From Polyangium mundeleinium (GTDB taxonomy: Bacteria; Myxococcota_A; Polyangia; Polyangiales; Polyangiaceae): DNA of 64,000 bases. Positions 1 to 64,000 of this stretch are shown here, piece after piece. The first letter of the stretch is position 1; each line of letters starts with the position of its first letter. The notes under the pieces were generated by a model. It had not been told where the DNA came from and ran no database searches. It saw nothing but the letters and a program-made list of their open reading frames with translations. The translations under genes and the position numbers were made by a program. The DNA lies in the NCBI RefSeq assembly GCF_028369105.1, contig NZ_JAQNDO010000001.1, positions 3,031,711 through 3,095,710 on the forward strand, written 5' to 3'.

Positions 1-389
1 TGTTCGGCGCGTTGCCCGCCGACAAGCACTGCAGCGCGTTCCTGCCTGAGATCCCGCCGACGGACGAGACGGCCGCGATCCTGGTCCGCACGCGCGCGCG
101 TGTGGTCGGCCACCTGCGCGGGCTGCTCCAGTCCCCGGTCGACGACCGCTTCCTCTCGGCCGCGATCTTCGCCGGCCGCGTCCGCAGGGTCGTCGTGGGC
201 GATACGATGCAATGGGTGCCGCGCCCCCGGAGCCACGACATCCTGAGTGACATCGTGACGAGCCTGTTCGTCTCGGACATCCTCGGCCGGCGGGAGTTTT
301 ACGCGCAAAACCTGTGCATCTGCGACACGTGTGGCCGCGTGCGCTTCGACCCGGAGCCGCCGCAGCGCACCAAGTGCTTCTTCTGCTAG
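1..389 (+). CDS. Conserved hypothetical protein, C-terminal part (left edge)
   Basis: The reading frame is open from the left edge and closes at TAG 387-389. A TTG at 12 could start it, but the frame stays open upstream, so I treat it as the C-terminal part of a longer protein. The visible part is mixed helix/strand and ends in a Cys cluster: CICDTCGRV followed about 13 residues later by CFFC. This looks like a four-Cys zinc-binding finger. I see no signal peptide or membrane segment. I do not recognise the family and assign no function; a nucleic-acid or protein-binding zinc knuckle is possible but is only inference. The next gene begins 86 bases downstream on the same strand. Confidence 0.6.
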   Translation, partial: FGALPADKHCSAFLPEIPPTDETAAILVRTRARVVGHLRGLLQSPVDDRFLSAAIFAGRVRRVVVGDTMQWVPRPRSHDILSDIVTSLFVSDILGRREFYAQNLCICDTCGRVRFDPEPPQRTKCFFC

Positions 390-475
390 AGCATCGAGGC
401 CCTGTCCGCCCCTGACGTTCCTCGCCCGCGAACAAGGCGTTGCCAAGCGCGCTTCTTCATGGGTGAAGTAGGGGC

Positions 476-1513
476 ATGATTGATCTGCGCTCGGATACCG
501 TGACGCGGCCCACCGCCGCGATGCGGGAGGCCATGGCCCGGGCCGAGGTGGGCGACGACGTCTACGGGGAGGACCCGACGGTCGCGCGCCTGGAGAAGCT
601 CACCGCCGAGATCACCGGCAAAGCGGCGGCGTTGTTCGTGCCGAGCGGGACGATGAGCAACCAGATCGCCTTGCTCTGTCACACGCAGCGCGGCGACGAG
701 GTGATCATCGGCGAAGGCGCGCACTGCGCGTTCTACGAGTCGGGCGCGGGCGCGGCCTGGTCCGGGGTGCAGTTCGAGGTCGCCGGGCGCGGAGGGTTGT
801 TCGGGCCGGACGAGCTGAAGGCGGTCATCAAGCCGCCGGCCGACTACCACCCGCGGACGCGGGTCGTGGCGCTGGAGAACACGCACAACCGGGCGGGCGG
901 TCGGGTGTTCCCGCAGCGCGACGTGCTCGCGATCGGCGAGGTCGCGCGGGCACACGGGCTCGCGATGCATCTCGACGGCGCGCGTGTGTGGAACGCCTCG
1001 GTCGCATCGGGACTCTCGGTCGCGGAGCTGTGCGCGCCGTTCGAGACCGTGAGTGTTTGCTTCTCAAAGGGTCTCGGCGCGCCGGTGGGATCGGCGATCT
1101 GCGGCGACGCGGCGACGATCGTACGGGCGCGTAGGTTCCGGAAGATGCTCGGCGGTGGCATGCGGCAGGTCGGCGTGCTCGCGGCGGGTGCCCTGTACGC
1201 GGTCGAGCATCACCGCGCGCGGCTCGCGGAAGATCACGCCGCGGCGCGCGTGATCGGCGCGGCGATCCGCGAGGTGTCCGGGGCGAGCGTGCCCGAGGTC
1301 GAGACAAACCTCGTGCAGGTGGATCTGCCCGTGGCGGCCGACGAGCTCGTCGCGGCCGCGCGCGCACGTGGCGTGCTCGTTGGTGCTTCGGGCGCGCGGC
1401 GCGTGCGCGTGGTGACGCACCTCGATCTTCCGGCCGCGCGCGTCGCCGAGGCCGCGGCCGCGCTCGCGGAGGCGACGCGTGAGGTCGTGACGCGAAAGGC
1501 GACGCCCGCGTGA
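476..1513 (+). CDS. ltaE: Low-specificity L-threonine aldolase
   Basis: PLP-dependent fold-type I enzyme that cleaves L-threonine or L-allo-threonine to glycine and acetaldehyde in the cytosol. The 345 residues match the usual family length. Visible hallmarks are the N-terminal [11 protein letters not shown], the glycine-rich PSGTMSNQ cofactor loop near residue 56, the HLDGAR segment with Asp167 placed to bind the pyridine nitrogen, and [10 protein letters not shown], in which Lys198 is the expected Schiff-base lysine. ATG 476 directly precedes the conserved N-terminus. The stop overlaps the start of the TPR lipoprotein gene (GTGA, 1510-1513), so the two are translationally coupled, although the lipoprotein has no evident metabolic link. 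Assignment is confident at family level; stereospecificity cannot be read from the sequence. Confidence 0.93.
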
Positions 1514-2631
1514 GCACGAGGCGCGTCGCCGGGTTCGTCCTCGCGTGGTGGCTCGTGGGGTGCGGGCCGAGCCTCGGCGACGCGTACGAGCGCTCGTTTG
1601 CCGCGGGGCAGCGGGCGTATCACGCGGGGCGCTACGAGGAGGCCGCGAAGAGCTACGACGAGGCTGCGCGCGTCGCCGAGCGCGTGAAGGATCGCGACGA
1701 GGCCCTCTTCCTCGTGGCGCGCATGCACGAGCGGCGCGGCGCGCACGCCGAGGCGAAGGTCGCGCTCCAGAAGCTCGCCGAGACCTCGCCCGACGGGCCA
1801 CGCGCGGGCCGCGCCGCGTTCGAGCTGGCCGATCTCGAGATCGAGCACGGCGACGCGGAGCGCGGCTACGGGATGCTCTTCGACGCGACGGCGAAGCACA
1901 CGAAGCACGGCCTCGCGCGCAGAGCCGTGAAGCGGATCGTGGAGCACGAGCGCGAGCGCGGCGGCGACGAGGCGGTGCTCGTGTGGGCGAAGGGGCCAGC
2001 GCGGGTCCTGCGGAACACGGACCTCGAAGAGAATGTCGACTACGAAGCGGCGCTCGCGCTCGAGCGGCTCGGGCGGCTCGCAGAGGCCCGCGACGCGCTC
2101 GTCGCGCTCTCGATCGCGCACCCGTACCCGTTCGGGACGCTGACGGACGACGCGCTCTGGCACGCGTCGCTGATCGAGGAGCAGCTCGGGCGCCACGAAG
2201 CGGCGATCACGCACCTGCGCACGCTGCTGGCGGCGCGCGAGTCGTCGCACCTCACGGGCAGCTACGAGCGCCCGCGGTACTCACCGGCGCAGATGCGCAT
2301 CGCGGTGCTCTACCGCGATCGGCTGCACGATCATCCCGCCGCGCGCCGCGAGCTGCACAAGCTCTACGCCGGTCATCCGACGTCGGACCTGCGTGACGAC
2401 GCGCTTTGGGCCGAGGCGCGCCTCGCGCACGAGGACGGCGCCAAGGACGAGGCTTGCGACCTCGTCACGCGTTTGCGCAAGGATTTTTCCGACTCGCGGT
2501 ACGCGCGCTGCGCGCACCTCGTCTGCGACGAGATCAGGCCCGCGCCGAACGAAAAGCCGTGCGCGGGCTACATCGAGCGAGAGGTGAGCGGACGGAAGGA
2601 CGAGGATCCTGTGGATCCCGCGGCCGACTGA
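1510..2631 (+). CDS. TPR-repeat lipoprotein
   Basis: Predicted lipoprotein of 373 residues. The short hydrophobic leader ends in a lipobox (LVGC, Cys18), so it should be anchored to the inner or outer membrane facing the periplasm. The rest is alpha-helical with repeated tetratricopeptide-like units, for example [20 protein letters not shown] and later helices with A-x3-G/A-x6-Y spacing. This is the build of a YfgC/BamD-type protein-binding scaffold, but I see no feature that fixes a partner. The GTG start overlaps the threonine aldolase stop by four bases (GTGA) and gives the complete signal peptide. The gene ends ten bases before the convergent acidic-protein gene. Confidence 0.82.
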
Positions 2632-2640
2632 CGACGCGCG

Positions 2641-3033
2641 TCAGTCTTCGTCGTCGCCCTCTTCCTCGAGTTCCTCGTCCTCTTCGTCGTCGAGGTCGTC
2701 GTCGTCGTCGTCGACGTCGTCGTCGTCCTCGACTTCTTCCTCGTCCTCTTCTTCACGCTGCTCGTACTTGAGATCGATGCCCATCTCGCCGAGCTGCGTT
2801 TCGAGGAGCTCGAAGAGCTCGTCGACGTCGTCGCCGCTCCACTCGTCGAGGACGTCGGTCAAGAATTCGAAGAAGTCGCCGCTGTCGAGCCGTCGCTCGA
2901 TTTCTTCGACCTGCTCCTCGCTGAACGCCTCGAGGACGTCCTCGCGCAGGGCCTCCGTATCGCCTTCGTCGATCGCGTCCGCAGCGGAGAGGCGGATCTG
3001 CTTAACCGCACGCTTGTCGAGGTGGATCTCCAT
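2641..3033 (-). CDS. Small strongly acidic protein
   Basis: Protein of 130 residues. The first 90 residues are a helical domain (MEIHLDKRAVKQIR onward). The last 40 are almost only Asp and Glu with runs of consecutive Asp. I do not recognise the family. Acidic tails like this occur in chaperones, DNA-mimic proteins and ribosome-associated factors, so binding a basic partner is a reasonable guess and no more. The frame is open much further upstream, but the ATG at 3033 has an ACGGAG ribosome site about ten bases ahead of it, while the upstream extension is Arg/Pro-rich shadow sequence. It converges on the TPR lipoprotein gene, ten bases away. Confidence 0.7.
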   Translation of the reverse strand: MEIHLDKRAVKQIRLSAADAIDEGDTEALREDVLEAFSEEQVEEIERRLDSGDFFEFLTDVLDEWSGDDVDELFELLETQLGEMGIDLKYEQREEEDEEEVEDDDDVDDDDDDLDDEEDEELEEEGDDED

Positions 3034-3315
3034 GAGCGTGGCTCCGTTTAGGCGACCAACCATGGCGACGTCAAGCGCGCCGATGATCGGCGAAAAGGTT
3101 TTCGAGACGTTGGCGCAGGCGCGCGCTGCGTCAAGGCACGAGCTCCCGGAGACCTTCGTGACCAGGCCCCACCCGCCCCCTGGCGTCGGGCCGCACCTTC
3201 CGCGGCCTTGCCCGGAGCGGAAAGGGGAGGGGACGAGACGCCCCGCCCGCGTCCCGCGAAAGGCACGCGCGCGGCGGGTTGCGGGCTCGGGCCCAGGCGC
3301 GTAGCGTGAGCGCCG

Positions 3316-3999
3316 GTGAGCGCGCGACGGCCCTTCGGTCTGCTCCTTTGCGCCTCTCTGCTCGCCGCCTCCGGACCGGCGCGTGGTGAGCCGAGCGCCT
3401 CCCTGCCTCCGGCCAACGCGCCTCTGCGTGTCCTCGGAGGCGTCCGTCCACCGCCGCTGCACGTCGAGTACATCCAATACGGCGTGGCCATCGTGGCCGA
3501 GACGAACCTCGACGCGGGCGCGGTCTGCGCGCCCCAAGGTGGAAGGGCCGCGCCGTGCATCCTGGGCGGAGCCGGCGGCCTCGCAATCCGCGGCGGGTAT
3601 CGATCCGCTGGACCCTGGTACATCGGCGGGGCCTACCAGTTCGCGAAGATGGACTCGAGCAATCTGTACCGGCTCGGGATCTTCCAGCAGCTCCGCTTCG
3701 AGATGCGCTACCTGCCGGACTTCGGTACCCGCGCCGCGCCCTACGCGTCCTGGGGCATCGGCGCGCTCGCCTATGGAAACGAGTGGGGCGTCGAGACGGG
3801 CGGCGGGCTGCTCTTCGGGGGCCTCGGCGTCGAAATCGAGCTTTCGCGGGTGGCGATCCTGGGCTTCGGGCTGGTGTACCGCCCGATGCTCATCGCCGGA
3901 TGGACCGACACGGCGGGGGCCGTCCGGGCCACGGGTGTAGCGCACTTTTTGGGCGCCGAGTTCCAGTTCGAGCTCCGCAGCGAGATCGGGCGCAGGTAG
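3316..3999 (+). CDS. Predicted outer-membrane beta-barrel protein
   Basis: Protein of 227 residues with a Sec signal peptide (MSARRPFGLLLCASLLAAS, cleavage near residue 24). After it come alternating hydrophobic/polar strands rich in Gly, Tyr, Phe and Trp (for example AGPWYIGGAYQFAKM, LGFGLVYRPMLIAG), the pattern of a small outer-membrane barrel. The penultimate segment FLGAEFQFELRSE is a plausible closing strand. Two internal Cys (in AVCAPQ and APCILGG) could form a loop disulfide. GTG 3316 is chosen because it gives an intact signal peptide. I do not recognise a specific family. The 282 bases upstream, back to the acidic-protein gene, contain no other gene I can support. Confidence 0.68.
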   Translation: MSARRPFGLLLCASLLAASGPARGEPSASLPPANAPLRVLGGVRPPPLHVEYIQYGVAIVAETNLDAGAVCAPQGGRAAPCILGGAGGLAIRGGYRSAGPWYIGGAYQFAKMDSSNLYRLGIFQQLRFEMRYLPDFGTRAAPYASWGIGALAYGNEWGVETGGGLLFGGLGVEIELSRVAILGFGLVYRPMLIAGWTDTAGAVRATGVAHFLGAEFQFELRSEIGRR

Positions 4000-4086
4000 G
4001 TCGGAGCGGCCCGCGGGGCGCCCTTTTCGTGTCGAACTTGCGCTCGGGCACTTGACTCGAAAGCGCCTCCGCGGTCCTCTCGCGCT

Positions 4087-5718
4087 GTGATCTGCGACGT
4101 CTGCGGTCGTGAAAACGCCGACAACCTGACGTTTTGCCTGGATTGCGGCAGGCGCCTCCGGACCCAGGGGCGCGGCGTGCCGCCCACACCGCCCCACGGC
4201 ATCGAGCGTGTCGAGCGCGCCGCCGTCACCGAGGTCCGAAGCACGGACGACGCGCCGAGCTCCACGCCCGCGATCGCCTCGAACCCCGCTCCCTCGGCGA
4301 ACTCGACATCCGGCAGCCCGACGTCCGGCAGTCCGACGTCCGGCAGTCCGACATCCGGCAGCCCGACGTCCGGCGGCTCGGCTTCGTCGCCAAAACCCTC
4401 GGCGCCGCGCTCTCGGCCCGAGGCCCCCGCGCTCCAGTTCACCGTCTCGTTTGGCGCCGATGCGATCACGACCTGTCCGAGCTGTCGCTCCTCGAACCCG
4501 CCGGGGTACCGCTTCTGCGTGACGTGTGGCGCTTCGCTCGGTCGTCCCGCGGCCGCTTCGAACGAAGCCGCCGTCGTACGTCGCGCGCCGGAGTCCGAGC
4601 TCGAGCCCGAGCTGCTCGCCGCGCCTGTGGCCGCGCCGCCTCCTTCACCTCTGCCGACGGAGCCTCCCGCGGCGGCTCCCGTCCCCGCGCCGATCACGCA
4701 GACCCCGGCGGCCCGGCCGGTGTTTCCGCGCTCGGTGGTCGCGCCGAACCCGGAGAGCGCGCCGACCACGAGCCCCGACGACACGGGGGACAAGATCATC
4801 GGCGCGCCCGTCGTCGGGATCGCGACGGCCCGGACCGGCCCTCCGCGGCTCGTCCGTTGTGCGCGTTGCCACGGTCATTCCGCCGAGGGCATGCGCTTCT
4901 GCAAGTACTGCGGCGCGCCACTCGACGAGGGGGAGAAGGCCGCCCGCGCGGAGGCCGAGCCCACGTTCGTCGAGCCCGTGACCGCGGGGCGCAGGGACGA
5001 GCGGCTCGTGTCCACGTTCGTCGCCCCTGTGCCCGTCGCGCCTTCGGTCACGCCGAGCGGGCGCCTGCAGACCGGCCGGCTCGTCGTGATCGTGGAGGAT
5101 GGCAGCGAAGGCAAGTCGTTTCCGCTCGTGGATCGCCAGGTCGACGTCGGCCGGTCCGAGGGGGACATCCTCCTGTCGGACGATCTGTACGTCTCCCCGC
5201 GGCATGCGCGCCTCTTGCCCCAGGGGGGGCAGTGGATCCTCCGGAATCTGCATTCCACGAACGGGGTCTACCGGCGCATCCGGGAACCGCACGCCCTGAA
5301 AGACGGCGACTTGCTCCTCCTGGGCCTCGAAGTGTTACAGTTCGAAACCGTGAACGACGCGGAGCGAGGGCTCGGGCATGCAACCCAGCATGGGACCCTG
5401 TTGTTCGGGTCTCCCTCGACCCCGCGGCGCGCACGGCTCTGTCAGCGGACGGTCGAGGGTGTGACCCGCGACGTGTACCATCTGTTCCGGGACGAAACGG
5501 TGATCGGTCGAGAGGTGGGAGACATCGTTTTCACGGCCGATCCGTTCCTGTCGAGGCGGCACGCCGTCCTGCGCAGGAGCCCGATGAGCGGGGAGTTCAC
5601 GATCGCGGATCTGGATTCTTCCAACGGCACCTACGTCGCGATCCGCGCGGACGTCACCCTCGACAACGGCGACTACCTACGCATCGGCCAGCACCTGTTC
5701 CGGGTGGACCTCTCGTAG
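4087..5718 (+). CDS. Triple zinc-ribbon, double FHA-domain protein
   Basis: Cytosolic protein of 543 residues with three CxxC-x10-CxxC zinc ribbons (Cys3/6/17/20, Cys130/133/144/147, Cys258/261/272/275). Low-complexity Pro/Ala/Ser linkers separate them, and two forkhead-associated domains follow (about 330-420 and 451-543). Both FHA domains keep the GR, S-x-x-H and N-G phosphothreonine-binding signature (VGRSEG, SPRHARL, STNGVY; IGREVG, SRRHAVL, SSNGTY). FHA domains read pThr marks left by Ser/Thr kinases. A PP2C phosphatase starts eight bases downstream, so the pair probably works as reader and eraser of the same phosphorylation. GTG 4087 puts the first zinc ribbon at the N-terminus. A tandem repeat encodes the first linker. 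Confidence 0.87.
   Translation: MICDVCGRENADNLTFCLDCGRRLRTQGRGVPPTPPHGIERVERAAVTEVRSTDDAPSSTPAIASNPAPSANSTSGSPTSGSPTSGSPTSGSPTSGGSASSPKPSAPRSRPEAPALQFTVSFGADAITTCPSCRSSNPPGYRFCVTCGASLGRPAAASNEAAVVRRAPESELEPELLAAPVAAPPPSPLPTEPPAAAPVPAPITQTPAARPVFPRSVVAPNPESAPTTSPDDTGDKIIGAPVVGIATARTGPPRLVRCARCHGHSAEGMRFCKYCGAPLDEGEKAARAEAEPTFVEPVTAGRRDERLVSTFVAPVPVAPSVTPSGRLQTGRLVVIVEDGSEGKSFPLVDRQVDVGRSEGDILLSDDLYVSPRHARLLPQGGQWILRNLHSTNGVYRRIREPHALKDGDLLLLGLEVLQFETVNDAERGLGHATQHGTLLFGSPSTPRRARLCQRTVEGVTRDVYHLFRDETVIGREVGDIVFTADPFLSRRHAVLRRSPMSGEFTIADLDSSNGTYVAIRADVTLDNGDYLRIGQHLFRVDLS
4306..4377 (+). repeat. 15-bp in-frame tandem repeat (GSPTS-like linker)
   Basis: Nearly five copies of a 15-base unit (acgtccggcagtccg with single-base variants) encode TSGSP repeated in the linker between zinc ribbons 1 and 2 of the FHA protein. 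The unit length is a multiple of three, so gain or loss of copies keeps the frame. The differences between units are synonymous third-position changes. Confidence 0.85.
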
Positions 5719-5725
5719 TGAGCCC

Positions 5726-7003
5726 ATGAGCGAACAAGCCTCCCGAGAGACGCAGCCCGACTCGAACCGCACCGCGGACAGCGCCGAGGGTCTGCCCAGC
5801 GAGCGCAAGCCGAAGAAGTCCGCTCCGATCAAGCTGCGCTTGTTCGGTCGAACGGACGTGGGGCAGGTGCGCGAGCACAACGAGGACAACTTCATCGTCG
5901 CGGACCTGACGAAGGCGAGCCGCGGCTTGATGGAGACCGACCGGAACCAGCTCGTCGGCGAGCGAGGCGTGCTGCTCGGCGTTTGCGACGGCATGGGCGG
6001 CGCGGCCGCCGGCGAGGTCGCAAGCCAGCTCGCGGTCGACATCATCTTCCAGAAGATGATCTCGGGCGAGCCGCCGAAGGATCACGACGAGATCGCGGCG
6101 AGGCTCGTGCATTCGATCGAGTCGGCGGGCCTGCGCATCTTCAGCGAGGCGAAGCTCGATCGCACGCGGCGCGGGATGGGCACGACGTCCACCGTGTCGG
6201 CGCTCGTCGACGATCACCTCTTCATCGGCCAGGTCGGCGACAGCCGCGCGTACATCCTGCGCGGCGACAGGCTCGTGCAGGTGACGCGCGATCAGTCGCT
6301 CGTGAACCAGCTCATCGAGGCCGGTCAGCTCACCGAGGAGGAGGCCGAGACCTTCGAGCACAACAACATCATCCTGCAGGCGCTCGGCACCTCGGACAGC
6401 GTGCAGGTGGACCTCACGTTCGTCGAGCTCAAGCGCGGCGACACGCTCCTGCTCTGCTCGGACGGCCTCTCGGGCATGGTGCGCAACGAGGAGATCCGCG
6501 AGGTCCTGCGCACGATCGATGATCCGCTCGAGGTGTGTAAGACCCTCACCGATCGCGCAAACCAAGCGGGCGGTCACGACAACATCACGGTCGTCGTGTC
6601 GAAGTTCGAAGGCGAGGCGCTGCCCGAGCCGACGGAAGAGGACATCGCAGGGCTGCGCTACCGCAAGTACCAGCTCCCCGAGCCCATGCCGCCGAGCTCG
6701 CTCACGGCCCCCGATCCGAGCCGCCGTGTCAAGGAGCTCGATCAGCCGAAGATTTCGGTGCCGCTCACGCCGCTGCCCTCATCGACCTCGTCCGAAGGGC
6801 ACCGCCGCGAGAGCGACTCCGAGCGGCGGGAAGACGCCTCCAAGGACGGAGAGGGTCCATCTTCGTACGGGCCGCGTTCGCACGGCCCAGACGATCCGAT
6901 CCACATCCCGACCGACGGCGCGCCGCAGTGGCTCATCGTGATGATGATCGCGAGTGCGCTCGCGTGTATCACGATCGCCGGCTACTACCTGCTCAAGCCC
7001 TAG
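5726..7003 (+). CDS. PP2C-family Ser/Thr protein phosphatase, C-terminally membrane-anchored
   Basis: Metal-dependent phosphatase that removes phosphate from Ser/Thr, the usual counterpart of bacterial Hanks-type kinases. The catalytic domain spans about 35-295 with all PP2C motifs: GQVREHNEDNF (Asp54), GVCDGMGG (Asp88), GMGTTS, GQVGDSRAY, TRDQS, CSDGLSGM (Asp246) and GGHDNITV (Asp285). A disordered Pro/Ser/charged linker follows and ends in one transmembrane helix (WLIVMMIASALACITIAGYY, about 400-422), which leaves the catalytic domain in the cytosol. It starts eight bases after the FHA protein gene and is surely co-transcribed with it. PrpC/Stp1 enzymes are normally about 250 residues; the extra length here is the tail anchor. 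Confidence 0.94.
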   Translation: MSEQASRETQPDSNRTADSAEGLPSERKPKKSAPIKLRLFGRTDVGQVREHNEDNFIVADLTKASRGLMETDRNQLVGERGVLLGVCDGMGGAAAGEVASQLAVDIIFQKMISGEPPKDHDEIAARLVHSIESAGLRIFSEAKLDRTRRGMGTTSTVSALVDDHLFIGQVGDSRAYILRGDRLVQVTRDQSLVNQLIEAGQLTEEEAETFEHNNIILQALGTSDSVQVDLTFVELKRGDTLLLCSDGLSGMVRNEEIREVLRTIDDPLEVCKTLTDRANQAGGHDNITVVVSKFEGEALPEPTEEDIAGLRYRKYQLPEPMPPSSLTAPDPSRRVKELDQPKISVPLTPLPSSTSSEGHRRESDSERREDASKDGEGPSSYGPRSHGPDDPIHIPTDGAPQWLIVMMIASALACITIAGYYLLKP

Positions 7004-7049
7004 CGTTCGCCCTCGCAAGCGCTGGCGAAGCCCGGCCGCCAAAAAAACG

Positions 7050-7055
7050 TATACT
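7050..7055 (+). promoter_or_regulatory. Possible -10 element for the protease operon
   Basis: TATACT matches the sigma-70 -10 consensus at five of six positions and lies six bases ahead of the chosen ATG 7062, just after an A7 run. If real, transcription would begin at or next to the start codon, giving a leaderless message. I see no good -35 hexamer at the right distance. Confidence 0.25.
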
Positions 7056-7061
7056 CGCGGG

Positions 7062-8090
7062 ATGCCGAGCGAGGTGCCGCGCGAGGCGATGGACGCAGAC
7101 GGTCGTGTGGACGTCGCGACAGCGCAGCGCATCGTGGAGAACGCGGTCGCGCGCGCGACGAGCGGGCCCGACAAGAGCGCGAGCATCATCGAGGCGAAGG
7201 TCGCGGAGGCGACGCGGCGAGGCGCGCGGCTGAACGCGCTGCTCGCGTTCGGCGTGGCTGTGACGCTGGTCGCGCTCGGGGTGGCGGCCCTCGTCGTGTA
7301 CCGATCGCAGCGCGCCGCGGCGATCCTGACGACCGAGGCGGGGCTCGGCGCGCGCCCAGTGGCGGCGCCCGTGGGCACGCTGCCGACGAAGGTGCTCTCG
7401 GGGCGCGAGATCTACGAGCAGAACAAGGGCGCGCTCTACGTCCTCGCGTACAAGCAGAACCGCCTCATCAGCGGCTGCTGCAGCGCCTTCGCGATCGGCA
7501 AGAACCAACTCGTGACGAACGCCCACTGCGTGACGTCGTGCGGAGCCCGCGGCGGAACGCCCGTGGTCGTGCAGAACGAGTCGGCTGGGAAGGTCGAGCT
7601 CGAGGTCGTCGCGCAGCGCGCGCACCCGACCTACAACACGTCGTCGAAGCGCGCCGACACACCCGACGTGGCGCTGCTCCGCGTGAAAGGGACGTTGCCC
7701 GTGGCCGTCACGCTGGCGAGCGACACGGAACTGCGTGCGCTCGGGCCGGGCGATGACATGTACGTGCTTGGCTTCCCTGGGCGAGTGATGGATCCGGTGA
7801 GCCCGTCGGCGACGTTCTTGAGCGGGCACCTCGGCCGGCTGATGGGCTTCGACGAGCAGGCCACGTCGGCGGACAAGGCCACGGTGATCCTGCACGACGC
7901 GGTCACGCGTGGCGGCAACAGCGGCAGCCCGATCTTCAACCAGTACGGCCACGTCATCGGTGTCCACGCGGCCCACGTGGACGACGAGGAAAACATCTCC
8001 ATCGACGGGCAGAAGACGACGATCGTGCAAGCCTCTCCCTACCGCATCGGTATGCGGATCGATCTCGTCCGCGGGGTGCCCACGCCGTGA
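7062..8090 (+). CDS. Membrane-anchored trypsin-like serine protease
   Basis: Protein of 342 residues: a short cytosolic N-terminus, one transmembrane helix (about 57-80), then a trypsin-fold domain outside the cytosol. The catalytic triad is complete: His155 in TNAHC, Asp202 in PDVALL and Ser287 in GGNSGSP. Extra Cys (CC at 139-140, C156, C160) suggest periplasmic disulfides. The frame is open further upstream, but ATG 7062 is preferred because the extension is Arg-rich and overlaps the phosphatase gene. It overlaps the next gene by four bases (GTGA), and that gene encodes a paralogue with the same membrane and protease layout. The substrate is unknown; a DegS-like regulatory role is possible given the signalling neighbours. 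Confidence 0.85.
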   Translation: MPSEVPREAMDADGRVDVATAQRIVENAVARATSGPDKSASIIEAKVAEATRRGARLNALLAFGVAVTLVALGVAALVVYRSQRAAAILTTEAGLGARPVAAPVGTLPTKVLSGREIYEQNKGALYVLAYKQNRLISGCCSAFAIGKNQLVTNAHCVTSCGARGGTPVVVQNESAGKVELEVVAQRAHPTYNTSSKRADTPDVALLRVKGTLPVAVTLASDTELRALGPGDDMYVLGFPGRVMDPVSPSATFLSGHLGRLMGFDEQATSADKATVILHDAVTRGGNSGSPIFNQYGHVIGVHAAHVDDEENISIDGQKTTIVQASPYRIGMRIDLVRGVPTP

Positions 8091-9532
8091 ACCTCCGGAT
8101 CGTGCACATCGCAGGGCAAAAAGCGGGGACATCGCAGACCTTCGAACGAGACGTCGTGCGGCTCGGCCGCGCGCCGGACAACGACGTCGTCTTCGACGCG
8201 AACCACGATCGCGAGGCGAGCGGCCATCACGCGGAGCTGCGTCGCGAGGGCGGCGCTTGGTACGTCGTGGATCTCGGCAGCCGCAACGGGACGTTCGCGG
8301 GTGGGCAGCGGATCCACCAGCGGCACCCGCTCACGCCCGGGACCGAGGTGAGCTTCGGCGCGAAGGGCCCGCGGATTCTGATCGAGCTCGTGCCCGCCGC
8401 GCCGCCGCTGGCACCTCTGCCGCCGATGGCGCCGATGCCGCCGCCGCCGCTGGGCATCGCGCCCGCCGCCGCGCCGCCGCGCGCGCAGGTCGCGCAGGCC
8501 GTGCAGCCGGCGCCTCCGGCGGGCGCGCGGGTCGGGCAACGGACGATCGCGATGATGATCTCGCAGGCCGTGGCCGTGGCGAGCGGGCGCCAGAAGTTCG
8601 GGCGGACGGCGGAGCTCAACGCGATCGTCGAGGAGAAGGTCACGGCGGCGACGGCGTCGCAACGCAGGACGGCGTACGTGCTCGGCGGGCTCCTCGTGAT
8701 CGCGCTGCTCGCGCTCGGCGGGCTCATCTTCTGGAGCACACGCTCGCAGGACGAGATCCAGCGCCTGCGCGAGGAACTCGCGCAGATGCCGCCCGAGGAT
8801 CCGCGCCGCAAGGAGATCGAGGGGCGGCTCGGCAACCTCCACCCGTCGAACGCGAGCTTCGGCCGAAACCTCTACGACCGATCGAAGAAGGGCATCTTCA
8901 TGCTCGCCTCGAAGGGTGAGGGCTTCTGCACGGCGTTCGCCGTCCGGCCCTCGATGCTCGCGACGAGCGCGCACTGCATCCAGGAGGCGAAGGCGAAGGG
9001 CTCGGTGGTCGCGCTGGAGAACGAGGGACGCGGGCAGGCGCGCTTCGACGTGATCGAGATGCGCACGCACCCGAGCTATCGCCCGACCGATCAGGAGAGC
9101 ATCACGCCCGACGTCGGCGTGTTGACCATCCGGGGCCGCTCGGCCGTCGTGCTGGAGATCGCGACGAAGCAAGAGCTCTCGGTGATGGGCGCGGGCGACG
9201 ACGTCTACCTCATCGGCTTTCCCGGCCGCTTGATGGACGCGACGAACCCCGCCGCGACGTTCCTCGCCGCGCACATCGGCCGCGTCACGAGCGCGTCCGG
9301 CCGTCCCGCGGCATACCAGGACGCCTGGCTCGTGCAGCACGACGCTGCGACGACACGCGGCTCGAACGGCAGCCCCGTCTGGAGCGGCCAGGGCAAGGTG
9401 ATCGCGGTGAACTCGGGCGGCTACCTCGAAGAGGGCGAGGAGAAGATCGCAGGTCGGAAGACGGAGGTCGTGAAGGCCTCGCCCTACAAGTTCGGCATGC
9501 GGATCGATCTCGTCGAGGCGCTGCTCAAGTAG
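8087..9532 (+). CDS. FHA domain-transmembrane-trypsin-fold protein, catalytic Ser replaced
   Basis: Protein of 481 residues: an FHA domain (6-98, with RLGRAP, SGHHAEL, SRNGTF), a Pro/Ala linker, a transmembrane helix (about 196-217), and an extracytoplasmic trypsin-fold domain. His296 (SAHC) and Asp342 (PDVGVL) are present, but the active-site loop reads GSNGSP instead of the GNSGSP of the upstream paralogue. This puts Asn427 where the nucleophilic Ser should be. The codons (ggc tcg aac ggc agc ccc) are unambiguous. The domain may therefore be a pseudoprotease that senses or binds, while its FHA domain reads phosphothreonine inside the cell. Neighbouring Ser426 or Ser429 could conceivably substitute. 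It overlaps the first protease gene by four bases and lies five bases before the permease pair. Confidence 0.85.
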   Translation: MNLRIVHIAGQKAGTSQTFERDVVRLGRAPDNDVVFDANHDREASGHHAELRREGGAWYVVDLGSRNGTFAGGQRIHQRHPLTPGTEVSFGAKGPRILIELVPAAPPLAPLPPMAPMPPPPLGIAPAAAPPRAQVAQAVQPAPPAGARVGQRTIAMMISQAVAVASGRQKFGRTAELNAIVEEKVTAATASQRRTAYVLGGLLVIALLALGGLIFWSTRSQDEIQRLREELAQMPPEDPRRKEIEGRLGNLHPSNASFGRNLYDRSKKGIFMLASKGEGFCTAFAVRPSMLATSAHCIQEAKAKGSVVALENEGRGQARFDVIEMRTHPSYRPTDQESITPDVGVLTIRGRSAVVLEIATKQELSVMGAGDDVYLIGFPGRLMDATNPAATFLAAHIGRVTSASGRPAAYQDAWLVQHDAATTRGSNGSPVWSGQGKVIAVNSGGYLEEGEEKIAGRKTEVVKASPYKFGMRIDLVEALLK

Positions 9533-9537
9533 TCACG

Positions 9538-11061
9538 ATGCTCAGGCTGGCGATCCGCAGGCTGCTCCTCATTCTTCCGACGTTGATCGGGGTCTCGATC
9601 GTCACGTTCCTGTTCCTCTCGTACGTCCCCGATCCGACGGACGATCCGGCGCTCGCCGTCACGCCCTCCGAGCGGGCGCGCCTTCGTCGCGAGCGATTTC
9701 TCGACCTGCCGCGCTTCGTGAACCTCGGAACACGCGACGTCCGCGCGCGGTCCGCCGAGGCGATGCGCGCGATCGTCGACGGCGACATCGCGCAAAAGGC
9801 GCGGGGGCAGGAGGAGCTCGCGCGTCTCGGCGGCGCGGCGTTGCCGCACGTGCTCCCCGCGCTCGACTCGCTCGCGCCCGGGCCCCGCGCCGAGGTCGCG
9901 CTCGCGCTCGCGCCGGTCGGCGAGCGGATGGGCTTCACGGGCGAGCGGCTCTCGGATCCGACGCGCGCGGTGGCGTTCTGGACGCGCTTCTGGGACGACC
10001 GCGGCATCGAGTTCCGCCGCGCGTCCGTGCGCAGCGCGGTCCGCAGGCTCTCGCGGTACGGCAGCACGACACGCGCGGCCGAGCTCCGCGAGCTCGACAC
10101 GTTCGTGCTGGAGGACGTCCTCGGCGCGCTGGAGCATCCGACCGACGCCGCTTCGTTCGAGCGAGCGCGGGCCCTCGTCGACATCGCCGCGCACGTCACG
10201 GGCCGCGACGATCGCATCTCGCCCGGCGAGGACTACGCCACGGCCCTCGCCTGCGTCGAGCGGTGGGGCTCGTTCTGGATGGTCTACAAGAACGACTTCG
10301 TGACGCTCGACGGCCCCTCGCGGTTCGCGGCCATCGTGCTCGAAACGCGTTACGGCAAGTGGGCGCTCGGCGCCGTCACGCGTCGGCTCGGCGTGGGCTT
10401 CGACGGCGTGCCCGTCCTCGACGGCCTCACGCGGCGTGCGCCGATCACGCTCACGCTCGTATTCGGCGCGATCGCGCTGGCATACGCGGCGGCCTTGCCA
10501 CTCGGTCTCCTCGGCGCCGCGTCACGTGGGCGTCGTCGCGACGGGATCACGGCGGCCATCGTGCTCGTGCTTTACGCGATCCCGACGGCGTTTTTCGCGC
10601 TCCTGGCGGCGCGGGGTTCCCATGGGCACGGGCTCGTCTTGCCCACGGTCGTGCTCGCGCTCGGCCTCGTGGCCGCGCCAGCGCGTCAGGCGCGCGCGGG
10701 CCTCGCGTCGGCGTTTGCCCAGGACCACGTGCGCGCCTCGCTCGCGCGGGGGGCGAGCCGCGCGCGTGCGCTCCTCGTTCACGCGCTCCCCGGTGCGCTC
10801 CTCCCGGTCGTCACGCTCGCCACGCTCGAAGCACCGATGGCGCTCGGCGGCGCCTTCGTCGTCGAGCGCGTCTTTGGCCTCGAAGGCCTCGGCGCGGCCA
10901 CGATCGTCGCCGTGCAGTCGCGCGACACGAGCTGGCTCATGGCCGTCTCGATCTTCACGGCCGCGACCGCGACGATCGGGGTCATCATGACGGACCTCGT
11001 GTACACAGCGCTCGATCCGCGGCTCGCGCAGAGCATCCTGCGCCAGAGGCCGCGCACATGA
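9538..11061 (+). CDS. Oligopeptide-type ABC transporter permease (DppB/OppB-like) with a large insert
   Basis: Inner-membrane permease of 507 residues. The first helix (LLLILPTLIGVSIVTFLF) is typical of DppB/OppB proteins, and the C-terminal five-helix core (about 300-500) carries the EAA-type coupling loop (HVRASLARGASRARALLV). Between helix 1 and the core lies an extracytoplasmic region of roughly 260 residues, against about 80 in ordinary family members. It is helical with repeated hydrophobic patterns suggestive of HEAT-like repeats (LARLGGAALPHVLPALDSLA). The following gene overlaps by four bases (ATGA) and encodes the partner permease. No binding protein or ATPase gene is nearby, so the rest of the transporter must be elsewhere. 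Peptides are the likely substrate by family. Confidence 0.86.
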   Translation: MLRLAIRRLLLILPTLIGVSIVTFLFLSYVPDPTDDPALAVTPSERARLRRERFLDLPRFVNLGTRDVRARSAEAMRAIVDGDIAQKARGQEELARLGGAALPHVLPALDSLAPGPRAEVALALAPVGERMGFTGERLSDPTRAVAFWTRFWDDRGIEFRRASVRSAVRRLSRYGSTTRAAELRELDTFVLEDVLGALEHPTDAASFERARALVDIAAHVTGRDDRISPGEDYATALACVERWGSFWMVYKNDFVTLDGPSRFAAIVLETRYGKWALGAVTRRLGVGFDGVPVLDGLTRRAPITLTLVFGAIALAYAAALPLGLLGAASRGRRRDGITAAIVLVLYAIPTAFFALLAARGSHGHGLVLPTVVLALGLVAAPARQARAGLASAFAQDHVRASLARGASRARALLVHALPGALLPVVTLATLEAPMALGGAFVVERVFGLEGLGAATIVAVQSRDTSWLMAVSIFTAATATIGVIMTDLVYTALDPRLAQSILRQRPRT

Positions 11062-12101
11062 GCCACCGCAGCATCGTGCTCCAGCGCGTCGCCCACAGCC
11101 GCCGCGCGGGCCTCGGCGCCGTGCTGCTCGGCTTGCTCGTGCTCGTCGGCGTCTTTGCCGAGCTCCTCGCGGCGCCCGCGCCGGTCTTCGCGGTCGGACC
11201 GCGTGGCGTCGAGTTCCTCCCCGCGATCGTCCACGCCGAGCGGTACGAGCAGCTCTCCGAAGACGAGATCTCACGCTCGTATGCGGACGCCTTCGCCGTC
11301 TGGCCCCTCGTGCGATCCGGCCCGAAGGCGCCGAGCGTCGCGGGCCCCCTCGCGTCCTCCTCCCGCGCGCACCCGCTCGGCACCGACGAGAAGGGCCGTG
11401 ACCTCTTCGCGCGCCTCGTCTACGGCACGCGCACCGCGCTCGGACTCTCGCTCGCCGCCGTCCTCGTGAGCGCGGTCCTCGGCGTCCTCCTCGGCGGCCT
11501 CTCGGGCATCCGCGGCGGCACCTCGCGCGACATCCTCGTGCGTCTCGTCGAGACCATCGACACCTTCCCAGCCATCCTCGTCGTCGCGCTCGTGCGCGCC
11601 ATCGAGCACGAGCCCTCGGCGCTCTCGCTCGTGCTCGCCGTGGCCTTCGTGCGCTGGGCCGAGGTCGCGCGCCTCGTGCACGCGGAGACCTTGCGCGGCG
11701 CCTCCGAGGACTACGCCCTCGCCGCGCGCGCCCTCGGCGCCTCTCGCGCGCGCATCTTCCTGCGCCACGTGCTCCCGAACGCGCTCGGCCCCGTCACCGT
11801 CAGCTCGGTGTTCGGCGTGGCGTCCGTCGTGCTCCTCGAAGCCGCGATCTCGTTCCTGGAGATGGGCGCGCCGACGTCGGCCGCGTCCTGGGGCGAGACG
11901 CTCGCGCAGGGCGCGCGAAACCCCGCGGCGCTCCGCTTGCTCGTCCTGCCGGTCTTCTTGCTGCTCGTGACCGTGGGCGGCTCGTACCTCGTCGCCGATG
12001 CGCTGCGCGACGCGATGGACCCGCGCGCGGTCCGAAAGCGACGGGACGAAACGTACGGTTCGTTCGGTCGTTCCGCGGACGAGCCGCACGTGTCCCGATG
12101 A
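11058..12101 (+). CDS. Oligopeptide-type ABC transporter permease (DppC/OppC-like)
   Basis: Inner-membrane permease of 347 residues, partner of the upstream DppB-like protein. It has an N-terminal helix (GAVLLGLLVLVGVFAELLAA) and an extracytoplasmic segment with the conserved HPLGTDEKGRDLFARLVYG motif. The permease core follows, with the EAA loop EDYALAARALGASRARIFL and the family LPN motif just after it. ATG 11058 overlaps the upstream stop (ATGA). The C-terminal tail is short and basic. A stem-loop followed by six T lies 90 bases downstream and closes the operon. Without a neighbouring binding protein the substrate cannot be stated beyond peptide-like. Confidence 0.9.
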   Translation: MSHRSIVLQRVAHSRRAGLGAVLLGLLVLVGVFAELLAAPAPVFAVGPRGVEFLPAIVHAERYEQLSEDEISRSYADAFAVWPLVRSGPKAPSVAGPLASSSRAHPLGTDEKGRDLFARLVYGTRTALGLSLAAVLVSAVLGVLLGGLSGIRGGTSRDILVRLVETIDTFPAILVVALVRAIEHEPSALSLVLAVAFVRWAEVARLVHAETLRGASEDYALAARALGASRARIFLRHVLPNALGPVTVSSVFGVASVVLLEAAISFLEMGAPTSAASWGETLAQGARNPAALRLLVLPVFLLLVTVGGSYLVADALRDAMDPRAVRKRRDETYGSFGRSADEPHVSR

Positions 12102-12191
12102 CGATACGTCACCATCCGTGATGGGCTTGCAACGCGTCACGCACCCGACGTACGTTGAAAACAGCCCGGTCTCCTTGGAAGGCTTGGGCTC

Positions 12192-12228
12192 GGCCCGGCG
12201 TGCTGACCAACCTCGCCGGGCCTTTTTT
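12192..12228 (+). terminator. Rho-independent terminator after the permease operon
   Basis: A perfect 9-bp stem (GGCCCGGCG at 12192-12200 and CGCCGGGCC at 12214-12222) with a 13-base loop is followed at once by TTTTTT. The T-run makes it a terminator for rightward transcription. It also separates the permease genes from the convergent STAS-like gene. Confidence 0.9.
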
Positions 12229-12277
12229 CATTTCAGCCCCAAGGATCACGCCGGGGGAGGCGAGGGAGCGCGCGGCG

Positions 12278-12658
12278 TCACGACTCGACGCTGATGAGAT
12301 CCACCGCGAAGCACCGGAGCGCGTGCAAGCTGCGCCGCTGCCAGTGCATCTCCGGGTTCGACAAGAGCCGGATCTTGTACTCCTTGCTCCTCTCGAGATC
12401 GCCGATCTCGCTGATCCAGGTCACGAAGCTCTTGAAGCAGGACGAGTTCATGAACTCGAGGTTGCGGAAATCTACCTGCACCTCGGTGGCGCTGATCCGC
12501 TGCGCCTCGGCGTGCACGCGCGGCAGCAGGGAATCCAGGCTGTCTTTTGCGGCCATGTCCGCGTTGCCCGAGAGGCGCAGGATGAGCGAGCGGCCCTCCG
12601 CGCGCACGTTCGCCGAGAAATCGCGGAGCGCGACCGAGAGATCCGAGGCCGCGCTCAC
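12278..12658 (-). CDS. STAS-like anti-sigma antagonist (RsbV/SpoIIAA-like)
   Basis: Single-domain cytosolic protein of 126 residues with the strand/helix pattern of STAS proteins. The segment VQVDFRNLEFMNSSCFKSF resembles the phosphorylation loop of SpoIIAA/RsbV (D-x-S-S), with Ser72 and Ser73 as candidate phospho-acceptors. It overlaps the RsbW-like ATPase gene by four bases, and a SpoIIE phosphatase gene precedes that. These are the three components of a partner switch in one transcript. By family logic the ATPase would phosphorylate this protein and the SpoIIE enzyme would dephosphorylate it. The domain is divergent, so STAS-like is safer than a firm RsbV call. No sigma-factor gene is adjacent. 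Confidence 0.72.
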   Translation of the reverse strand: MSAASDLSVALRDFSANVRAEGRSLILRLSGNADMAAKDSLDSLLPRVHAEAQRISATEVQVDFRNLEFMNSSCFKSFVTWISEIGDLERSKEYKIRLLSNPEMHWQRRSLHALRCFAVDLISVES

Positions 12659-13146
12659 GAGCGCCTCCGCGCCGTGACGGTCGTCTGCGCCAGGATCGTG
12701 ACCCTGTCGTCCTCGATGGTGTGGCTCATCGTCATCTCTCCTTCGGCACGCACGCGCACGAGGCCGAGCCCCGAGCCCACCTTCCGCTTGGCGCTGCGCG
12801 CCATCGCGATCTGGTAGTGGCCGAAGGGATCGTCGTGCAGGCTCATCTCCTCGAAGATAGTGGCAACCGCGGCGATGTGCTCGGCGTTCGCCCGGTTCAT
12901 GAGCCGGATGGAGACCGTGCTCGACGTCCCTCCCGGCTCGAACGTGACGGATAAAAACGTCGCGCCGTCGCTCGCGTATTTGACGGCGTTCTCCAGGAGC
13001 TCGTGGGTCGCGAGCGCGATGCGCGACACCGTGTCGTGGTCCTCGATCATCCGTTCGTAAAAGTCGGACAGGAACCTACGAACGATGGAGATGAGCTCGA
13101 CATTGGGCTGGAACGTCAGCTCGAACGCGGTCGGTGTCTCGGTCAT
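12655..13146 (-). CDS. RsbW/SpoIIAB-like ATPase (anti-sigma or switch kinase)
   Basis: GHKL-fold ATPase of 163 residues. The N-box HELLENAVKY (Asn53 should bind Mg-ATP) and the glycine-rich GSGLGL loop (124-129) are intact. The DxGxG box is not clear, as is common in this small family. Such kinases phosphorylate a STAS partner on Ser and otherwise bind and inhibit a sigma factor or another effector. The gene overlaps the STAS-like gene by four bases (ATGA) and follows the SpoIIE phosphatase gene by 59 bases, all leftward. No membrane segment is present. Confidence 0.85.
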   Translation of the reverse strand: MTETPTAFELTFQPNVELISIVRRFLSDFYERMIEDHDTVSRIALATHELLENAVKYASDGATFLSVTFEPGGTSSTVSIRLMNRANAEHIAAVATIFEEMSLHDDPFGHYQIAMARSAKRKVGSGLGLVRVRAEGEMTMSHTIEDDRVTILAQTTVTARRRS

Positions 13147-13205
13147 CGTACCTCGCGGTCCTGGATCCAGGACGCGGCTGTGCGGATCGCGCCGTTCAAT
13201 CTATC

Positions 13206-14999
13206 TCAGCCTTCGGCGCTCGTCTCGTTCGCCCTGAAGCGCACGACGACGAGCGTCACGTCGTCCTCCTGGGTGCTGGCGAAGCGGGCCACGTCGTCGA
13301 GGATCACGTCGCGGATTTGCTCCACGGGCTCGCCCGCGAGCGCCTGGATTTGCTGGGTGAGTCGCTCCATCCCGTACATCTCGCCCGACGCGCCCCGCGC
13401 CTCCGTCACGCCGTCCGTGTAGAGCACCATCACGTCGCCGTCCTCGAGGACGAGCTCGTCGTCTTGCACCGTCCGTGCGACGTCGCGCATCGCGCCGACC
13501 CACGGGCCGAGCGTGGGGATCATCTCGATCTTCCCGGTGCGCGCGCGCAGGATCAGGATGTCCTCATGCGCCCCGGCGAAGACCACGCGTCCGCTCCGGT
13601 GGTAGCGCATCACCGTCAGCGTGACGTGCTCGTCGTTGCGCAGGCGGTTGCGGATGTTCTCGTAGAGCACGAGGTTCAGCACGCGCACGAGATCCTTCGG
13701 CCGGGCCGACGGATCCTCCCGCCCGAGCGCCGCGATCGCGCTCTGCACCATCAGCATCACGAGCCCTGACTTCAGGCCGTGCCCCGCCACGTCGCCGATC
13801 GCGAGGATGCCGCCGCCCTCTACGGGGAAGACGTCGTAGTAGTCGCCGCCGACCTCGCTCGCCGGGATCATCCGCGCCGCCACGTCGAGCCCTGGCACGT
13901 CGAGGCGCCGCGGCAGGATCGACGTCTGGATCCGCGCGCTGATCTCGAGCTCCTTTTCGAGCCGCTCCTTCGCCGCCATCTGCTCGCGTGACTCCGCGAG
14001 CTCGCGCGCCATCCGGTTCATCGCCTCGCCGAGCGCGCGGATCTCCGTCGGCCCGGACGTGGTCGCTTGCGTGTCGAGTTTTCCGCGCGACACGTCGCCC
14101 ACGAACGCCATGAGCCCGTCGAGCGGGCGCGAGAGCCTGCGCGAGAGCACGATCGCGAGCGCCGCTGCCGCGGCAAGCGCGACGAGCGCGATGAGCGCCA
14201 CGCGTGCTTCGAGCTCGCGGGAGGGCACGAGCGCGCGATCGAGCGAGCGCGCGAGGTGCACGGTCCGCGTCGCGCCCGTGCCCGTATCCAGCGTCCGCGA
14301 CGTCGACAGATACGGCCCGCCCTCATGCGCGGACGGCGTCGTGAACATTCGGAGCACCTCGCTCGGCACATCCCTTCCATCTTCGAGCTTCGAATGCGCC
14401 ACCACCGTGGCCCCATCCGTCACCGCCACGAGGCTCCCCGTCTGGAGACGCACCTCCTCGACGAGCGCGTGGTCGAGCTTGAAGCCGAGCACCAGCACGC
14501 CGACCGTCTCGGTCCCGAACGAGAGCCGCCGCGCGACCACCTCGTAGAGCTTCCCCTCGTTCGTCCAGAGCCCGGACCTGTCGCCTTCGCGCAGCGCGCC
14601 CGCCACGATCGGATCCTTCGACATGTCGAAGCCCGACGCCTTCGGATCGGCCACGTCCGCGAGCAGGATTCCGGTCCCGTCCGTCATCAGGAAGAGATCA
14701 CTCTTCACGGCTTTGCGCAGCTCGTCGGCCACGCCGTAGACCGTCTCCGGCGACACGTCCTCCGTCGCCACGACCGCCTTGAGCCGTGGCTCTTCCGCCA
14801 CCACGTGCGCCTTCGCCGCGTGCGCGCGCAGCCGCTCGGTGCGATGCGATTCGAACACGCGCGCGCTCCGTTCGAGCGCCTCCCCGAGCTCCTCCCTTGC
14901 GCGCCGCTCCAGCACGATCGCCGCGCTTCCCGCCGTGGCCACCGTGATCGCCGCGATGAGGAGCACGATCCAGAGCAGCAGCGTGCTCCGGAACTTCAT
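13206..14999 (-). CDS. Membrane-bound SpoIIE/RsbU-type PP2C phosphatase with sensor and HAMP domains
   Basis: Protein of 597 residues: a transmembrane helix (about 8-30), an extracytoplasmic sensor of roughly 225 residues with PAS-like/Cache features, a second helix (about 270-290), a HAMP linker (SRRLSRPLDGLMAFVGD), a short coiled-coil, and a cytosolic SpoIIE phosphatase domain. Metal-binding motifs are intact (GGDYYDVF, IGDVAGHG, YTDGVTEA, EDDVTLVVV). It should translate an outside signal into dephosphorylation of the STAS-like protein encoded 0.5 kb downstream. The frame is open upstream, but ATG 14999 begins the first helix and overlaps the cytochrome stop by four bases (ATGA). This couples the phosphatase directly to the cytochrome gene. 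Confidence 0.92.
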   Translation of the reverse strand: MKFRSTLLLWIVLLIAAITVATAGSAAIVLERRAREELGEALERSARVFESHRTERLRAHAAKAHVVAEEPRLKAVVATEDVSPETVYGVADELRKAVKSDLFLMTDGTGILLADVADPKASGFDMSKDPIVAGALREGDRSGLWTNEGKLYEVVARRLSFGTETVGVLVLGFKLDHALVEEVRLQTGSLVAVTDGATVVAHSKLEDGRDVPSEVLRMFTTPSAHEGGPYLSTSRTLDTGTGATRTVHLARSLDRALVPSRELEARVALIALVALAAAAALAIVLSRRLSRPLDGLMAFVGDVSRGKLDTQATTSGPTEIRALGEAMNRMARELAESREQMAAKERLEKELEISARIQTSILPRRLDVPGLDVAARMIPASEVGGDYYDVFPVEGGGILAIGDVAGHGLKSGLVMLMVQSAIAALGREDPSARPKDLVRVLNLVLYENIRNRLRNDEHVTLTVMRYHRSGRVVFAGAHEDILILRARTGKIEMIPTLGPWVGAMRDVARTVQDDELVLEDGDVMVLYTDGVTEARGASGEMYGMERLTQQIQALAGEPVEQIRDVILDDVARFASTQEDDVTLVVVRFRANETSAEG

Positions 15000-16225
15000 G
15001 GCCGCGCCACCACCGTCTTCGGCAGGTGCTCGCGCCCCTTGCCGCTTCGTTTTCCGCCGAACGGCATCTCGATCTTCCCCATCGTACGTTCCTCCGCGGG
15101 CACGCCGAGCGCCTCCGACAGCGCGGGCGACACGGAGCGCCACGCCACCTCGATCACGAGCGAGCCCGCTCGCGGCGCGTCGAGCTCGAACGTGAACGTA
15201 CGCGCCTCGCCCGCTGCGATCCGCTCGTCGCTCTTCTCCGCCCGCGCCGCGTAAAACGGCACCTCGCGCCCCGCTTCGTCCACGAGCACCCGCCCAATCG
15301 TGCGCTCCTCGCGCGCCTGCGCGTGGCCCTTCTCATCGAGCGCCTGCACGCGCACGACGACCTGCCTCCCGGGCAACCCCGACGGCACCGCGTGCCCTGC
15401 GCCTTCGTTCTTCAGCACCACGGAGACCGCGAGTGTACCTGCTCGGTCCGCCGCCGACGCCACGATCCCGAGCGCCTTGCGCACGAGCTCGCCCTTCTCG
15501 CCCATGAACCCGTGATGGCCCACGCGCACCTTCCGCTCGCTGCCCGTCGCCGCGTGCGTCACCTCCGGCGGCATGTGGCACTCCTGGCACGCCGTCCCCG
15601 AGACCGAGAAGCTCGACGCGCGCCACTCGGCGTACTCGTTGATGATCGGCAAGCTCTTCCCATCCGCGATCGGCATCGAGAACGTGTGACAGCCGCCGCA
15701 GACACGCGCGTCGCGGAACCAGGGCGCGCAGCCCATCCTGTGGAAGTAGTTGTCCTTGCCGTCGCAGTACGGCCCGAACTTCCGGTTTCCTTGGAGGTCG
15801 AACGAAGAACGTGGCTCGGCCGCCGACTCCCCGACGTCGCGGATCGCGTGGCACGCCTCGCACGTCACGCCCTCGTCGACGGCCCTCTCCGCCGGATCCG
15901 TGAGCGTCGCGAGCGGCGCGTGGCACGCCTCGCACGTGGCGTTTTTCGACCGGTCCCGCATCGCCACGTAGAGCGGCGAACTCCGCGCGCGCGCGTGCCC
16001 CGACGTCTTCCACTCCGCGTGGAGCATGCCGTGACACTCACCGCATCGATCGGCGGGGAACGCGCGCGGGCGCGGTGGTTCGAGGGAAGAGGGTTTGTCC
16101 GGGGACGCGGACGCGGGCGTGGGCGCTTCGAGGTTCGTTCCCGAGCGCTCGGAGCCTGCCGGCGGCGCGGAGGGATTGCAGGCGAACGTGCAGGCGAAGA
16201 GCGCCGTTACTTGTACCGGCCGTAT
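14996..16225 (-). CDS. Five-haem cytochrome c lipoprotein (start codon uncertain)
   Basis: Multihaem c-type cytochrome with five CxxCH motifs in order: CGECH, CEACH, CEACH, CGGCH, CQECH. A C-terminal beta-rich domain of about 170 residues follows (KVRVGHHGFMGEKGELV onward), similar to that of cytochrome c554-like family members. The N-terminus reads VTALFACTFACNP, a short hydrophobic stretch ending in a lipobox-like TFAC, so it is probably a lipid-anchored periplasmic or outer-membrane electron carrier. I find no ATG, GTG or TTG in frame between the end of the copper-protein gene and the first haem motif. The 5' end given (an ATA codon) is a placeholder; a rare start codon, a frameshift or a sequence error are the alternatives. 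The 3' end overlaps the SpoIIE gene by four bases. Confidence 0.8.
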   Translation of the reverse strand: MRPVQVTALFACTFACNPSAPPAGSERSGTNLEAPTPASASPDKPSSLEPPRPRAFPADRCGECHGMLHAEWKTSGHARARSSPLYVAMRDRSKNATCEACHAPLATLTDPAERAVDEGVTCEACHAIRDVGESAAEPRSSFDLQGNRKFGPYCDGKDNYFHRMGCAPWFRDARVCGGCHTFSMPIADGKSLPIINEYAEWRASSFSVSGTACQECHMPPEVTHAATGSERKVRVGHHGFMGEKGELVRKALGIVASAADRAGTLAVSVVLKNEGAGHAVPSGLPGRQVVVRVQALDEKGHAQAREERTIGRVLVDEAGREVPFYAARAEKSDERIAAGEARTFTFELDAPRAGSLVIEVAWRSVSPALSEALGVPAEERTMGKIEMPFGGKRSGKGREHLPKTVVARP

Positions 16226-16905
16226 GGCGTCCCGTCCTTTCTCAGGTGCCGCTTGGGCGCCGCGCCTTCCGTCATCGTCGGCTTGAACGTCGCCGTCCCG
16301 CCCGCCGTCACCGTCACCTCGCCTCGCACCTCCGGCGCGTGCGCTTGCCACGCCACGACCGGGTAGGTCCCCACCGGCACGTTCTTGATCTGGAACGAGC
16401 CATCCGTGCCCGTCACGGCGTAGAAGCCGTTGTCGAGCACCTTGATCTTCGTGACCATGTGCGGGTGGATGTTGCAGTAGACGTCCACCACGCCGGCCTC
16501 GCGGAACGTGACGGACTTGCTCTCGCCGCTCTTGTAGAGCCCGAGATCGAAGCGCGCCGCCTTCGAGACTGAAAAGACGTTGTGGAAGACCTTGTCGTCG
16601 TTCGGGAACTCGACCGTCGTCCCCTTCACGATGACCATCAGCCCCGGCGTGAACGTCAGGTTCTTCTGGCGGATCTCGCGCTTCCCGGCCGGGGCCGGCG
16701 GGCCGGGCACGTTCTCCAGGTAGAGCACGACGCCCGATCGATCGGCCTTCGGCGCATCGTCCACGACGACCGTGACCACGCCCGAGACGTTGCCCACGGC
16801 CGGCGCCTCGGCGCGGCTCACGCGCGGGGAGAAGGACACGGTGAGCGGGAGCGTCACCGCAGAGAGGCTGATCACGAGGCCTAGGAGACGAGAGCCGAGA
16901 CGCAT
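16207..16905 (-). CDS. Secreted cupredoxin-like type-1 copper protein
   Basis: Protein of 232 residues with a signal peptide (MRLGSRLLGLVISLSAVTLP, cleavage near residue 32). It has a plastocyanin-like domain whose type-1 copper ligands are visible: His108 in KVFHNVFS, then Cys144 and His147 with a Met at 150 in VYCNIHPHM. After it comes a carboxypeptidase-regulatory-like beta-sandwich (FYAVTGTDGSFQIKNVPVGT, about 155-205) and a basic tail. This architecture occurs in methylamine-utilisation-like copper proteins of myxobacteria. It sits between a porin gene (21 bases upstream) and a five-haem cytochrome gene (overlapping downstream), so periplasmic electron transfer is the likely role. ATG 16905 has a GAGGAG ribosome site. 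Confidence 0.88.
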   Translation of the reverse strand: MRLGSRLLGLVISLSAVTLPLTVSFSPRVSRAEAPAVGNVSGVVTVVVDDAPKADRSGVVLYLENVPGPPAPAGKREIRQKNLTFTPGLMVIVKGTTVEFPNDDKVFHNVFSVSKAARFDLGLYKSGESKSVTFREAGVVDVYCNIHPHMVTKIKVLDNGFYAVTGTDGSFQIKNVPVGTYPVVAWQAHAPEVRGEVTVTAGGTATFKPTMTEGAAPKRHLRKDGTPYGRYK

Positions 16906-16926
16906 GCGCCATTCTCCTCGGGAGCT

Positions 16927-18384
16927 TCAGTATTTCAGGAGCATCGAGCTCGTGAACACGTCGTTCGGAAACTGGGGGGCGCGGCCCAGCTCGCGGTTCA
17001 GATTGTACTCGGCCTTCAGGATGAGGTGGGTACCGAGCTCCATCCGCACCCCGGCCGTCGCGCGCAGGACCTGGGACTGGTAGACGAAGCTCGCGCCGCT
17101 CCGATGTACCGCGTCGCGCACATCGACCCGCGCATATGGCGTGAGCCAGTTCAGCAGCCGATAGCCCATCTGGACATAACCTCCGCGGTACCGGAGGCAG
17201 GGGGCGAGGCCACATTTGGTGTCCCCCGGCGCGCTCTTTCCATCGATCACGCCCTGCAGGAACTCGGCCGTCACATCGAAATCGTGCCAATCGAGGTGCA
17301 GGTCCACGCCGACGTGCGTGTGCAGCGCATCCTCGGCGTTTTGCAGGTCCTGCGCGCCGATCGAGCCAGACAGGCCGACCTCGAGCCCCGCGCCGAGCGG
17401 CGCCCGCGAGGAGATACGGCCCGCCACGGTCTTCCAGTCGTTTCGATCGATTTCGCCGTGAAAGGGAAACGCCTCGCTCCCGTGGCTGCCGTTCGTCACG
17501 GCCACGTTCAGGATCATCGCGCCGTCCCAGAATTTCCCGCGCGCCTTGAGCCCGAGCGGCGATCCGCAGGTGTATCGGCAAAGCAAGGACGGCGTCACCG
17601 TGAGCCGGTCGGTCGCCTCGCGGCTGCGGTACTCCCAGCCGAGCACGGAATCGAACTTCCCCGCATAAAGGCTGAGCTCGAAGCGCTCGATCGGGACGAG
17701 GTACTCGGCGTACGCGAGCTTCACGTCGATGAAATCGCCGAGCGCGCGATCTCCCGGCGCCGAGACGTCCCGCCCCCGAGGCGCGAAGTCGATCGACGCC
17801 GTCAGCGTGAGGTCCTCGCGCGGCGCCGCGAAGAGCTGCATGTTCAGCGCGTTCACCGCGAACGACGATTTGCCGCCGCTATCGATCGCGTCGAACGTGA
17901 GCGCCCGCGATTCTCCCGTGTCCGCCGGCTCGCCGCGCGCGTTCACCATCGTCGAGAGCGGGTCGCCATAAAAGACCCACGACGCCGGGATGTCGCCCTC
18001 GTACTCCGGGAAATACCGGTATCCCCGGTCGCTCCGTATGCCCGCGCCCGTCCCCGTCGCCCGGAAAAAACCGAAGTCGAGGTAGCCCCCGAGCCGGCTC
18101 GCGATCGGCAGAAGCTTTGCGATCTGCTGATCGAAGAAGCTCGCGTCGTCCTCGAGCTTTGCGACCTTCTCGCGCGTCGCTTCGTTCTGCTTTGCCGCGC
18201 GCTCGAGCTCCGCCACGCGCGCGCGCATGCGGCGGTTCTCCTCTTCGAGCGCGTCGAGCCGCTCCATCGCGGTTCGCTCACGTGCCTCCGGCGCGCCCTT
18301 TCCCTCCCCGTCCGCGGCCTGCGTCGTACGAGGCACGATTCCGACGATGGACAGGAAGAGCACGATCCCGAGCGGCTTCCGCAT
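16927..18384 (-). CDS. Outer-membrane porin-like protein with N-terminal coiled coil
   Basis: Protein of 485 residues: signal peptide (cleavage near TTQAAD), a coiled coil of about 60 residues (MERLDALEEENRRMRARVAE onward), then a long beta-strand domain with alternating aromatic residues, ending in Tyr (TSSMLLKY), the usual outer-membrane insertion signal. This is the layout of phosphate-selective-porin and outer-membrane cytochrome-conduit barrels; the coiled coil may touch peptidoglycan or a periplasmic partner. A Cys pair (LLCRYTC) and another (KCGLAPC) could form extracellular disulfides. It is the first gene of the leftward operon followed by copper protein and cytochrome, so a conduit or substrate channel for electron transfer is plausible but unproven. 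Confidence 0.82.
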   Translation of the reverse strand: MRKPLGIVLFLSIVGIVPRTTQAADGEGKGAPEARERTAMERLDALEEENRRMRARVAELERAAKQNEATREKVAKLEDDASFFDQQIAKLLPIASRLGGYLDFGFFRATGTGAGIRSDRGYRYFPEYEGDIPASWVFYGDPLSTMVNARGEPADTGESRALTFDAIDSGGKSSFAVNALNMQLFAAPREDLTLTASIDFAPRGRDVSAPGDRALGDFIDVKLAYAEYLVPIERFELSLYAGKFDSVLGWEYRSREATDRLTVTPSLLCRYTCGSPLGLKARGKFWDGAMILNVAVTNGSHGSEAFPFHGEIDRNDWKTVAGRISSRAPLGAGLEVGLSGSIGAQDLQNAEDALHTHVGVDLHLDWHDFDVTAEFLQGVIDGKSAPGDTKCGLAPCLRYRGGYVQMGYRLLNWLTPYARVDVRDAVHRSGASFVYQSQVLRATAGVRMELGTHLILKAEYNLNRELGRAPQFPNDVFTSSMLLKY

Positions 18385-18542
18385 GTCCTCTGCTCCGACG
18401 CGACCCTACAGGGACCGAACGGCCCCGTCGAGCGTTGATTGCGCTCCCGCTTCGCTCTTTGCTTCGGTATGATGCCTCCCGTCCAGGGGGCGCATTTGTT
18501 GTCCAAACCCGTGAGCGATCCTGCCGTGCGGCGAGAGGCGTT

Positions 18543-20039
18543 TTGAGCCCGGCTGCGCTTCCCAGCGAGCTCCTCGGCCGTTTCCGCGGCGTGGCGCTCG
18601 AACGGCTCGACCGCGTCGAGGGCGATTGGGGCAGCTTCATGCACGGCGAGGGCGGGCCCGAGGTCGCCGCCGCGATGCAGCAGGAGCTGCACACGCTCAA
18701 GGGCGAAGCCCGGATGATGCACTTTGGCGGGCTCGCCACGCTTTGCCACGCGCTCGAAGGCCTCGTCGCAGCCGTGGCGCGGCGCGGCCGGCGCGTGCCC
18801 GAGGAGGTCGACCTCGTCGTGACCATGGCCATCCGGTTCGCGGTCGTGATGCTCCGCCGCAAAGACGCGGCCCCGAGCGCCGGGATGGATGTCGAGGGGT
18901 TCGTCCACCAGATCGAGGAGGTCCTCGCCGACGTCTCGGCCGACGAGCCCGAATACCCCCCGCCCGTGCCCGAGCCCCGCAGCGCCGTCGTCGACCTCCC
19001 CGATCGCGTATCGATGGCCACGCAGCGGCGCCTCGCGGCCCTCGCCGTGCGCGTTTTTCTGGAGCACGTCGCGGCGGGGCGCGCGCGTGGGCGCCTCGGC
19101 GACGTCGTCCGCGCGCTCTCCGCGGAGGTCACCTCCCTCTCGGCCGTCACCCTCGCGCCGCGCCTCGCGCCGCACGAGGAGGCGGCGCGCCTCCTCGCGG
19201 AGAGCCTCGGCAAGGAGGTCCGTGTCGCCTTCGATGTGGAGGACGTGCGCGTGCGCGCCGAGGTCGCCGAGTCGGTCGAAGTCGTCCTCCTGCACGCGCT
19301 CCGCAACGCGGTGGATCATGGCATCGAGCGGCCCGAGGCGCGCCGGGCCGCGGGCAAAACGCCCGAGGCGTCGATTTGCGTCGCGGCGCGGCAGAAGGGC
19401 GGCGAGATCGAGATCTCGGTCGAGGACGACGGCGCGGGCGTGAACCTCGAAGCGGTGCGGGTGCGCGCGATCGACCTCGGCATCTCCACGCCGGAGATCG
19501 CCCTGTGCGCGCAGGATGACGAGCTCACGGAGCTGCTCTTTCGCCCCGGCCTGTCCACGCGGACCGAGGTCACGGACGTCTCGGGCCGCGGCATCGGCCT
19601 CGACGCGGCGCGGGCTGCCATCCAGCGGGTCGGCGGCTGTATCTCCATCACCACGCGCCGCGGCCAGGGCACGACGCTCCGGCTCCGCGTCCCCCAGGCG
19701 AGCCACGTGCTCCCCGTCATTTGTTTTCCTGCGCGGGGCGCCGACCTCGTCCTTGCGGTGGCGACCGGGCCCGGCGTTCGTGTCTTGCCTGCCGAAGGTG
19801 GGATGCCGGCGCTCGACCCGGTGGAATACTTCGATATGGCGCCGCCGGGCGGCGCGCGGAGCGGCGAGGGCGTGCGGATCGAGGTGCGGCGTGGGGAGGC
19901 TCGCTTCACGCTTCGTGCTGGCGGCGAGCCGTACGCGGCCGTGGCCACGCGCCTCTGCCCCACGGCGGACGATTGCCCTGCCGAGATCGTGACGGTCGAC
20001 GGGGCCGACGTCCTGCTCGTGCGGCCCGAGGTATTCTGA
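18543..20039 (+). CDS. CheA-like histidine kinase (Hpt plus GHKL ATPase)
   Basis: Protein of 498 residues from the TTG start. An N-terminal phosphotransfer domain carries QELHTLKGEARM (His50 as phospho-site). A dimerisation region and a GHKL ATPase follow with an N-box LRNAVDHGIE, DDGAGV and SGRGIGLDAAR. The last 110 residues look like a degenerate CheW-like domain (HVLPVICFPARGADLVLAVA). It has no membrane segment and no P2 domain, and no receptor, CheW or CheY gene is adjacent; the response regulator 150 bases downstream is the obvious partner. TTG 18543 was chosen for the GAGAGG ribosome site just upstream; the frame is open further back. The gene is divergent from the porin operon, so the two share a control region of about 158 bases. 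Confidence 0.85.
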   Translation: MSPAALPSELLGRFRGVALERLDRVEGDWGSFMHGEGGPEVAAAMQQELHTLKGEARMMHFGGLATLCHALEGLVAAVARRGRRVPEEVDLVVTMAIRFAVVMLRRKDAAPSAGMDVEGFVHQIEEVLADVSADEPEYPPPVPEPRSAVVDLPDRVSMATQRRLAALAVRVFLEHVAAGRARGRLGDVVRALSAEVTSLSAVTLAPRLAPHEEAARLLAESLGKEVRVAFDVEDVRVRAEVAESVEVVLLHALRNAVDHGIERPEARRAAGKTPEASICVAARQKGGEIEISVEDDGAGVNLEAVRVRAIDLGISTPEIALCAQDDELTELLFRPGLSTRTEVTDVSGRGIGLDAARAAIQRVGGCISITTRRGQGTTLRLRVPQASHVLPVICFPARGADLVLAVATGPGVRVLPAEGGMPALDPVEYFDMAPPGGARSGEGVRIEVRRGEARFTLRAGGEPYAAVATRLCPTADDCPAEIVTVDGADVLLVRPEVF

Positions 20040-20191
20040 CTCCGTCCATACACCGGTTTTTCCGCCGCGCGCGTGAATCGTGCCCCCGGGTTACGTCCTT
20101 CTTGCCGTGGCAACGGCTCCTCGATACGATGGCGTCAATGGCCCGTGCATGACGCGCGGGAGCCATCACCCTCGGTGAGCGAGAGGCATTC

Positions 20192-20875
20192 ATGAGCGCG
20201 AGCACGACGAAGCGACGGATTCTCGTGGTCGACGACAGCGAGATTTGCCGCGAGCTCGTCAAGTTGCTCCTGCAATCTCGTGGCTTCGAGGTGATCACGC
20301 TCGACTCGCCCTTCGGCTTCGGCGCGGCCGTGGCGCGCGAGCAGCCGGATCTCGTGCTCGTCGACGTCAACATGCCGGCGTTGCACGGGGGCAAGCTGGT
20401 CGAGGTGGCCCTCCAGAAGGGCATCCTCTCGTGCCCCATCGTTTTTCACTCCGACCGGCCGGCGCGGGAGCTCCAGAGCCTCGTTTTGAGCACGGGCGCG
20501 TCGGGGTTCATCCCGAAGACGAACGACGGCGACGAGCTCGCCTCGCGCGTCGAAGAGTATCTGAATGGCACGTGGCAGAAGCGGGACCGCGCTCCGGAGA
20601 GCATCCGGCCGAGCACGGCGCCGCCCGGCCCGCGCACCGACGTCCCGCCGCGCATGACGCGGCCCTCGGAGGTGCCGCCTCTCTCCGGCTCCTCGTCCCA
20701 GTCGTTGCCACCCTTGTCGGCCTCCTCGCTGCCTGTGTCGCGCCCCTCGGACGCCGCGCCTTTGTCGCAGCGCAGCTTCGACGCATCGCCCCTCTCGCAA
20801 CGCTCGCCCGACGCGGCGCCGCACTCGCAGCGGACGGTGACCTCGTCGACCGGCTGGGTGCGCGGAAAATTCTAG
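20192..20875 (+). CDS. Response regulator with receiver domain and disordered Ser/Pro tail
   Basis: Protein of 227 residues. The receiver domain (8-125) has the full acidic pocket: Asp14/Asp15, phospho-acceptor Asp58 (LVDVNMPALHGG), Ser87 (FHSDRP) and Lys109 (FIPKT). The remaining 100 residues are low-complexity Ser/Pro/Gln/Arg with three copies of a PLSQRSxDA-like unit, and there is no DNA-binding or enzymatic domain. It may act like CheY by protein contact, with the tail as a docking region. It lies 152 bases after the CheA-like kinase on the same strand and is its likely phospho-target. ATG 20192 directly precedes the receiver fold. Confidence 0.87.
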   Translation: MSASTTKRRILVVDDSEICRELVKLLLQSRGFEVITLDSPFGFGAAVAREQPDLVLVDVNMPALHGGKLVEVALQKGILSCPIVFHSDRPARELQSLVLSTGASGFIPKTNDGDELASRVEEYLNGTWQKRDRAPESIRPSTAPPGPRTDVPPRMTRPSEVPPLSGSSSQSLPPLSASSLPVSRPSDAAPLSQRSFDASPLSQRSPDAAPHSQRTVTSSTGWVRGKF

Positions 20876-20903
20876 AATCGGCGGGATCCGCGGGCTCAGC
20901 AGC

Positions 20904-21305
20904 CTACGGCATGTTGCAGGTCGTGTTCACGTAGGTCCGCCAGACCCCTTGGGCGGTTCCGATGGGCGTGCCGCGCGAGCTCGTCAGCCGCTCGTTGCGC
21001 CGGATGAGCCGGGCGCAGCCGTGGTTCTGGAATCGGCGGAGATACTGGGCCGCCGCGTTTTTGCACTCCACGACGTCTTGCCACGAGCACGTCCGCTCCG
21101 GCTCCGGGATCGGGATGAAATCGCCGCTCGCCGACCGCCGGTAGCCCCAAGGCATGGGCGTATACCCCTGCGCGATGTCCTCACACGCCTGTTTCGCGGC
21201 GTCCCAGCCCATCCGGAATGGATTCGAGGTGCAGGCGGCGTCGGCGGCCGCGCTCGTGAAGAGGCCCGCGATCAGCAATGCGGCGGCGGTCCATTTGATG
21301 TTCAT
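20904..21305 (-). CDS. Small secreted Cys-containing protein
   Basis: Protein of 133 residues with a clean Sec signal peptide (MNIKWTAAALLIAGLFTSAA, cleavage at ADA|AC). The mature part is about 110 residues with six Cys, an even number that could make three disulfides. I do not recognise the family. The frame continues upstream, but ATG 21305 gives the signal peptide and has GGGGGAG about eight bases ahead. It is convergent with the response regulator and shares no clear operon with the phosphodiesterase gene, whose stop lies 96 bases upstream of it. Confidence 0.72.
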   Translation of the reverse strand: MNIKWTAAALLIAGLFTSAAADAACTSNPFRMGWDAAKQACEDIAQGYTPMPWGYRRSASGDFIPIPEPERTCSWQDVVECKNAAAQYLRRFQNHGCARLIRRNERLTSSRGTPIGTAQGVWRTYVNTTCNMP

Positions 21306-21401
21306 GGTGACTCCCCCCGAGGGGATGCCCGGATCGACCGTTATGGCCGAGCAGGCAACCCCGTCTGCAAGGGGACATGGAGCCCGTCCGTCCGCCGTCA
21401 A

Positions 21402-22184
21402 TCACCCGCCCACGCGACCGAGCACCCGCGCGCCGAGCTCTGGATAGTCCGTCATGATCCCATCAACGCCCATCGCGACGAGCGCGCGCATCTCGGCCTC
21501 GTCGTTGATCACCCACGCGTGCACCTCCAGCCCGCACGCGTGCGCGACCTCCACGAAATACGGCGTCACGATGGGGATCCCCGACAGGCTCGTCGGCACC
21601 TGCAAGGCAAACCCCCGCGCCACGTAGCCCGGGTTTCCCCCATTGCAGAGAAACTCCAGCGACTCGGGCAAGCTCATCCCCGTCAGCACCGCCGGGATCC
21701 GCTGCCGGATCTTCTCCATGAGCGAGCCCGTCTCCGCCGTCAGCAGCACCCGCTCCCGCCCGTCGTGCCGATCGAGCACCCATTTCACCGCGGTGACGAG
21801 CGCCGCGTCGTCGACCTTCAGCTCGATGTTCAGCGGCACGCCCGGGAGCGACGTGAGCACCTCGGCGAGCGTCGGGATCCGGATGCCGCGGCCTCGAAAG
21901 GGATGCGCGCCATCCGGATCCGTGAACGTGTATCCCGCGTCGAGCTCGCGAATCTCGGCGAAACGTCGTTTCGAGGCCGGCCCCGCGCCGTCCGTCGTGC
22001 GCGACACGTCCTCGTCGTGCAGGACGATCACCTCCTCGTCGGCCGTGAGGTGGACGTCGAGCTCCAGGCGGTCCGCCCCCGCCGCGAGCGCGGCGGCGAA
22101 GGCGGGCAGCGTGTTCTCGGGCGCCGCGGCCGAGGCGCCGCGGTGCGCGAACAGGCGGGGGCGGGGGCCGTCCTTGTAATGCAT
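21402..22184 (-). CDS. Glycerophosphodiester phosphodiesterase
   Basis: Enzyme of 260 residues with a TIM-barrel GDPD domain over its full length. It hydrolyses glycerophosphodiesters to glycerol-3-phosphate and an alcohol. Catalytic residues are visible: His14-Arg15 in FAHRGASAAAPENT, Glu40 and Asp42 in LELDVHL (metal ligands) and His55 in LHDEDVSRTTDG. There is no signal peptide, so it should be cytosolic, like UgpQ. It begins five bases after the lysyl-oxidase lipoprotein gene and is presumably co-transcribed, though no functional link is evident. Confidence 0.93.
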   Translation of the reverse strand: MHYKDGPRPRLFAHRGASAAAPENTLPAFAAALAAGADRLELDVHLTADEEVIVLHDEDVSRTTDGAGPASKRRFAEIRELDAGYTFTDPDGAHPFRGRGIRIPTLAEVLTSLPGVPLNIELKVDDAALVTAVKWVLDRHDGRERVLLTAETGSLMEKIRQRIPAVLTGMSLPESLEFLCNGGNPGYVARGFALQVPTSLSGIPIVTPYFVEVAHACGLEVHAWVINDEAEMRALVAMGVDGIMTDYPELGARVLGRVGG

Positions 22185-22189
22185 GGCGA

Positions 22190-24205
22190 TTACTGTTTCG
22201 GGATCGTCACCGGCACCGTGGCCGTGTTGTTGTCGAGGCTGACCTCCTCGAACTCGCGGCTCGGGTTCAGCTTCACCTGGATGAAGTACTCACCCTCCGG
22301 CACACCCGTGATGTCGAGCCACTGGCAATCGAGCGTGTTTCCATAAAGATCCGACCACCCGCGCTGGATGCCTTGATCCTCGCACGTGTAGATCTTGTTG
22401 CAGCCCACGTTCGGGCCGAGGGCGATCTGCTGCGTGTCCTCCATGCAATACGCCTGCTTGCGCCCGGTCACGATCTCCTTGCCGTCCTTGTCGAGCAGCG
22501 CGTACGTCGCGAACCCGTTGAAGTGGTAATGGCCGTGGCAGGGCGAGAAGAGGAACAGATCCGGCCGCTCCGACGGCGGCGGCACCGTGAGCGTCGCCAT
22601 GCCCTGGTTCTTCGCCTCCACGCTGAAGCGGAGCAGCTTCCGCAGGCCCGTCCCGCCCACGCATTCCTCGATGAACGCGCACGAGTTCGGGCTCACGTCG
22701 AGCGTGTCGAAGAGGATCTCCTCGGCGAGCCGCTTCTCGTCGATCACGAGGTCCGCCATCGGCTCGTTCGCCGCGTGGCAGCCGCAGTCCGTCCCGCAGA
22801 ACTCGCCCGCGCCGCAGGGCGGATCGCACACCGGCGTCTCGTTGTTGCAATCCGCGAAGACCTGGCATTTCGACGTCGCCGGCACGCAGAGCGAGCCCTC
22901 GGCGCACGAGCCGCACGTCCCGCCGCAGCCGTCGTCGCCGCATTGCTTGTCCGCGCAGTCCGGCACGCACGGGTCGGGCCGACAGCGCCCCTCGGCCGAG
23001 CAGGCGAAGCCCGCGTCGCATGTCCCGCAGTCGCCGCCGCAGCCGTCGTCCGTGCCGCAATACAGGCCGTCGCAATGCGGGACGCAGCCGTTCGCCGTGA
23101 ACTTCACCTGCAGGTCGAACGCGCCGTACTGGGAGGCGTCGAACCCGTCGACGATGAGGTAATACGTCCCCGGATCGAGCGCCGCGTCCACGCGTGAGCC
23201 GTAATCGCCGGGCGGCGAGGCGTCGTCGCTGCAACCCACGGTCGCGGCGGGTTTGTCGTCCAGGCATTCGTTTTCGGGTGTCGCTGGGTTTTCCTTCCGG
23301 ATGTGCAGCACCGTGTCGTAGCCCGAGACGCGCGCCTCGATGCCCATCTTCTCGGTCAACTCGAACTTGTAGACGGCCTCCACCGCCGTGCTCGTCGAGT
23401 TGCACGTCGGCACGACCTCGTGCAGGCCGTTCGTCGTGTCTCCCGTGATCGGGTGGACCCCGAGCAGTGCCGTGCCCGCCGGGAGCAGATCGAGCGGGGC
23501 CGCGCAGGATCCGGCCTGGTTCGCGGGTTTGCACACGTTCGTCGCGTTCGCGCACGCCTCGCCCGCGGGACAGCTCCCGCAGCTCCCGCCGCAGCCGTTG
23601 TCGCCACACACCTTGCCCGTGCAGTCCGGCGTGCAATCCGAAGTGCAGGACTGGCAGTTCGGCCCGAGCGTGTGGTTGCAGGTGTCCGTCGCCTCGTCGC
23701 ACGTGTCCGTCGTGCATTCGGCGCCGTCGTCACACGGGTTCGGCCCGGTCACACACTGCCCCGCGACGAGCCGATCCGCGCCGTTGCAGTAGACGCCGTC
23801 GCTACACGTGAGCTCGGTCGCGGGCGAGGCGATCGAGCCGAACTTCCCCCCCTCGTACCGCGCGTCGAAGTTCAGCTTGAAGAGCCCCGTGCGCACGGGC
23901 GCGGTCAACTTGCCCTGGAACGTGCCGGTGCCGCCCGGATCCACCTCGCCTGCGAGCGCGAGCGACGCGCTCGTGAAGCCCTGCCCGTCCGGCAGCACGA
24001 GCGTGACCTCGCCGGGCACCCACGTCGCCTGCCCGCTATTTCGTGCGTCGACCTTGACGTTGACCACGGTGCCGGGCTTGACGCGCGCGTCGATCGTGAC
24101 GACCGCGTCCGCGATCCCGAACTCGGAGACGTCGTCCGAGCAGCCGGGAACGAGCACGTGAAGGGCCGGGAGAAAGCAGAGCGGGATGAGCCGTCGATAT
24201 CGCAT
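22190..24205 (-). CDS. Lysyl-oxidase-domain lipoprotein with Cys-rich repeats
   Basis: Lipoprotein of 671 residues (lipobox ending at Cys22). Next come a CARDB-like beta domain (about 35-130), a Cys-rich region with three units of the form CxPxCxxxxCGxxGCGGxCGxC interleaved with a pre-peptidase-like beta domain (about 235-370), and a C-terminal lysyl oxidase domain. That domain keeps the copper-binding CHGHYH (His557, 559, 561) and, aligned to human LOX, the Lys (Lys583 in GRKQAYCMED) and Tyr (Tyr621 in DLYGNTLDCQW) that form the lysine-tyrosyl-quinone cofactor. By family it oxidises lysine side chains to aldehydes, here on the cell surface. It is first in a two-gene unit with the phosphodiesterase. 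Confidence 0.9.
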   Translation of the reverse strand: MRYRRLIPLCFLPALHVLVPGCSDDVSEFGIADAVVTIDARVKPGTVVNVKVDARNSGQATWVPGEVTLVLPDGQGFTSASLALAGEVDPGGTGTFQGKLTAPVRTGLFKLNFDARYEGGKFGSIASPATELTCSDGVYCNGADRLVAGQCVTGPNPCDDGAECTTDTCDEATDTCNHTLGPNCQSCTSDCTPDCTGKVCGDNGCGGSCGSCPAGEACANATNVCKPANQAGSCAAPLDLLPAGTALLGVHPITGDTTNGLHEVVPTCNSTSTAVEAVYKFELTEKMGIEARVSGYDTVLHIRKENPATPENECLDDKPAATVGCSDDASPPGDYGSRVDAALDPGTYYLIVDGFDASQYGAFDLQVKFTANGCVPHCDGLYCGTDDGCGGDCGTCDAGFACSAEGRCRPDPCVPDCADKQCGDDGCGGTCGSCAEGSLCVPATSKCQVFADCNNETPVCDPPCGAGEFCGTDCGCHAANEPMADLVIDEKRLAEEILFDTLDVSPNSCAFIEECVGGTGLRKLLRFSVEAKNQGMATLTVPPPSERPDLFLFSPCHGHYHFNGFATYALLDKDGKEIVTGRKQAYCMEDTQQIALGPNVGCNKIYTCEDQGIQRGWSDLYGNTLDCQWLDITGVPEGEYFIQVKLNPSREFEEVSLDNNTATVPVTIPKQ

Positions 24206-24337
24206 GCGAAGCCTCGCCGTTGGGGTCCGGAAGGGGCCGCGCGCGCGGCCGTCGGAGCTCGCATGATAAGCGGACCCGCGTCGCGAGCCACGCGCGAAAT
24301 GCGGGGGGCGCGGGGATCGTCCCCGGCAGCCCCAGCG

Positions 24338-24823
24338 TCAGCCCCCGGCGCGCTCGGGGTTCTGCGCCATGTAGTCGGCGAGCCCCTTCCGCGCCTTTTT
24401 GCGCACCGCGTTCTGGAAGAATGGCGTCCAGCCGAGCACGAGCCCGGGGAGCCCGAGCGCCATGCGGGTCCAGCGCCCGAGGTCGAATCGATCCGTGTGG
24501 CGGACGATCTTGCCGTCGCGGAACTCGAACGAGGCGTCGATCACGTTGTGCACCTGCCGGCCCGTCGCCGAGAACGAATACCGGGCCTCCCAGTGCGCGC
24601 TGCCCGTGGAATCATCGGCGTGCACGTCGCTGAATTCGAGCGTGAGGTCTTTCCCTCGCTCGCAGAGCATGCGCCACATCCCGCGCGCCTCGGCTGCGCT
24701 CAGACCCACGAAGACCGAGTCCGAGAACACGACGTCGGGGTGATAACAGGCGATCATGCCCTCGGCGTCGCGTTTCTGGAACGCCCGATAAAATTGTTCG
24801 ATCAAGGCTTGATTGGGGTGCAT
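24338..24823 (-). CDS. NTF2-like / SnoaL-like protein
   Basis: Single-domain protein of 161 residues with the cone-shaped NTF2-like fold signature: an N-terminal helix (ALIEQFYRAFQKRDAEGMIA), CYHPDVVFSDSVF, and later strands ending in VRHTDRFDLGRWTRMAL. The family covers ketosteroid-isomerase-like enzymes and polyketide cyclases but also many non-catalytic proteins; no substrate can be read off. The C-terminus is an extra amphipathic helix (FFQNAVRKKARKGLADYM). It is transcribed on its own, divergent from the thiamine riboswitch and 132 bases upstream of the lysyl oxidase gene start. Confidence 0.85.
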   Translation of the reverse strand: MHPNQALIEQFYRAFQKRDAEGMIACYHPDVVFSDSVFVGLSAAEARGMWRMLCERGKDLTLEFSDVHADDSTGSAHWEARYSFSATGRQVHNVIDASFEFRDGKIVRHTDRFDLGRWTRMALGLPGLVLGWTPFFQNAVRKKARKGLADYMAQNPERAGG

Positions 24824-24945
24824 AGCGGCCGGGCGAGCGGACCACGGGCCGGCCGGGACGTCAAGGCGCTGCGCCGCGCCGAACCCCGCGCGTGTCGTTC
24901 CTCCGTTGACGCCGGGCCCGGGTTCGACCAGACCGACACCTCGAC

Positions 24946-26920
<1,975 letters not shown>

Positions 26921-26948
26921 GGTTCGAATGGGGAGGTGAGGGGGGTGG

Positions 26949-27698
26949 TCAAGGCCCGACGCCCCCCGCAGCGCTCTCCTTGGCCGCCTTCTTCACCGGG
27001 GTCGCTTGCCACGTCGTGAGCGGGCGCAGGAGCGCGTCCGCGAGCTCCTTCGTCGCCGGCTTCTTCCGCTGCACGGAGCCCAGCACGGCGGCCACGTAAT
27101 GCCGCAGTGAATCCGTGAGAGCGTCGAGCCGCGGGCGTACGGCCGCGCGCTCCTCCGCGGGCACGGAATGGACCATGCCCAGCGCCTTCCCATAGTGCTC
27201 GTGCACCTCGCGCAGGTGGTAGAGCAGCGGGGCGAGGCCGATCTGCGCGAGCTTCGGCTCGAGGTTCTCCCGCGCGATCGTCTTCAGCTTCGTGTCGACG
27301 ACCCCATACTCGTCCCGCGGCCGCATGTTGATGAAGCCGAGGCCCTCCTCGACGCCGAGGTGCGCGCCGAGCTCCGCGGCGACGTCCCCGAGCTCGAACT
27401 GGCCACGCACCCGCGACCATCCTGCGAGGATCAGGATCAGCGCCGCGATGGCATTGTCCTCCAGCTTGTCGAGGGCCCGAATCTCGCCCGTCGGCGCCTC
27501 CGGACCGAGGACGTCTTGCAACGTCACGCGATCCGATTTCACGTCACCGAGGGCCTCGGTCACCGCCTCCGGCAAGGCGCGCGCATTGCCGTTTTCATCG
27601 AGCGTCGCGGCTTCGATCTGCTGCGCGAGGACGACGGCCTGGTTCGCGTCGAGGCGCGGCAGGGCGATCACCGAAGTTGATTCGAGCGTTCGTGTCAT
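26949..27698 (-). CDS. Hypothetical protein, mostly helical
   Basis: Protein of 249 residues without signal peptide, membrane segment or Cys cluster. It is largely helical with a hydrophobic stretch DNAIAALILILAGW near residue 87 and a segment ITRENLEP-like (TIARENLEPKLAQIGLAPL) further on. I do not recognise the family. The frame is open upstream to a possible Met at 27773; ATG 27698 (MTRTLEST) is chosen because the extension is basic and poor in secondary structure, but there is no good ribosome site at either. It converges on thiC, 28 bases away, and is divergent from the toxin-like lipoprotein gene. Confidence 0.6.
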   Translation of the reverse strand: MTRTLESTSVIALPRLDANQAVVLAQQIEAATLDENGNARALPEAVTEALGDVKSDRVTLQDVLGPEAPTGEIRALDKLEDNAIAALILILAGWSRVRGQFELGDVAAELGAHLGVEEGLGFINMRPRDEYGVVDTKLKTIARENLEPKLAQIGLAPLLYHLREVHEHYGKALGMVHSVPAEERAAVRPRLDALTDSLRHYVAAVLGSVQRKKPATKELADALLRPLTTWQATPVKKAAKESAAGGVGP

Positions 27699-27860
27699 GG
27701 GGTTGGACGCTACCATCCGTCCGCGCGGCACGTCTAGACCGTTTTTGCGTCCCTGCTTCCATGGCGTCCCCACGCCGCCTTACCGTCCGCCATGGCTCCG
27801 GGTGGGCTGCCCCGCTGATGGAGGCGAGGGCTGCGCCATTCCCGGGCGGGAGGAAGGTCC

Positions 27861-29039
27861 ATGCAGAGGGGAATTCGGGGTTATGTCGCCCTGCTCGTCG
27901 CGCTATCGCTCGTATTGTTCGGGTGCGCCTCGTCGCGCGACCCCATCATGGCGCGTATCTTCGAGGCGCCGAACGTCATCCACGTTTGCGTACGCCCGCC
28001 GAACGTGCCGAAAGACAAGGGAATGTGGGCGCTCGACGCCTCCGGCGCGCCCGTCTTCGGGGCCCGGGAGGTGGATTTCGCGAGGCGCGCCGGCCTGGGC
28101 GTATACATCTTCGATCAGGGGGCGCCTCGCGAGAGCGCGAAGCTCCTCCCGATTCCGTACCATCGGCTCGAATGCCCGGCGCCGCCGAAGCCCCGCGTGG
28201 CCGCGGCGAAGATCGAGGCCGGGAAGAAGGAGGAGAGCAAGAAGGCCGAGCGGCCGAAGCCGCTGCTGCGACCGATTCCGCGCGAAACGTCCGCGGTGGA
28301 GAGGCGCGTCGAGGCGCAAAGGTGCACGGCGTACGAAGAGCCGGGCCAGACGCGAAGGCGCAGCGGCTCGGGCGGGCGGACCTGCACGAGGGTCCTCGTC
28401 CAGCGGGCCCGCACAGAGCCCGTCGTCGCGGAGAGCCCGCGCGAGGTCGAGCCGCCCGCGTCGGTGAGGTTGTCCGAGGGCGCGGCGCGGGAGTATGAGG
28501 ATTGGGGGCTTACGCCCGCGGACGTCTCCGCGCTCGCGGAGGAACGAGGCCGGGAGTGCCTCGAAAGGATCTGCCATGCCCGCCACCAGAACTTCATCCC
28601 GAAGGGGAAGAAGAAGCCCGCGGAGGGGCACAACGGGCAATCGTTGTCAACGGGGAGCGGTGGGGGAGGTGGCGCGAAGACGACGGTCAAGACGACGACG
28701 CGTCCGCACAACGTAAAGGGACAGAGCGACCACCAGGCGGTCACGCCGAAGGAAGCGACAAGGGGCAGCCAACCAGCAAGTCGACCGGGCCAACCATTTA
28801 CGAAGGCAGGGAAGGAGGAGGTATGGAATCGGAACGCAGCCAAGCACGGGGGGAAAAACAAGTGCGACACTTGTCTCGTGGAGGTTGCCAAACCACAGAG
28901 ACATACCCGAGGTGTAACTCCACCCGCTAACGAGGGGCATGTTGATCACAAAGCAGCCCGAGCGAACGGAGGGTCGGGTACGCCTGAGAACGGGCAGGTT
29001 CTATGTCGCGATTGCAACGCTAAAAAGAGGGACAAATGA
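27861..29039 (+). CDS. Lipoprotein with C-terminal HNH nuclease domain (SitA-like toxin candidate)
   Basis: Protein of 392 residues. The leader ends in a lipobox (LFGC, Cys22). Residues 23-230 form an unfamiliar N-terminal region with several Cys and a Lys/Glu/Pro-rich linker. A basic Gly/Thr-rich spacer follows (about 250-310), then an HNH-type nuclease module: KNKCDTC (Cys335/338), GHVDHKAARANGG (His360, Asp362, His363), NGQVLCRDCNAKK (Asn377, Cys382/385). This is the zinc-ribbon HNH core seen in polymorphic toxins. A nuclease on a lipoprotein makes sense only if delivered to another cell; myxobacterial SitA toxins, exchanged through TraA/B outer-membrane fusion, are built this way. The stop overlaps the first immunity-like gene (ATGA). 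G+C drops towards the toxin end. Confidence 0.75.
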   Translation: MQRGIRGYVALLVALSLVLFGCASSRDPIMARIFEAPNVIHVCVRPPNVPKDKGMWALDASGAPVFGAREVDFARRAGLGVYIFDQGAPRESAKLLPIPYHRLECPAPPKPRVAAAKIEAGKKEESKKAERPKPLLRPIPRETSAVERRVEAQRCTAYEEPGQTRRRSGSGGRTCTRVLVQRARTEPVVAESPREVEPPASVRLSEGAAREYEDWGLTPADVSALAEERGRECLERICHARHQNFIPKGKKKPAEGHNGQSLSTGSGGGGGAKTTVKTTTRPHNVKGQSDHQAVTPKEATRGSQPASRPGQPFTKAGKEEVWNRNAAKHGGKNKCDTCLVEVAKPQRHTRGVTPPANEGHVDHKAARANGGSGTPENGQVLCRDCNAKKRDK

Positions 29040-29314
29040 AACCTTTCCAAGCGGAGGAGGAGATGAATCTTGGAGTCATCACCACTTCTGCGGTCCTCGC
29101 GGGTGCCCCCATCTTGCTGGTTTCCCACGATGCCGATGACGGGGGCTGGCAGTTTTTGTGTGGAACAACCAGCGACCCTGCGGACGGGCGCGTCGTCCAC
29201 GTGCGCGAGATCCTCACGACGGATCCGACCGTGGTTGAAGTGGCCGATCTCCCGTTGGGTTGGGTCGCCTTTCGCGGTGCCATAGGAGCTGAATGGACGC
29301 GAGAACCCGCATGA
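29036..29314 (+). CDS. Probable immunity protein 1 of the HNH toxin
   Basis: Small acidic protein of 92 residues, cytosolic, with no signal peptide. Its ATG overlaps the toxin stop (ATGA at 29036-29039), the arrangement typical of a toxin/immunity pair. It shares a motif with the next gene: VSHDADDGGWQF, then a variable turn, DPTVVEVADLPLGW, and a C-terminal Trp. I do not recall a named family with certainty. The immunity role is inferred from position, size, acidity and coupling. It has lower G+C than the surrounding genome (line 29041 counts to 55%). Confidence 0.65.
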   Translation: MKPFQAEEEMNLGVITTSAVLAGAPILLVSHDADDGGWQFLCGTTSDPADGRVVHVREILTTDPTVVEVADLPLGWVAFRGAIGAEWTREPA

Positions 29315-29595
29315 AATGGCCTTTTGCAGATCCTCCCAACGTCGCGGTCTTCACGAGCAAGAGGATATTGTCCGGGGAGGCGTGGATAGCGTATGTCAGC
29401 CACGACGAGGACGACGGAGCATGGCAATTCCACGCGTCGAATGGCCCGGTACCCGAGGCGGAAGCAGCGGTGGTGAGCCTTCGGTCGATCGTCGACGCAG
29501 ACCCGACCCTTGCCTCGCTTGCCGACTTGCCACTGGGGTGGTGCGCATGGAGAGACCACGTGGGCGCGCCATGGAACAGGAAGAAGAATGAGTGA
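29311..29595 (+). CDS. Probable immunity protein 2, paralogue of the preceding gene
   Basis: Protein of 94 residues (from ATG 29311, ATGA overlap with the previous stop; an in-frame ATG at 29293 is possible). It is clearly related to the preceding protein: VSHDEDDGAWQF, DPTLASLADLPLGW and a closing APWNRKK. The second copy may protect against a related toxin variant or be left over from an earlier cassette. The end of the gene is followed by a C-rich region with no credible gene. Confidence 0.62.
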   Translation: MKWPFADPPNVAVFTSKRILSGEAWIAYVSHDEDDGAWQFHASNGPVPEAEAAVVSLRSIVDADPTLASLADLPLGWCAWRDHVGAPWNRKKNE

Positions 29596-30116
29596 CGGAG
29601 CCCCGCCGTGGGTCACCGCCAACAGGGCCCATCGCAGAGAGCCGGGATAGCCGGCACCCCGACTCCACCCAACCCCCGACACCCCCCAACCCCCGGAACC
29701 CCCCCGCTCCGCTCCCGATTGCGTCCCAAATCGCCCCTCCTGGGTCGAGCAACGCAAGGCCGAGCGGTAAAAGACCCCCCGGAGGCCCAGGTACCCCTCC
29801 GTGATGCGCACCTCGACGCCTCCGAGGCACCTTCCGCCGCTCCCCGTTTCGGCCCCCGAGCCCCGCCGAGCCACGCTCCTCGCAAAGCCAAGCGTCCCGA
29901 GAGCCTTCCCGCGCCACGATCCCCGCAAAGCCGAGCGCTCGACGCCCCTCCCCAGGTGCCGATCCTCGCTCGACGAAGCGCCGAACGACCCCTCGGAAGC
30001 CTCGCCGCCCGCATCGCCCTCCGTTCCCCGACACCCCGCCGGGCCTCTCCCACGCTCGACCCCGCGGACGACCCCCCCGAAGGGCCCGACGCCCGCTTCG
30101 TCTTGCCTTGCGCCCC
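29596..30116 (+). other. C-rich stretch without a supported gene
   Basis: About 520 bases between the immunity-like genes and the TetR gene. The + strand is dominated by C runs (for example around 29660-29710) and several frames stay open on both strands only because stop codons are rare in such sequence; their translations are Pro- or Arg-rich and look like no family. It contains a degenerate 43-base repeat pair and three copies of CGCAARGCCRAGCG (29753, 29881, 29924). Confidence 0.6.
29852..29937 (-). repeat. Degenerate 43-base tandem repeat pair
   Basis: Read on the minus strand, the segments 29937-29895 and 29894-29852 both begin CGCTYGGCTTTGCGRGGA and agree at roughly three quarters of positions by eye. 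A third copy of the leading 14-base motif lies at 29753-29766, and weaker similarity extends to 29938-29980. The repeats lie in non-coding sequence beside the toxin cassette. Confidence 0.5.
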
Positions 30117-30707
30117 CTAGCCGGCGCCGCCCGGGCGCTTGCGGGGGCGCCCGAGCAGGCGCCTGCCTGCGTCGAGCAGGTGCTCGCGCAGCGTGTCGTC
30201 GTCGATGTCCGCGTACTGGGGCGCGCCGCCGGCCATCGTCAGCCCCGTGAACACGACGTGCACCATGATCGCGTCCGAGAGGCTCGGGGCCTCGCCGGCG
30301 AGGACCGTTTTCATTCGCGTCTTGAGGTCCGCGCCTCGGGGCGCCTGGAACGTCCTGTTCACAACCCGCTGCATCCCGGGGTCGCTGTTGTACAGACCGA
30401 GCAGCGGGCGCTGGCGGACGATGAGCTCGACGAATCCGGTCAGCGCGTGATCGACCTGAGCGCTTCGGCTCCGCTTCGTCCGCGCCTCCTCGATGATCTG
30501 GTCGAGCTCCTGGAGCGCGGGCGCGGCGACGGCCTCGGTGATCTCGTCCTTCGTCTTGAAGTGGTAGTAGACGGCGGCCTTCGTGACGCCGAGCTCGTCG
30601 GCGATCATCTGCAACGACGTGCCCTCCACCCCGTGTTCACTGAACAGCCTCAGCGCGGCGTCGAGCAGTCGGGATCGGGTGTCGGTGGCGGCGGTGCCGG
30701 CAGTCAT
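30117..30707 (-). CDS. TetR-family transcriptional regulator
   Basis: DNA-binding regulator of 196 residues. The N-terminal TetR domain is clear: ATDTRSRLLDAALRLFSEHG, with the helix-turn-helix at 30-52 (TSLQMIADELGVTKAAVYYH). The C-terminal ligand-binding part is divergent. ATG 30707 has a strong AGGAGAG ribosome site; an upstream in-frame Met at 30758 lacks one. It is divergent from the P450 gene, and the 150-base gap holds a strong inverted repeat that I take as its operator. It therefore probably represses the P450 and monooxygenase genes and itself, released by an unknown small molecule. Confidence 0.92.
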   Translation of the reverse strand: MTAGTAATDTRSRLLDAALRLFSEHGVEGTSLQMIADELGVTKAAVYYHFKTKDEITEAVAAPALQELDQIIEEARTKRSRSAQVDHALTGFVELIVRQRPLLGLYNSDPGMQRVVNRTFQAPRGADLKTRMKTVLAGEAPSLSDAIMVHVVFTGLTMAGGAPQYADIDDDTLREHLLDAGRRLLGRPRKRPGGAG

Positions 30708-30792
30708 GCGCTCTCCTCGCGGACGCCGGACAGTACCCGGCTCCTCGCCCTCCGGCACGCTTTCCGAGCGGCGCGCGGAGCACGTCCTCGTC

Positions 30793-30831
30793 CTAGCCGA
30801 TCGGCTTGTGCTGTGCTTGCCGAACGGCTAG
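30793..30831. promoter_or_regulatory. Inverted repeat, candidate TetR operator
   Basis: CTAGCCGATCGGC (30793-30805) and GCCGAACGGCTAG (30819-30831) are inverted copies with 12 of 13 positions matching, spaced by 13 bases. Each arm is itself a near-palindrome (GCCGATCGGC is perfect), so the site may bind two dimers whose centres are 23 bp apart. It ends 27 bases before the P450 start and lies in the divergent promoter region. Confidence 0.6.
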
Positions 30832-30857
30832 CCTGGTCGCCCGAATCGAGGTGAACC

Positions 30858-32057
30858 ATGTCCGCCGATGCCGTCCCCACGCTTCCCATCACCCGAACCT
30901 GCCCGTTCACGCCGCATGCGGAGCATCGCAAGCTCCGTGAAGAGGCGCCGATCTCCAAGGTAAAACTCCCCAATGGGAGGGTCGTGTGGGTCGCCACGAG
31001 CCACAAGGACATCCGGGCGATCCTGTCCGACCCGCGGTTCAGCTCCAACCGGCGCGACCCCAATTTCCCCACGCTGGCGTACGAGCGCCCGCCTTCGAGC
31101 AACCTCAGGCCGATGCTGATCGAATTGGACTCGCCCGAGCACGGGCCTGCGCGAAGGGCCGTGCTCGGTGAGTTCACGCTCCAGCGGATGAACGCGCTCA
31201 CGCCGCGCATTCAGCAAATCGTGGACGAGCACATCGACGCCATGCTCGCCGGTCCACGCCCGGTCGACCTCGTGCAGGCGCTCTCCCTGCCGGTGCCTTC
31301 GCTCGTCATTTGCGAGCTGCTCGGTGTGCCCTACGCCGACCACGAGTTCTTCCAGACGCACTCTTCGCAGATCATCAGTCAGAAGGCGCCGGCCGATGTG
31401 ATCATGCGCTCGGTCATCGCGCTGATGACCTATCTCGGCCAGCTCGTGGGCGCCAAGGTGCAGAACCCCACCGACGATTTGCTCAGCCGCCAGATCCAGA
31501 AGCAGCTCGAAACGGGCGCCGTCGACTTCGAGGGCCTGGTCAGCATGGCGTTCCTGCTCCTCATCGCCGGGCACGAGACCACCGCGAACATGATCTCGCT
31601 GAGCACGCTGGTGCTGACGCAGCACCCGGAGAAGCTCGCCGCCATCCAAGAGGACCCGTCGAAGACCATCGGCGCCGTCGAGGAGCTCTTGCGGTACTTC
31701 ACCATTGCGGAGTCCGCGCTCGGCCGGGTCGCGAAGGCGGATGTGGAAATCGGCGGCGTGACCATCAAGGCCGGCGAAGGCGTGTTCGCCTTGGCAAACA
31801 TGGCGAACCGCGATCCGGAGGTGTTCGAGAATGCCGACGAGCTCAACCTCGATCGGGGCTCCCGCAACCACCTTGCGTTCGGCTTCGGCCCGCACCAATG
31901 CCTCGGGCAGAACCTCGCCCGGCTGGAGCTCCAGATCGTCATCGACACGCTGTTCAAGCGCATCCCCGGCCTCAAGTCCGCCGTGCCTTTCGAGGAGCTC
32001 TCGTTCAAGGACAGCTCCACCGTCTACGGCATGAACGAGTTCCCGGTCACCTGGTGA
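30858..32057 (+). CDS. Cytochrome P450
   Basis: Soluble bacterial class I P450 of 399 residues, the normal length. Motifs in order: the I-helix oxygen-activation AGHETT (about 236-241), the K-helix ExxR in EELLR, and the haem loop FGFGPHQCLGQNLAR with Cys348 as the iron ligand. It has no membrane anchor. It resembles actinobacterial CYP105/107-type enzymes that hydroxylate natural products or fatty acids, but the substrate cannot be told. The TetR gene and inverted repeat upstream suggest inducible expression; a flavin monooxygenase gene follows after 84 bases. Redox partners are not adjacent, although a ferredoxin-reductase-like gene lies 29 kb away. Confidence 0.95.
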   Translation: MSADAVPTLPITRTCPFTPHAEHRKLREEAPISKVKLPNGRVVWVATSHKDIRAILSDPRFSSNRRDPNFPTLAYERPPSSNLRPMLIELDSPEHGPARRAVLGEFTLQRMNALTPRIQQIVDEHIDAMLAGPRPVDLVQALSLPVPSLVICELLGVPYADHEFFQTHSSQIISQKAPADVIMRSVIALMTYLGQLVGAKVQNPTDDLLSRQIQKQLETGAVDFEGLVSMAFLLLIAGHETTANMISLSTLVLTQHPEKLAAIQEDPSKTIGAVEELLRYFTIAESALGRVAKADVEIGGVTIKAGEGVFALANMANRDPEVFENADELNLDRGSRNHLAFGFGPHQCLGQNLARLELQIVIDTLFKRIPGLKSAVPFEELSFKDSSTVYGMNEFPVTW

Positions 32058-32141
32058 GCATGACGCGGGGGGCAGCCGCTCTAGCCCCCGGCCCGCCTTT
32101 GCCGTAGCATCCGGGTTCTTTCTTCGACCACGGAGGGGCGT

Positions 32142-33686
32142 ATGGCATCGGTGGGGATCATCGGGGGCGGATTGAGTGGGCTCGTGGCGGCGAAGACGTT
32201 CCTGCGGGGCGGCTTCGACGTCACGGTGTTCGAGAAGGAGGACGAGGTCGGCGGCGTGTGGACGCGCTCGCGCCGCTACCCCGGCCTCCAGACGCAAAAC
32301 GCCCGCGACACCTACGCATTTTCCGATTTCCCCATGCCCCGCCACTACCCCGAGTGGCCCACGGGCGCCCAGGTCCAGGCCTATCTTTCGAGTTACGCCG
32401 ACCATTTCGGCGTGACACGGCACGTCCGCCTGCGCACCCAGGTCGATCAGATTCGTCGGCGCGACGGAGGCGGGTTCTCCGTGGACACGCGGCCTGTAGG
32501 CGCCGCCGAATCCGAGCAGAAAACCCACGCTTTCGACCAGGTGATCCTCTCCAGCGGCCTGTTCAGCCAGCCGCACATCCCCGAGGCCCCCGGGCGCGAG
32601 GCGTTCGAGGCGAGCGGGGGCGTCGTGCTGCACACGACGGCGTTCCACGACACGAGCTTCCTCCGGGGCAAACGTGTGGTCGTCGTGGGGTTCTCGAAGT
32701 CGGCGTGCGACGTGGCCGCCCTCGCGGTGGAGCACGCCCGCGAGGTGACGCTCGTCCACCGGAGCGTCGGCTGGAAGGCGCCGCGGTTCCTCTTCGGGGT
32801 CGTGCCCACGAAGTACCTGCTCTTGAACCGCTTCACCGAGATGTTTTTCCCGTACCCGGGCGCCGAGGGCTTCGAGCGTGCGCTGCACGAAAAAGCCAGC
32901 GGGTTCGTCGCCCGGTACTGGGGCGGGGTCATGGCCGCCCTCGACATGGACCTCGGGCTCAGCAAGACCGGCCTCCGGCCCGAAATGCCGCTGAGCGGCG
33001 TCGGTTGCTCGCTGAACATGACGCCCGCGGGCTTTTACGAGGCCGCGCAGCGCGGGACGCTGAAGCTCGCGCGGGGCGAGATCGCCCGCTTCCACGAGGG
33101 CGCCGTGGAGACCTCGAAGGGCCAGCGCATCCCGGCCGACGTCGTGCTCTTCGGGACGGGCTTCCGCCAGGAGTTCCCGTTCCTCGAACCCTCGCTCCGG
33201 CGCGTCGTGCAGGACGAGGACGGCACGTTCCGGCTCTACCGCGGCCTCTACCACCCCGACGCCCCGGGACTCGGCTTTTGCGGCTTCGTGAACAGCCTCT
33301 ACAGCCAGCTCACCTCGGAGGTCGGGGCGCGGTGGCTCTGCGAGCTCTTCCGGGGCCGGATGAAGTTGCCGCCGCGAGAGGAGGTGATCGCCCGCATCGA
33401 CGAGTGGATCGCCTTCCGCAAGAACGAGCGGCCGGACGCGTTCACGGGGGGAGCGTGCGTCGTGCCGTGGAACTTCCACTACATCGACGACCTCTGCCGG
33501 GACATGGGAGCGCGGGCGCGGAGGCTCCCGCAAAATCCCTTCCGCGAGTTCCTCCTTCCGGTGGATCCTTCGCTCTACGCGGACCTCGAGGAGGAGCTCG
33601 ATACGCGCGCCCGCGAGGCGCGTGATCGCGACGAAGCATGCACAACCCCCGAGACTTCAAGAAGCTCTTCAAACGCCTTCTCCTGA
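32142..33686 (+). CDS. Flavin-dependent monooxygenase (FMO/Baeyer-Villiger-like)
   Basis: FAD/NADPH monooxygenase of 514 residues. The FAD Rossmann motif GGGLSG (8-13) is at the N-terminus, and a second nucleotide-binding site VVVVGFSKSACD lies near 183 (the usual GxGxxG is changed to GFSKSA, as in many FMOs). The family signature F-x-G-x3-H is only partly kept in GLFSQPHIPEAPG. It should oxygenate a heteroatom or a ketone. It follows the P450 gene by 84 bases and overlaps the next gene by 49 bases, so the three probably form one pathway unit. No polyketide or peptide synthetase is present in the window to supply a substrate. Confidence 0.9.
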   Translation: MASVGIIGGGLSGLVAAKTFLRGGFDVTVFEKEDEVGGVWTRSRRYPGLQTQNARDTYAFSDFPMPRHYPEWPTGAQVQAYLSSYADHFGVTRHVRLRTQVDQIRRRDGGGFSVDTRPVGAAESEQKTHAFDQVILSSGLFSQPHIPEAPGREAFEASGGVVLHTTAFHDTSFLRGKRVVVVGFSKSACDVAALAVEHAREVTLVHRSVGWKAPRFLFGVVPTKYLLLNRFTEMFFPYPGAEGFERALHEKASGFVARYWGGVMAALDMDLGLSKTGLRPEMPLSGVGCSLNMTPAGFYEAAQRGTLKLARGEIARFHEGAVETSKGQRIPADVVLFGTGFRQEFPFLEPSLRRVVQDEDGTFRLYRGLYHPDAPGLGFCGFVNSLYSQLTSEVGARWLCELFRGRMKLPPREEVIARIDEWIAFRKNERPDAFTGGACVVPWNFHYIDDLCRDMGARARRLPQNPFREFLLPVDPSLYADLEEELDTRAREARDRDEACTTPETSRSSSNAFS

Positions 33687-35848
33687 GCCCCGTCGCGGGT
33701 ATGTCCTGGGAGGACAAACTCGCGTTCGTGCGCGCGTACATGCGCGAGCTCGAGTCGCGCAAGGACCCGATGGAGGAGTCCGCCGAGCTCGAGCCGGCGA
33801 TCGAGATCGTCCCGTTCGAGGCCGGCCGAAGGCCCCTGGACGAGGCGCTCGGCCCCGGGCTCGGCGCGAGCGAGCACGCCGGCCTCGTGTCGACCGCGGC
33901 CGAGGGCGCGCCCACCGACGATCTCTGCCTGCTCTACCAGGTGAAGGATCTCTACGCGTACGTCGCGCCGTTCCATCGAACGTTCGAGGTCCGCATGTCG
34001 GTCGCGTTCCTGCCCCACGTGGAGGGCCACGGCGCGCCTTGCCCCGTCCCGGGGCTCCAGGGCGTCGTCCTCGAACCGCGGGTCGTCTCCGCGGCCGCGT
34101 ACCCGTTCCCCGCGATCGCGGACGCGTCGTGGTCCGAGTTCTACAAGACCGTCTACGCGGCGACGTTGAGCCCCGAGGGCCTCCTGCCGCGCCGTGAAGG
34201 CAGCGCCGAGGGGCGCGGCTACGACTGGTCCGAGGTCGACGCGTCCCTGCGCGCGCGCACGCCCGACGGCGCCGATCCCTTCACCTTCGCGAACCTTTTC
34301 CACCAGAAGATCCGCGTCACGCTGGCCCTGCACACGGACGGCAGCAAGTACGTCGCCGAAGACACGATCGAGGCCGAGATCTACGACACGGGCCGCTTCG
34401 GATCGCTCTACGCGCGGCTGCTCGAGCGGCTCATCCCGGCCGACACCAGGCTGCAAGCCGACACGCTGGACATCCCGGATCTGCACGTCGGTTACCACCC
34501 GTGGTTCCCGGTCCTCACGATCGGGACCGACAAGGCGATGCTCTACCTGCACGCCATCCGGCAGGACCTCGGCGAGCAGCGGCGAAACCTCCCCGATCCC
34601 GCGTGGCTCTTGCGGGTGGGCCTCTACCTGGAGCTGCTCACGTGCCTCGGCATCTTCGAGGCGGTGCGGGCCGAGCACCCGGATCTGCTCTCGCCGGCCG
34701 AGCGCCAGGTGTTCGAAAAGAGCCCTGTCTTCGCCAAGATCCGCGAGCGGATCGACGTCGCGGCGTGGAGGCGGGTCTGGGCCACGCGCGAGATCGTCCC
34801 GCGCACGTCGGACCTGCTCGCCGCGGGGCCCGTGAGCTTCGCGAACCTTCTGCGCAAGCAGAAGGCGACGCTCGCGTTCCTGCACGCGCACCACGAGGAC
34901 CTCAAGCACGCGATCGCCCTCGCCGGCCCGAACGTCGAGAACGCGCAGGAGACCTGGCACCGCGTCTTCCGCGACGCCGAGCGCGCGGTCCTCAAGAACG
35001 GCCTCGCCGCGTTCCCCGAGCTAGGGTGGCTGGACAAACGCACGCGCGACTTCGCCATGTGGCACCAGCGCGGCGTCTTCGGCAGCTACGCGCTGCCCGA
35101 GTCGGTGACGGGGGCCTTCGGCGATCAGGACGGCGTCTTCCCCTCGGCGTGCCGGCAGTACCGCCAGTCGATGAACGAGGTCGCGCGGTTCGCCCGCGAG
35201 CGTGGTCTCATGGATCACACGGGCGACGAGTGCATCCCGCGCACCGCGAGCCTCTTCGAGGCGTACATGCGCGGCGACAGCTCCCTCGTCGACGCCCTGC
35301 AGCGGCGCGACGGCTACGGCGGCGGGCTCGACGCGGCCGAGCCGCTCTCCCTCGGCCCCGAGCCCACGCACGCCGACATTGCGGCGCTCCTCCGGCGTGT
35401 GCCGGTCTTCAAGCCGCTGACGGATCGCGAGGTCGAGCGGCTCGCGCAGAAGACACGCCCCGTCGTCTATGGCCCGCACGATCGAGTGGTGCGCGAGGGG
35501 GAGCGGGGCTCGTCGCTCTTCGTGCTGGCCTCGGGCACGGTCGAGGTCCTCGTGCGCCAGCAGAGCGGCCAGGACGTCGCCGTCGCCACGCTGGAGCGCG
35601 GCGCGGTCTTCGGCGAGGTCGCGCTGCTCACGGGCAGCGAGCGCATCGCGACCGTGCGCACGACGTGCGAGTCGACGCTCTACGAGATCAGCAAGCAGGC
35701 GCTCGCGCCGATCATCGAGTCGCGCCCGCAGCTCGTGGTCGAGCTCGGCCTGCTCATCGCCACGCGTCAGCTCGATCGCGAGGGCCGCATGCGGCAGTCG
35801 GGCACGGAGGGGGTCGCGAGCCGGATCCGGAAGTTTCTGCTCGGGTAA
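33638..35848 (+). CDS. Unknown protein with C-terminal cyclic-nucleotide-binding domain
   Basis: Protein of 736 residues. The last 150 (about 584-710) form a cNMP-binding domain with the phosphate-binding cassette FGEVALLTGSERIATV, whose Arg is in the cAMP-contacting position. The first 580 residues are one long, mainly helical domain that I do not recognise; it contains a His/Glu-rich helix (FLHAHHEDLKHAI) and several aromatic-rich segments. It overlaps the monooxygenase gene by 49 bases, an unusually long overlap, which implies co-translation. The start ATG 33638 begins a plausible helical N-terminus. A role as a cAMP-controlled enzyme or partner of the two oxygenases is possible but speculative. 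Confidence 0.75.
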   Translation: MHNPRDFKKLFKRLLLSPVAGMSWEDKLAFVRAYMRELESRKDPMEESAELEPAIEIVPFEAGRRPLDEALGPGLGASEHAGLVSTAAEGAPTDDLCLLYQVKDLYAYVAPFHRTFEVRMSVAFLPHVEGHGAPCPVPGLQGVVLEPRVVSAAAYPFPAIADASWSEFYKTVYAATLSPEGLLPRREGSAEGRGYDWSEVDASLRARTPDGADPFTFANLFHQKIRVTLALHTDGSKYVAEDTIEAEIYDTGRFGSLYARLLERLIPADTRLQADTLDIPDLHVGYHPWFPVLTIGTDKAMLYLHAIRQDLGEQRRNLPDPAWLLRVGLYLELLTCLGIFEAVRAEHPDLLSPAERQVFEKSPVFAKIRERIDVAAWRRVWATREIVPRTSDLLAAGPVSFANLLRKQKATLAFLHAHHEDLKHAIALAGPNVENAQETWHRVFRDAERAVLKNGLAAFPELGWLDKRTRDFAMWHQRGVFGSYALPESVTGAFGDQDGVFPSACRQYRQSMNEVARFARERGLMDHTGDECIPRTASLFEAYMRGDSSLVDALQRRDGYGGGLDAAEPLSLGPEPTHADIAALLRRVPVFKPLTDREVERLAQKTRPVVYGPHDRVVREGERGSSLFVLASGTVEVLVRQQSGQDVAVATLERGAVFGEVALLTGSERIATVRTTCESTLYEISKQALAPIIESRPQLVVELGLLIATRQLDREGRMRQSGTEGVASRIRKFLLG

Positions 35849-35849
35849 A

Positions 35850-35876
35850 CCCCCTCTCCGACGCGCGGAGAGGGGG
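35850..35876. terminator. Hairpin between convergent genes
   Basis: A perfect 10-bp stem (CCCCCTCTCC, loop GACGCGC, GGAGAGGGGG) begins two bases after the stop of the cNMP-binding gene and ends 13 bases before the convergent lipoprotein gene. There is no T-run, so it would act as a structure-based or factor-assisted terminator, possibly for both strands. Confidence 0.6.
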
Positions 35877-35889
35877 CACTTCACGTGAC

Positions 35890-36255
35890 TCAGATGCAGA
35901 AATCGGGTTGGCCCGGGGGCCTCTTCACGCACTGACCGACGCCGCACCACTCGCTGCTGATGAGGCTGCCTTGATAGCACCTGTAGAGCCGGTTGGGATT
36001 GCCGGGCACATACATGTTGCCGCCGCAATAAGCGCCATTTTCGAGCCAGGCGCAGGGGCCACTGCCCCCGCCGCCCCAGCGAACGATCCGGCGACCCCGC
36101 CGCTGTTCCTGCCCTGCCGAGGCGGTTTCCTCTCCACCACCGGCCTGGATTCCGTCTTCCGTGGGGTCTTCCACCGTCGCCATGCAGCCAGCGCCGAGAA
36201 GCACGGCCCCGGTCGAGATGAACAGCAGCGCAGCCAACCCTTGTAGCTTCTTCAT
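35890..36255 (-). CDS. Small Cys-rich lipoprotein
   Basis: Protein of 121 residues with a lipoprotein signal (LLGAGC, Cys24), a low-complexity acidic/Gly linker and a compact C-terminal domain of about 60 residues with six Cys (GPCAWLENGAYCGGN, YRCYQGS, WCGVGQCV, DFC). Such domains are common in myxobacterial surface lipoproteins and often resemble chitin-binding or carbohydrate-binding modules, but I cannot assign one. ATG 36255 has GGGAGGGGG just upstream; the longer frame adds only a basic extension. The 182 bases between its start and the kinase stop show nothing I can name. Confidence 0.72.
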   Translation of the reverse strand: MKKLQGLAALLFISTGAVLLGAGCMATVEDPTEDGIQAGGGEETASAGQEQRRGRRIVRWGGGGSGPCAWLENGAYCGGNMYVPGNPNRLYRCYQGSLISSEWCGVGQCVKRPPGQPDFCI

Positions 36256-36437
36256 AGGTCCCCCTCCCCGAGGGCCCGCGCCGCGCCTCGCCGACAGGGA
36301 AAAACCCCCTCTCACCGAACGCGGTTCAGTGACGAGCCCTCACGCGAATACGTAAGGGACGGCCGGCGAACGTCCACTCTCGACCGTGGCTTCGTTTCGC
36401 GTGCGTAGGAACGATGATGACGCCTCTCGGCGCCGCC

Positions 36438-37943
<1,506 letters not shown>

Positions 37944-37974
37944 GCCGGGAGCGTAAAGGCAGACAAACGACGAT

Positions 37975-38868
37975 TCAAGGCGCGCCGAGGTCGTCGTCTT
38001 CCATCTCCGCGGGGCGCCCGAGCGCCTTGCAGAGCTCGATCCACGCCTCCTGCATCGACGGGTAGCGGTGCGCAGGCTGGCTCGCGAGCACCCGCGCGAC
38101 CCACGGATCCACGGCCTCCGGCAGATCGGGGCGGAGCGCGCGCAGGCTCGGGCGCGGGTCGGTCGAGACCGCGCGGAGCAGCTCGACCATCTTTCGCGCT
38201 GGGAACGGGAGCCTGCCGCCGATCATGCGGAAGACGACGGCGCCGAACGAGTAGACGTCGGCGCGATGATCGAGGTCCTTGGGTTTGCCGGCCCAGATCT
38301 CGGGCGCCATGTACGTCGGGGAACCGGCGATGGTGCCATCGCGCGTGACCGTGAAGCCTCCGACCTCCTTGGCGAGGCCGAAATCGAGCAGCCGCACGCG
38401 GCCCCGCGCCCGCGTGCGCAGGACGAAGATGTTCGCGGGTTTGACGTCGCGGTGCACGATGCCGCGCGCGTGCGCAGCGGAGAGCGTCTCGGCGACGGGC
38501 CGCATGATCTCGAGCGCGCTGTCGATCGGCATGGGCCCGCCTTTCGCCTCGACGCCGCGCACGTAGGCTTCGAGATCCTTGCCTTCGAGCAGCTCCATCA
38601 CGATGTAGAGCGTGCCGTTGTCCGAGCGGTTGAAGGCGAGGATCTGCGTCGCGGCCGTGCCGCTGAGCAGGCCCATGGCGCGGGCCTCGCGGGCGATGCG
38701 CGTCGTGAAGATCGGCTCGCTCGTGATGTTCGGCAAGAGGCACTTCACGGCGACGGGCGCGCTGAGATCCATGTCCTCCGCGCGGAACACGTAGCCGTGG
38801 CCGCCGCTGCCGATGAGGTCGAGGAGCTTGTACCGACCGTCGATGACATCACCCGCTCGATACGACAT
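37975..38868 (-). CDS. Hanks-type Ser/Thr protein kinase, minimal cytosolic form
   Basis: Kinase of 297 residues that is little more than the catalytic domain. Visible motifs: IGSGGHGYVF, Lys42 (AVKCLL), HRDVKPAN (Asp141, Lys143, Asn146), LDFGLAKE (Asp162) and YMAPE (186-190). There is no juxtamembrane region, transmembrane helix or sensor domain; the C-terminus is a short acidic tail. It is the first gene of a leftward pair with the STAS-tailed kinase. The start is 93 bases from the divergent oligopeptidase gene. Confidence 0.93.
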   Translation of the reverse strand: MSYRAGDVIDGRYKLLDLIGSGGHGYVFRAEDMDLSAPVAVKCLLPNITSEPIFTTRIAREARAMGLLSGTAATQILAFNRSDNGTLYIVMELLEGKDLEAYVRGVEAKGGPMPIDSALEIMRPVAETLSAAHARGIVHRDVKPANIFVLRTRARGRVRLLDFGLAKEVGGFTVTRDGTIAGSPTYMAPEIWAGKPKDLDHRADVYSFGAVVFRMIGGRLPFPARKMVELLRAVSTDPRPSLRALRPDLPEAVDPWVARVLASQPAHRYPSMQEAWIELCKALGRPAEMEDDDLGAP

Positions 38869-38961
38869 GGCGCTCCTCGTCTGGCCGCGTCTTCCGTCGC
38901 GGCTGGCCCGTACGATACCGAAGGGGCCCCGAGGGCCGCAACGGGCAGGCGAACCTGGGCT

Positions 38962-41211
38962 ATGGTTACCGCGATGCTCCGCCGAACGCCGTTCATTTCC
39001 GTGCTCCTCGTCGTCCTCGGCTGCTCGGGTGAGGGCCTGCCTCCGGCGCCAGCGCCGACCACGAGCCTACCGCCCGCTTCGCCCCCGGCCGCGACGAGCG
39101 CCGCCGCGGAGACGCCGGCGCCGAAGGGCCCCGTCGCGCCGATCGCGAAGAAGGAGCCGCGCGTCACCGAGATCCACGGCGTCCAGCTCGTCGACGACTA
39201 TGCGTGGCTGCGCAAGAAGGACACGCCCGAGGTGCTCGCGTACCTGCGCGCGGAGAACGCGTACACCGAGGCCATGACGGCCGCGCTTACGCCGACGAAG
39301 GAGCGCATCTACGGCGAGATGCTGGGCCGGCTGAAGGAGTCCGACGAGGAGGTCCCTTTCCGGGAGGGCGCGTATCTTTATTACACGCGCACCGAAAAAG
39401 GGAAACAATACCCCTTTTACTGCCGCAAGGCCGTGAAGGGCGGGGACAAGGCGCCCGAGGAGATCCTCATCGATCTGAACGAGATCGCGAAGACCGAGAA
39501 ATTCGTGGGCCTCGGCCCGCTGGCTGTCTCCGAGGACGGCCATCTTCTCGCGTACGGCCTCGATACCACCGGCTTCCAGCAATTCGTGCTGCACGTGCGG
39601 GACCTCCGGACGGGCAAGGATCTCGCGGATAAGGTCGAGCGTGTCACGTCGGTCGTGTTCGCCAAGGATGGCAAGACGCTCTTGTATACGGTCGAGGATC
39701 CGGTCACGAAGCGCTCGCACAAGTTTTTTCGGCACAACCTCGGCGACGAGGCGGCCAAGGACGTGCTGCTCTACGAGGAGAAGGACGAGCGGTTCCGCCT
39801 GTTTTCGGAACGCTCCAGCAGCAAGAAGCTCATCTTCGTCCAGTCGAACAGCATGACGACGAGCGAGGTTCGTTTCCTGCCTGCGGACAAACCCCAGGCG
39901 CCGCTCACGCTCGTGGAGCCGCGGGAGCAGGACCACGAATACGAGGTGGATCATCACGGCGACGAGCTCGTGATCCGCACGAACAGCCCCGCGAAGCCGG
40001 GCGAAGCGAAATCGACGAATTTTCGGCTCGTGGTGGCGAAGGTCGCGTCCCCGGGGCGCGCCTCGTGGAAGGAGACGATCCCACACCGCAAGGACGTGAT
40101 GATCGAGTCGATCCAGCTCTTCTCGACGTTCGCCGTCGCCTTCGAGCGGGAAGACGGCCTGCGCCAGATCCGGGTGCTCGACCCGAAGAAACTCGCGCTC
40201 GACGGATCCCACCGAATCACGCTGCCCGAGCCGATCTTCACGCTGCGGTCAGGGGAGAACCGTGAATTCGACGCGTCTTTTTATAGGTTCCGCTTCGAAT
40301 CACCGACGACGCCCTCCACGGTGTACGACTACGAGCCGAAGAAACGCGCGCTCGTGCTGAAGAAGCGCACGGAGGTCCCGAATTACGACCCCAGCCGGTA
40401 CGAATCGAAGCGGGTGCACGCGACGGCCAAGGACGGCACGAAGATCCCGGTCTCGCTGCTCTACAAGAAGGGGACGAACCCGGACGGGAAGAACCCGCTG
40501 TTCCTGTATGGGTACGGCTCGTACGGATTTCCCCTTTTCCCGACGTTCTCGGCCCCGACGTTCTCGCTCGTGGATCGCGGTGTGGTCTGCGCGATCGCGC
40601 ATATCCGCGGCGGCGGCGAGCTCGGCGAGACCTGGCACGAGGCCGGGCGGATGAAGACCAAGATGAACACGTTCACCGATTTCGTGGACGTGACCGAGGG
40701 GCTCGTGCAAATGGGCTGGGCCGCGAAGGATCGCATCGCGATCCAGGGCGGGAGCGCGGGCGGGCTGCTCATGGGCGCGGTCCTGAACATGCGCCCGGAC
40801 CTTTATCGCGCGGTGATCGCCGACGTGCCGTTCGTCGACGTGATCAACACGATGCTCGACGAATCCCTCCCGCTCACCGTGGAGGAATTCGAGGAGTGGG
40901 GCAATCCGAAGAAGAAGGACGAATTCGAGTACATCCTCCGCTACAGCCCCTATGAGAACGTCGCGAAGAAGGCGTACCCGTCGATCCTCGTGAACACGTC
41001 GTACAACGACAGCCAGGTGATGTACTGGGAGCCCGCGAAATGGGTGGCCAAGCTCCGCGCGATGAAGACGGACCAGAACCCGCTCCTCCTGCGCATTCAC
41101 CTCGAGCCGGCCGGCCACAGGGGCCAATCCGGGCGTTACGAGCGGATGCAGGAGATGGCGTTCAAGTACGCGTGGATCCTCGACAGGCTCGGCGTGATGG
41201 ACGGGAAGTAA
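38962..41211 (+). CDS. Oligopeptidase B-like S9A peptidase made as a lipoprotein
   Basis: Serine peptidase of 749 residues. Beta-propeller domain about 70-480, then an alpha/beta-hydrolase domain. The catalytic triad is visible: Ser598 in GGSAGG, Asp683 in TSYNDSQV and His719 in PAGHRG. The spacings of 85 and 36 residues match those of oligopeptidase B. Other conserved segments: LYGYGSYG and AHIRGGGELGETW. Unlike the cytosolic E. coli enzyme it carries a lipoprotein signal (VLGC, Cys21) and a Pro/Ala linker, so it should digest short basic peptides in the periplasm or at the surface. ATG 38962 or 38974 both give a valid signal. Confidence 0.92.
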   Translation: MVTAMLRRTPFISVLLVVLGCSGEGLPPAPAPTTSLPPASPPAATSAAAETPAPKGPVAPIAKKEPRVTEIHGVQLVDDYAWLRKKDTPEVLAYLRAENAYTEAMTAALTPTKERIYGEMLGRLKESDEEVPFREGAYLYYTRTEKGKQYPFYCRKAVKGGDKAPEEILIDLNEIAKTEKFVGLGPLAVSEDGHLLAYGLDTTGFQQFVLHVRDLRTGKDLADKVERVTSVVFAKDGKTLLYTVEDPVTKRSHKFFRHNLGDEAAKDVLLYEEKDERFRLFSERSSSKKLIFVQSNSMTTSEVRFLPADKPQAPLTLVEPREQDHEYEVDHHGDELVIRTNSPAKPGEAKSTNFRLVVAKVASPGRASWKETIPHRKDVMIESIQLFSTFAVAFEREDGLRQIRVLDPKKLALDGSHRITLPEPIFTLRSGENREFDASFYRFRFESPTTPSTVYDYEPKKRALVLKKRTEVPNYDPSRYESKRVHATAKDGTKIPVSLLYKKGTNPDGKNPLFLYGYGSYGFPLFPTFSAPTFSLVDRGVVCAIAHIRGGGELGETWHEAGRMKTKMNTFTDFVDVTEGLVQMGWAAKDRIAIQGGSAGGLLMGAVLNMRPDLYRAVIADVPFVDVINTMLDESLPLTVEEFEEWGNPKKKDEFEYILRYSPYENVAKKAYPSILVNTSYNDSQVMYWEPAKWVAKLRAMKTDQNPLLLRIHLEPAGHRGQSGRYERMQEMAFKYAWILDRLGVMDGK

Positions 41212-41251
41212 GGGATCCGAAATCGTGGATGGGCCCGTCCCGGCGGGAGCC

Positions 41252-42163
41252 TCAGCCGCGGCGGGGCTGGGACCGCGCGGGCTTCCGATTCTTGCCGCGC
41301 TCCTGCATCGCCCACGCGATTCCGTCCTTCAGGCTGCGCACCGAGATCACGCCGTGCACCTCGATACCCATTGTGATCAGCGTCTGCGCGACGTGGGGCT
41401 GAATGCCGGTCAATACGGCCTTGGCGCCGAGGAGCTTGACCGCATGCGCCGTGCGCACGAGCGCCTCGGCGACCTGGGTGTCGACCGTCGTGATGCCTGT
41501 CACGTCGAGCAGGACCGTCTCGGCGGCCATTCGCACGACCCCTTCGAGCAACGTCTCCAGCACGAGCTGCGCGCGTTTCTCGTCGATACGCCCAACGAGC
41601 GGCATGGCGAGCACGTCGTCGGCGATGGGGATGAGCGGCGCCGAGAGCTCCCGGAGCGCCTGCTCCTGCGCGTGAATGAGCTCCGCGCGCAGCACCTCGT
41701 TCCTCTCCGCGTGCTCTTCGGCGCGCCGCCGATCGGTGACGTCAATCCCGACAGCCTGAAGCGCCGCAATGTTGCCCGCTTCGTCGAGGATGGCGCGATC
41801 GATCCAGTTGAGCCAGCGCACCTCGCCCCCGGGCGTCAGCACGCGGTGCTCGAGCTCGATGACCGGCTCCTTCGGCCCGAGCCGGGCGAGCACGTCGGCG
41901 ATGAGGACCCGATCCTCCTCCGGGATGAGGGGTGTGAAATGGTGACCGACGAGCTCCTCGCGTGTCTTGCCGAAGAAGCGGCAATACGCGTCGTTGACGA
42001 AGGAGAGCGTGCTGTCCAGGTTGAACCTGCAGATGAGCTCGCGCTGGTCCTCCACGAGCGTGGCGTACATCTGCGTCTTCAGGCGCAGCTCTCGCTGGAG
42101 CTCCGCGTTGCGACGCTGGAGTTCCGCGACCTGTGCAGCGAGCGAATCCGTGTCCTGGTTCAT
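41252..42163 (-). CDS. PAS-STAS regulatory protein (RsbR-like)
   Basis: Cytosolic protein of 303 residues: a short coiled coil (AQVAELQRRNAELQREL), a PAS domain (about 45-150, RFNLDSTLSFVNDAYCRFFG and an RRRAEEHAERNE linker), and a C-terminal STAS domain (about 185-290) with the signature LLDVTGITTVDTQVAEAL. This matches RsbR/RsbS-type stressosome proteins; the Thr residues in the STAS loop (GITTVDT) are the usual RsbT phosphorylation sites. No RsbT or RsbU gene is adjacent; the partner-switch operon 25-30 kb away is a possible but unproven partner. It converges on the oligopeptidase gene. Confidence 0.9.
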   Translation of the reverse strand: MNQDTDSLAAQVAELQRRNAELQRELRLKTQMYATLVEDQRELICRFNLDSTLSFVNDAYCRFFGKTREELVGHHFTPLIPEEDRVLIADVLARLGPKEPVIELEHRVLTPGGEVRWLNWIDRAILDEAGNIAALQAVGIDVTDRRRAEEHAERNEVLRAELIHAQEQALRELSAPLIPIADDVLAMPLVGRIDEKRAQLVLETLLEGVVRMAAETVLLDVTGITTVDTQVAEALVRTAHAVKLLGAKAVLTGIQPHVAQTLITMGIEVHGVISVRSLKDGIAWAMQERGKNRKPARSQPRRG

Positions 42164-42288
42164 CCCCTCGACCCGTTGAAACCGGTCGACGCTAAGGCAC
42201 CCTGCCCGGTCGAGGCAAGCCCAGTGTGGGGGAAATTCCTGACAGGCAGGGAGGGGAAAGGATGTAGGGATCTAGGGAGGCGCGGAAG

Positions 42289-45021
42289 TTACGCCGTCAC
42301 GAGACGCTCGACCTCGCCATAGGTGGCCGCGATGGCCTCGTCGAGCTTTCCGGCCTCAGGGCCGCCGGCCTGCGCCATGTCGGGCCGGCCACCGCCGCGC
42401 CCGCCCACGAGGGCGGCCACGTTTTTGATGACGTCGCCGGCCTTCACCCGGCTCGTCGCGGCCTTCGAGACCATGACCGCGAGCTGCGCCTTGCCCGCGT
42501 CCACCGCGCCGACGAGCACAAGGCTCGACTCGCCGAGTTTGTCCCGGAGTTTTTCCGCGATCTCGCGCAGCGCCGCCGCCTGCGTGCCGTCGGGCATGCG
42601 CCGGGCGAGGACCTTGATGCCCGAGATCTCGCGGGCCTCCGCGAGCATCGCGTCGATCCCGCCGCCGCCGCCGCCGCCGGGACCGCCGCCCTCGATGAGC
42701 CGGCGCTCGAGCTCGGCGACCTTCTTCTCGAGCTCCCGCTCGTGCGCGACGATCTTGCCGATCTTGTCCGCGAGGTCGCCGCCCTGCGCCTTCGCGACCT
42801 GGCGGGCCTTCTGGATGTCGTCTTCGAGGCCCCGCACGTAGCCGAGCGCGTTCTTGCCCGTCGCCGCGAAGACGCGCCGCACGCCCGCCGCGACGCCGCC
42901 CTCGCCCGTGATCTTGAACAGGCCGATGTCGCCGAGCGCGCGCGCGTGCGTGCCGCCGCAGAGCTCGATCGAGTCCTGGGTCATCGTCAGCATGCGGACG
43001 ACGTCGCCGTACTTCTCCTCGAAGATCGCGACGGCGCCGCGCTTGCGGGCCTCGTCGACGGGCAGGACCTCCGTGAGCACCGGCGCGTTCTCCAGGACCT
43101 TGCCGTTCACGAGGTCCTCGATGCGCTCGATCTCGTCGCGCGTGAGGGGTTTGTTGTGCGCGAAGTCGAAGCGGAGCATGTCCGGGCCGACGCGTGAGCC
43201 CTTCTGCTGCGCGTGCTCGCCGAGCACCGTGCGCAGGGCCCAGTGGAGCAGGTGCGTCGCGGAGTGGTTGCGCCGCGTGGCCGAGCGCGCGGCGTGATCG
43301 ACGGTGAGCGTGACCTTCTGGCCCACGCTGACCTCGCCCGCCTCGACCACGCCCTCGTGCACGACGAGCCCGGTGAGCGGGCGCTGCGTGTCCGTGACGC
43401 GGATGCGCAGGTCGCCGGCCGTGATCTCGCCGATGTCGCCGACCTGGCCGCCGCTCTCCGCGTAGAAGGGCGTCTCCTTCACGACGACCTCGACGTGCGC
43501 GCCCGCGCTGACTCGGTCCACGAGCGAGCGGGTGGGTTTGCCTTCGCCGTCTTTCGTTTCGACCGCGAGGATCGCGACGACCTCGCTCTCGCCCGCTTCG
43601 CGCTCGTAGCCGGTGAAGGTCACGGGCGAGCCAAGTTTTTCCCGCGCCTGCCGGTACGCAGGGTCGAGGGCGGCGGTCGGATCGATCGGCCCGTCGGCTT
43701 CGTCCGCGCCCTTGATGATCTTGTTGGCGCCCTCGATATCCACGTCATAGCCCTGCTCGCCGCAGATGACCTGCGTGAGATCCAGGGGGAAGCCGTACGT
43801 GGTGAAAAGATCCGCGGCCGCGGGCGCCACGAGGGTCTTGTCGCCCTTCCCGCGCATCTCCTCGAAGCGCTCGTCGAGGATCTTCATGCCGCGCTTCAAT
43901 GTGGCGCGGAAGCGTACCTCCTCGTCCTCGGTGACGCGGGCGATGAGCTCGCGCCGATCGCGAAGCTCGGGGTAGACGTCACCCATGCGATCCACGACGA
44001 GCAGCGCGACCTCATGGAGGAAGGGCTTTTCGATGCCGAGCCGGTAACCGTGCCGGATCGCGCGGCGCATGACGCGGCGGAGCACGTACTCGCGCCGCTG
44101 CTTCTCGGGCATCACGCCCTCGGCCACGAGGAAGGCCGTGGTGCGGGCGTGGTCGGCGATGACGCGCATCGAGACGTCGTCGGGCGCGAGGCTCGCACCG
44201 TACTTCTTGCCGGCGATCTCGGCCGCGCGCTCGACGAGCGGGCGCAGGAGGTCGGTGTCGTAGTTCGACGTGACCCCTTGGAGCACGAACGAGATGCGCT
44301 CGAGGCCCATGCCCGTGTCGATGCTCGGCGCCGGGAGCGGCGTGACGGGCGCGTCCTTCTCCGCGCGGTCGTACTGCATGAAGACGAGGTTCCAGATCTC
44401 GGTCCAGCCGGAGCCGTCGAGCCGGGGCTCCTCGCCGAACCGCGAAAGGTCGACCTCGTCGCCAGTGAAGAAGTGGATCTCCGAGCAGGGGCCACACGGG
44501 CCGGTGTCGCCCATGCTCCAGAAGTTGTCCGCCATGCCGAGCCGGAGGATGCGATCGTCGCCGAAGCCCGTGACCTTGCGCCAGATCGCGGCCGCCTCCT
44601 CGTCCGCGGGGAAGTTGTTCTCGCCCTTGAACACGGTGACGACGAGCCGCTCCTTCGGGACGCCGTAGACCTTCGTGAGCAGCTCCCACGCGCTCGTGAT
44701 GGCCTCTTCCTTGAAGTAGTCGCCGAAGCTGAAGTTGCCGAGCATCTCGAAGAACGTGTGGTGGCGCGCGGTGACGCCGACGTTCTCGAGGTCGTTGTGC
44801 TTGCCGCTGATGCGGATGCACTTCTGGCTGCTGGCGGCGCGCGTGTACGAGCGGCGGTCCTTGCCCGTGAAGACGTCCTTGAACGGCACCATCCCGGCGT
44901 TGACGAACATCAACGTGGGGTCGTTCTGCGGGACGATCGGCGCGCTCGGGACGACCTCGTGGCCGCGAGAGGCGAAGAAATCGAGGAAGGTGCGGCGGAT
45001 CTGATGGCTCGAGGCGGACAT
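42289..45021 (-). CDS. alaS: Alanyl-tRNA synthetase
   Basis: Class II aminoacyl-tRNA synthetase that charges tRNA-Ala. The 910 residues fit the family. Visible: the class II start RRTFLDFFASRGHEVV, motif HHTFFEMLGNFSFGDYF, editing-domain HSATHLLH, zinc-site ELCGGTHARALGDIGLF, and the C-terminal DHHA1-type domain (LVGGRGGGRPDMAQAGG). A run of Gly with one Pro (GGGPGGGGGGGID) lies between the coiled-coil helix and the C-terminal domain; it is longer than usual and probably a flexible linker. It stands alone, 30 bases downstream of the neighbouring gene's stop. Confidence 0.99.
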   Translation of the reverse strand: MSASSHQIRRTFLDFFASRGHEVVPSAPIVPQNDPTLMFVNAGMVPFKDVFTGKDRRSYTRAASSQKCIRISGKHNDLENVGVTARHHTFFEMLGNFSFGDYFKEEAITSAWELLTKVYGVPKERLVVTVFKGENNFPADEEAAAIWRKVTGFGDDRILRLGMADNFWSMGDTGPCGPCSEIHFFTGDEVDLSRFGEEPRLDGSGWTEIWNLVFMQYDRAEKDAPVTPLPAPSIDTGMGLERISFVLQGVTSNYDTDLLRPLVERAAEIAGKKYGASLAPDDVSMRVIADHARTTAFLVAEGVMPEKQRREYVLRRVMRRAIRHGYRLGIEKPFLHEVALLVVDRMGDVYPELRDRRELIARVTEDEEVRFRATLKRGMKILDERFEEMRGKGDKTLVAPAAADLFTTYGFPLDLTQVICGEQGYDVDIEGANKIIKGADEADGPIDPTAALDPAYRQAREKLGSPVTFTGYEREAGESEVVAILAVETKDGEGKPTRSLVDRVSAGAHVEVVVKETPFYAESGGQVGDIGEITAGDLRIRVTDTQRPLTGLVVHEGVVEAGEVSVGQKVTLTVDHAARSATRRNHSATHLLHWALRTVLGEHAQQKGSRVGPDMLRFDFAHNKPLTRDEIERIEDLVNGKVLENAPVLTEVLPVDEARKRGAVAIFEEKYGDVVRMLTMTQDSIELCGGTHARALGDIGLFKITGEGGVAAGVRRVFAATGKNALGYVRGLEDDIQKARQVAKAQGGDLADKIGKIVAHERELEKKVAELERRLIEGGGPGGGGGGGIDAMLAEAREISGIKVLARRMPDGTQAAALREIAEKLRDKLGESSLVLVGAVDAGKAQLAVMVSKAATSRVKAGDVIKNVAALVGGRGGGRPDMAQAGGPEAGKLDEAIAATYGEVERLVTA

Positions 45022-45051
45022 GGCGCCCGCCCATCTACCATGTTTCGCGCC

Positions 45052-47163
45052 TCAGAACATGATCCCGAGGTACCAGCGGAGCGTCTGCGCCGTCTCGGTG
45101 TCGAGCGCCGGCGCGCTGCGGTTCTCCGGAGCGCTCTCGTAGCGGCTGGCCTCGCCGGGCAAGTAGTTGAAGCCGCCGAGGGGGAAGAGCACGCCGTACT
45201 GGAGCATCGTGTAGAAGCCGCCCATCTGATCGGGACGGTCGTTCAGCGTGCCGTCCTTCGCCTGGAAATAGAGCGAGAAGTCGAGCTCGACGCCGAGATC
45301 ACGCTTGTTGCCGGGCGTCTGAATGAACTCGCTCGCGCGGCTCCAGATGAGCGCCGCGCTGCCGCCGAGGCGCTGTCCGTTCGGGTCGCGCGCGAAGTCG
45401 TACTGCACGGAGGGACGGAAGTAATACGCGCCCTGCACGCGGCTCATGATGTTGCGCCAGAGGATGAGGTCGACGCGGTAGTCCTGGTGGAACCGGCCCG
45501 TCGAGAACGTCCGATCGGCCGTGAGCTGCCGCTCGAGGCCGCCGCGCGGCGGCGCGAGGCCCTCGACGTCGGGATCACCCGAGGCCCAGCCGAAGCCGAG
45601 GTCGAGGCGGAGTTTGTCGTCGAGGGCGCGGAACTCGGACTGCGCCGCGACGATGAAGCTCCGCACGGTCCAGCCGGTGTCCTCGGCGTCGAGCGGGTTG
45701 GTCTCGACGGTGGTGCCGCCCGCGGTCTGGAGGTTGTCGATGGTGCCGTAGGTCATCGACGCCTCGGCCTCGAAGCGGAACTTCTTGTAGAGGAACTGGA
45801 ACCAGAGGTCGGGCGTGAAGAACTGCGCGCCGCGGCGGGCGTAGCCGGTGCGGACGTTGTTCGAGGCCTGGCCGAACGTGGCGCTCGTCGCGGGATCCGT
45901 GGTGTCGTTCGCGAGGACCTGGTTGCGGTAGGCGAAGTAGAGGCCGCCGTTGATGACCGGCAGCCCCTTGGCGAGATCGAGCCGGGCGAGCTCGGGATCC
46001 CGCCTGCGCGCGGCCATGAACACGTACTGGCTCACGTCGTCGAGCTGGCCGAGATCGTAGGGCTGGCCCTGTTGCTCGCGGAGCGCGGCGCTCGTCGCCC
46101 CCTCGCTGATGAAGTCCCACGCGCCGGCGAAGTAGAGGTCGTACTTCTTGATGCCGGTCACGAACATGATCCGATCGACCGTGCTCTGGTAGTCGGAGTC
46201 GTAGCCGTTGCCCTCGTTGTTGAGGATGCCGAGGCCCCACTGGTTCGGCATGCGGCCGAAGCGGAGGAGGCCGACGGGCGTGACGTACTCGCCCCAGGCG
46301 CGCTTGACGATGATGCTGTCGACGGTGCTCGTTTGTCCTGCAACGGGCGCCCACGAGGTGGTCGCGAGCGCGCCGATCGGCGCGTAGCCACCGCGCTGGC
46401 CGACGGAGTAGCCGCCGGCTGCCGAGGGCGCGTTCCAGTACCCCTCAGGCGTCGAGCCGAGGACGAAGTTATCGAGGATGTCGATCTGCGAGAGGATCCG
46501 GAGGTTGTCGCTGATGTGCAGCTCCGGCGTGAGGCGGAAGCGCATGTTCGCGCCGGCCTGCGTGTGGTTCTCGCAAGGCGTGGTCCCCGTGGGATCGTCG
46601 CCGCAAAGGGTGACGGTCTGCACCTCGCCCGACATGGGGTAGTAGGCGTTGTCGGGCGGCTGCGGCCAGAGCGCGCGATCGGGCAGCTCTCGACGGCCGA
46701 GATCGAAGTGATGGAAGAGCTCGGCGCGCACGCGGAAGAGGCCGTGGATCTCCAGGCTTGGTCGCGCCTGTGACCACCAGTCCTCCGCGAAGACGTCGCT
46801 CGGCCGCACGCCCACGTCGCCCGTGGGCGGAGGACGATCGGCGCCCTGGCGCGTGAGCGCGCGCGCGTCGCGATCCGGATCCGGCGTGGCAGCGACGGGG
46901 GCGGCGGGCTTCTGCGCGGGCGCGGTCGCGGGCGGCGTCGCAGGCTGCGTCGCAGGCGGCGGCGTCGTGCCGTTCGGCGGCACGAGCGGCTCGTCCGCGG
47001 GCGCCGTCGTCGTGGTCTCCGCGGGCTTGGGCGGAGGCGGCGCCGCGGGCTGGGCGAGGGCGGACCCTGCCGCAGAGAGGCTGAAGGCGAGCGCCGCGAG
47101 CGACACTGCCGTTCTCGTTCCCGATCCGTACGAGGAGCCTAGGTACCGCGACGAAATTCGCAT
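45052..47163 (-). CDS. TIGR04551-type outer-membrane protein
   Basis: Protein of 703 residues. A long signal peptide (cleavage near ALAQ), a Pro/Thr/Ala-rich linker of about 90 residues, and a large beta-strand domain with frequent aromatic residues ending in YLGIMF, a C-terminal Phe typical of outer-membrane barrels. Segments such as FRVRAELFHHFDLGRRELPD and WGEYVTPVGLLRFGRMPNQWG match what I know of the myxobacterial TIGR04551 family, whose function is unknown. ATG 47163 gives the signal peptide; the longer frame adds a basic stretch. It is divergent from the OmpA-family gene with a 459-base gap. Confidence 0.8.
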   Translation of the reverse strand: MRISSRYLGSSYGSGTRTAVSLAALAFSLSAAGSALAQPAAPPPPKPAETTTTAPADEPLVPPNGTTPPPATQPATPPATAPAQKPAAPVAATPDPDRDARALTRQGADRPPPTGDVGVRPSDVFAEDWWSQARPSLEIHGLFRVRAELFHHFDLGRRELPDRALWPQPPDNAYYPMSGEVQTVTLCGDDPTGTTPCENHTQAGANMRFRLTPELHISDNLRILSQIDILDNFVLGSTPEGYWNAPSAAGGYSVGQRGGYAPIGALATTSWAPVAGQTSTVDSIIVKRAWGEYVTPVGLLRFGRMPNQWGLGILNNEGNGYDSDYQSTVDRIMFVTGIKKYDLYFAGAWDFISEGATSAALREQQGQPYDLGQLDDVSQYVFMAARRRDPELARLDLAKGLPVINGGLYFAYRNQVLANDTTDPATSATFGQASNNVRTGYARRGAQFFTPDLWFQFLYKKFRFEAEASMTYGTIDNLQTAGGTTVETNPLDAEDTGWTVRSFIVAAQSEFRALDDKLRLDLGFGWASGDPDVEGLAPPRGGLERQLTADRTFSTGRFHQDYRVDLILWRNIMSRVQGAYYFRPSVQYDFARDPNGQRLGGSAALIWSRASEFIQTPGNKRDLGVELDFSLYFQAKDGTLNDRPDQMGGFYTMLQYGVLFPLGGFNYLPGEASRYESAPENRSAPALDTETAQTLRWYLGIMF

Positions 47164-47622
47164 GGCGCGTTTGCTGCGTGTGTCGCGCCGGACGGGGCCC
47201 CGCCTTGGAATCCGCGTGCCGCGCGCTTTGGGTGTCGTAACGAGGTTCGTCTCGCCGTGCCCGCGCACGGATCGTCCGGGCGCTCGGGCAGGGGCGATGT
47301 CTCACGCCGAGCGGGTGTGGTCAACGTGGATCGATGTTGGCCGCCTGGCCAAGGGACAGGTTCCGAGGTCCCTCGGGGAAAACCTGGCCTCCGGGCCGTC
47401 CGCGTCGTGGACGGCCCCCTCCGCGCCGGGCTTTTCGGGCCGCCGAGACCGCCGCGCCGGCGCAGACCCGCCGCCAAGCGCGTCCAGTACGGCCAGAACG
47501 GCCCGAAATTTCAACCGAATCCAGGATCCCCGTTGCGGCGCTCTGGACGGTCTTCTATTCCTGCAATTCTCGTGTACCGCCGTTCCCAACGTGCCGGTTT
47601 GCCGTCCGCGCCAAGAGGGTTG
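47164..47622. other. Divergent intergenic region with a strong hairpin
   Basis: 459 bases between two outer-membrane protein genes with no credible CDS. It holds a perfect 9-bp stem-loop (GGGCCGTCC at 47393-47401, GGACGGCCC at 47409-47417, 7-base loop). Towards the OmpA gene there is an AGAGGG ribosome site at 47613-47618. Promoters for both genes must lie here, but I see no clear -35/-10 pair. Confidence 0.55.
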
Positions 47623-49608
47623 ATGAGAACGCGACTATCGCCAAGGCTGCTGACTCTTCTGGGACTTCTCTCCGTCTCGCTCGTTCCGACTGCCGCGCTG
47701 GCCCAGGAGAGCGCCGCGGGGGGCGCCAAGGAGGGAGAGTTCTCCGTCCAGCGGTTCGAACCCGTGCCGGGCTCGAAGAACTACCTCACGGTCGCGGGCG
47801 CGCGCATGGACGCCGCGATGGGCTTCACCGCGGGCCTGATGGTGAACTACGCGAACAAACCGTTCGTCGTGAAGAGCTGTAGGGCGCAGGCGGACTGCAG
47901 CTCCCCGAACGCGCAGATCCAGGACGTCGCGGTCATCAGCGACATGTTCACGGCCGACGTGCTCGCGTCGCTGACGCCGGTGCCGGCCGTGCAGATCGGC
48001 CTGCGCCTGCCCGTGATGTACGTGAGCGGCTCGGGCATCAACCTCGACACGGGCGGGCCCGATCCGAACGGCCTCAAGGCGTTCGGCATCGGCGACGCGA
48101 CGCTCGAAGGCAAGTTCCGCTTCTACGGCGACCCGAAGAACAGCGCCGTGGTGCTCGGCGGCGCCGTGGACGTGTCGGCGCCGCTCGGGACGATCACGGC
48201 GCAGGACAAGTACATCGGGAACAGCACGCCGATCACGGCGGGCGGCCGGCTGATCTTCGACGGATCGTTCGGCGCGCTGTCGTTCGGCCTGAACCTGCGC
48301 GGCGTCTACCGCCCCGAGGCGCGGCTCGGCACGACGACGGTCGGTCCCTTCGAGTTCCGCTACGGCGCCGCGCTCGGCTACCGGGTGAGCCCGACGGTCC
48401 GCGTGATCGCCGAGGGCTTCGGCGGCACGAAGTTCAGCTCGCAGAACGGGACGAACTCGCTCGAGGTCGACGGCGCCCTCCAGATCACGCCGCTCAGCCT
48501 GCCGCTCGCCTTCACGGTCGGCGGCGGCGGCGGCGTCCTGCAAGGCGTGGGCGTGCCGCTCTTCCGCGCGCTCGGCGGCATCGCGTTCGTCGCGGAGGTC
48601 GGCGACGAGGACGGGGACGGCATCAACGACAAGGACGACAAGTGCCCGTCGATCGCCGAGGACATCGACGGCTTCGAGGACGACGACGGCTGCCTCGAAG
48701 ACGACAACGACCAGGACAAGGTCCCCGACGTCAAGGACAAGTGCCCGCTCAAGCCGGAGACGATCAACGGCCTGAATGACGACGACGGCTGTCCCGACGA
48801 GCTGCCGGATCGCGACAAGGACGGCATCGGGGACGCGGACGACAAGTGCCCCGACGACTTCGGCAAGATGCGCGTGAAGGAGTTCTACGGCTGCCCGGAC
48901 AAGGATCAGGACGGCGTCGCCGACAAGGCCGACGGCTGCCCGGATCAGCCGGAAGACACCGACGGCTTCGCCGACACCGACGGCTGCCCGGATCCGGACA
49001 ACGACGGTGACAAGATCAACGACGATCTCGACGAGTGCATCGATCAGCCGGAGGTCTACAACGGCTTCAAGGACGAGGACGGCTGCCCGGACGAGTCGCC
49101 GGACTCGGACAAGGACGGCATCCCGGACGACAAGGACAAGTGCCCGAAGCAGCCGGAGAACCTGAACGGCTTCGAGGACACGGACGGTTGCCCGGACAAG
49201 GGCCCGTCGCTCGTCACGATCACGGAGGACGACATCAAGATCCTCCAGCGCGTCGAGTTCGGCACGAACAGCGACAAGATCCAGGGCGCGACGAGCTTCG
49301 CCGTGCTCAACGCGGTCGCGAGCGTGCTCGAGATCCACAAGGAGATCTTCCTCGTGGAGGTCGCGGGCCACACGGACAACGTGGGCAAGACGGAGGAGAA
49401 CCGGGCGCTGTCGCAGAAGCGCGCGGATGCCGTGGTCAAGTACCTGATCGACAAGGGCGTCGACAAGACGCGGATCCAGGCGAAGGGCTACGGGCCCGAC
49501 AAGCCGATCGCTGACAACAAGCAGTCCGCTGGCCGCCAGAAGAACCGCCGCGTCGAGTTCAACATCCTGAAGTCGGCGAAGAAGAGCCAGGCGGCCCCCC
49601 CGCCCTGA
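47623..49608 (+). CDS. OmpA-family protein with thrombospondin type-3 repeats
   Basis: Outer-membrane protein of 661 residues. Signal peptide (cleavage near ALAQ), an N-terminal barrel-like domain (about 30-325), about six calcium-binding thrombospondin type-3 repeats rich in DxDxDG (about 329-525, for example DEDGDGINDKDDKCP), and a C-terminal OmpA peptidoglycan-binding domain (about 540-655) with VEVAGHTDNVGKTEENRALS and RRVEFNIL. It should tether the outer membrane to the cell wall. ATG 47623 has AGAGGG upstream. It is transcribed alone; a hairpin lies 12 bases after the stop. Confidence 0.93.
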   Translation: MRTRLSPRLLTLLGLLSVSLVPTAALAQESAAGGAKEGEFSVQRFEPVPGSKNYLTVAGARMDAAMGFTAGLMVNYANKPFVVKSCRAQADCSSPNAQIQDVAVISDMFTADVLASLTPVPAVQIGLRLPVMYVSGSGINLDTGGPDPNGLKAFGIGDATLEGKFRFYGDPKNSAVVLGGAVDVSAPLGTITAQDKYIGNSTPITAGGRLIFDGSFGALSFGLNLRGVYRPEARLGTTTVGPFEFRYGAALGYRVSPTVRVIAEGFGGTKFSSQNGTNSLEVDGALQITPLSLPLAFTVGGGGGVLQGVGVPLFRALGGIAFVAEVGDEDGDGINDKDDKCPSIAEDIDGFEDDDGCLEDDNDQDKVPDVKDKCPLKPETINGLNDDDGCPDELPDRDKDGIGDADDKCPDDFGKMRVKEFYGCPDKDQDGVADKADGCPDQPEDTDGFADTDGCPDPDNDGDKINDDLDECIDQPEVYNGFKDEDGCPDESPDSDKDGIPDDKDKCPKQPENLNGFEDTDGCPDKGPSLVTITEDDIKILQRVEFGTNSDKIQGATSFAVLNAVASVLEIHKEIFLVEVAGHTDNVGKTEENRALSQKRADAVVKYLIDKGVDKTRIQAKGYGPDKPIADNKQSAGRQKNRRVEFNILKSAKKSQAAPPP

Positions 49609-49619
49609 GCAGGTTCGAG

Positions 49620-49655
49620 GAGGAGCGGGGTGACGACGTCTTCACCTCGCTCCTC
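49620..49655 (+). terminator. Hairpin after the OmpA-family gene
   Basis: GAGGAGCG (49620-49627) pairs with CGCTCCTC (49648-49655) and, after one mismatch, GGTGA pairs with TCACC, leaving an 8-base loop. No T-run follows, so termination would depend on structure alone or on a factor. Confidence 0.5.
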
Positions 49656-49783
49656 GCCCCTCCCTCGCGATCTCATCTCAAAAGGAACCAAATCCCGGCT
49701 CGGGTGTCCTGGTAGAGTCTTCTCGACAGGATCGGGGGCGCGCCTGTGCCTTCGCATTCCTTTCGATGTGGAGGCACCCCAGG

Positions 49784-52700
49784 ATGTCCTCGTACCGCGC
49801 TCGTCCGCGCCTCGCCCTCGTGGTGCTGGCGTTTTTTGCCCTGGTTTGTCCGGGGCTGCTCACCGCGTGTCGTGAACTGGAGCGCCCGCTCCTGCCACGA
49901 TCCCAAACCTGGGCCGAGCTGCGGACGGTCCGCCGCGACGTCCTGGTCGCGCCGCCCGGCGAGCCAGAACGGCCTCCGTACCCACGCGAAAGGCTCGTGG
50001 ACGGCGAGGTGGTGCGGGTGCAGCAAGACGGGCTCGCGTGGCTCCGGCGCGATGGCGGCGCGACGCTGCTCATCCGAGGCCCTGCGGAGCTCGTCCTCCA
50101 CGCCGACGTGATCGACATCAAGCACGGGCGCGTCTTCGTGGACACGCCCGCGACGATCACGACCGAGCTGCGAACGCCGACCGGGCCGCTGCACCTCGCG
50201 CACGTGCGGGCGAGCATCGACGTGGCGCAGAAGGACGGCGCGTCGGACGTGTACGTGCTCGCTGGCGAGGTCCGCACGGATGGCGCGGCGCGCGCGACGG
50301 CGGGCGAGCGGCTCACGCTCGAACCGCACAAGGGAGAGCCGACGGCGAAGACGTCGCCGGTGCTCACGTGGGAGGACTGGACGGGCGGCCTCGCCACGAC
50401 GGATCGCTCCGCCGAACCTTCGCCGTACGGCGTGGGTACGGTGGGCGCACGTCGCCCGGGCGAGCAAGGCGCGCCGCGCTTCCCGCTCGCGATCCAGAGG
50501 CTCGACGTGCGGGTGTCGATCCAGGAGGACTTCGCGATCACCGAGGTCGACGAGGTCTTCTTCAACCCGAGCTCGGCGACGGTCGAGGGCGTGTATCGGT
50601 TCCGCACACCCGCGGGCGCGACGCTGCACAAGTTCGGCGTGGATCGCGACGGCGTGGTGTTCTGGGGGTACGTCAAGGAGAAGCAGGCCGCCGCCGCGCA
50701 GTACCAGGCGAATGTCTACGAGGGTAGCAAGGAGGATCCGGCGCTGCTCGAGTGGGAGGCGCCGGGCGTGTACAAGGCGCGGCTCTACCCGCTGTTGCCC
50801 GGACAATCGCGTCGCGTCGTGGTGCGTTACGCCGAGTGGCTCGGACGCACGGGCGCGCGCGGTGAACGCCGGCTCTACGTGTACCCGATGGCGGCCGAGG
50901 GCGCCGAGGGGTCGCTCCCGCACATCGAGGAGCTGACGGCGACGATCGATCTCGCGCGGGCCGGCGCGCGCGAGGTGCGCACGGGCATGAGCGGCGTGCG
51001 CGAGGGCGGGACGATCACGGTGCGCGCGCAGGATTTCGTGCCGAGGGCCGATCTCGCGATCGAGCTCTTCGACGACGGCCTCGTCGCGCCGCGCGGCTAC
51101 ACGGCGCAGCACACGATGGATCTCGAGACGGTGCCGCCTTCGGAGCGCGCGGACGCGATGCAACGCGCGAAGACGGAGGCCGACTACGTCATCGTACCGG
51201 TGCGATCCGCCGACGTGCCGCTCGCGAAGGGCGGGCTCGATCTGGCGATCGTGATCGACACGTCGGCCGCGACGGACGCGCCGTCGCTCGCGATCGCACG
51301 CGCGACGACGGCGGCGCTCCTCGCGCACCTCGGCAAGGACGATCGGGTGGGCGTGTTCGGCGGGGACACGTCGCTCGTGCCGGTCGTGCCGGGCAGGGAG
51401 GGGCTTGCGCCGATCGACGAGGCGGGGCGGCGCGAAGTGCTGGCGCGGATGTCGCGCATCGAGCGAGGTGGCGCGACGGATCTCGGGTCGATGTTGAGCC
51501 AGGCCGCGGCGCTGCTCGATCCGGCGCGGCGCGGCGCGGTGGTGTACGTCGGCGACGGCGCGCCCACGGTCGGCGAGCTCAGGCTGCAGGAGCTGCGCGA
51601 TCGGATGGCGAAGTTGCCGCGGCCGGTGCGGATGTTCGGCGTGGGCGTGGGCGACGAGGCGGACATGGCGCTGCTCGAAGGCCTCGCGCGGGGCGGGTTT
51701 GCCGAGCGCGTGGCCGACGCAAACGCGGCGGCGCGCGTGGCGCTCCGGCTGCTCGAACATGCAGAGCGTCCGGTTTGGCTGGGCGCGCAGGTGGATCTCG
51801 GGCCGACGGTCGAGCGCATTTTCCCGCGGGATCTCGGCGCGCTTGTGGCAGACGAGAGCATCGCGGTGATCGGCCGCGTGACGTCGGCCGGGCTGCCGAC
51901 ATCGGTCTCGCTGACGGGGCCCGCGGGTACGGTCAAGACGAACCTGCAGGTCACGCGGATCGAGGACGAGGGCGATCTGCGGCGTCGCTGGGCGGAAGGG
52001 CGCCTCTTGCAGATGATGGCCGAGGCGACGGGGCGCGCGGCGATGGTGGATCTCGGCTCGCGGCACGCGATCATCACGCCGGTCACGTCGCTCTACGTGC
52101 CGACGAAGAACGAGATGACGCCGGAGGAGCGCGCGGAGCTCGAGCGCAAGAAGGGCATGGCGCGCAGCCTCGTCGAGACGAAGCGGCGGATGGGCTGGAC
52201 GCCGATCATCAAGGCGGACGTCGACGACGAAGAAGAGGAGAACGGGATCGCAGCCGTGGAGGTCGCTGCCGCGCCCAACGCCGACAACAAGGAAGGTGGC
52301 ACGGGCACGCGCGCGAAGGGCGAAGAGGGATCCATGGGGAACCCGGTGACGCGCGCCACGGGCAACCGCTACGGCGTGCAAGGGCCGCAGGACAACGCCG
52401 ATCCGCACATCGCGCGACAAGCCGCGCTGCGCGACGCGGCCGAGTTCGGGATGATCGGCATGCTGAACACGGGCGCGGGCGGTGATCCGAACGCGCCGAC
52501 GGCGCCGTGGGGGCGCGACGACTCGCTCGCGAGGGATCAGAGCTCCGCAGCCGGCAACCAGTGGGGCAGCGCGATCGGCGACGGGTTCGGCGCGGGGGGC
52601 CTCGGGCTCTCGGGTGTCGCCGAAGGTGGCGGCGGACGAGGCGAGGGGATCGGGCTCGGTTCCATCGGGACCATCGGGCACGGGGCTGGCACGGGCACGG

Positions 52701-54421
52701 GGCAAGGGTTTGGCTCGGGGCAGGGCCGGCTCGGCGGACAGCACAAGAGCGCGCCGCCGAAGATCATGGAGGCGCCGATCGCAATGCCGAGCGCCGCGGC
52801 GACGGCTGCGCCGGTGGCACCTGCACGGCAGGCCGAGACGAAGCCGTCGTCCGGGTTCTTCACGAAGCAGTCGAATGCTCCGGGGGATCCGCTTGCAGGC
52901 GGCGACCTCAGCGGCAAGGCGTCCGCCGGGGAGGACATCCCCAAGGCCGATGAGGCACAGAAGCCCGAGGAGAAGGCCAAGCGCACCTCCAGCCTCACGG
53001 GCACGACGATCGTGGTGCACGTGGGCGACGTGCCGCATCAGGCGTCGCCGTGCAGCGGCGCCGCGCTCGTTCCGTTCGAGGAGCGCGTGGGCTTGTGGCG
53101 TGAGCGGTTCGGGCGCGTCGCGGGCAACGCGCAGGGCGTGCGATCGGTCTACCGCGCTGCGCTTTCGGCGTGCGAGGCGCCGACGTGGCGGGAGAGGTCG
53201 AAGCTCGTGTCGCTCATGCTCGACGCGATGCCGTCGATCGCCGCGAAGGTGTCGCTCTGGCGCGTGATGTTCACGGATCTCGGCGTGGCCGACGCGCTCT
53301 ACCGCGGGATCCTCGCGCGGGTGCGCACGGCGCAGGAGATGCGCGAGCTGCACGCGGCGCTCGGCCTGAAGACGATGGATCCGAGCCTCCTGGAGAAGCT
53401 CATCAAGGATACGAAGTCTCCCGACGAGCGGGTGAAGAAGGTGCGGGAGCTCGTGGCGCAGTGGCCGGACGATTTCGCGCTCGCGCTGCGCCTGCTCGAC
53501 ATGCTGGAGGACGCGTCGGACGACGCGGGCGCGCGTGAACTCGGCCGGACTTTGCGATCGAGGCCCGACGCGGACGCGCGGGTGCGGACCGCGGTCGGCG
53601 AGCTCTACATGCGCCTCGCGGCGAAGGAGGCCGACGCAGGCAAGAAGGCCGCGTACGAGGCCGAGGCGCGCCGGTCGTTCGGCGAGATCGTGGAGTTTGC
53701 TCCCGATGATCCGGTCGCGCGGCGCAGGCTCGGCGATCTTTTGAGGGCCCACGGTTGGTACGCGGACGCGGCGCGGCAATACGAGACGCTGGCGCGGCTC
53801 GCGCCCGACGACACGAGCGTCTCGCTCCTGCTCGCGGCCGCCGCCGAGGGCATGGGCAAGCTCGAAGAGGCGATCAAGTGGTCCGAGAAGGGCGGCGCGG
53901 CCGGGGCACCCGACGCGGAGCAGAGCCCGGCCGTGACGGCGCGCGCGTTCGCGGCGACGTACCTCGCGTGGGGCCGGCTCCTCGCGCAGAAGAACGGCAA
54001 GAAGGACGAGGAGCAGACGCTGCGCGCGCGGCTCCTGCGGGTGATCTCGACCGAACGCGCGGCCGGCAAGGCGCCGCGCGGAGCGCGGGTCTCGCTGACG
54101 TGGTCACACCCCGAGTTCCACCCGTCGCTCTGGACGAACGGGCTCGGCACGCAGATGCCGGCGCCGGAAGGCGATGTGACGCTGGGCATCGCGCAGGCGC
54201 TCCTGCCGATGCGCCCCGACGCACGCGTGGAGGTGCGTCTCGAAGGCGAGGATGTGGAGCACGCCGCGCGGCTCGGCGCGGAGGCGATCCTGACGATCGT
54301 CTTCGACGAAGGGGAGGACGGCGAGACCATCGTGAAGCAATCGATCCGCTTCGCGCGCGGCGGCAAGCCGGTGCGCGCGTTCGCCATCTCGAAGGGTGAG
54401 GCCCGGGAGGTCGAGCCGTGA
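49784..54421 (+). CDS. Giant FecR-VIT-VWA-TPR lipoprotein
   Basis: Lipoprotein of 1545 residues (LLTAC, Cys29). Order: FecR-like beta domain (about 60-190), VIT domain (about 230-350, VSIQEDFAITEVDEVFFNPS), von Willebrand A domain (about 483-660), a long Gly/Pro-rich disordered region (about 885-1070), then TPR-like helices (about 1250-1370) and a C-terminal beta domain. The VWA metal-ion site reads DTSAA rather than DxSxS, so metal binding may be lost. VIT plus VWA usually means protein-protein adhesion; here it is exposed in the periplasm or at the surface. ATG 49784 is preferred over 49766 because GGAGG lies nine bases before it. It overlaps the next, homologous gene by four bases (GTGA). 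Confidence 0.85.
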   Translation: MSSYRARPRLALVVLAFFALVCPGLLTACRELERPLLPRSQTWAELRTVRRDVLVAPPGEPERPPYPRERLVDGEVVRVQQDGLAWLRRDGGATLLIRGPAELVLHADVIDIKHGRVFVDTPATITTELRTPTGPLHLAHVRASIDVAQKDGASDVYVLAGEVRTDGAARATAGERLTLEPHKGEPTAKTSPVLTWEDWTGGLATTDRSAEPSPYGVGTVGARRPGEQGAPRFPLAIQRLDVRVSIQEDFAITEVDEVFFNPSSATVEGVYRFRTPAGATLHKFGVDRDGVVFWGYVKEKQAAAAQYQANVYEGSKEDPALLEWEAPGVYKARLYPLLPGQSRRVVVRYAEWLGRTGARGERRLYVYPMAAEGAEGSLPHIEELTATIDLARAGAREVRTGMSGVREGGTITVRAQDFVPRADLAIELFDDGLVAPRGYTAQHTMDLETVPPSERADAMQRAKTEADYVIVPVRSADVPLAKGGLDLAIVIDTSAATDAPSLAIARATTAALLAHLGKDDRVGVFGGDTSLVPVVPGREGLAPIDEAGRREVLARMSRIERGGATDLGSMLSQAAALLDPARRGAVVYVGDGAPTVGELRLQELRDRMAKLPRPVRMFGVGVGDEADMALLEGLARGGFAERVADANAAARVALRLLEHAERPVWLGAQVDLGPTVERIFPRDLGALVADESIAVIGRVTSAGLPTSVSLTGPAGTVKTNLQVTRIEDEGDLRRRWAEGRLLQMMAEATGRAAMVDLGSRHAIITPVTSLYVPTKNEMTPEERAELERKKGMARSLVETKRRMGWTPIIKADVDDEEEENGIAAVEVAAAPNADNKEGGTGTRAKGEEGSMGNPVTRATGNRYGVQGPQDNADPHIARQAALRDAAEFGMIGMLNTGAGGDPNAPTAPWGRDDSLARDQSSAAGNQWGSAIGDGFGAGGLGLSGVAEGGGGRGEGIGLGSIGTIGHGAGTGTGQGFGSGQGRLGGQHKSAPPKIMEAPIAMPSAAATAAPVAPARQAETKPSSGFFTKQSNAPGDPLAGGDLSGKASAGEDIPKADEAQKPEEKAKRTSSLTGTTIVVHVGDVPHQASPCSGAALVPFEERVGLWRERFGRVAGNAQGVRSVYRAALSACEAPTWRERSKLVSLMLDAMPSIAAKVSLWRVMFTDLGVADALYRGILARVRTAQEMRELHAALGLKTMDPSLLEKLIKDTKSPDERVKKVRELVAQWPDDFALALRLLDMLEDASDDAGARELGRTLRSRPDADARVRTAVGELYMRLAAKEADAGKKAAYEAEARRSFGEIVEFAPDDPVARRRLGDLLRAHGWYADAARQYETLARLAPDDTSVSLLLAAAAEGMGKLEEAIKWSEKGGAAGAPDAEQSPAVTARAFAATYLAWGRLLAQKNGKKDEEQTLRARLLRVISTERAAGKAPRGARVSLTWSHPEFHPSLWTNGLGTQMPAPEGDVTLGIAQALLPMRPDARVEVRLEGEDVEHAARLGAEAILTIVFDEGEDGETIVKQSIRFARGGKPVRAFAISKGEAREVEP

Positions 54422-57400
54422 GCGACGAGCGACGAGAAGAGCAAGACGTGACGAGCACGCCCACAGGCGAAGCGACCGCGACGGCCGGAGAAGGAGCCGT
54501 TCGTCCCGAAGAACCCACGGCCGGCCCAGAGGAAAGCGCGAGCGCGAGCAAAAGCGGAGACGAAACCGCGAGCGCAGGCGGCAGCGGAAGCGGAGACGAT
54601 CGCGGCCGTGGAGGCGGAGACGGAAGCGGCGGCGGAAGCGACAACGACGATGACGACGACGATGATGACGACGATGCGCCCGCGGCCGCTGCGCCCGAGC
54701 CTCCGCGCGCGAACGAGCGCCGGATCGTCGTAGTCACGCGCGGCGAGAAGCTCGACACGGCCGAGTGGTTGCCCGTGAGTGATCCACGCGCGCAGGAGCA
54801 GATCCGGCGGACCCCGCCTCCGCCCCTGCCGCCCCAAGGTGGGAGCATCCCGCCCGCGCTCTTCGCGATCGTGAGCTCGATCGTGGTCATCCTCGTGACC
54901 GTCGTCCTCCTGCGCGGCCAAGGTGAGCGGAAGCCGAGCCAGCCGCTCGTGCCGACGGTGGCCGATCTGCAAGCGGTGCACGCCTCGGTGACCGCCGCGG
55001 GCGCGCCCGTGCACAAGACGCGGCGGCTCTCCGAGGGAGATGTCGTCAAGACCGACACGGACGGCCGCGCGCGCCTGCGCCTCGATGACGGCACGGGCCT
55101 CGTGCTCGATCGCTCGACGAGCCTGCGCATCACGCAGAAGGGCGTGGCGCTCGAACACGGGCGCATCTTCGTGCAAGGTGCGCTCGGCGCGCGGACCGAG
55201 ATCGAGCTCGGCGAGGCGACGGGCATCGTCAGCGGCGCGAACACCGGCATCGAGCGCTCGCGCGAGCGCCCGGCGAGCGCGAAGCTCTACGCAGCGACCG
55301 AGGAGATCACGGTGCGCGCGGGCGGCGCCGAGAAGACGGTGCGCGCGGGCGAGACGGCCACCGTGGACGGCAGCAAGGTCGAGATCGCGCCCGAGCGCGG
55401 CTACGACGACTGGACTGGCGGGATGGCCGCGCCGTGGGGCGCGAAGGGCGCGCCGCGGAGGGCCGTGGGTGAGCTATGGGGTCGGCCGGACAAACCCGGA
55501 GACGCCGGCTCGCCGCTCACGATCCGCGCGCACGACGTGGAAGCGACCGTCGCGCGGGAGCTCGCCGAGACCGAGGTGCGGACGACGTTCTTCAACGCTG
55601 GCAGCACCTCCGTGACGGGCGACTATCGCCTTGCGATCCCGCCGGGCGCGATCGTGGCGCGTTTCGCCTCGGTGCGCGGCGGCAACACGAACGAGGGCCA
55701 CATTGCGCTCGCCACGCGCGACGCGCGCGGCAACTCCGGATCGGGCGGCGAGGTGCTCGAGTGGGCCGGCGAAGGCTGGGTCCGCGCGACGATCCCGAGC
55801 ATCTCGCCCGGCGCGACGGTGCAGGTGATCGTCCGGTACGTCGAGTGGCTCTCGCCGCGGCCGAAGGGCGACGGGAACTGGGTCGTGCAGTACCGCTACC
55901 CGATGGTCTCGGACGCCGCGCCTCCTCTCATCGGCGAGTTTTCCGCGAAGATCGACGCGACGCAGTCGAGCCCGAAGTCGATCGGCGCAGGGCTCGGCGC
56001 GCGCGTGACGGGCAGCACCGTCGAGGTGCGGCGGCCCGATTATCGGCCGACCGCGGACCTCGTGGTGGACGTCGCGATCGAGCCCTCGTCGTCACCCGCG
56101 CGACTCTTCGTGGCGCCGCCCTTCGAGGGAGACGAGGACGATCCGGCCTCGACGATCCTCGTGCGCACCGAGGTGCCCGAGGCGCGCGCCGAGGACGGGG
56201 TCACGCTCGCGCTCGTGCTCGATGTCTCGTCGAGCGTGGAGCCGGCGCTGCTCGACGCCGAGCGTGCGCTCGTCGACGCGGTGCTCTCGGGCCTCGGGGC
56301 GCGCGACAAGGTGGTCGTGCTGGCCGCCGATCAGACCGTGCACCCCCTCGGCCCGGCCGCGATCGGCCCGGTGGACGATGCGCGCCGCAAGGCGATCCGC
56401 GAGGCGCTCGGGCAGATCTCGACGGGCGGCGCGACGGATCTCGGCCGCGCCCTCGAAGCCGGCGCGGACGCGCTCCCGGCCGACGCGCCGGCGGGCATGG
56501 TGATCTACGTGGGCGACGGCTGGCCGACCGTTGGAGATCCAACAGTTGATCGGATCCAGGCGCGGCTCGCGCGCCGGCAGGGCGGGGCGCCGCGCCTGGG
56601 TGCCGTGGGCGTCGGGCCGCTCGTGAACCGCTTCGCGCTCGCGAGCCTGGTGCGCGGCTCGGGGCCGCTGCTCGAGATCGCGGACACGACCGACGCCGCG
56701 CGCGTCGCGACCGAGCTCATCTCGGAGGCGCTCCAGCCTGCGGTGGCGGGCGTCGAGGTCGTGTTCGGGACCGAGGTCGATCGCATCTACCCGCGCTCGG
56801 CTCGGGCGATCACGGCCGGCGAGACGGTCTTCGCGGTGGGCCGCGTGCGCGGAGATCCACCGCGCTCGATCACGCTCCGGTACCGGGACGCGCGTGGCGT
56901 GCACGAGGAGAAGAGGCCTGTCGTCGTGGAGCGTGCGCTCCGCGAGCAGGACGTGGCGCGGCGCTGGGCCGCGGCGCGCGTCGAGGAGATCGCGCTGAAG
57001 GGCAAGGGGCGGGAGGCCGCGACCGACGTCGCTCTGCGCGCCGGCCTGCTCACGCCGTGGACCGGCTTCGTGATCGGCGGCCCGCGCGTCTACGCGCCGT
57101 CGCTCCTGCAGACGCGCATCCTCGACCTCTCGGCCGGACCCGAGTCCGGCTTCTCGGCGGCGTTTGCCACGCCGCGCGCGGCGGCCGGGACGCTCATGAA
57201 CGTCCCGCAGGAGACCGAGTCGGCCGAGGACAAGGACGACGAGGCCGCCTACAAGGCCGCGGTGGCCGAGGCCGCAGCGAGGCTCCTCGACGAGGCGGGC
57301 CCCTCGGTCCGCGCGTGCCGCGACTCGCGCGCAGCACTCCGGCCCGAGCTCTCGGGCAAACTCGACGTGAACTTCTCGATCGACGGCGAGGGCCGCGCCG

Positions 57401-58872
57401 AGAAGGTCCGCGTGAAGGGCGTCGCCGGCGCGGACGACGAAGCGCTCCACCGATGCGTCGAGGTCGTTGTGCGGGCGATGATCTTCCCCGCGAGCGGGCT
57501 CAACGTGTCGATTGAGGTGACGCGCACGCTCGGCTTGCCGCCTCCGCGCGCGACGCTGCGGGGCCGCAAGTGCTCGCCAACCTCGTTCCTGCCGATGCCG
57601 CTTCGTCGTGGCGTGTGGCGCGAGCGGCTCGAACGCAGCCAGGCTGACGTGGTGTACGTCGAGGCGAAGCAGTCGTGCGAGCTGCCCACGTGGACCGATC
57701 GCCGCGCGCTCCTCGAGCTCATCCTCGTGAACGAGCCAAACGGACTCGCGCGTGTCGGCGTCGCGGGGCGGCTTGAGCTGCTCGGCGAGAGCGACGCGGC
57801 TGCGCTGCTCCGGCGCGAGGCGATCCGCCGCGCGCAGAGCCCCGAGGAGCTCTACGCGATCAAGCGCGAGCTCGTCGGCAGCGAGCGGTACCCCGTGGGC
57901 ACGTTCCGCAAGCAGTACCGCGCGGCGGATGGGGACAAGGGGCGGCTCGCGGTCGTGCGTCGCTTCCTCGGCATCGCGCCGCACGACGCGCGGCTCCGGC
58001 GCCGGCTCTTCGCGCTGCTCGAAGCGCTCGACATGAAGGCCGAGCTCTCCGAGGAGATCCGCCGCGCCCGTCGTGATCCGTTCGCCGACGCGGGCTTGCT
58101 TGCAGACGCGGCGTCGGCGCTCCTGCGCATCGGCGACGAGGCGGAGGCGCGCCGAACGTTCGGCGAGCTCTCCGAGCGCGCGCCGCGGGACCCCTGGGCG
58201 CGCGCCTTCCTCGGGGATCGTCTTCGCAACGAAGGCTTCTTCGACGACGCTTCGCTCGCGTACGCGGTGCTCGAAGAGCTCGTCCCCGAGGAGCCTGCGG
58301 CCGTGATCCGTCTCGCGCTCGCGCATGCGGGCGCGGGCCGGCTCGACATCGCGCACCGCATGCTCGCGCGGGTCGCGCAGACGGGTGGTCGCGCGGGGGA
58401 CGAGACGCTCGGCCGGCTCGCGGGCTACCTCGCGCACGTCCTGCTCGCCGAGGGGCGCGGACGGCAAGGGCTCTCGGAGTCGGACACGGATCGCCTCGCG
58501 CGCGCCTCGCTGGAGCTCCCGTATCCGAACGCCGCGGTCGTCGCGCTCGTCCGCGCGCCTGCGGGCGCGCTCGCCCTCGACGTAAAGCTCCTGCGCGACA
58601 AGACCGAGGACCCCCTCGGCCCCGACGTCGCCGCGGCGGGCGTGGGCCTCTACGCGCTCCGCTTCGGCCTCGCGGAGAAGTCGCCGATCTCCCTCCGCCT
58701 CGCGCGCCCCGAGGAGCTCGCGCCCGCGCGCGCGACGAAGGTCCGCGTCGACGCGCTCGTGCCCGACGGCGAGGGCAAACCGCCGAAGCTCGTCTCGATC
58801 GACGTCGAGCTCCCGCCGACCGGCAAACCCGTGACGCTCCGCTGGATGGGCAGCGCGTTCACGCCGGGTTGA
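54418..58872 (+). CDS. Giant membrane FecR-VIT-VWA-TPR protein, paralogue of the upstream gene
   Basis: Protein of 1484 residues. A disordered N-terminus with a poly-Asp run leads to one transmembrane helix (about 147-166). Then come a FecR-like domain (about 180-328), a VIT domain (about 364-480), a VWA domain with an intact DxSxS site (LVLDVSSSVE, near residue 600), a TonB/AgmX-like C-terminal-type beta domain (about 977-1040, KLDVNFSIDGEGRAEKVRV) and TPR-like helices. It is anchored in the inner membrane, whereas its partner is a lipoprotein, so the two could meet across the periplasm. The GTG start overlaps the upstream stop (GTGA), and a strong terminator follows. Confidence 0.87.
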   Translation: MSDERREEQDVTSTPTGEATATAGEGAVRPEEPTAGPEESASASKSGDETASAGGSGSGDDRGRGGGDGSGGGSDNDDDDDDDDDDAPAAAAPEPPRANERRIVVVTRGEKLDTAEWLPVSDPRAQEQIRRTPPPPLPPQGGSIPPALFAIVSSIVVILVTVVLLRGQGERKPSQPLVPTVADLQAVHASVTAAGAPVHKTRRLSEGDVVKTDTDGRARLRLDDGTGLVLDRSTSLRITQKGVALEHGRIFVQGALGARTEIELGEATGIVSGANTGIERSRERPASAKLYAATEEITVRAGGAEKTVRAGETATVDGSKVEIAPERGYDDWTGGMAAPWGAKGAPRRAVGELWGRPDKPGDAGSPLTIRAHDVEATVARELAETEVRTTFFNAGSTSVTGDYRLAIPPGAIVARFASVRGGNTNEGHIALATRDARGNSGSGGEVLEWAGEGWVRATIPSISPGATVQVIVRYVEWLSPRPKGDGNWVVQYRYPMVSDAAPPLIGEFSAKIDATQSSPKSIGAGLGARVTGSTVEVRRPDYRPTADLVVDVAIEPSSSPARLFVAPPFEGDEDDPASTILVRTEVPEARAEDGVTLALVLDVSSSVEPALLDAERALVDAVLSGLGARDKVVVLAADQTVHPLGPAAIGPVDDARRKAIREALGQISTGGATDLGRALEAGADALPADAPAGMVIYVGDGWPTVGDPTVDRIQARLARRQGGAPRLGAVGVGPLVNRFALASLVRGSGPLLEIADTTDAARVATELISEALQPAVAGVEVVFGTEVDRIYPRSARAITAGETVFAVGRVRGDPPRSITLRYRDARGVHEEKRPVVVERALREQDVARRWAAARVEEIALKGKGREAATDVALRAGLLTPWTGFVIGGPRVYAPSLLQTRILDLSAGPESGFSAAFATPRAAAGTLMNVPQETESAEDKDDEAAYKAAVAEAAARLLDEAGPSVRACRDSRAALRPELSGKLDVNFSIDGEGRAEKVRVKGVAGADDEALHRCVEVVVRAMIFPASGLNVSIEVTRTLGLPPPRATLRGRKCSPTSFLPMPLRRGVWRERLERSQADVVYVEAKQSCELPTWTDRRALLELILVNEPNGLARVGVAGRLELLGESDAAALLRREAIRRAQSPEELYAIKRELVGSERYPVGTFRKQYRAADGDKGRLAVVRRFLGIAPHDARLRRRLFALLEALDMKAELSEEIRRARRDPFADAGLLADAASALLRIGDEAEARRTFGELSERAPRDPWARAFLGDRLRNEGFFDDASLAYAVLEELVPEEPAAVIRLALAHAGAGRLDIAHRMLARVAQTGGRAGDETLGRLAGYLAHVLLAEGRGRQGLSESDTDRLARASLELPYPNAAVVALVRAPAGALALDVKLLRDKTEDPLGPDVAAAGVGLYALRFGLAEKSPISLRLARPEELAPARATKVRVDALVPDGEGKPPKLVSIDVELPPTGKPVTLRWMGSAFTPG

Positions 58873-58875
58873 CGC

Positions 58876-58915
58876 GAGCGGCGGCGTCCTCCGGGATGCC
58901 GCCGCTCGTTCTTTT
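58876..58915 (+). terminator. Rho-independent terminator after the VIT/VWA gene pair
   Basis: A perfect 10-bp stem (GAGCGGCGGC at 58876-58885, GCCGCCGCTC at 58898-58907) with a 12-base loop, followed by GTTCTTTT. It begins four bases after the stop of the second VIT/VWA gene. Confidence 0.85.
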
Positions 58916-58956
58916 GAGCTCCCAACAATCGCGCCATCGAATGCGCGCCGCGCAGG

Positions 58957-59817
58957 TCAGCCCTTCGCGTGGGGCTTGATGCGCGCCTGGATCTCGGTCA
59001 GCGCCGCGCGGGCCCCGAGGGGCAGGCCCACGTGCCCTGCGGGGACCTCGGGCTCGCGGACGTTGATCCGCACGAGCAGGCCGCCGAGGCTCGTGGCGAT
59101 TCGCTCGCTGAAATGACGAACCGTGGGGATGGCCGTGCCAGCGCCGCATTCGATCACGACCACGCGGCCGCGCGCCTCGCCCCGGCTCGACACGAGCCAC
59201 GCCCCGAGCCTTTCATCCTGCGCGTCGGTGCGGCTCGCGTCCCAGCCTCCGTCGCCGAACATGAGCACGTTGGGCCGGGCCATCGCCCCGCAACGCGGGC
59301 AGGTCGGCAGCGGCTCCTTGGCGCGAAACGACGTTGGGTCCACCTCGACCGTGTACGGATCGGCGGGGAAGACTCCGACGCCGCAGGCGCGTGTGCATTG
59401 CATGAAATCGATGGCGCCGTGGCACTCGACGATGCGCTCGGGATCGAAGCCCGCGCGCTGGAACTGGCCGTCGACGTTCGAGGTGAAAACGAAGCAGCCG
59501 TCGTCCATCCTGCGGGCGAGCCGCGCGAGCACCCCGAAGCCGTCATGCGGCCGCGTCTTGCGGTAGAGCTCGAGGCGGTGACCATAAAAACCCCAGGCGA
59601 GGGAGGGATCCTTCGCGAACCAGCGCGGATTCGCGAGGGACGAGAAGCCGAGGCCGAGGTCCTTGTACGGCGGGTATGCCCGCCAGAATCCCTCGTCGCC
59701 GCGGAAATCCGGCAGACCCGAGTCGACGCCCATGCCCGCGCCTGCCGTGATGACGAGCGCGCGCGCAGTTTCGAGGGCACGAGCGGCTTGCTCGAAGAGG
59801 GAATCATGCGGGGTCAT
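58957..59817 (-). CDS. Sir2-family NAD-dependent protein deacylase
   Basis: Sirtuin of 286 residues that removes acyl groups from lysine using NAD. Motifs: GAGMGVDSGLPDFRG (26-40) for NAD binding, TSNVDGQF, catalytic His133 in ECHGAID, and a zinc site made of Cys141/Cys145 and Cys173/Cys176. The first zinc pair is C-x3-C rather than C-x2-C. No membrane or signal segment. ATG 59817 has a GAGGAGCT ribosome site; the longer frame adds 34 unrelated residues. It is transcribed alone, convergent with the VIT/VWA terminator. Confidence 0.94.
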   Translation of the reverse strand: MTPHDSLFEQAARALETARALVITAGAGMGVDSGLPDFRGDEGFWRAYPPYKDLGLGFSSLANPRWFAKDPSLAWGFYGHRLELYRKTRPHDGFGVLARLARRMDDGCFVFTSNVDGQFQRAGFDPERIVECHGAIDFMQCTRACGVGVFPADPYTVEVDPTSFRAKEPLPTCPRCGAMARPNVLMFGDGGWDASRTDAQDERLGAWLVSSRGEARGRVVVIECGAGTAIPTVRHFSERIATSLGGLLVRINVREPEVPAGHVGLPLGARAALTEIQARIKPHAKG

Positions 59818-59972
59818 GGGAGCTCCTCGTTCGCCCCCCGTTCGCGAAGGGGCGCTCGTCATCGAATCATCGGCTGGCGCGGAGGCGGCGAAAAAACGCC
59901 TGCCCCTTCCTCGACGCACAGCAGGGGCGAAGACGAAGGGGCAGGGGAGCGCGGCGGGGGTTCCCGGCGCTG

Positions 59973-60626
59973 TCAGGGCGTGACCGGCGTGCAGGTGCCC
60001 GTGGTCGGGTCGTTATCGTTCGCCGTGCACTTGAACTGGGGCATTGCCGGGCAAGGAATCGGGGGGCAAGCCGCCTCGCAGCCGGCGTTCTCGTATTTCG
60101 CGAGCGCCTCCTTGTAAGCAACGACCTCGGGCAGATCCAGGGCGACCACGCTGATCTCGCAGCAGGGGCCCTTGGTGATCTCCTGGCACTGCGGGATTTC
60201 GGGCTGCAGCGGGTAACACTTCGTCGCTTCGACGATCTTGAGGTCGACGTCGGCCTTGAGCGGCTCGCAAACGGCCGCATTTCCGCCGCTTCCGCCCGAG
60301 CCGCCCGCGCCTGCGCCGCCGGAGCCATTGCCACCCGCGCCGCCGGAGCCATTGCCACCCGCGCCACCGGAGCCATTTCCGGCGCCCGCGCCGCCCGCGC
60401 CATTGCCGCCTTGCCCGCTGCCGCCTTGTGCGGAGCCGTTGCCCGCGCCGCCGGCGCCGTCACCGCCGTCACCGCCGTTGCCTCCGCCGCCGCCCGTCCC
60501 AGGGGGACAGACCTGGCCGGCCGGGCAGCCAGTCGCGCCGCCGGTGGGTTCGACCTGCTGATCCCCCGGGCATCCAGCCAAAAACAACGCTGCACCCGCC
60601 ACCTGCGCCAGCAAGACGAAACGCAT
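59973..60626 (-). CDS. Gly-rich repeat lipoprotein
   Basis: Lipoprotein of 217 residues (FLAGC, Cys19). A short Cys-containing piece is followed by about 80 residues of Gly with Asn, Ser and Ala in short repeats (GGAGGNGSGGAGGNGS), then a folded C-terminal domain of about 85 residues with ten Cys. I do not recognise it; similar Gly-rich linkers are typical of myxobacterial surface lipoproteins and probably hold the Cys-rich domain away from the membrane. ATG 60626 has a strong GAGGAGGGG ribosome site. Confidence 0.8.
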   Translation of the reverse strand: MRFVLLAQVAGAALFLAGCPGDQQVEPTGGATGCPAGQVCPPGTGGGGGNGGDGGDGAGGAGNGSAQGGSGQGGNGAGGAGAGNGSGGAGGNGSGGAGGNGSGGAGAGGSGGSGGNAAVCEPLKADVDLKIVEATKCYPLQPEIPQCQEITKGPCCEISVVALDLPEVVAYKEALAKYENAGCEAACPPIPCPAMPQFKCTANDNDPTTGTCTPVTP

Positions 60627-60778
60627 GACCCCTCCTCGAATAGAGAAAGCTTCTCCAAGATCCAACATTGGACGTAACATGGAAATTTTATAGCTTCGAG
60701 CTCAGCCTTCGTCCACCGAGCGCGCCGCATTTCGGCGCGCGTCTGCACGCGCGGTCGCAGATCCCTACGGGCCGCCCC

Positions 60779-61009
60779 TCAGAGCTCGTTTGGGCGCATG
60801 TTCAACGTCGCGCATGCTGCGGCGGTGTTCTCGGGGTCGACGTTCCAGTAGGGAGCGCCGAATTTGCCGTCGATGCACAACCTACGGAAACGGCTGTCCA
60901 GTGGCTCGATCTGGAACGTGGGGACCTCCATGTCGATGAAGCCGCGGCCTTGGAGCGTCGTTCCCGGAAGATTGGGCTCCGCTGCGTTGCAAGCGACGCC
61001 CAATCTCAC
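60779..61009 (-). CDS. Possible small gene or gene remnant
   Basis: From a GTG at 61009 the frame gives 76 residues (VRLGVACNAAEPNLPGTT to ATLNMRPNEL). They look protein-like (balanced composition, aromatic residues, KFGAPYWNVDPENTA) and unlike the Arg-rich shadow frames around, but there is no recognisable domain and no good ribosome site, and the frame runs on upstream into obvious shadow sequence. It could be the C-terminal remnant of a longer lost gene. The 150 bases to its left are less GC-rich than usual and hold nothing clear. Confidence 0.35.
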   Translation of the reverse strand: MRLGVACNAAEPNLPGTTLQGRGFIDMEVPTFQIEPLDSRFRRLCIDGKFGAPYWNVDPENTAAACATLNMRPNEL

Positions 61010-61089
61010 GTCGTCCGGGATTTTTTCCGCGCGGGCCTCCCTCGTTCGAGTCGAGTGCGTATCGCTTGCCCCTCGGGGAAAGGGATCGC

Positions 61090-61824
61090 TCAGTCGTACC
61101 GCTCGGTGTGCACGTGCTTGCGGTCGACGCCGAGCTCGTGACGACAGAGCTCGCGCACGGTCTTCACCATGCGCTCGAGGCCGCAGACGTAGACGTGCGG
61201 CGCGGCGGACGCGCTCGCTGCTTCGATTTCGCGCAGCAGGGCAGGGACGTGCGTCTGGACATACCCGCTCTTGCCCGCCCAGGACTCCCCCGGGCGCGAG
61301 AGCGTGATCGTGTACCGCACGTGCGGGTGCGCGCGGGTGAAGGCCTCCATCTCGGCGCGGTAGAGGATGTCCTCCTCGAAACGCGCGCCGAAGAGCAGCC
61401 AGAGCGGCGCCTTCGAACCCGACGCGAGCGCGGCCTGCATCATCGCGCGGAGCGGTGTCACGCCCGTCCCAGTGCCGACGAAGAGCGAGGGGCTCGGGTC
61501 GTCCGGCGCGCGCGTGAACAGGCCGTGCGGGCCGATCGCCGAGAGGACGGAGCCCTCGCCGAGATCGTGCAAATACGTCGAGCCCGGGCCGCAGGGGACA
61601 CGCGTGACGGCGATCTCGAAGCGGCTCGAGCCGTCGGGCGCCGACGCGATCGAATACGCGCGGCGACACGCTCCCTCGGGGAGCGGCAACGCGAGGTTGA
61701 TCCATTGTCCCGGGTCGTGATCGAGAGGCCGATCGTCGACCCGTTCGAACACGAGCTGCCGCACCATCGGCGCGATCATCGTCGCCGACGCGAGCCGCAC
61801 CTCGAACGTCTCGGGTTTTTTCAT
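61090..61824 (-). CDS. Ferredoxin-NAD(P) reductase-like flavoprotein
   Basis: FAD/NAD(P)-binding oxidoreductase of 244 residues. FAD domain with RAYSIAS (55-61), NAD(P) domain with VGTGTGVTPLRA (116-127) and YVCGLERMVKTV near the end. It carries no iron-sulfur or ferredoxin domain, so it would pass electrons between NAD(P)H and a separate acceptor. It could serve the P450 in this window but is far from it. It lies 36 bases from the end of the TPR gene on the same strand, so both may be transcribed with the subtilase gene. Confidence 0.92.
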   Translation of the reverse strand: MKKPETFEVRLASATMIAPMVRQLVFERVDDRPLDHDPGQWINLALPLPEGACRRAYSIASAPDGSSRFEIAVTRVPCGPGSTYLHDLGEGSVLSAIGPHGLFTRAPDDPSPSLFVGTGTGVTPLRAMMQAALASGSKAPLWLLFGARFEEDILYRAEMEAFTRAHPHVRYTITLSRPGESWAGKSGYVQTHVPALLREIEAASASAAPHVYVCGLERMVKTVRELCRHELGVDRKHVHTERYD

Positions 61825-61860
61825 CCGGCGACGCGGAACATAGGGGGAGGTGACGTTACG

Positions 61861-63603
61861 TCAAGCGGGCCCATCCGTGGGATCCCTGCGCACCGTGAAG
61901 CCCGCCGTCACCGCGCGCCCCTCGGCTTCGGAATCCCACGCGATGCTCGCGCCGACCTCGAGCGTCCCCGGCGTCAAGGAGAGCGCCGCGGCCACGATCG
62001 GTCCGAGATCCAGTGCCTCGACGAGAGGCCCGACCTCGCCCGCGAGCGGCGCCGAGAGCACACGCGCCTCCGCGACGCGGGAGAGCCTCGCCCGCGCATC
62101 ACCGCCGAGCGCGACCTTCAGCGAGGCGAGATCATGGCCTACCTCGACGATCGGCGTGCTCGCGAGCCAGGCCCACACGACGATCCCGGGCATGTCTGCG
62201 ATCGCGGCCGCCGCGCTGCGCTCGGAGGGCAACGAGGGCCGCCCCGTGCCCGCGCTCGGGCTCGCCACGGCCGCCACGAGGAGGCCCGGGGGCGCGAGGC
62301 AAAACGAGGAGAGGCGGGCGAGGTTGCGTTGCGCGGTGGTCTTCGCCTCGGCCAGGCGTGCGAGCTCGTCGGGCGCGGCGTGGAGGAGCTCCACCTCCTG
62401 GGCCACGGAGAGGTGCGGCAACCCCTGCGACGCGGCCGCGATGGCCTTTTCGGAGGCGCGCGCGCCTCCCGTGGAGAACGTCCGATCGTCCCGCAAGACC
62501 TCGGCGACGCGGCCAGCGAGGCCGAGCGCGGCGAGCTGCGAAGCAGGGCCGAAGAAGCTCGCGTGCGCCCGCGGCTCGGGTGCGGAGGCGCTCGCGCGGG
62601 CCTCGATCCTCACGCGATCCCAGCTCGTGAGCGCGGCGCCGAGCGGGTTCCCCACCTCGCCGAAGAGCGTCGCTGCGGCTTCGAGATCTTCGCGCGCGTT
62701 CGTATCGCCGAGGTCCATCCGGGCCCGGCCGATCGCGCGCGTGGCGTAGGCGATCCACAGGCGGAGCGGCGGGCGCGCGGCTGCGGCGATCTCGCGGGCG
62801 CGGGTCGCGAGGGCGAGGGCGTCGTCGGGGCGGCCGCGCGCGCTCGCCACGTCGGCGAGGAAGTTCAGGGCGCGGGCCCGGCCGAAGACGTCGCCGACCC
62901 GCGAGCAGAGCCACTCCTGCCGCTGCAGGAAATGCCGCGCGCGTTCGAGGTTGCCGAGCGCGAGCGCGGCCGAGCCGAGCTGCCCGAAGGAGATCGCCTC
63001 GCCGATCACGTCGTCGTGCTGGTGGTGCAGCTCGGCCGCGTGCTCGAGCAGCTCTCGCGCCGCGCCGTGCGCGCCCATGACCACGTAGAGCGTCCCGAGC
63101 GAGTTCAGGATCTTCGCGCGTTCGTCGAGGAACGGCTGCGATCGTTCGAGCGCCCAGAGCAGGCTGCGTTGCGTCGCCGCCGCGTCGCCGAGCAGCCGCT
63201 CCGCCGTGCCGCGGTAGTGCGTCGCGACGACCTCGACGAGCGCGTCGCCGTCCGCTTCTCGCGTGAGGGCTTCGAGCATCGCGATCGACTCGCGGTACAC
63301 CGCGCGCGGGCCGCGCCGAACCGCTGCCAGGATCGCCTCGCACCGCGCGATCTTGCTGGCGCGCGTCTCGCCGAGATCCGCGAACGCCGCGGCCGCCGCG
63401 GACAGGCTCTCCCGCGCCACGTCGAGCGAGCCTTCCCGCTGGCCGAGTGCGCCCTTCGCGAAGAGGCGCGCGGCGGCGCGCAAGGGATCGAGGCCTTGGG
63501 TTTCGAGGCGCGCCATCTCGGCGTGCGCCTCCTCCGCGGGCGCGCTCTTCAGGAGCCGCGCGATCGAAGAGACCTCGTGCAGGGGGTCCAAGGGACGGAT
63601 CAT
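61861..63603 (-). CDS. TPR-repeat protein coupled to a subtilase
   Basis: Cytosolic protein of 580 residues. The N-terminal two thirds (about 20-340) consist of TPR helices (for example SFGQLGSAALALGNLERARH); the C-terminal part (about 400-580) is a separate mixed domain I do not recognise (LLVAAVASPSAGTGRPS, EVGASIAWDSEAEGRAV). ATG 63603 overlaps the subtilase stop by four bases (ATGA), so the TPR protein is probably produced together with the protease and may bind or control it. The longer open frame to 63801 lies inside the subtilase gene and is rejected. Confidence 0.82.
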   Translation of the reverse strand: MIRPLDPLHEVSSIARLLKSAPAEEAHAEMARLETQGLDPLRAAARLFAKGALGQREGSLDVARESLSAAAAAFADLGETRASKIARCEAILAAVRRGPRAVYRESIAMLEALTREADGDALVEVVATHYRGTAERLLGDAAATQRSLLWALERSQPFLDERAKILNSLGTLYVVMGAHGAARELLEHAAELHHQHDDVIGEAISFGQLGSAALALGNLERARHFLQRQEWLCSRVGDVFGRARALNFLADVASARGRPDDALALATRAREIAAAARPPLRLWIAYATRAIGRARMDLGDTNAREDLEAAATLFGEVGNPLGAALTSWDRVRIEARASASAPEPRAHASFFGPASQLAALGLAGRVAEVLRDDRTFSTGGARASEKAIAAASQGLPHLSVAQEVELLHAAPDELARLAEAKTTAQRNLARLSSFCLAPPGLLVAAVASPSAGTGRPSLPSERSAAAAIADMPGIVVWAWLASTPIVEVGHDLASLKVALGGDARARLSRVAEARVLSAPLAGEVGPLVEALDLGPIVAAALSLTPGTLEVGASIAWDSEAEGRAVTAGFTVRRDPTDGPA

Positions 63604-64000
63604 GATGAGAGCGTGCCTCCGTGATCGATCTGCGCGGGGGGCAACGAGACACGCGGAAGGCCTGCTTCGCGTTCGAGCCGCCGGGCCGCGAGCGCGTGCA
63701 GCGCGGCCTTGATGTCCTGGATCGAGAGATCGGAACGGTCGCGCCGGAGGCGCGCGACGTGCGCCGCCACGTGGGGCGCGGCGAACGAGGTGCCCGTCCA
63801 TCTCCGTTCGCCGCCGCCGAGCGCGGGCGCGAGCACGTCGTTGCCCGGCGCGAGGATCTCCCAGTCGACCGTGATCTCGGTCCGCAAGAACTCCGGATCG
63901 TCGGACGACGCGCGTCCCACGCCGATCAGGGATTTGAAGCGGCCCGGGTAGGTCCGGAACGCCGACGCGTTTGGCCCCGACGCCACGAGCACCACGCCGG
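63600..64000 (-). CDS. Subtilisin-like S8 serine peptidase, C-terminal part (right edge)
   Basis: The frame is open to the right edge, so the N-terminal part with the Asp and His of the triad is outside the window. The visible 133 residues contain the oxyanion-hole segment VLVASGPNAS, and the catalytic Ser block GTSFAAPHVAAHVARLR, followed by the last helix and a short tail. By family it is an endopeptidase. Whether it has a signal peptide cannot be seen. It is coupled by ATGA to the downstream TPR gene. Confidence 0.93.
   Translation of the reverse strand, partial: GVVLVASGPNASAFRTYPGRFKSLIGVGRASSDDPEFLRTEITVDWEILAPGNDVLAPALGGGERRWTGTSFAAPHVAAHVARLRRDRSDLSIQDIKAALHALAARRLEREAGLPRVSLPPAQIDHGGTLSS

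Follow-up and report, generated by a model that had tools for sequence, protein, structure and literature searches.

Two membrane-anchored trypsin-like proteins that are encoded in tandem in the 13.25 Mb genome of Polyangium mundeleinium appear to have undergone opposite losses: the first (A) has lost a phospho-reader, i.e. an FHA domain, and the second (B), which keeps its FHA domain, has lost the nucleophile of its protease-like domain. As judged from comparison of homologous sequences, B belongs to a family of FHA-linked, putatively periplasmic proteases that repeatedly lose the nucleophile while the phospho-reader is retained. The explanation that we favour, and to which we give about an even chance, is that such an FHA-linked protease has been split, with B as a phospho-reading pseudoprotease subunit and A as the catalytic subunit, both working as an A/B complex.

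The window, i.e. the stretch of 64,000 nucleotides analysed here, contains both genes within a run on the + strand, which comprises a gene for a zinc-ribbon protein with two FHA domains (4087..5718; Pfam), a PP2C phosphatase gene, A, B and an ABC permease gene. The PP2C (5726..7003; Pfam) is a Stp1-type enzyme, has a hydrophobic helix at its C-terminus and passes the Stp1/IreP NCBIfam model (Stp1_PP2C_phos) with 237.6 bits against a cut-off of 230. A (7062..8090) is a membrane trypsin-like protease of 342 amino acids, in which Pfam finds Trypsin_2 (E 4.1e-19) and alignment shows an intact His155-Asp202-Ser287 triad. B (8087..9532) is an open frame of 481 amino acids with a GTG start, in which Pfam finds both FHA and Trypsin_2, and its closest named relative is that of Polyangium fumosum (97% over B). 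The permease (DppB/NikB-like; 9538..11061; Pfam BPD_transp_1) directly follows B in Polyangium, Sorangium and Minicystis. A and B overlap by the four bases GTGA (8087..8090), in which A stops and B starts, and an NTGA overlap is present in all 15 loci of the taxonomic family.

B consists of an FHA domain (amino acids 24-91; 8156..8359; Pfam E 1.1e-18), in which the residue table shows GR, S-x-x-H and N-G to be kept, a Pro/Ala-rich linker, a predicted membrane helix (about amino acids 197-216; 8675..8734), recognized by eye as a hydrophobic stretch, and a trypsin-like domain (amino acids 281-441; 8927..9409; Pfam Trypsin_2 E 5.7e-14), all read from the + strand. The catalytic His and Asp positions are kept as His296 (8972..8974) and Asp342 (9110..9112), and the nucleophile position is Asn427, encoded by AAC (9365..9367), where relatives have AGC for Ser. 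A and B are 36% identical (E 5e-63), and their alignment places RGSNGSP of B against GGNSGSP of A; H155/D202 of A and H296/D342 of B form invariant columns in a 21-row alignment. This bears out the first-pass annotation, which had read GNSGSP in A and GSNGSP in B, with Asn at the nucleophile position and His and Asp of B kept. From the flanking Arg residues and the exported-type fold, we infer that the N-terminus of B lies inside and its C-terminus outside, and A probably has the same topology. In AlphaFold models, which are of middling quality (B: mean pLDDT 66.2, pTM 0.49; A: 75.5, 0.69), a long helix of B (amino acids 177-232) spans the putative membrane segment, and a Foldseek search with the B model retrieved trypsin-fold structures including elastase, Rv3671c, DegS and DegP (E 3.5e-9 and weaker). 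The cytosolic pre-membrane helix is similar in A and B, with R148, T153, A161, V162, A188, R194 and L199 (B numbering) unchanged across the 21 rows; that this common helix plays a role in dimer formation is only a guess.

An important question is whether the Asn in B is an accident of a single genome. Its presence in all six Polyangium genomes found shows that it is not a sequencing error, and it occurs also in three of five Sorangium genomes, with His and Asp retained in all nine Asn forms; a sixth genome of the Sorangium group (G103) yielded only the FHA part of B. Ser is found in the other two Sorangium genomes, Minicystis, a Byssovorax MAG and genome G006. The alignment of homologues proposed by the first-pass annotation thus gives a divided answer, with Asn conserved in one genus and part of another, but Ser in the other B proteins of the family, and Asn is not a defining mark of the FHA form. 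It had also been argued that FHA forms with an intact motif would point to a recent mutation only. Such forms with Ser do exist (GTSGSP, GMSGSP, GSSGSP), but this conclusion does not follow, because Asn is fixed in a genus, recurs in Sorangium and is just one of several routes by which the nucleophile has been lost. Furthermore, the supposed swap of Ser and Asn in GSNGSP has to be replaced by two separate point changes, since the relatives of B read GTSGSP or GMSGSP and the ancestral motif is G[T/M/S]SGSP, so that the Ser before Asn in Polyangium is a change of its own. This S426 was considered as a substitute nucleophile for all Asn forms and rejected, because at this position the Asn forms of Sorangium carry Met. 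The idea that B acquired the motif of A by copying was likewise rejected, as substitutions suffice and the length is unchanged (by eye).

At the codon level, the nucleophile position of B in the family is AAC in 9/9 Asn forms and AGC in 5/5 Ser forms, and a single G-to-A transition therefore separates the two states. An Asn nucleophile is not known to us from any protein of the trypsin fold, and it is very improbable that the Asn form has a chemistry of its own, be it cleavage or cross-linking of the protein by Asn-Gly cyclization or some remaining hydrolase activity. It is true that all nine losses of the nucleophile inside the family go to Asn, that Gly is the next residue and that His and Asp are kept, but with Asn just one transition away this recurrence needs no special chemistry, and the Gly is invariant in every form.

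Outside the family, two other families of the order (f8, 5/5; f6, 13/13) retain His-Asp-Ser, while other losses took other routes. In f3, the nucleophile is Ala in all four proteins with a trypsin domain, one of which also has the His replaced; in f7, it is Met (1/1); in f5, the nucleophile loop is deleted and the His replaced in all seven proteins with a trypsin domain; and in five proteins of the order an FHA domain was found but no match to a trypsin domain. Outside the order, each of the 26 trypsin-bearing relatives inspected has the triad (among them L148, in which no FHA domain was detected), and Ser is therefore the ancestral state. On an 85-row tree, loss of Ser requires at least four state changes, i.e. 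one in an f3/f5/f7 group, one in Polyangium and two in Sorangium, and a more careful 59-row tree also gives four changes between Ser and not-Ser; we use this count, since counting all nucleophile states on the 85-row tree gives 10, a number that is inflated because the deleted f5 loop aligns at random. The f3, f5 and f7 proteins cluster on the 85-row tree (97, short search), and with this grouping on long branches their losses may represent one event or several.

The counts for the order come from a search that matched 66 of 144 genomes, 56 of them outside the family of the window, and loci were taken from 35 of these 56, chosen mostly for long open frames, so that short FHA-only proteins are under-counted. 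The corresponding search of the class matched 38 of 96 genomes, and 30 of the 34 outside the order were taken. Dropped before the tree was a protein of f5 (L157, genus g81) with a trypsin match in which FHA was undetected, and the FHA part of B from G103 (L058) and the five FHA-only rows were dropped before the trypsin trees.

If the nucleophile is gone, what has happened to the rest of the domain? In Polyangium, it is preserved under strong purifying selection rather than decaying: mean omega is 0.141 for the trypsin domain of B, 0.167 for that of A, 0.235 for the FHA domain of B and 0.550 for its linker, and among six Polyangium species the trypsin domain of B is 96% identical and the FHA domain 90%. 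The ratio of trypsin to FHA divergence is 0.37 (95% interval 0.20-0.66) in Polyangium B, a value from shallow divergence with 21 variable trypsin columns, whose interval overlaps those of Sorangium B, f8, f16, f20 and f22 and touches that of f6; it is 0.75 in Sorangium and 0.68-0.88 in five Ser-bearing families measured. By contrast, f3 and f5, which have no A and have lost the nucleophile, show ratios of 2.66 (1.77-4.36) and 2.17 (1.71-2.79), respectively, and nucleophile loss thus came with rapid decay in f3 and f5 but not in Polyangium. In Sorangium the order of omega values is reversed (0.243 for the trypsin and 0.189 for the FHA domain of B), and together with the ratio of 0.75 the case for a selected, non-decaying domain is weaker there. 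At nine columns, Polyangium departs from a residue common to all eight remaining B proteins of the family, including 294, two before His296, and 432-433, just past the nucleophile loop (B numbering, shifted). Taken together, a trypsin fold is recognized in both proteins (in B by Trypsin_2 and Foldseek, in A by Trypsin_2), the triad of an active peptidase is present in A (His-Asp-Ser in 15/15 family genomes) but not in Polyangium B (His-Asp-Asn in 6/6), and B has the properties of a pseudoprotease, with the fold retained and a catalytic residue gone.

These data also bear on a simpler view, in which the protease-like domain is dispensable, only the FHA domain matters and Polyangium represents an early, near-neutral step towards domain loss with no partnership with A. 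What could be its later steps are seen elsewhere (Ala in f3, Met in f7, the deleted loop in f5, the five FHA-only proteins), with the FHA residues kept throughout. In Polyangium, however, the trypsin domain is more conserved than the FHA domain, its omega lies below that of A, its divergence ratio is far from those of the decaying lineages (2.2-2.7) and no Asn form has given up His or Asp, and we therefore regard this view as rather unlikely, though a serious contender.

Retention of the phospho-reader is the other side of the pattern. GR, S-x-x-H and N-G are retained in 50/50 B rows of the order, which holds also for f3, f5, f7 and the FHA-only proteins. Outside the order, the signature is kept in 19 of 25 FHA-bearing rows; the six that have lost it all belong to f20, and all six retain the triad. 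Among the rows examined, none has lost both signature and triad; as the rows are related, this opposition is a pattern rather than a test. In A, no FHA domain was detected in the window (Pfam), nor elsewhere in Polyangium, in Sorangium or in G006. That only the second paralogue carries an FHA domain, as the first-pass annotation stated, holds for the window but not for A of Minicystis and the Byssovorax MAG, where FHA is recognizable with 41.1 and 50.8 bits, respectively, against a Pfam cut-off of 20.7, with all three signature positions changed.

The pair itself is strictly tandem but not widespread. Among the 108 family genomes searched, A and B lie side by side in all 15 that carry the pair, whereas the other 93 gave no B match at E 1e-20, which makes the pair dispensable in most genomes of the family. 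PP2C is present in 102/108. The 19 loci taken from family genomes that lack the pair yielded no trypsin-like frame; in 16 of them the ABC permease directly follows the PP2C, so A and B were lost together there. Where the pair is present, it adjoins the PP2C gene in 14 of the 15 loci, and of 48 loci from across the order 47 have PP2C and 45 the zinc-ribbon-FHA gene; the sole exception for PP2C is the Byssovorax MAG, where it sits about 7 kb off. Outside the order, PP2C lies inside the fetched stretch at 12 of 26 trypsin-bearing loci, and none was found in the stretches fetched for 12 f20 loci and two f30 loci. An FHA-GAF-cyclase gene follows B in some f6 loci and in one f16 locus (3/3 tested), a neighbour that fits a phospho-signalling locus.

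How might such a pair operate? B would descend from an active FHA-linked periplasmic trypsin and now be a pseudoprotease in Polyangium, which should form no acyl-enzyme because Asn replaces Ser, with the trypsin fold staying as a binding or assembly surface outside. A Ser/Thr kinase would phosphorylate a protein, the neighbouring PP2C would reverse this, and the cytosolic FHA domain of B would bind the phosphothreonine form of that protein; these steps draw on the known roles of the domain families involved. The signal would then cross the membrane helix to the pseudotrypsin domain and alter the state of A, the translationally coupled sister that has lost FHA and probably kept catalysis; the step from B to A is suggested by the tandem coupling, by the fold and cytosolic helix that both proteins share and by the retained constraint. 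The A/B complex would most likely be the working unit, with B providing the cytosolic input and A the cutting. The opposite direction is conceivable as well: the outside domain would sense a peptide, which the FHA domain would then report. The earlier proposal that B might pass a signal across the membrane or regulate A stands in this general form, although neither the swap nor Asn as a hallmark of the FHA form does: B may plausibly have a non-catalytic role, linked either to A or to signalling across the membrane, because the nucleophile is lost while fold, FHA residues and selection are kept, and because B lies in strict tandem with a triad-intact A with a conserved four-base overlap. An active partner is no condition for losing the nucleophile, since f3, f5 and f7 lost it without A; conversely, two Sorangium strains, Minicystis, the Byssovorax MAG and G006 have A beside a Ser-form B, and the pair thus also works when both triads are intact.

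B could also act against A, as a decoy or inhibitor that holds substrates of A or a periplasmic ligand, or that lowers the activity of A in mixed oligomers, with the FHA state controlling release. The shared fold and locus and the coupled translation would suit this, and inactive trypsins in conflict systems of myxobacteria and other multicellular bacteria have been proposed to be dominant negatives or peptide binders (PMC7159879). But at 36% identity the pockets of A and B may differ, and Ser-form B in sister species argues against a fixed inhibitory role, which leaves inhibition distinctly unlikely. The systems in question (VMAP/vWA-MoxR) also differ in layout: the MoxR/vWA pair is absent here, and the accessible text on them mentions no FHA-TM-trypsin chain.

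For the cooperative A/B complex, there are partial precedents. ClpR, a paralogue without triad in the cyanobacterial and plastid Clp core, assembles with the active paralogue (PMC7966870). This resembles the proposed scheme, but the ClpR fold is unrelated, the Clp core is a cytosolic barrel without phospho-reader, and A/B assembly is a proposal. Closer in fold are the clip-domain SPHs of insects, trypsin-fold pseudoproteases which act together with active proteases; unlike B, these are secreted and eukaryotic and have neither FHA nor a co-translated active sister. MarP (Rv3671c) and proteins of the HtrA/DegS types share with A and B an N-terminal membrane anchor and a trypsin-fold domain outside, and Rv3671c, DegS and DegP rank among the top Foldseek hits of B, but B differs by the inside FHA domain and the missing Ser nucleophile, and against the MarP family model (NF033740; cut-off 250) A reaches just 39.8 bits and B has no match listed. 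The NCBIfam models that fit the FHA part of B best are FhaB/FipA (Rv0019c; NF049868) and the T6SS protein TagH, which have the FHA signature residues as in B, with scores below cut-off (73.1 bits versus 125 and 34.9 versus 120.25, respectively); to our knowledge, neither carries a trypsin-like domain. Membership in RT-Protease_XI, an anti-phage RT-protease family in PADLOC, was rejected because only the trypsin end matches (A 120-310 to model positions 333-491 of 506, B 260-452 to 330-496 of 510; the model has no curated cut-off). A literature search on pseudoproteases, on Asn in the nucleophile role and on FHA combined with trypsins or periplasmic proteases, be it in myxobacteria or next to PP2C, did not find this architecture, with most subscription papers outside its reach. 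We know of no established bacterial route by which Ser/Thr phosphorylation inside controls proteolysis in the periplasm, and the literature search found no such system.

Bacterial pseudoproteases have been little studied, and this locus family offers a natural series, i.e. intact, a single base away from intact, Ala, Met, loop deleted and domain lost, with sister species in either state. One can thus ask what keeps the fold of a dead enzyme and whether the formation of a pseudoenzyme reverses. If the A/B complex is real, it would be a case of reciprocal subfunctionalization, with the sensor and the blade of a protease on separate genes. More tentatively, and with clearly less than even confidence, the nucleophile of B may behave as a switchable site in an ancestrally single-chain, FHA-linked periplasmic protease that gene duplication has split into a two-subunit, phosphorylation-gated one, with B still in the course of losing catalysis. 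A tree of neighbouring genes (PP2C, A and ABC permeases; 4784 columns; one branch at 80/79, two starred) orders the Sorangium genomes as So ceGT47 (Ser), So ce26 (Asn), G099 (Asn) and So0157-2 (Asn) together with a MAG (Ser). These states can be explained by two changes if the MAG has gone back from Asn to Ser, and by three independent Ser-to-Asn events otherwise, a comparison based on five strains including one MAG and in which recombination may have played a part. Were the reversion real, the inactive subunit would have been preserved so well that a single base could restore the enzyme.

A, the membrane trypsin with an intact His-Asp-Ser triad, and B, the FHA-anchored trypsin-like protein with Asn427 at the nucleophile position, go together, because in family genomes without the pair no trypsin-like frame was found in any of the 19 loci (L097-L115), and the ABC permease gene is the next one after the PP2C phosphatase gene in 16 of them. 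In the window, this DppB-like permease (9538-11061) has 507 amino acids, with the Pfam stretch at 319-497 and about 190 additional residues from the first helix to the permease domain.

In other families, at two loci of f6 (L065:7516-9249 and L072:7525-9375) and one of f16 (L142:6208-7875), B is followed by a gene for an FHA-GAF-nucleotide cyclase, a further signalling protein at the B locus. B of Sorangium So0157-2 (L026:6001-8034) contains two FHA stretches in a single protein, with a tandem duplication that covers a portion of the FHA domain together with the Ala/Pro/Tyr-rich linker. Outside the order, in the f20 loci L130, L138-L140, L143 and L144, the phosphothreonine residues of the FHA domain have been lost on proteases with an intact triad, and no PP2C gene was found beside these loci.

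The window also encodes a zinc-ribbon protein with two FHA domains (4087-5718), the linker of which has a run of TSGSP-type repeats. An apparent cluster of STAS, anti-sigma and SpoIIE-type phosphatase genes, named by eye (12278-15143, minus strand), adjoins the A/B locus and is retained in Polyangium relatives. Farther away lie a protein carrying a lysyl oxidase domain at its C-terminus (22193-24205, minus strand; Pfam E 3.6e-33), a domain that is unusual in bacteria, and two large adjacent VIT-domain proteins of 1551 and 1484 amino acids (49766-58872), one of which has a weak VWA match.
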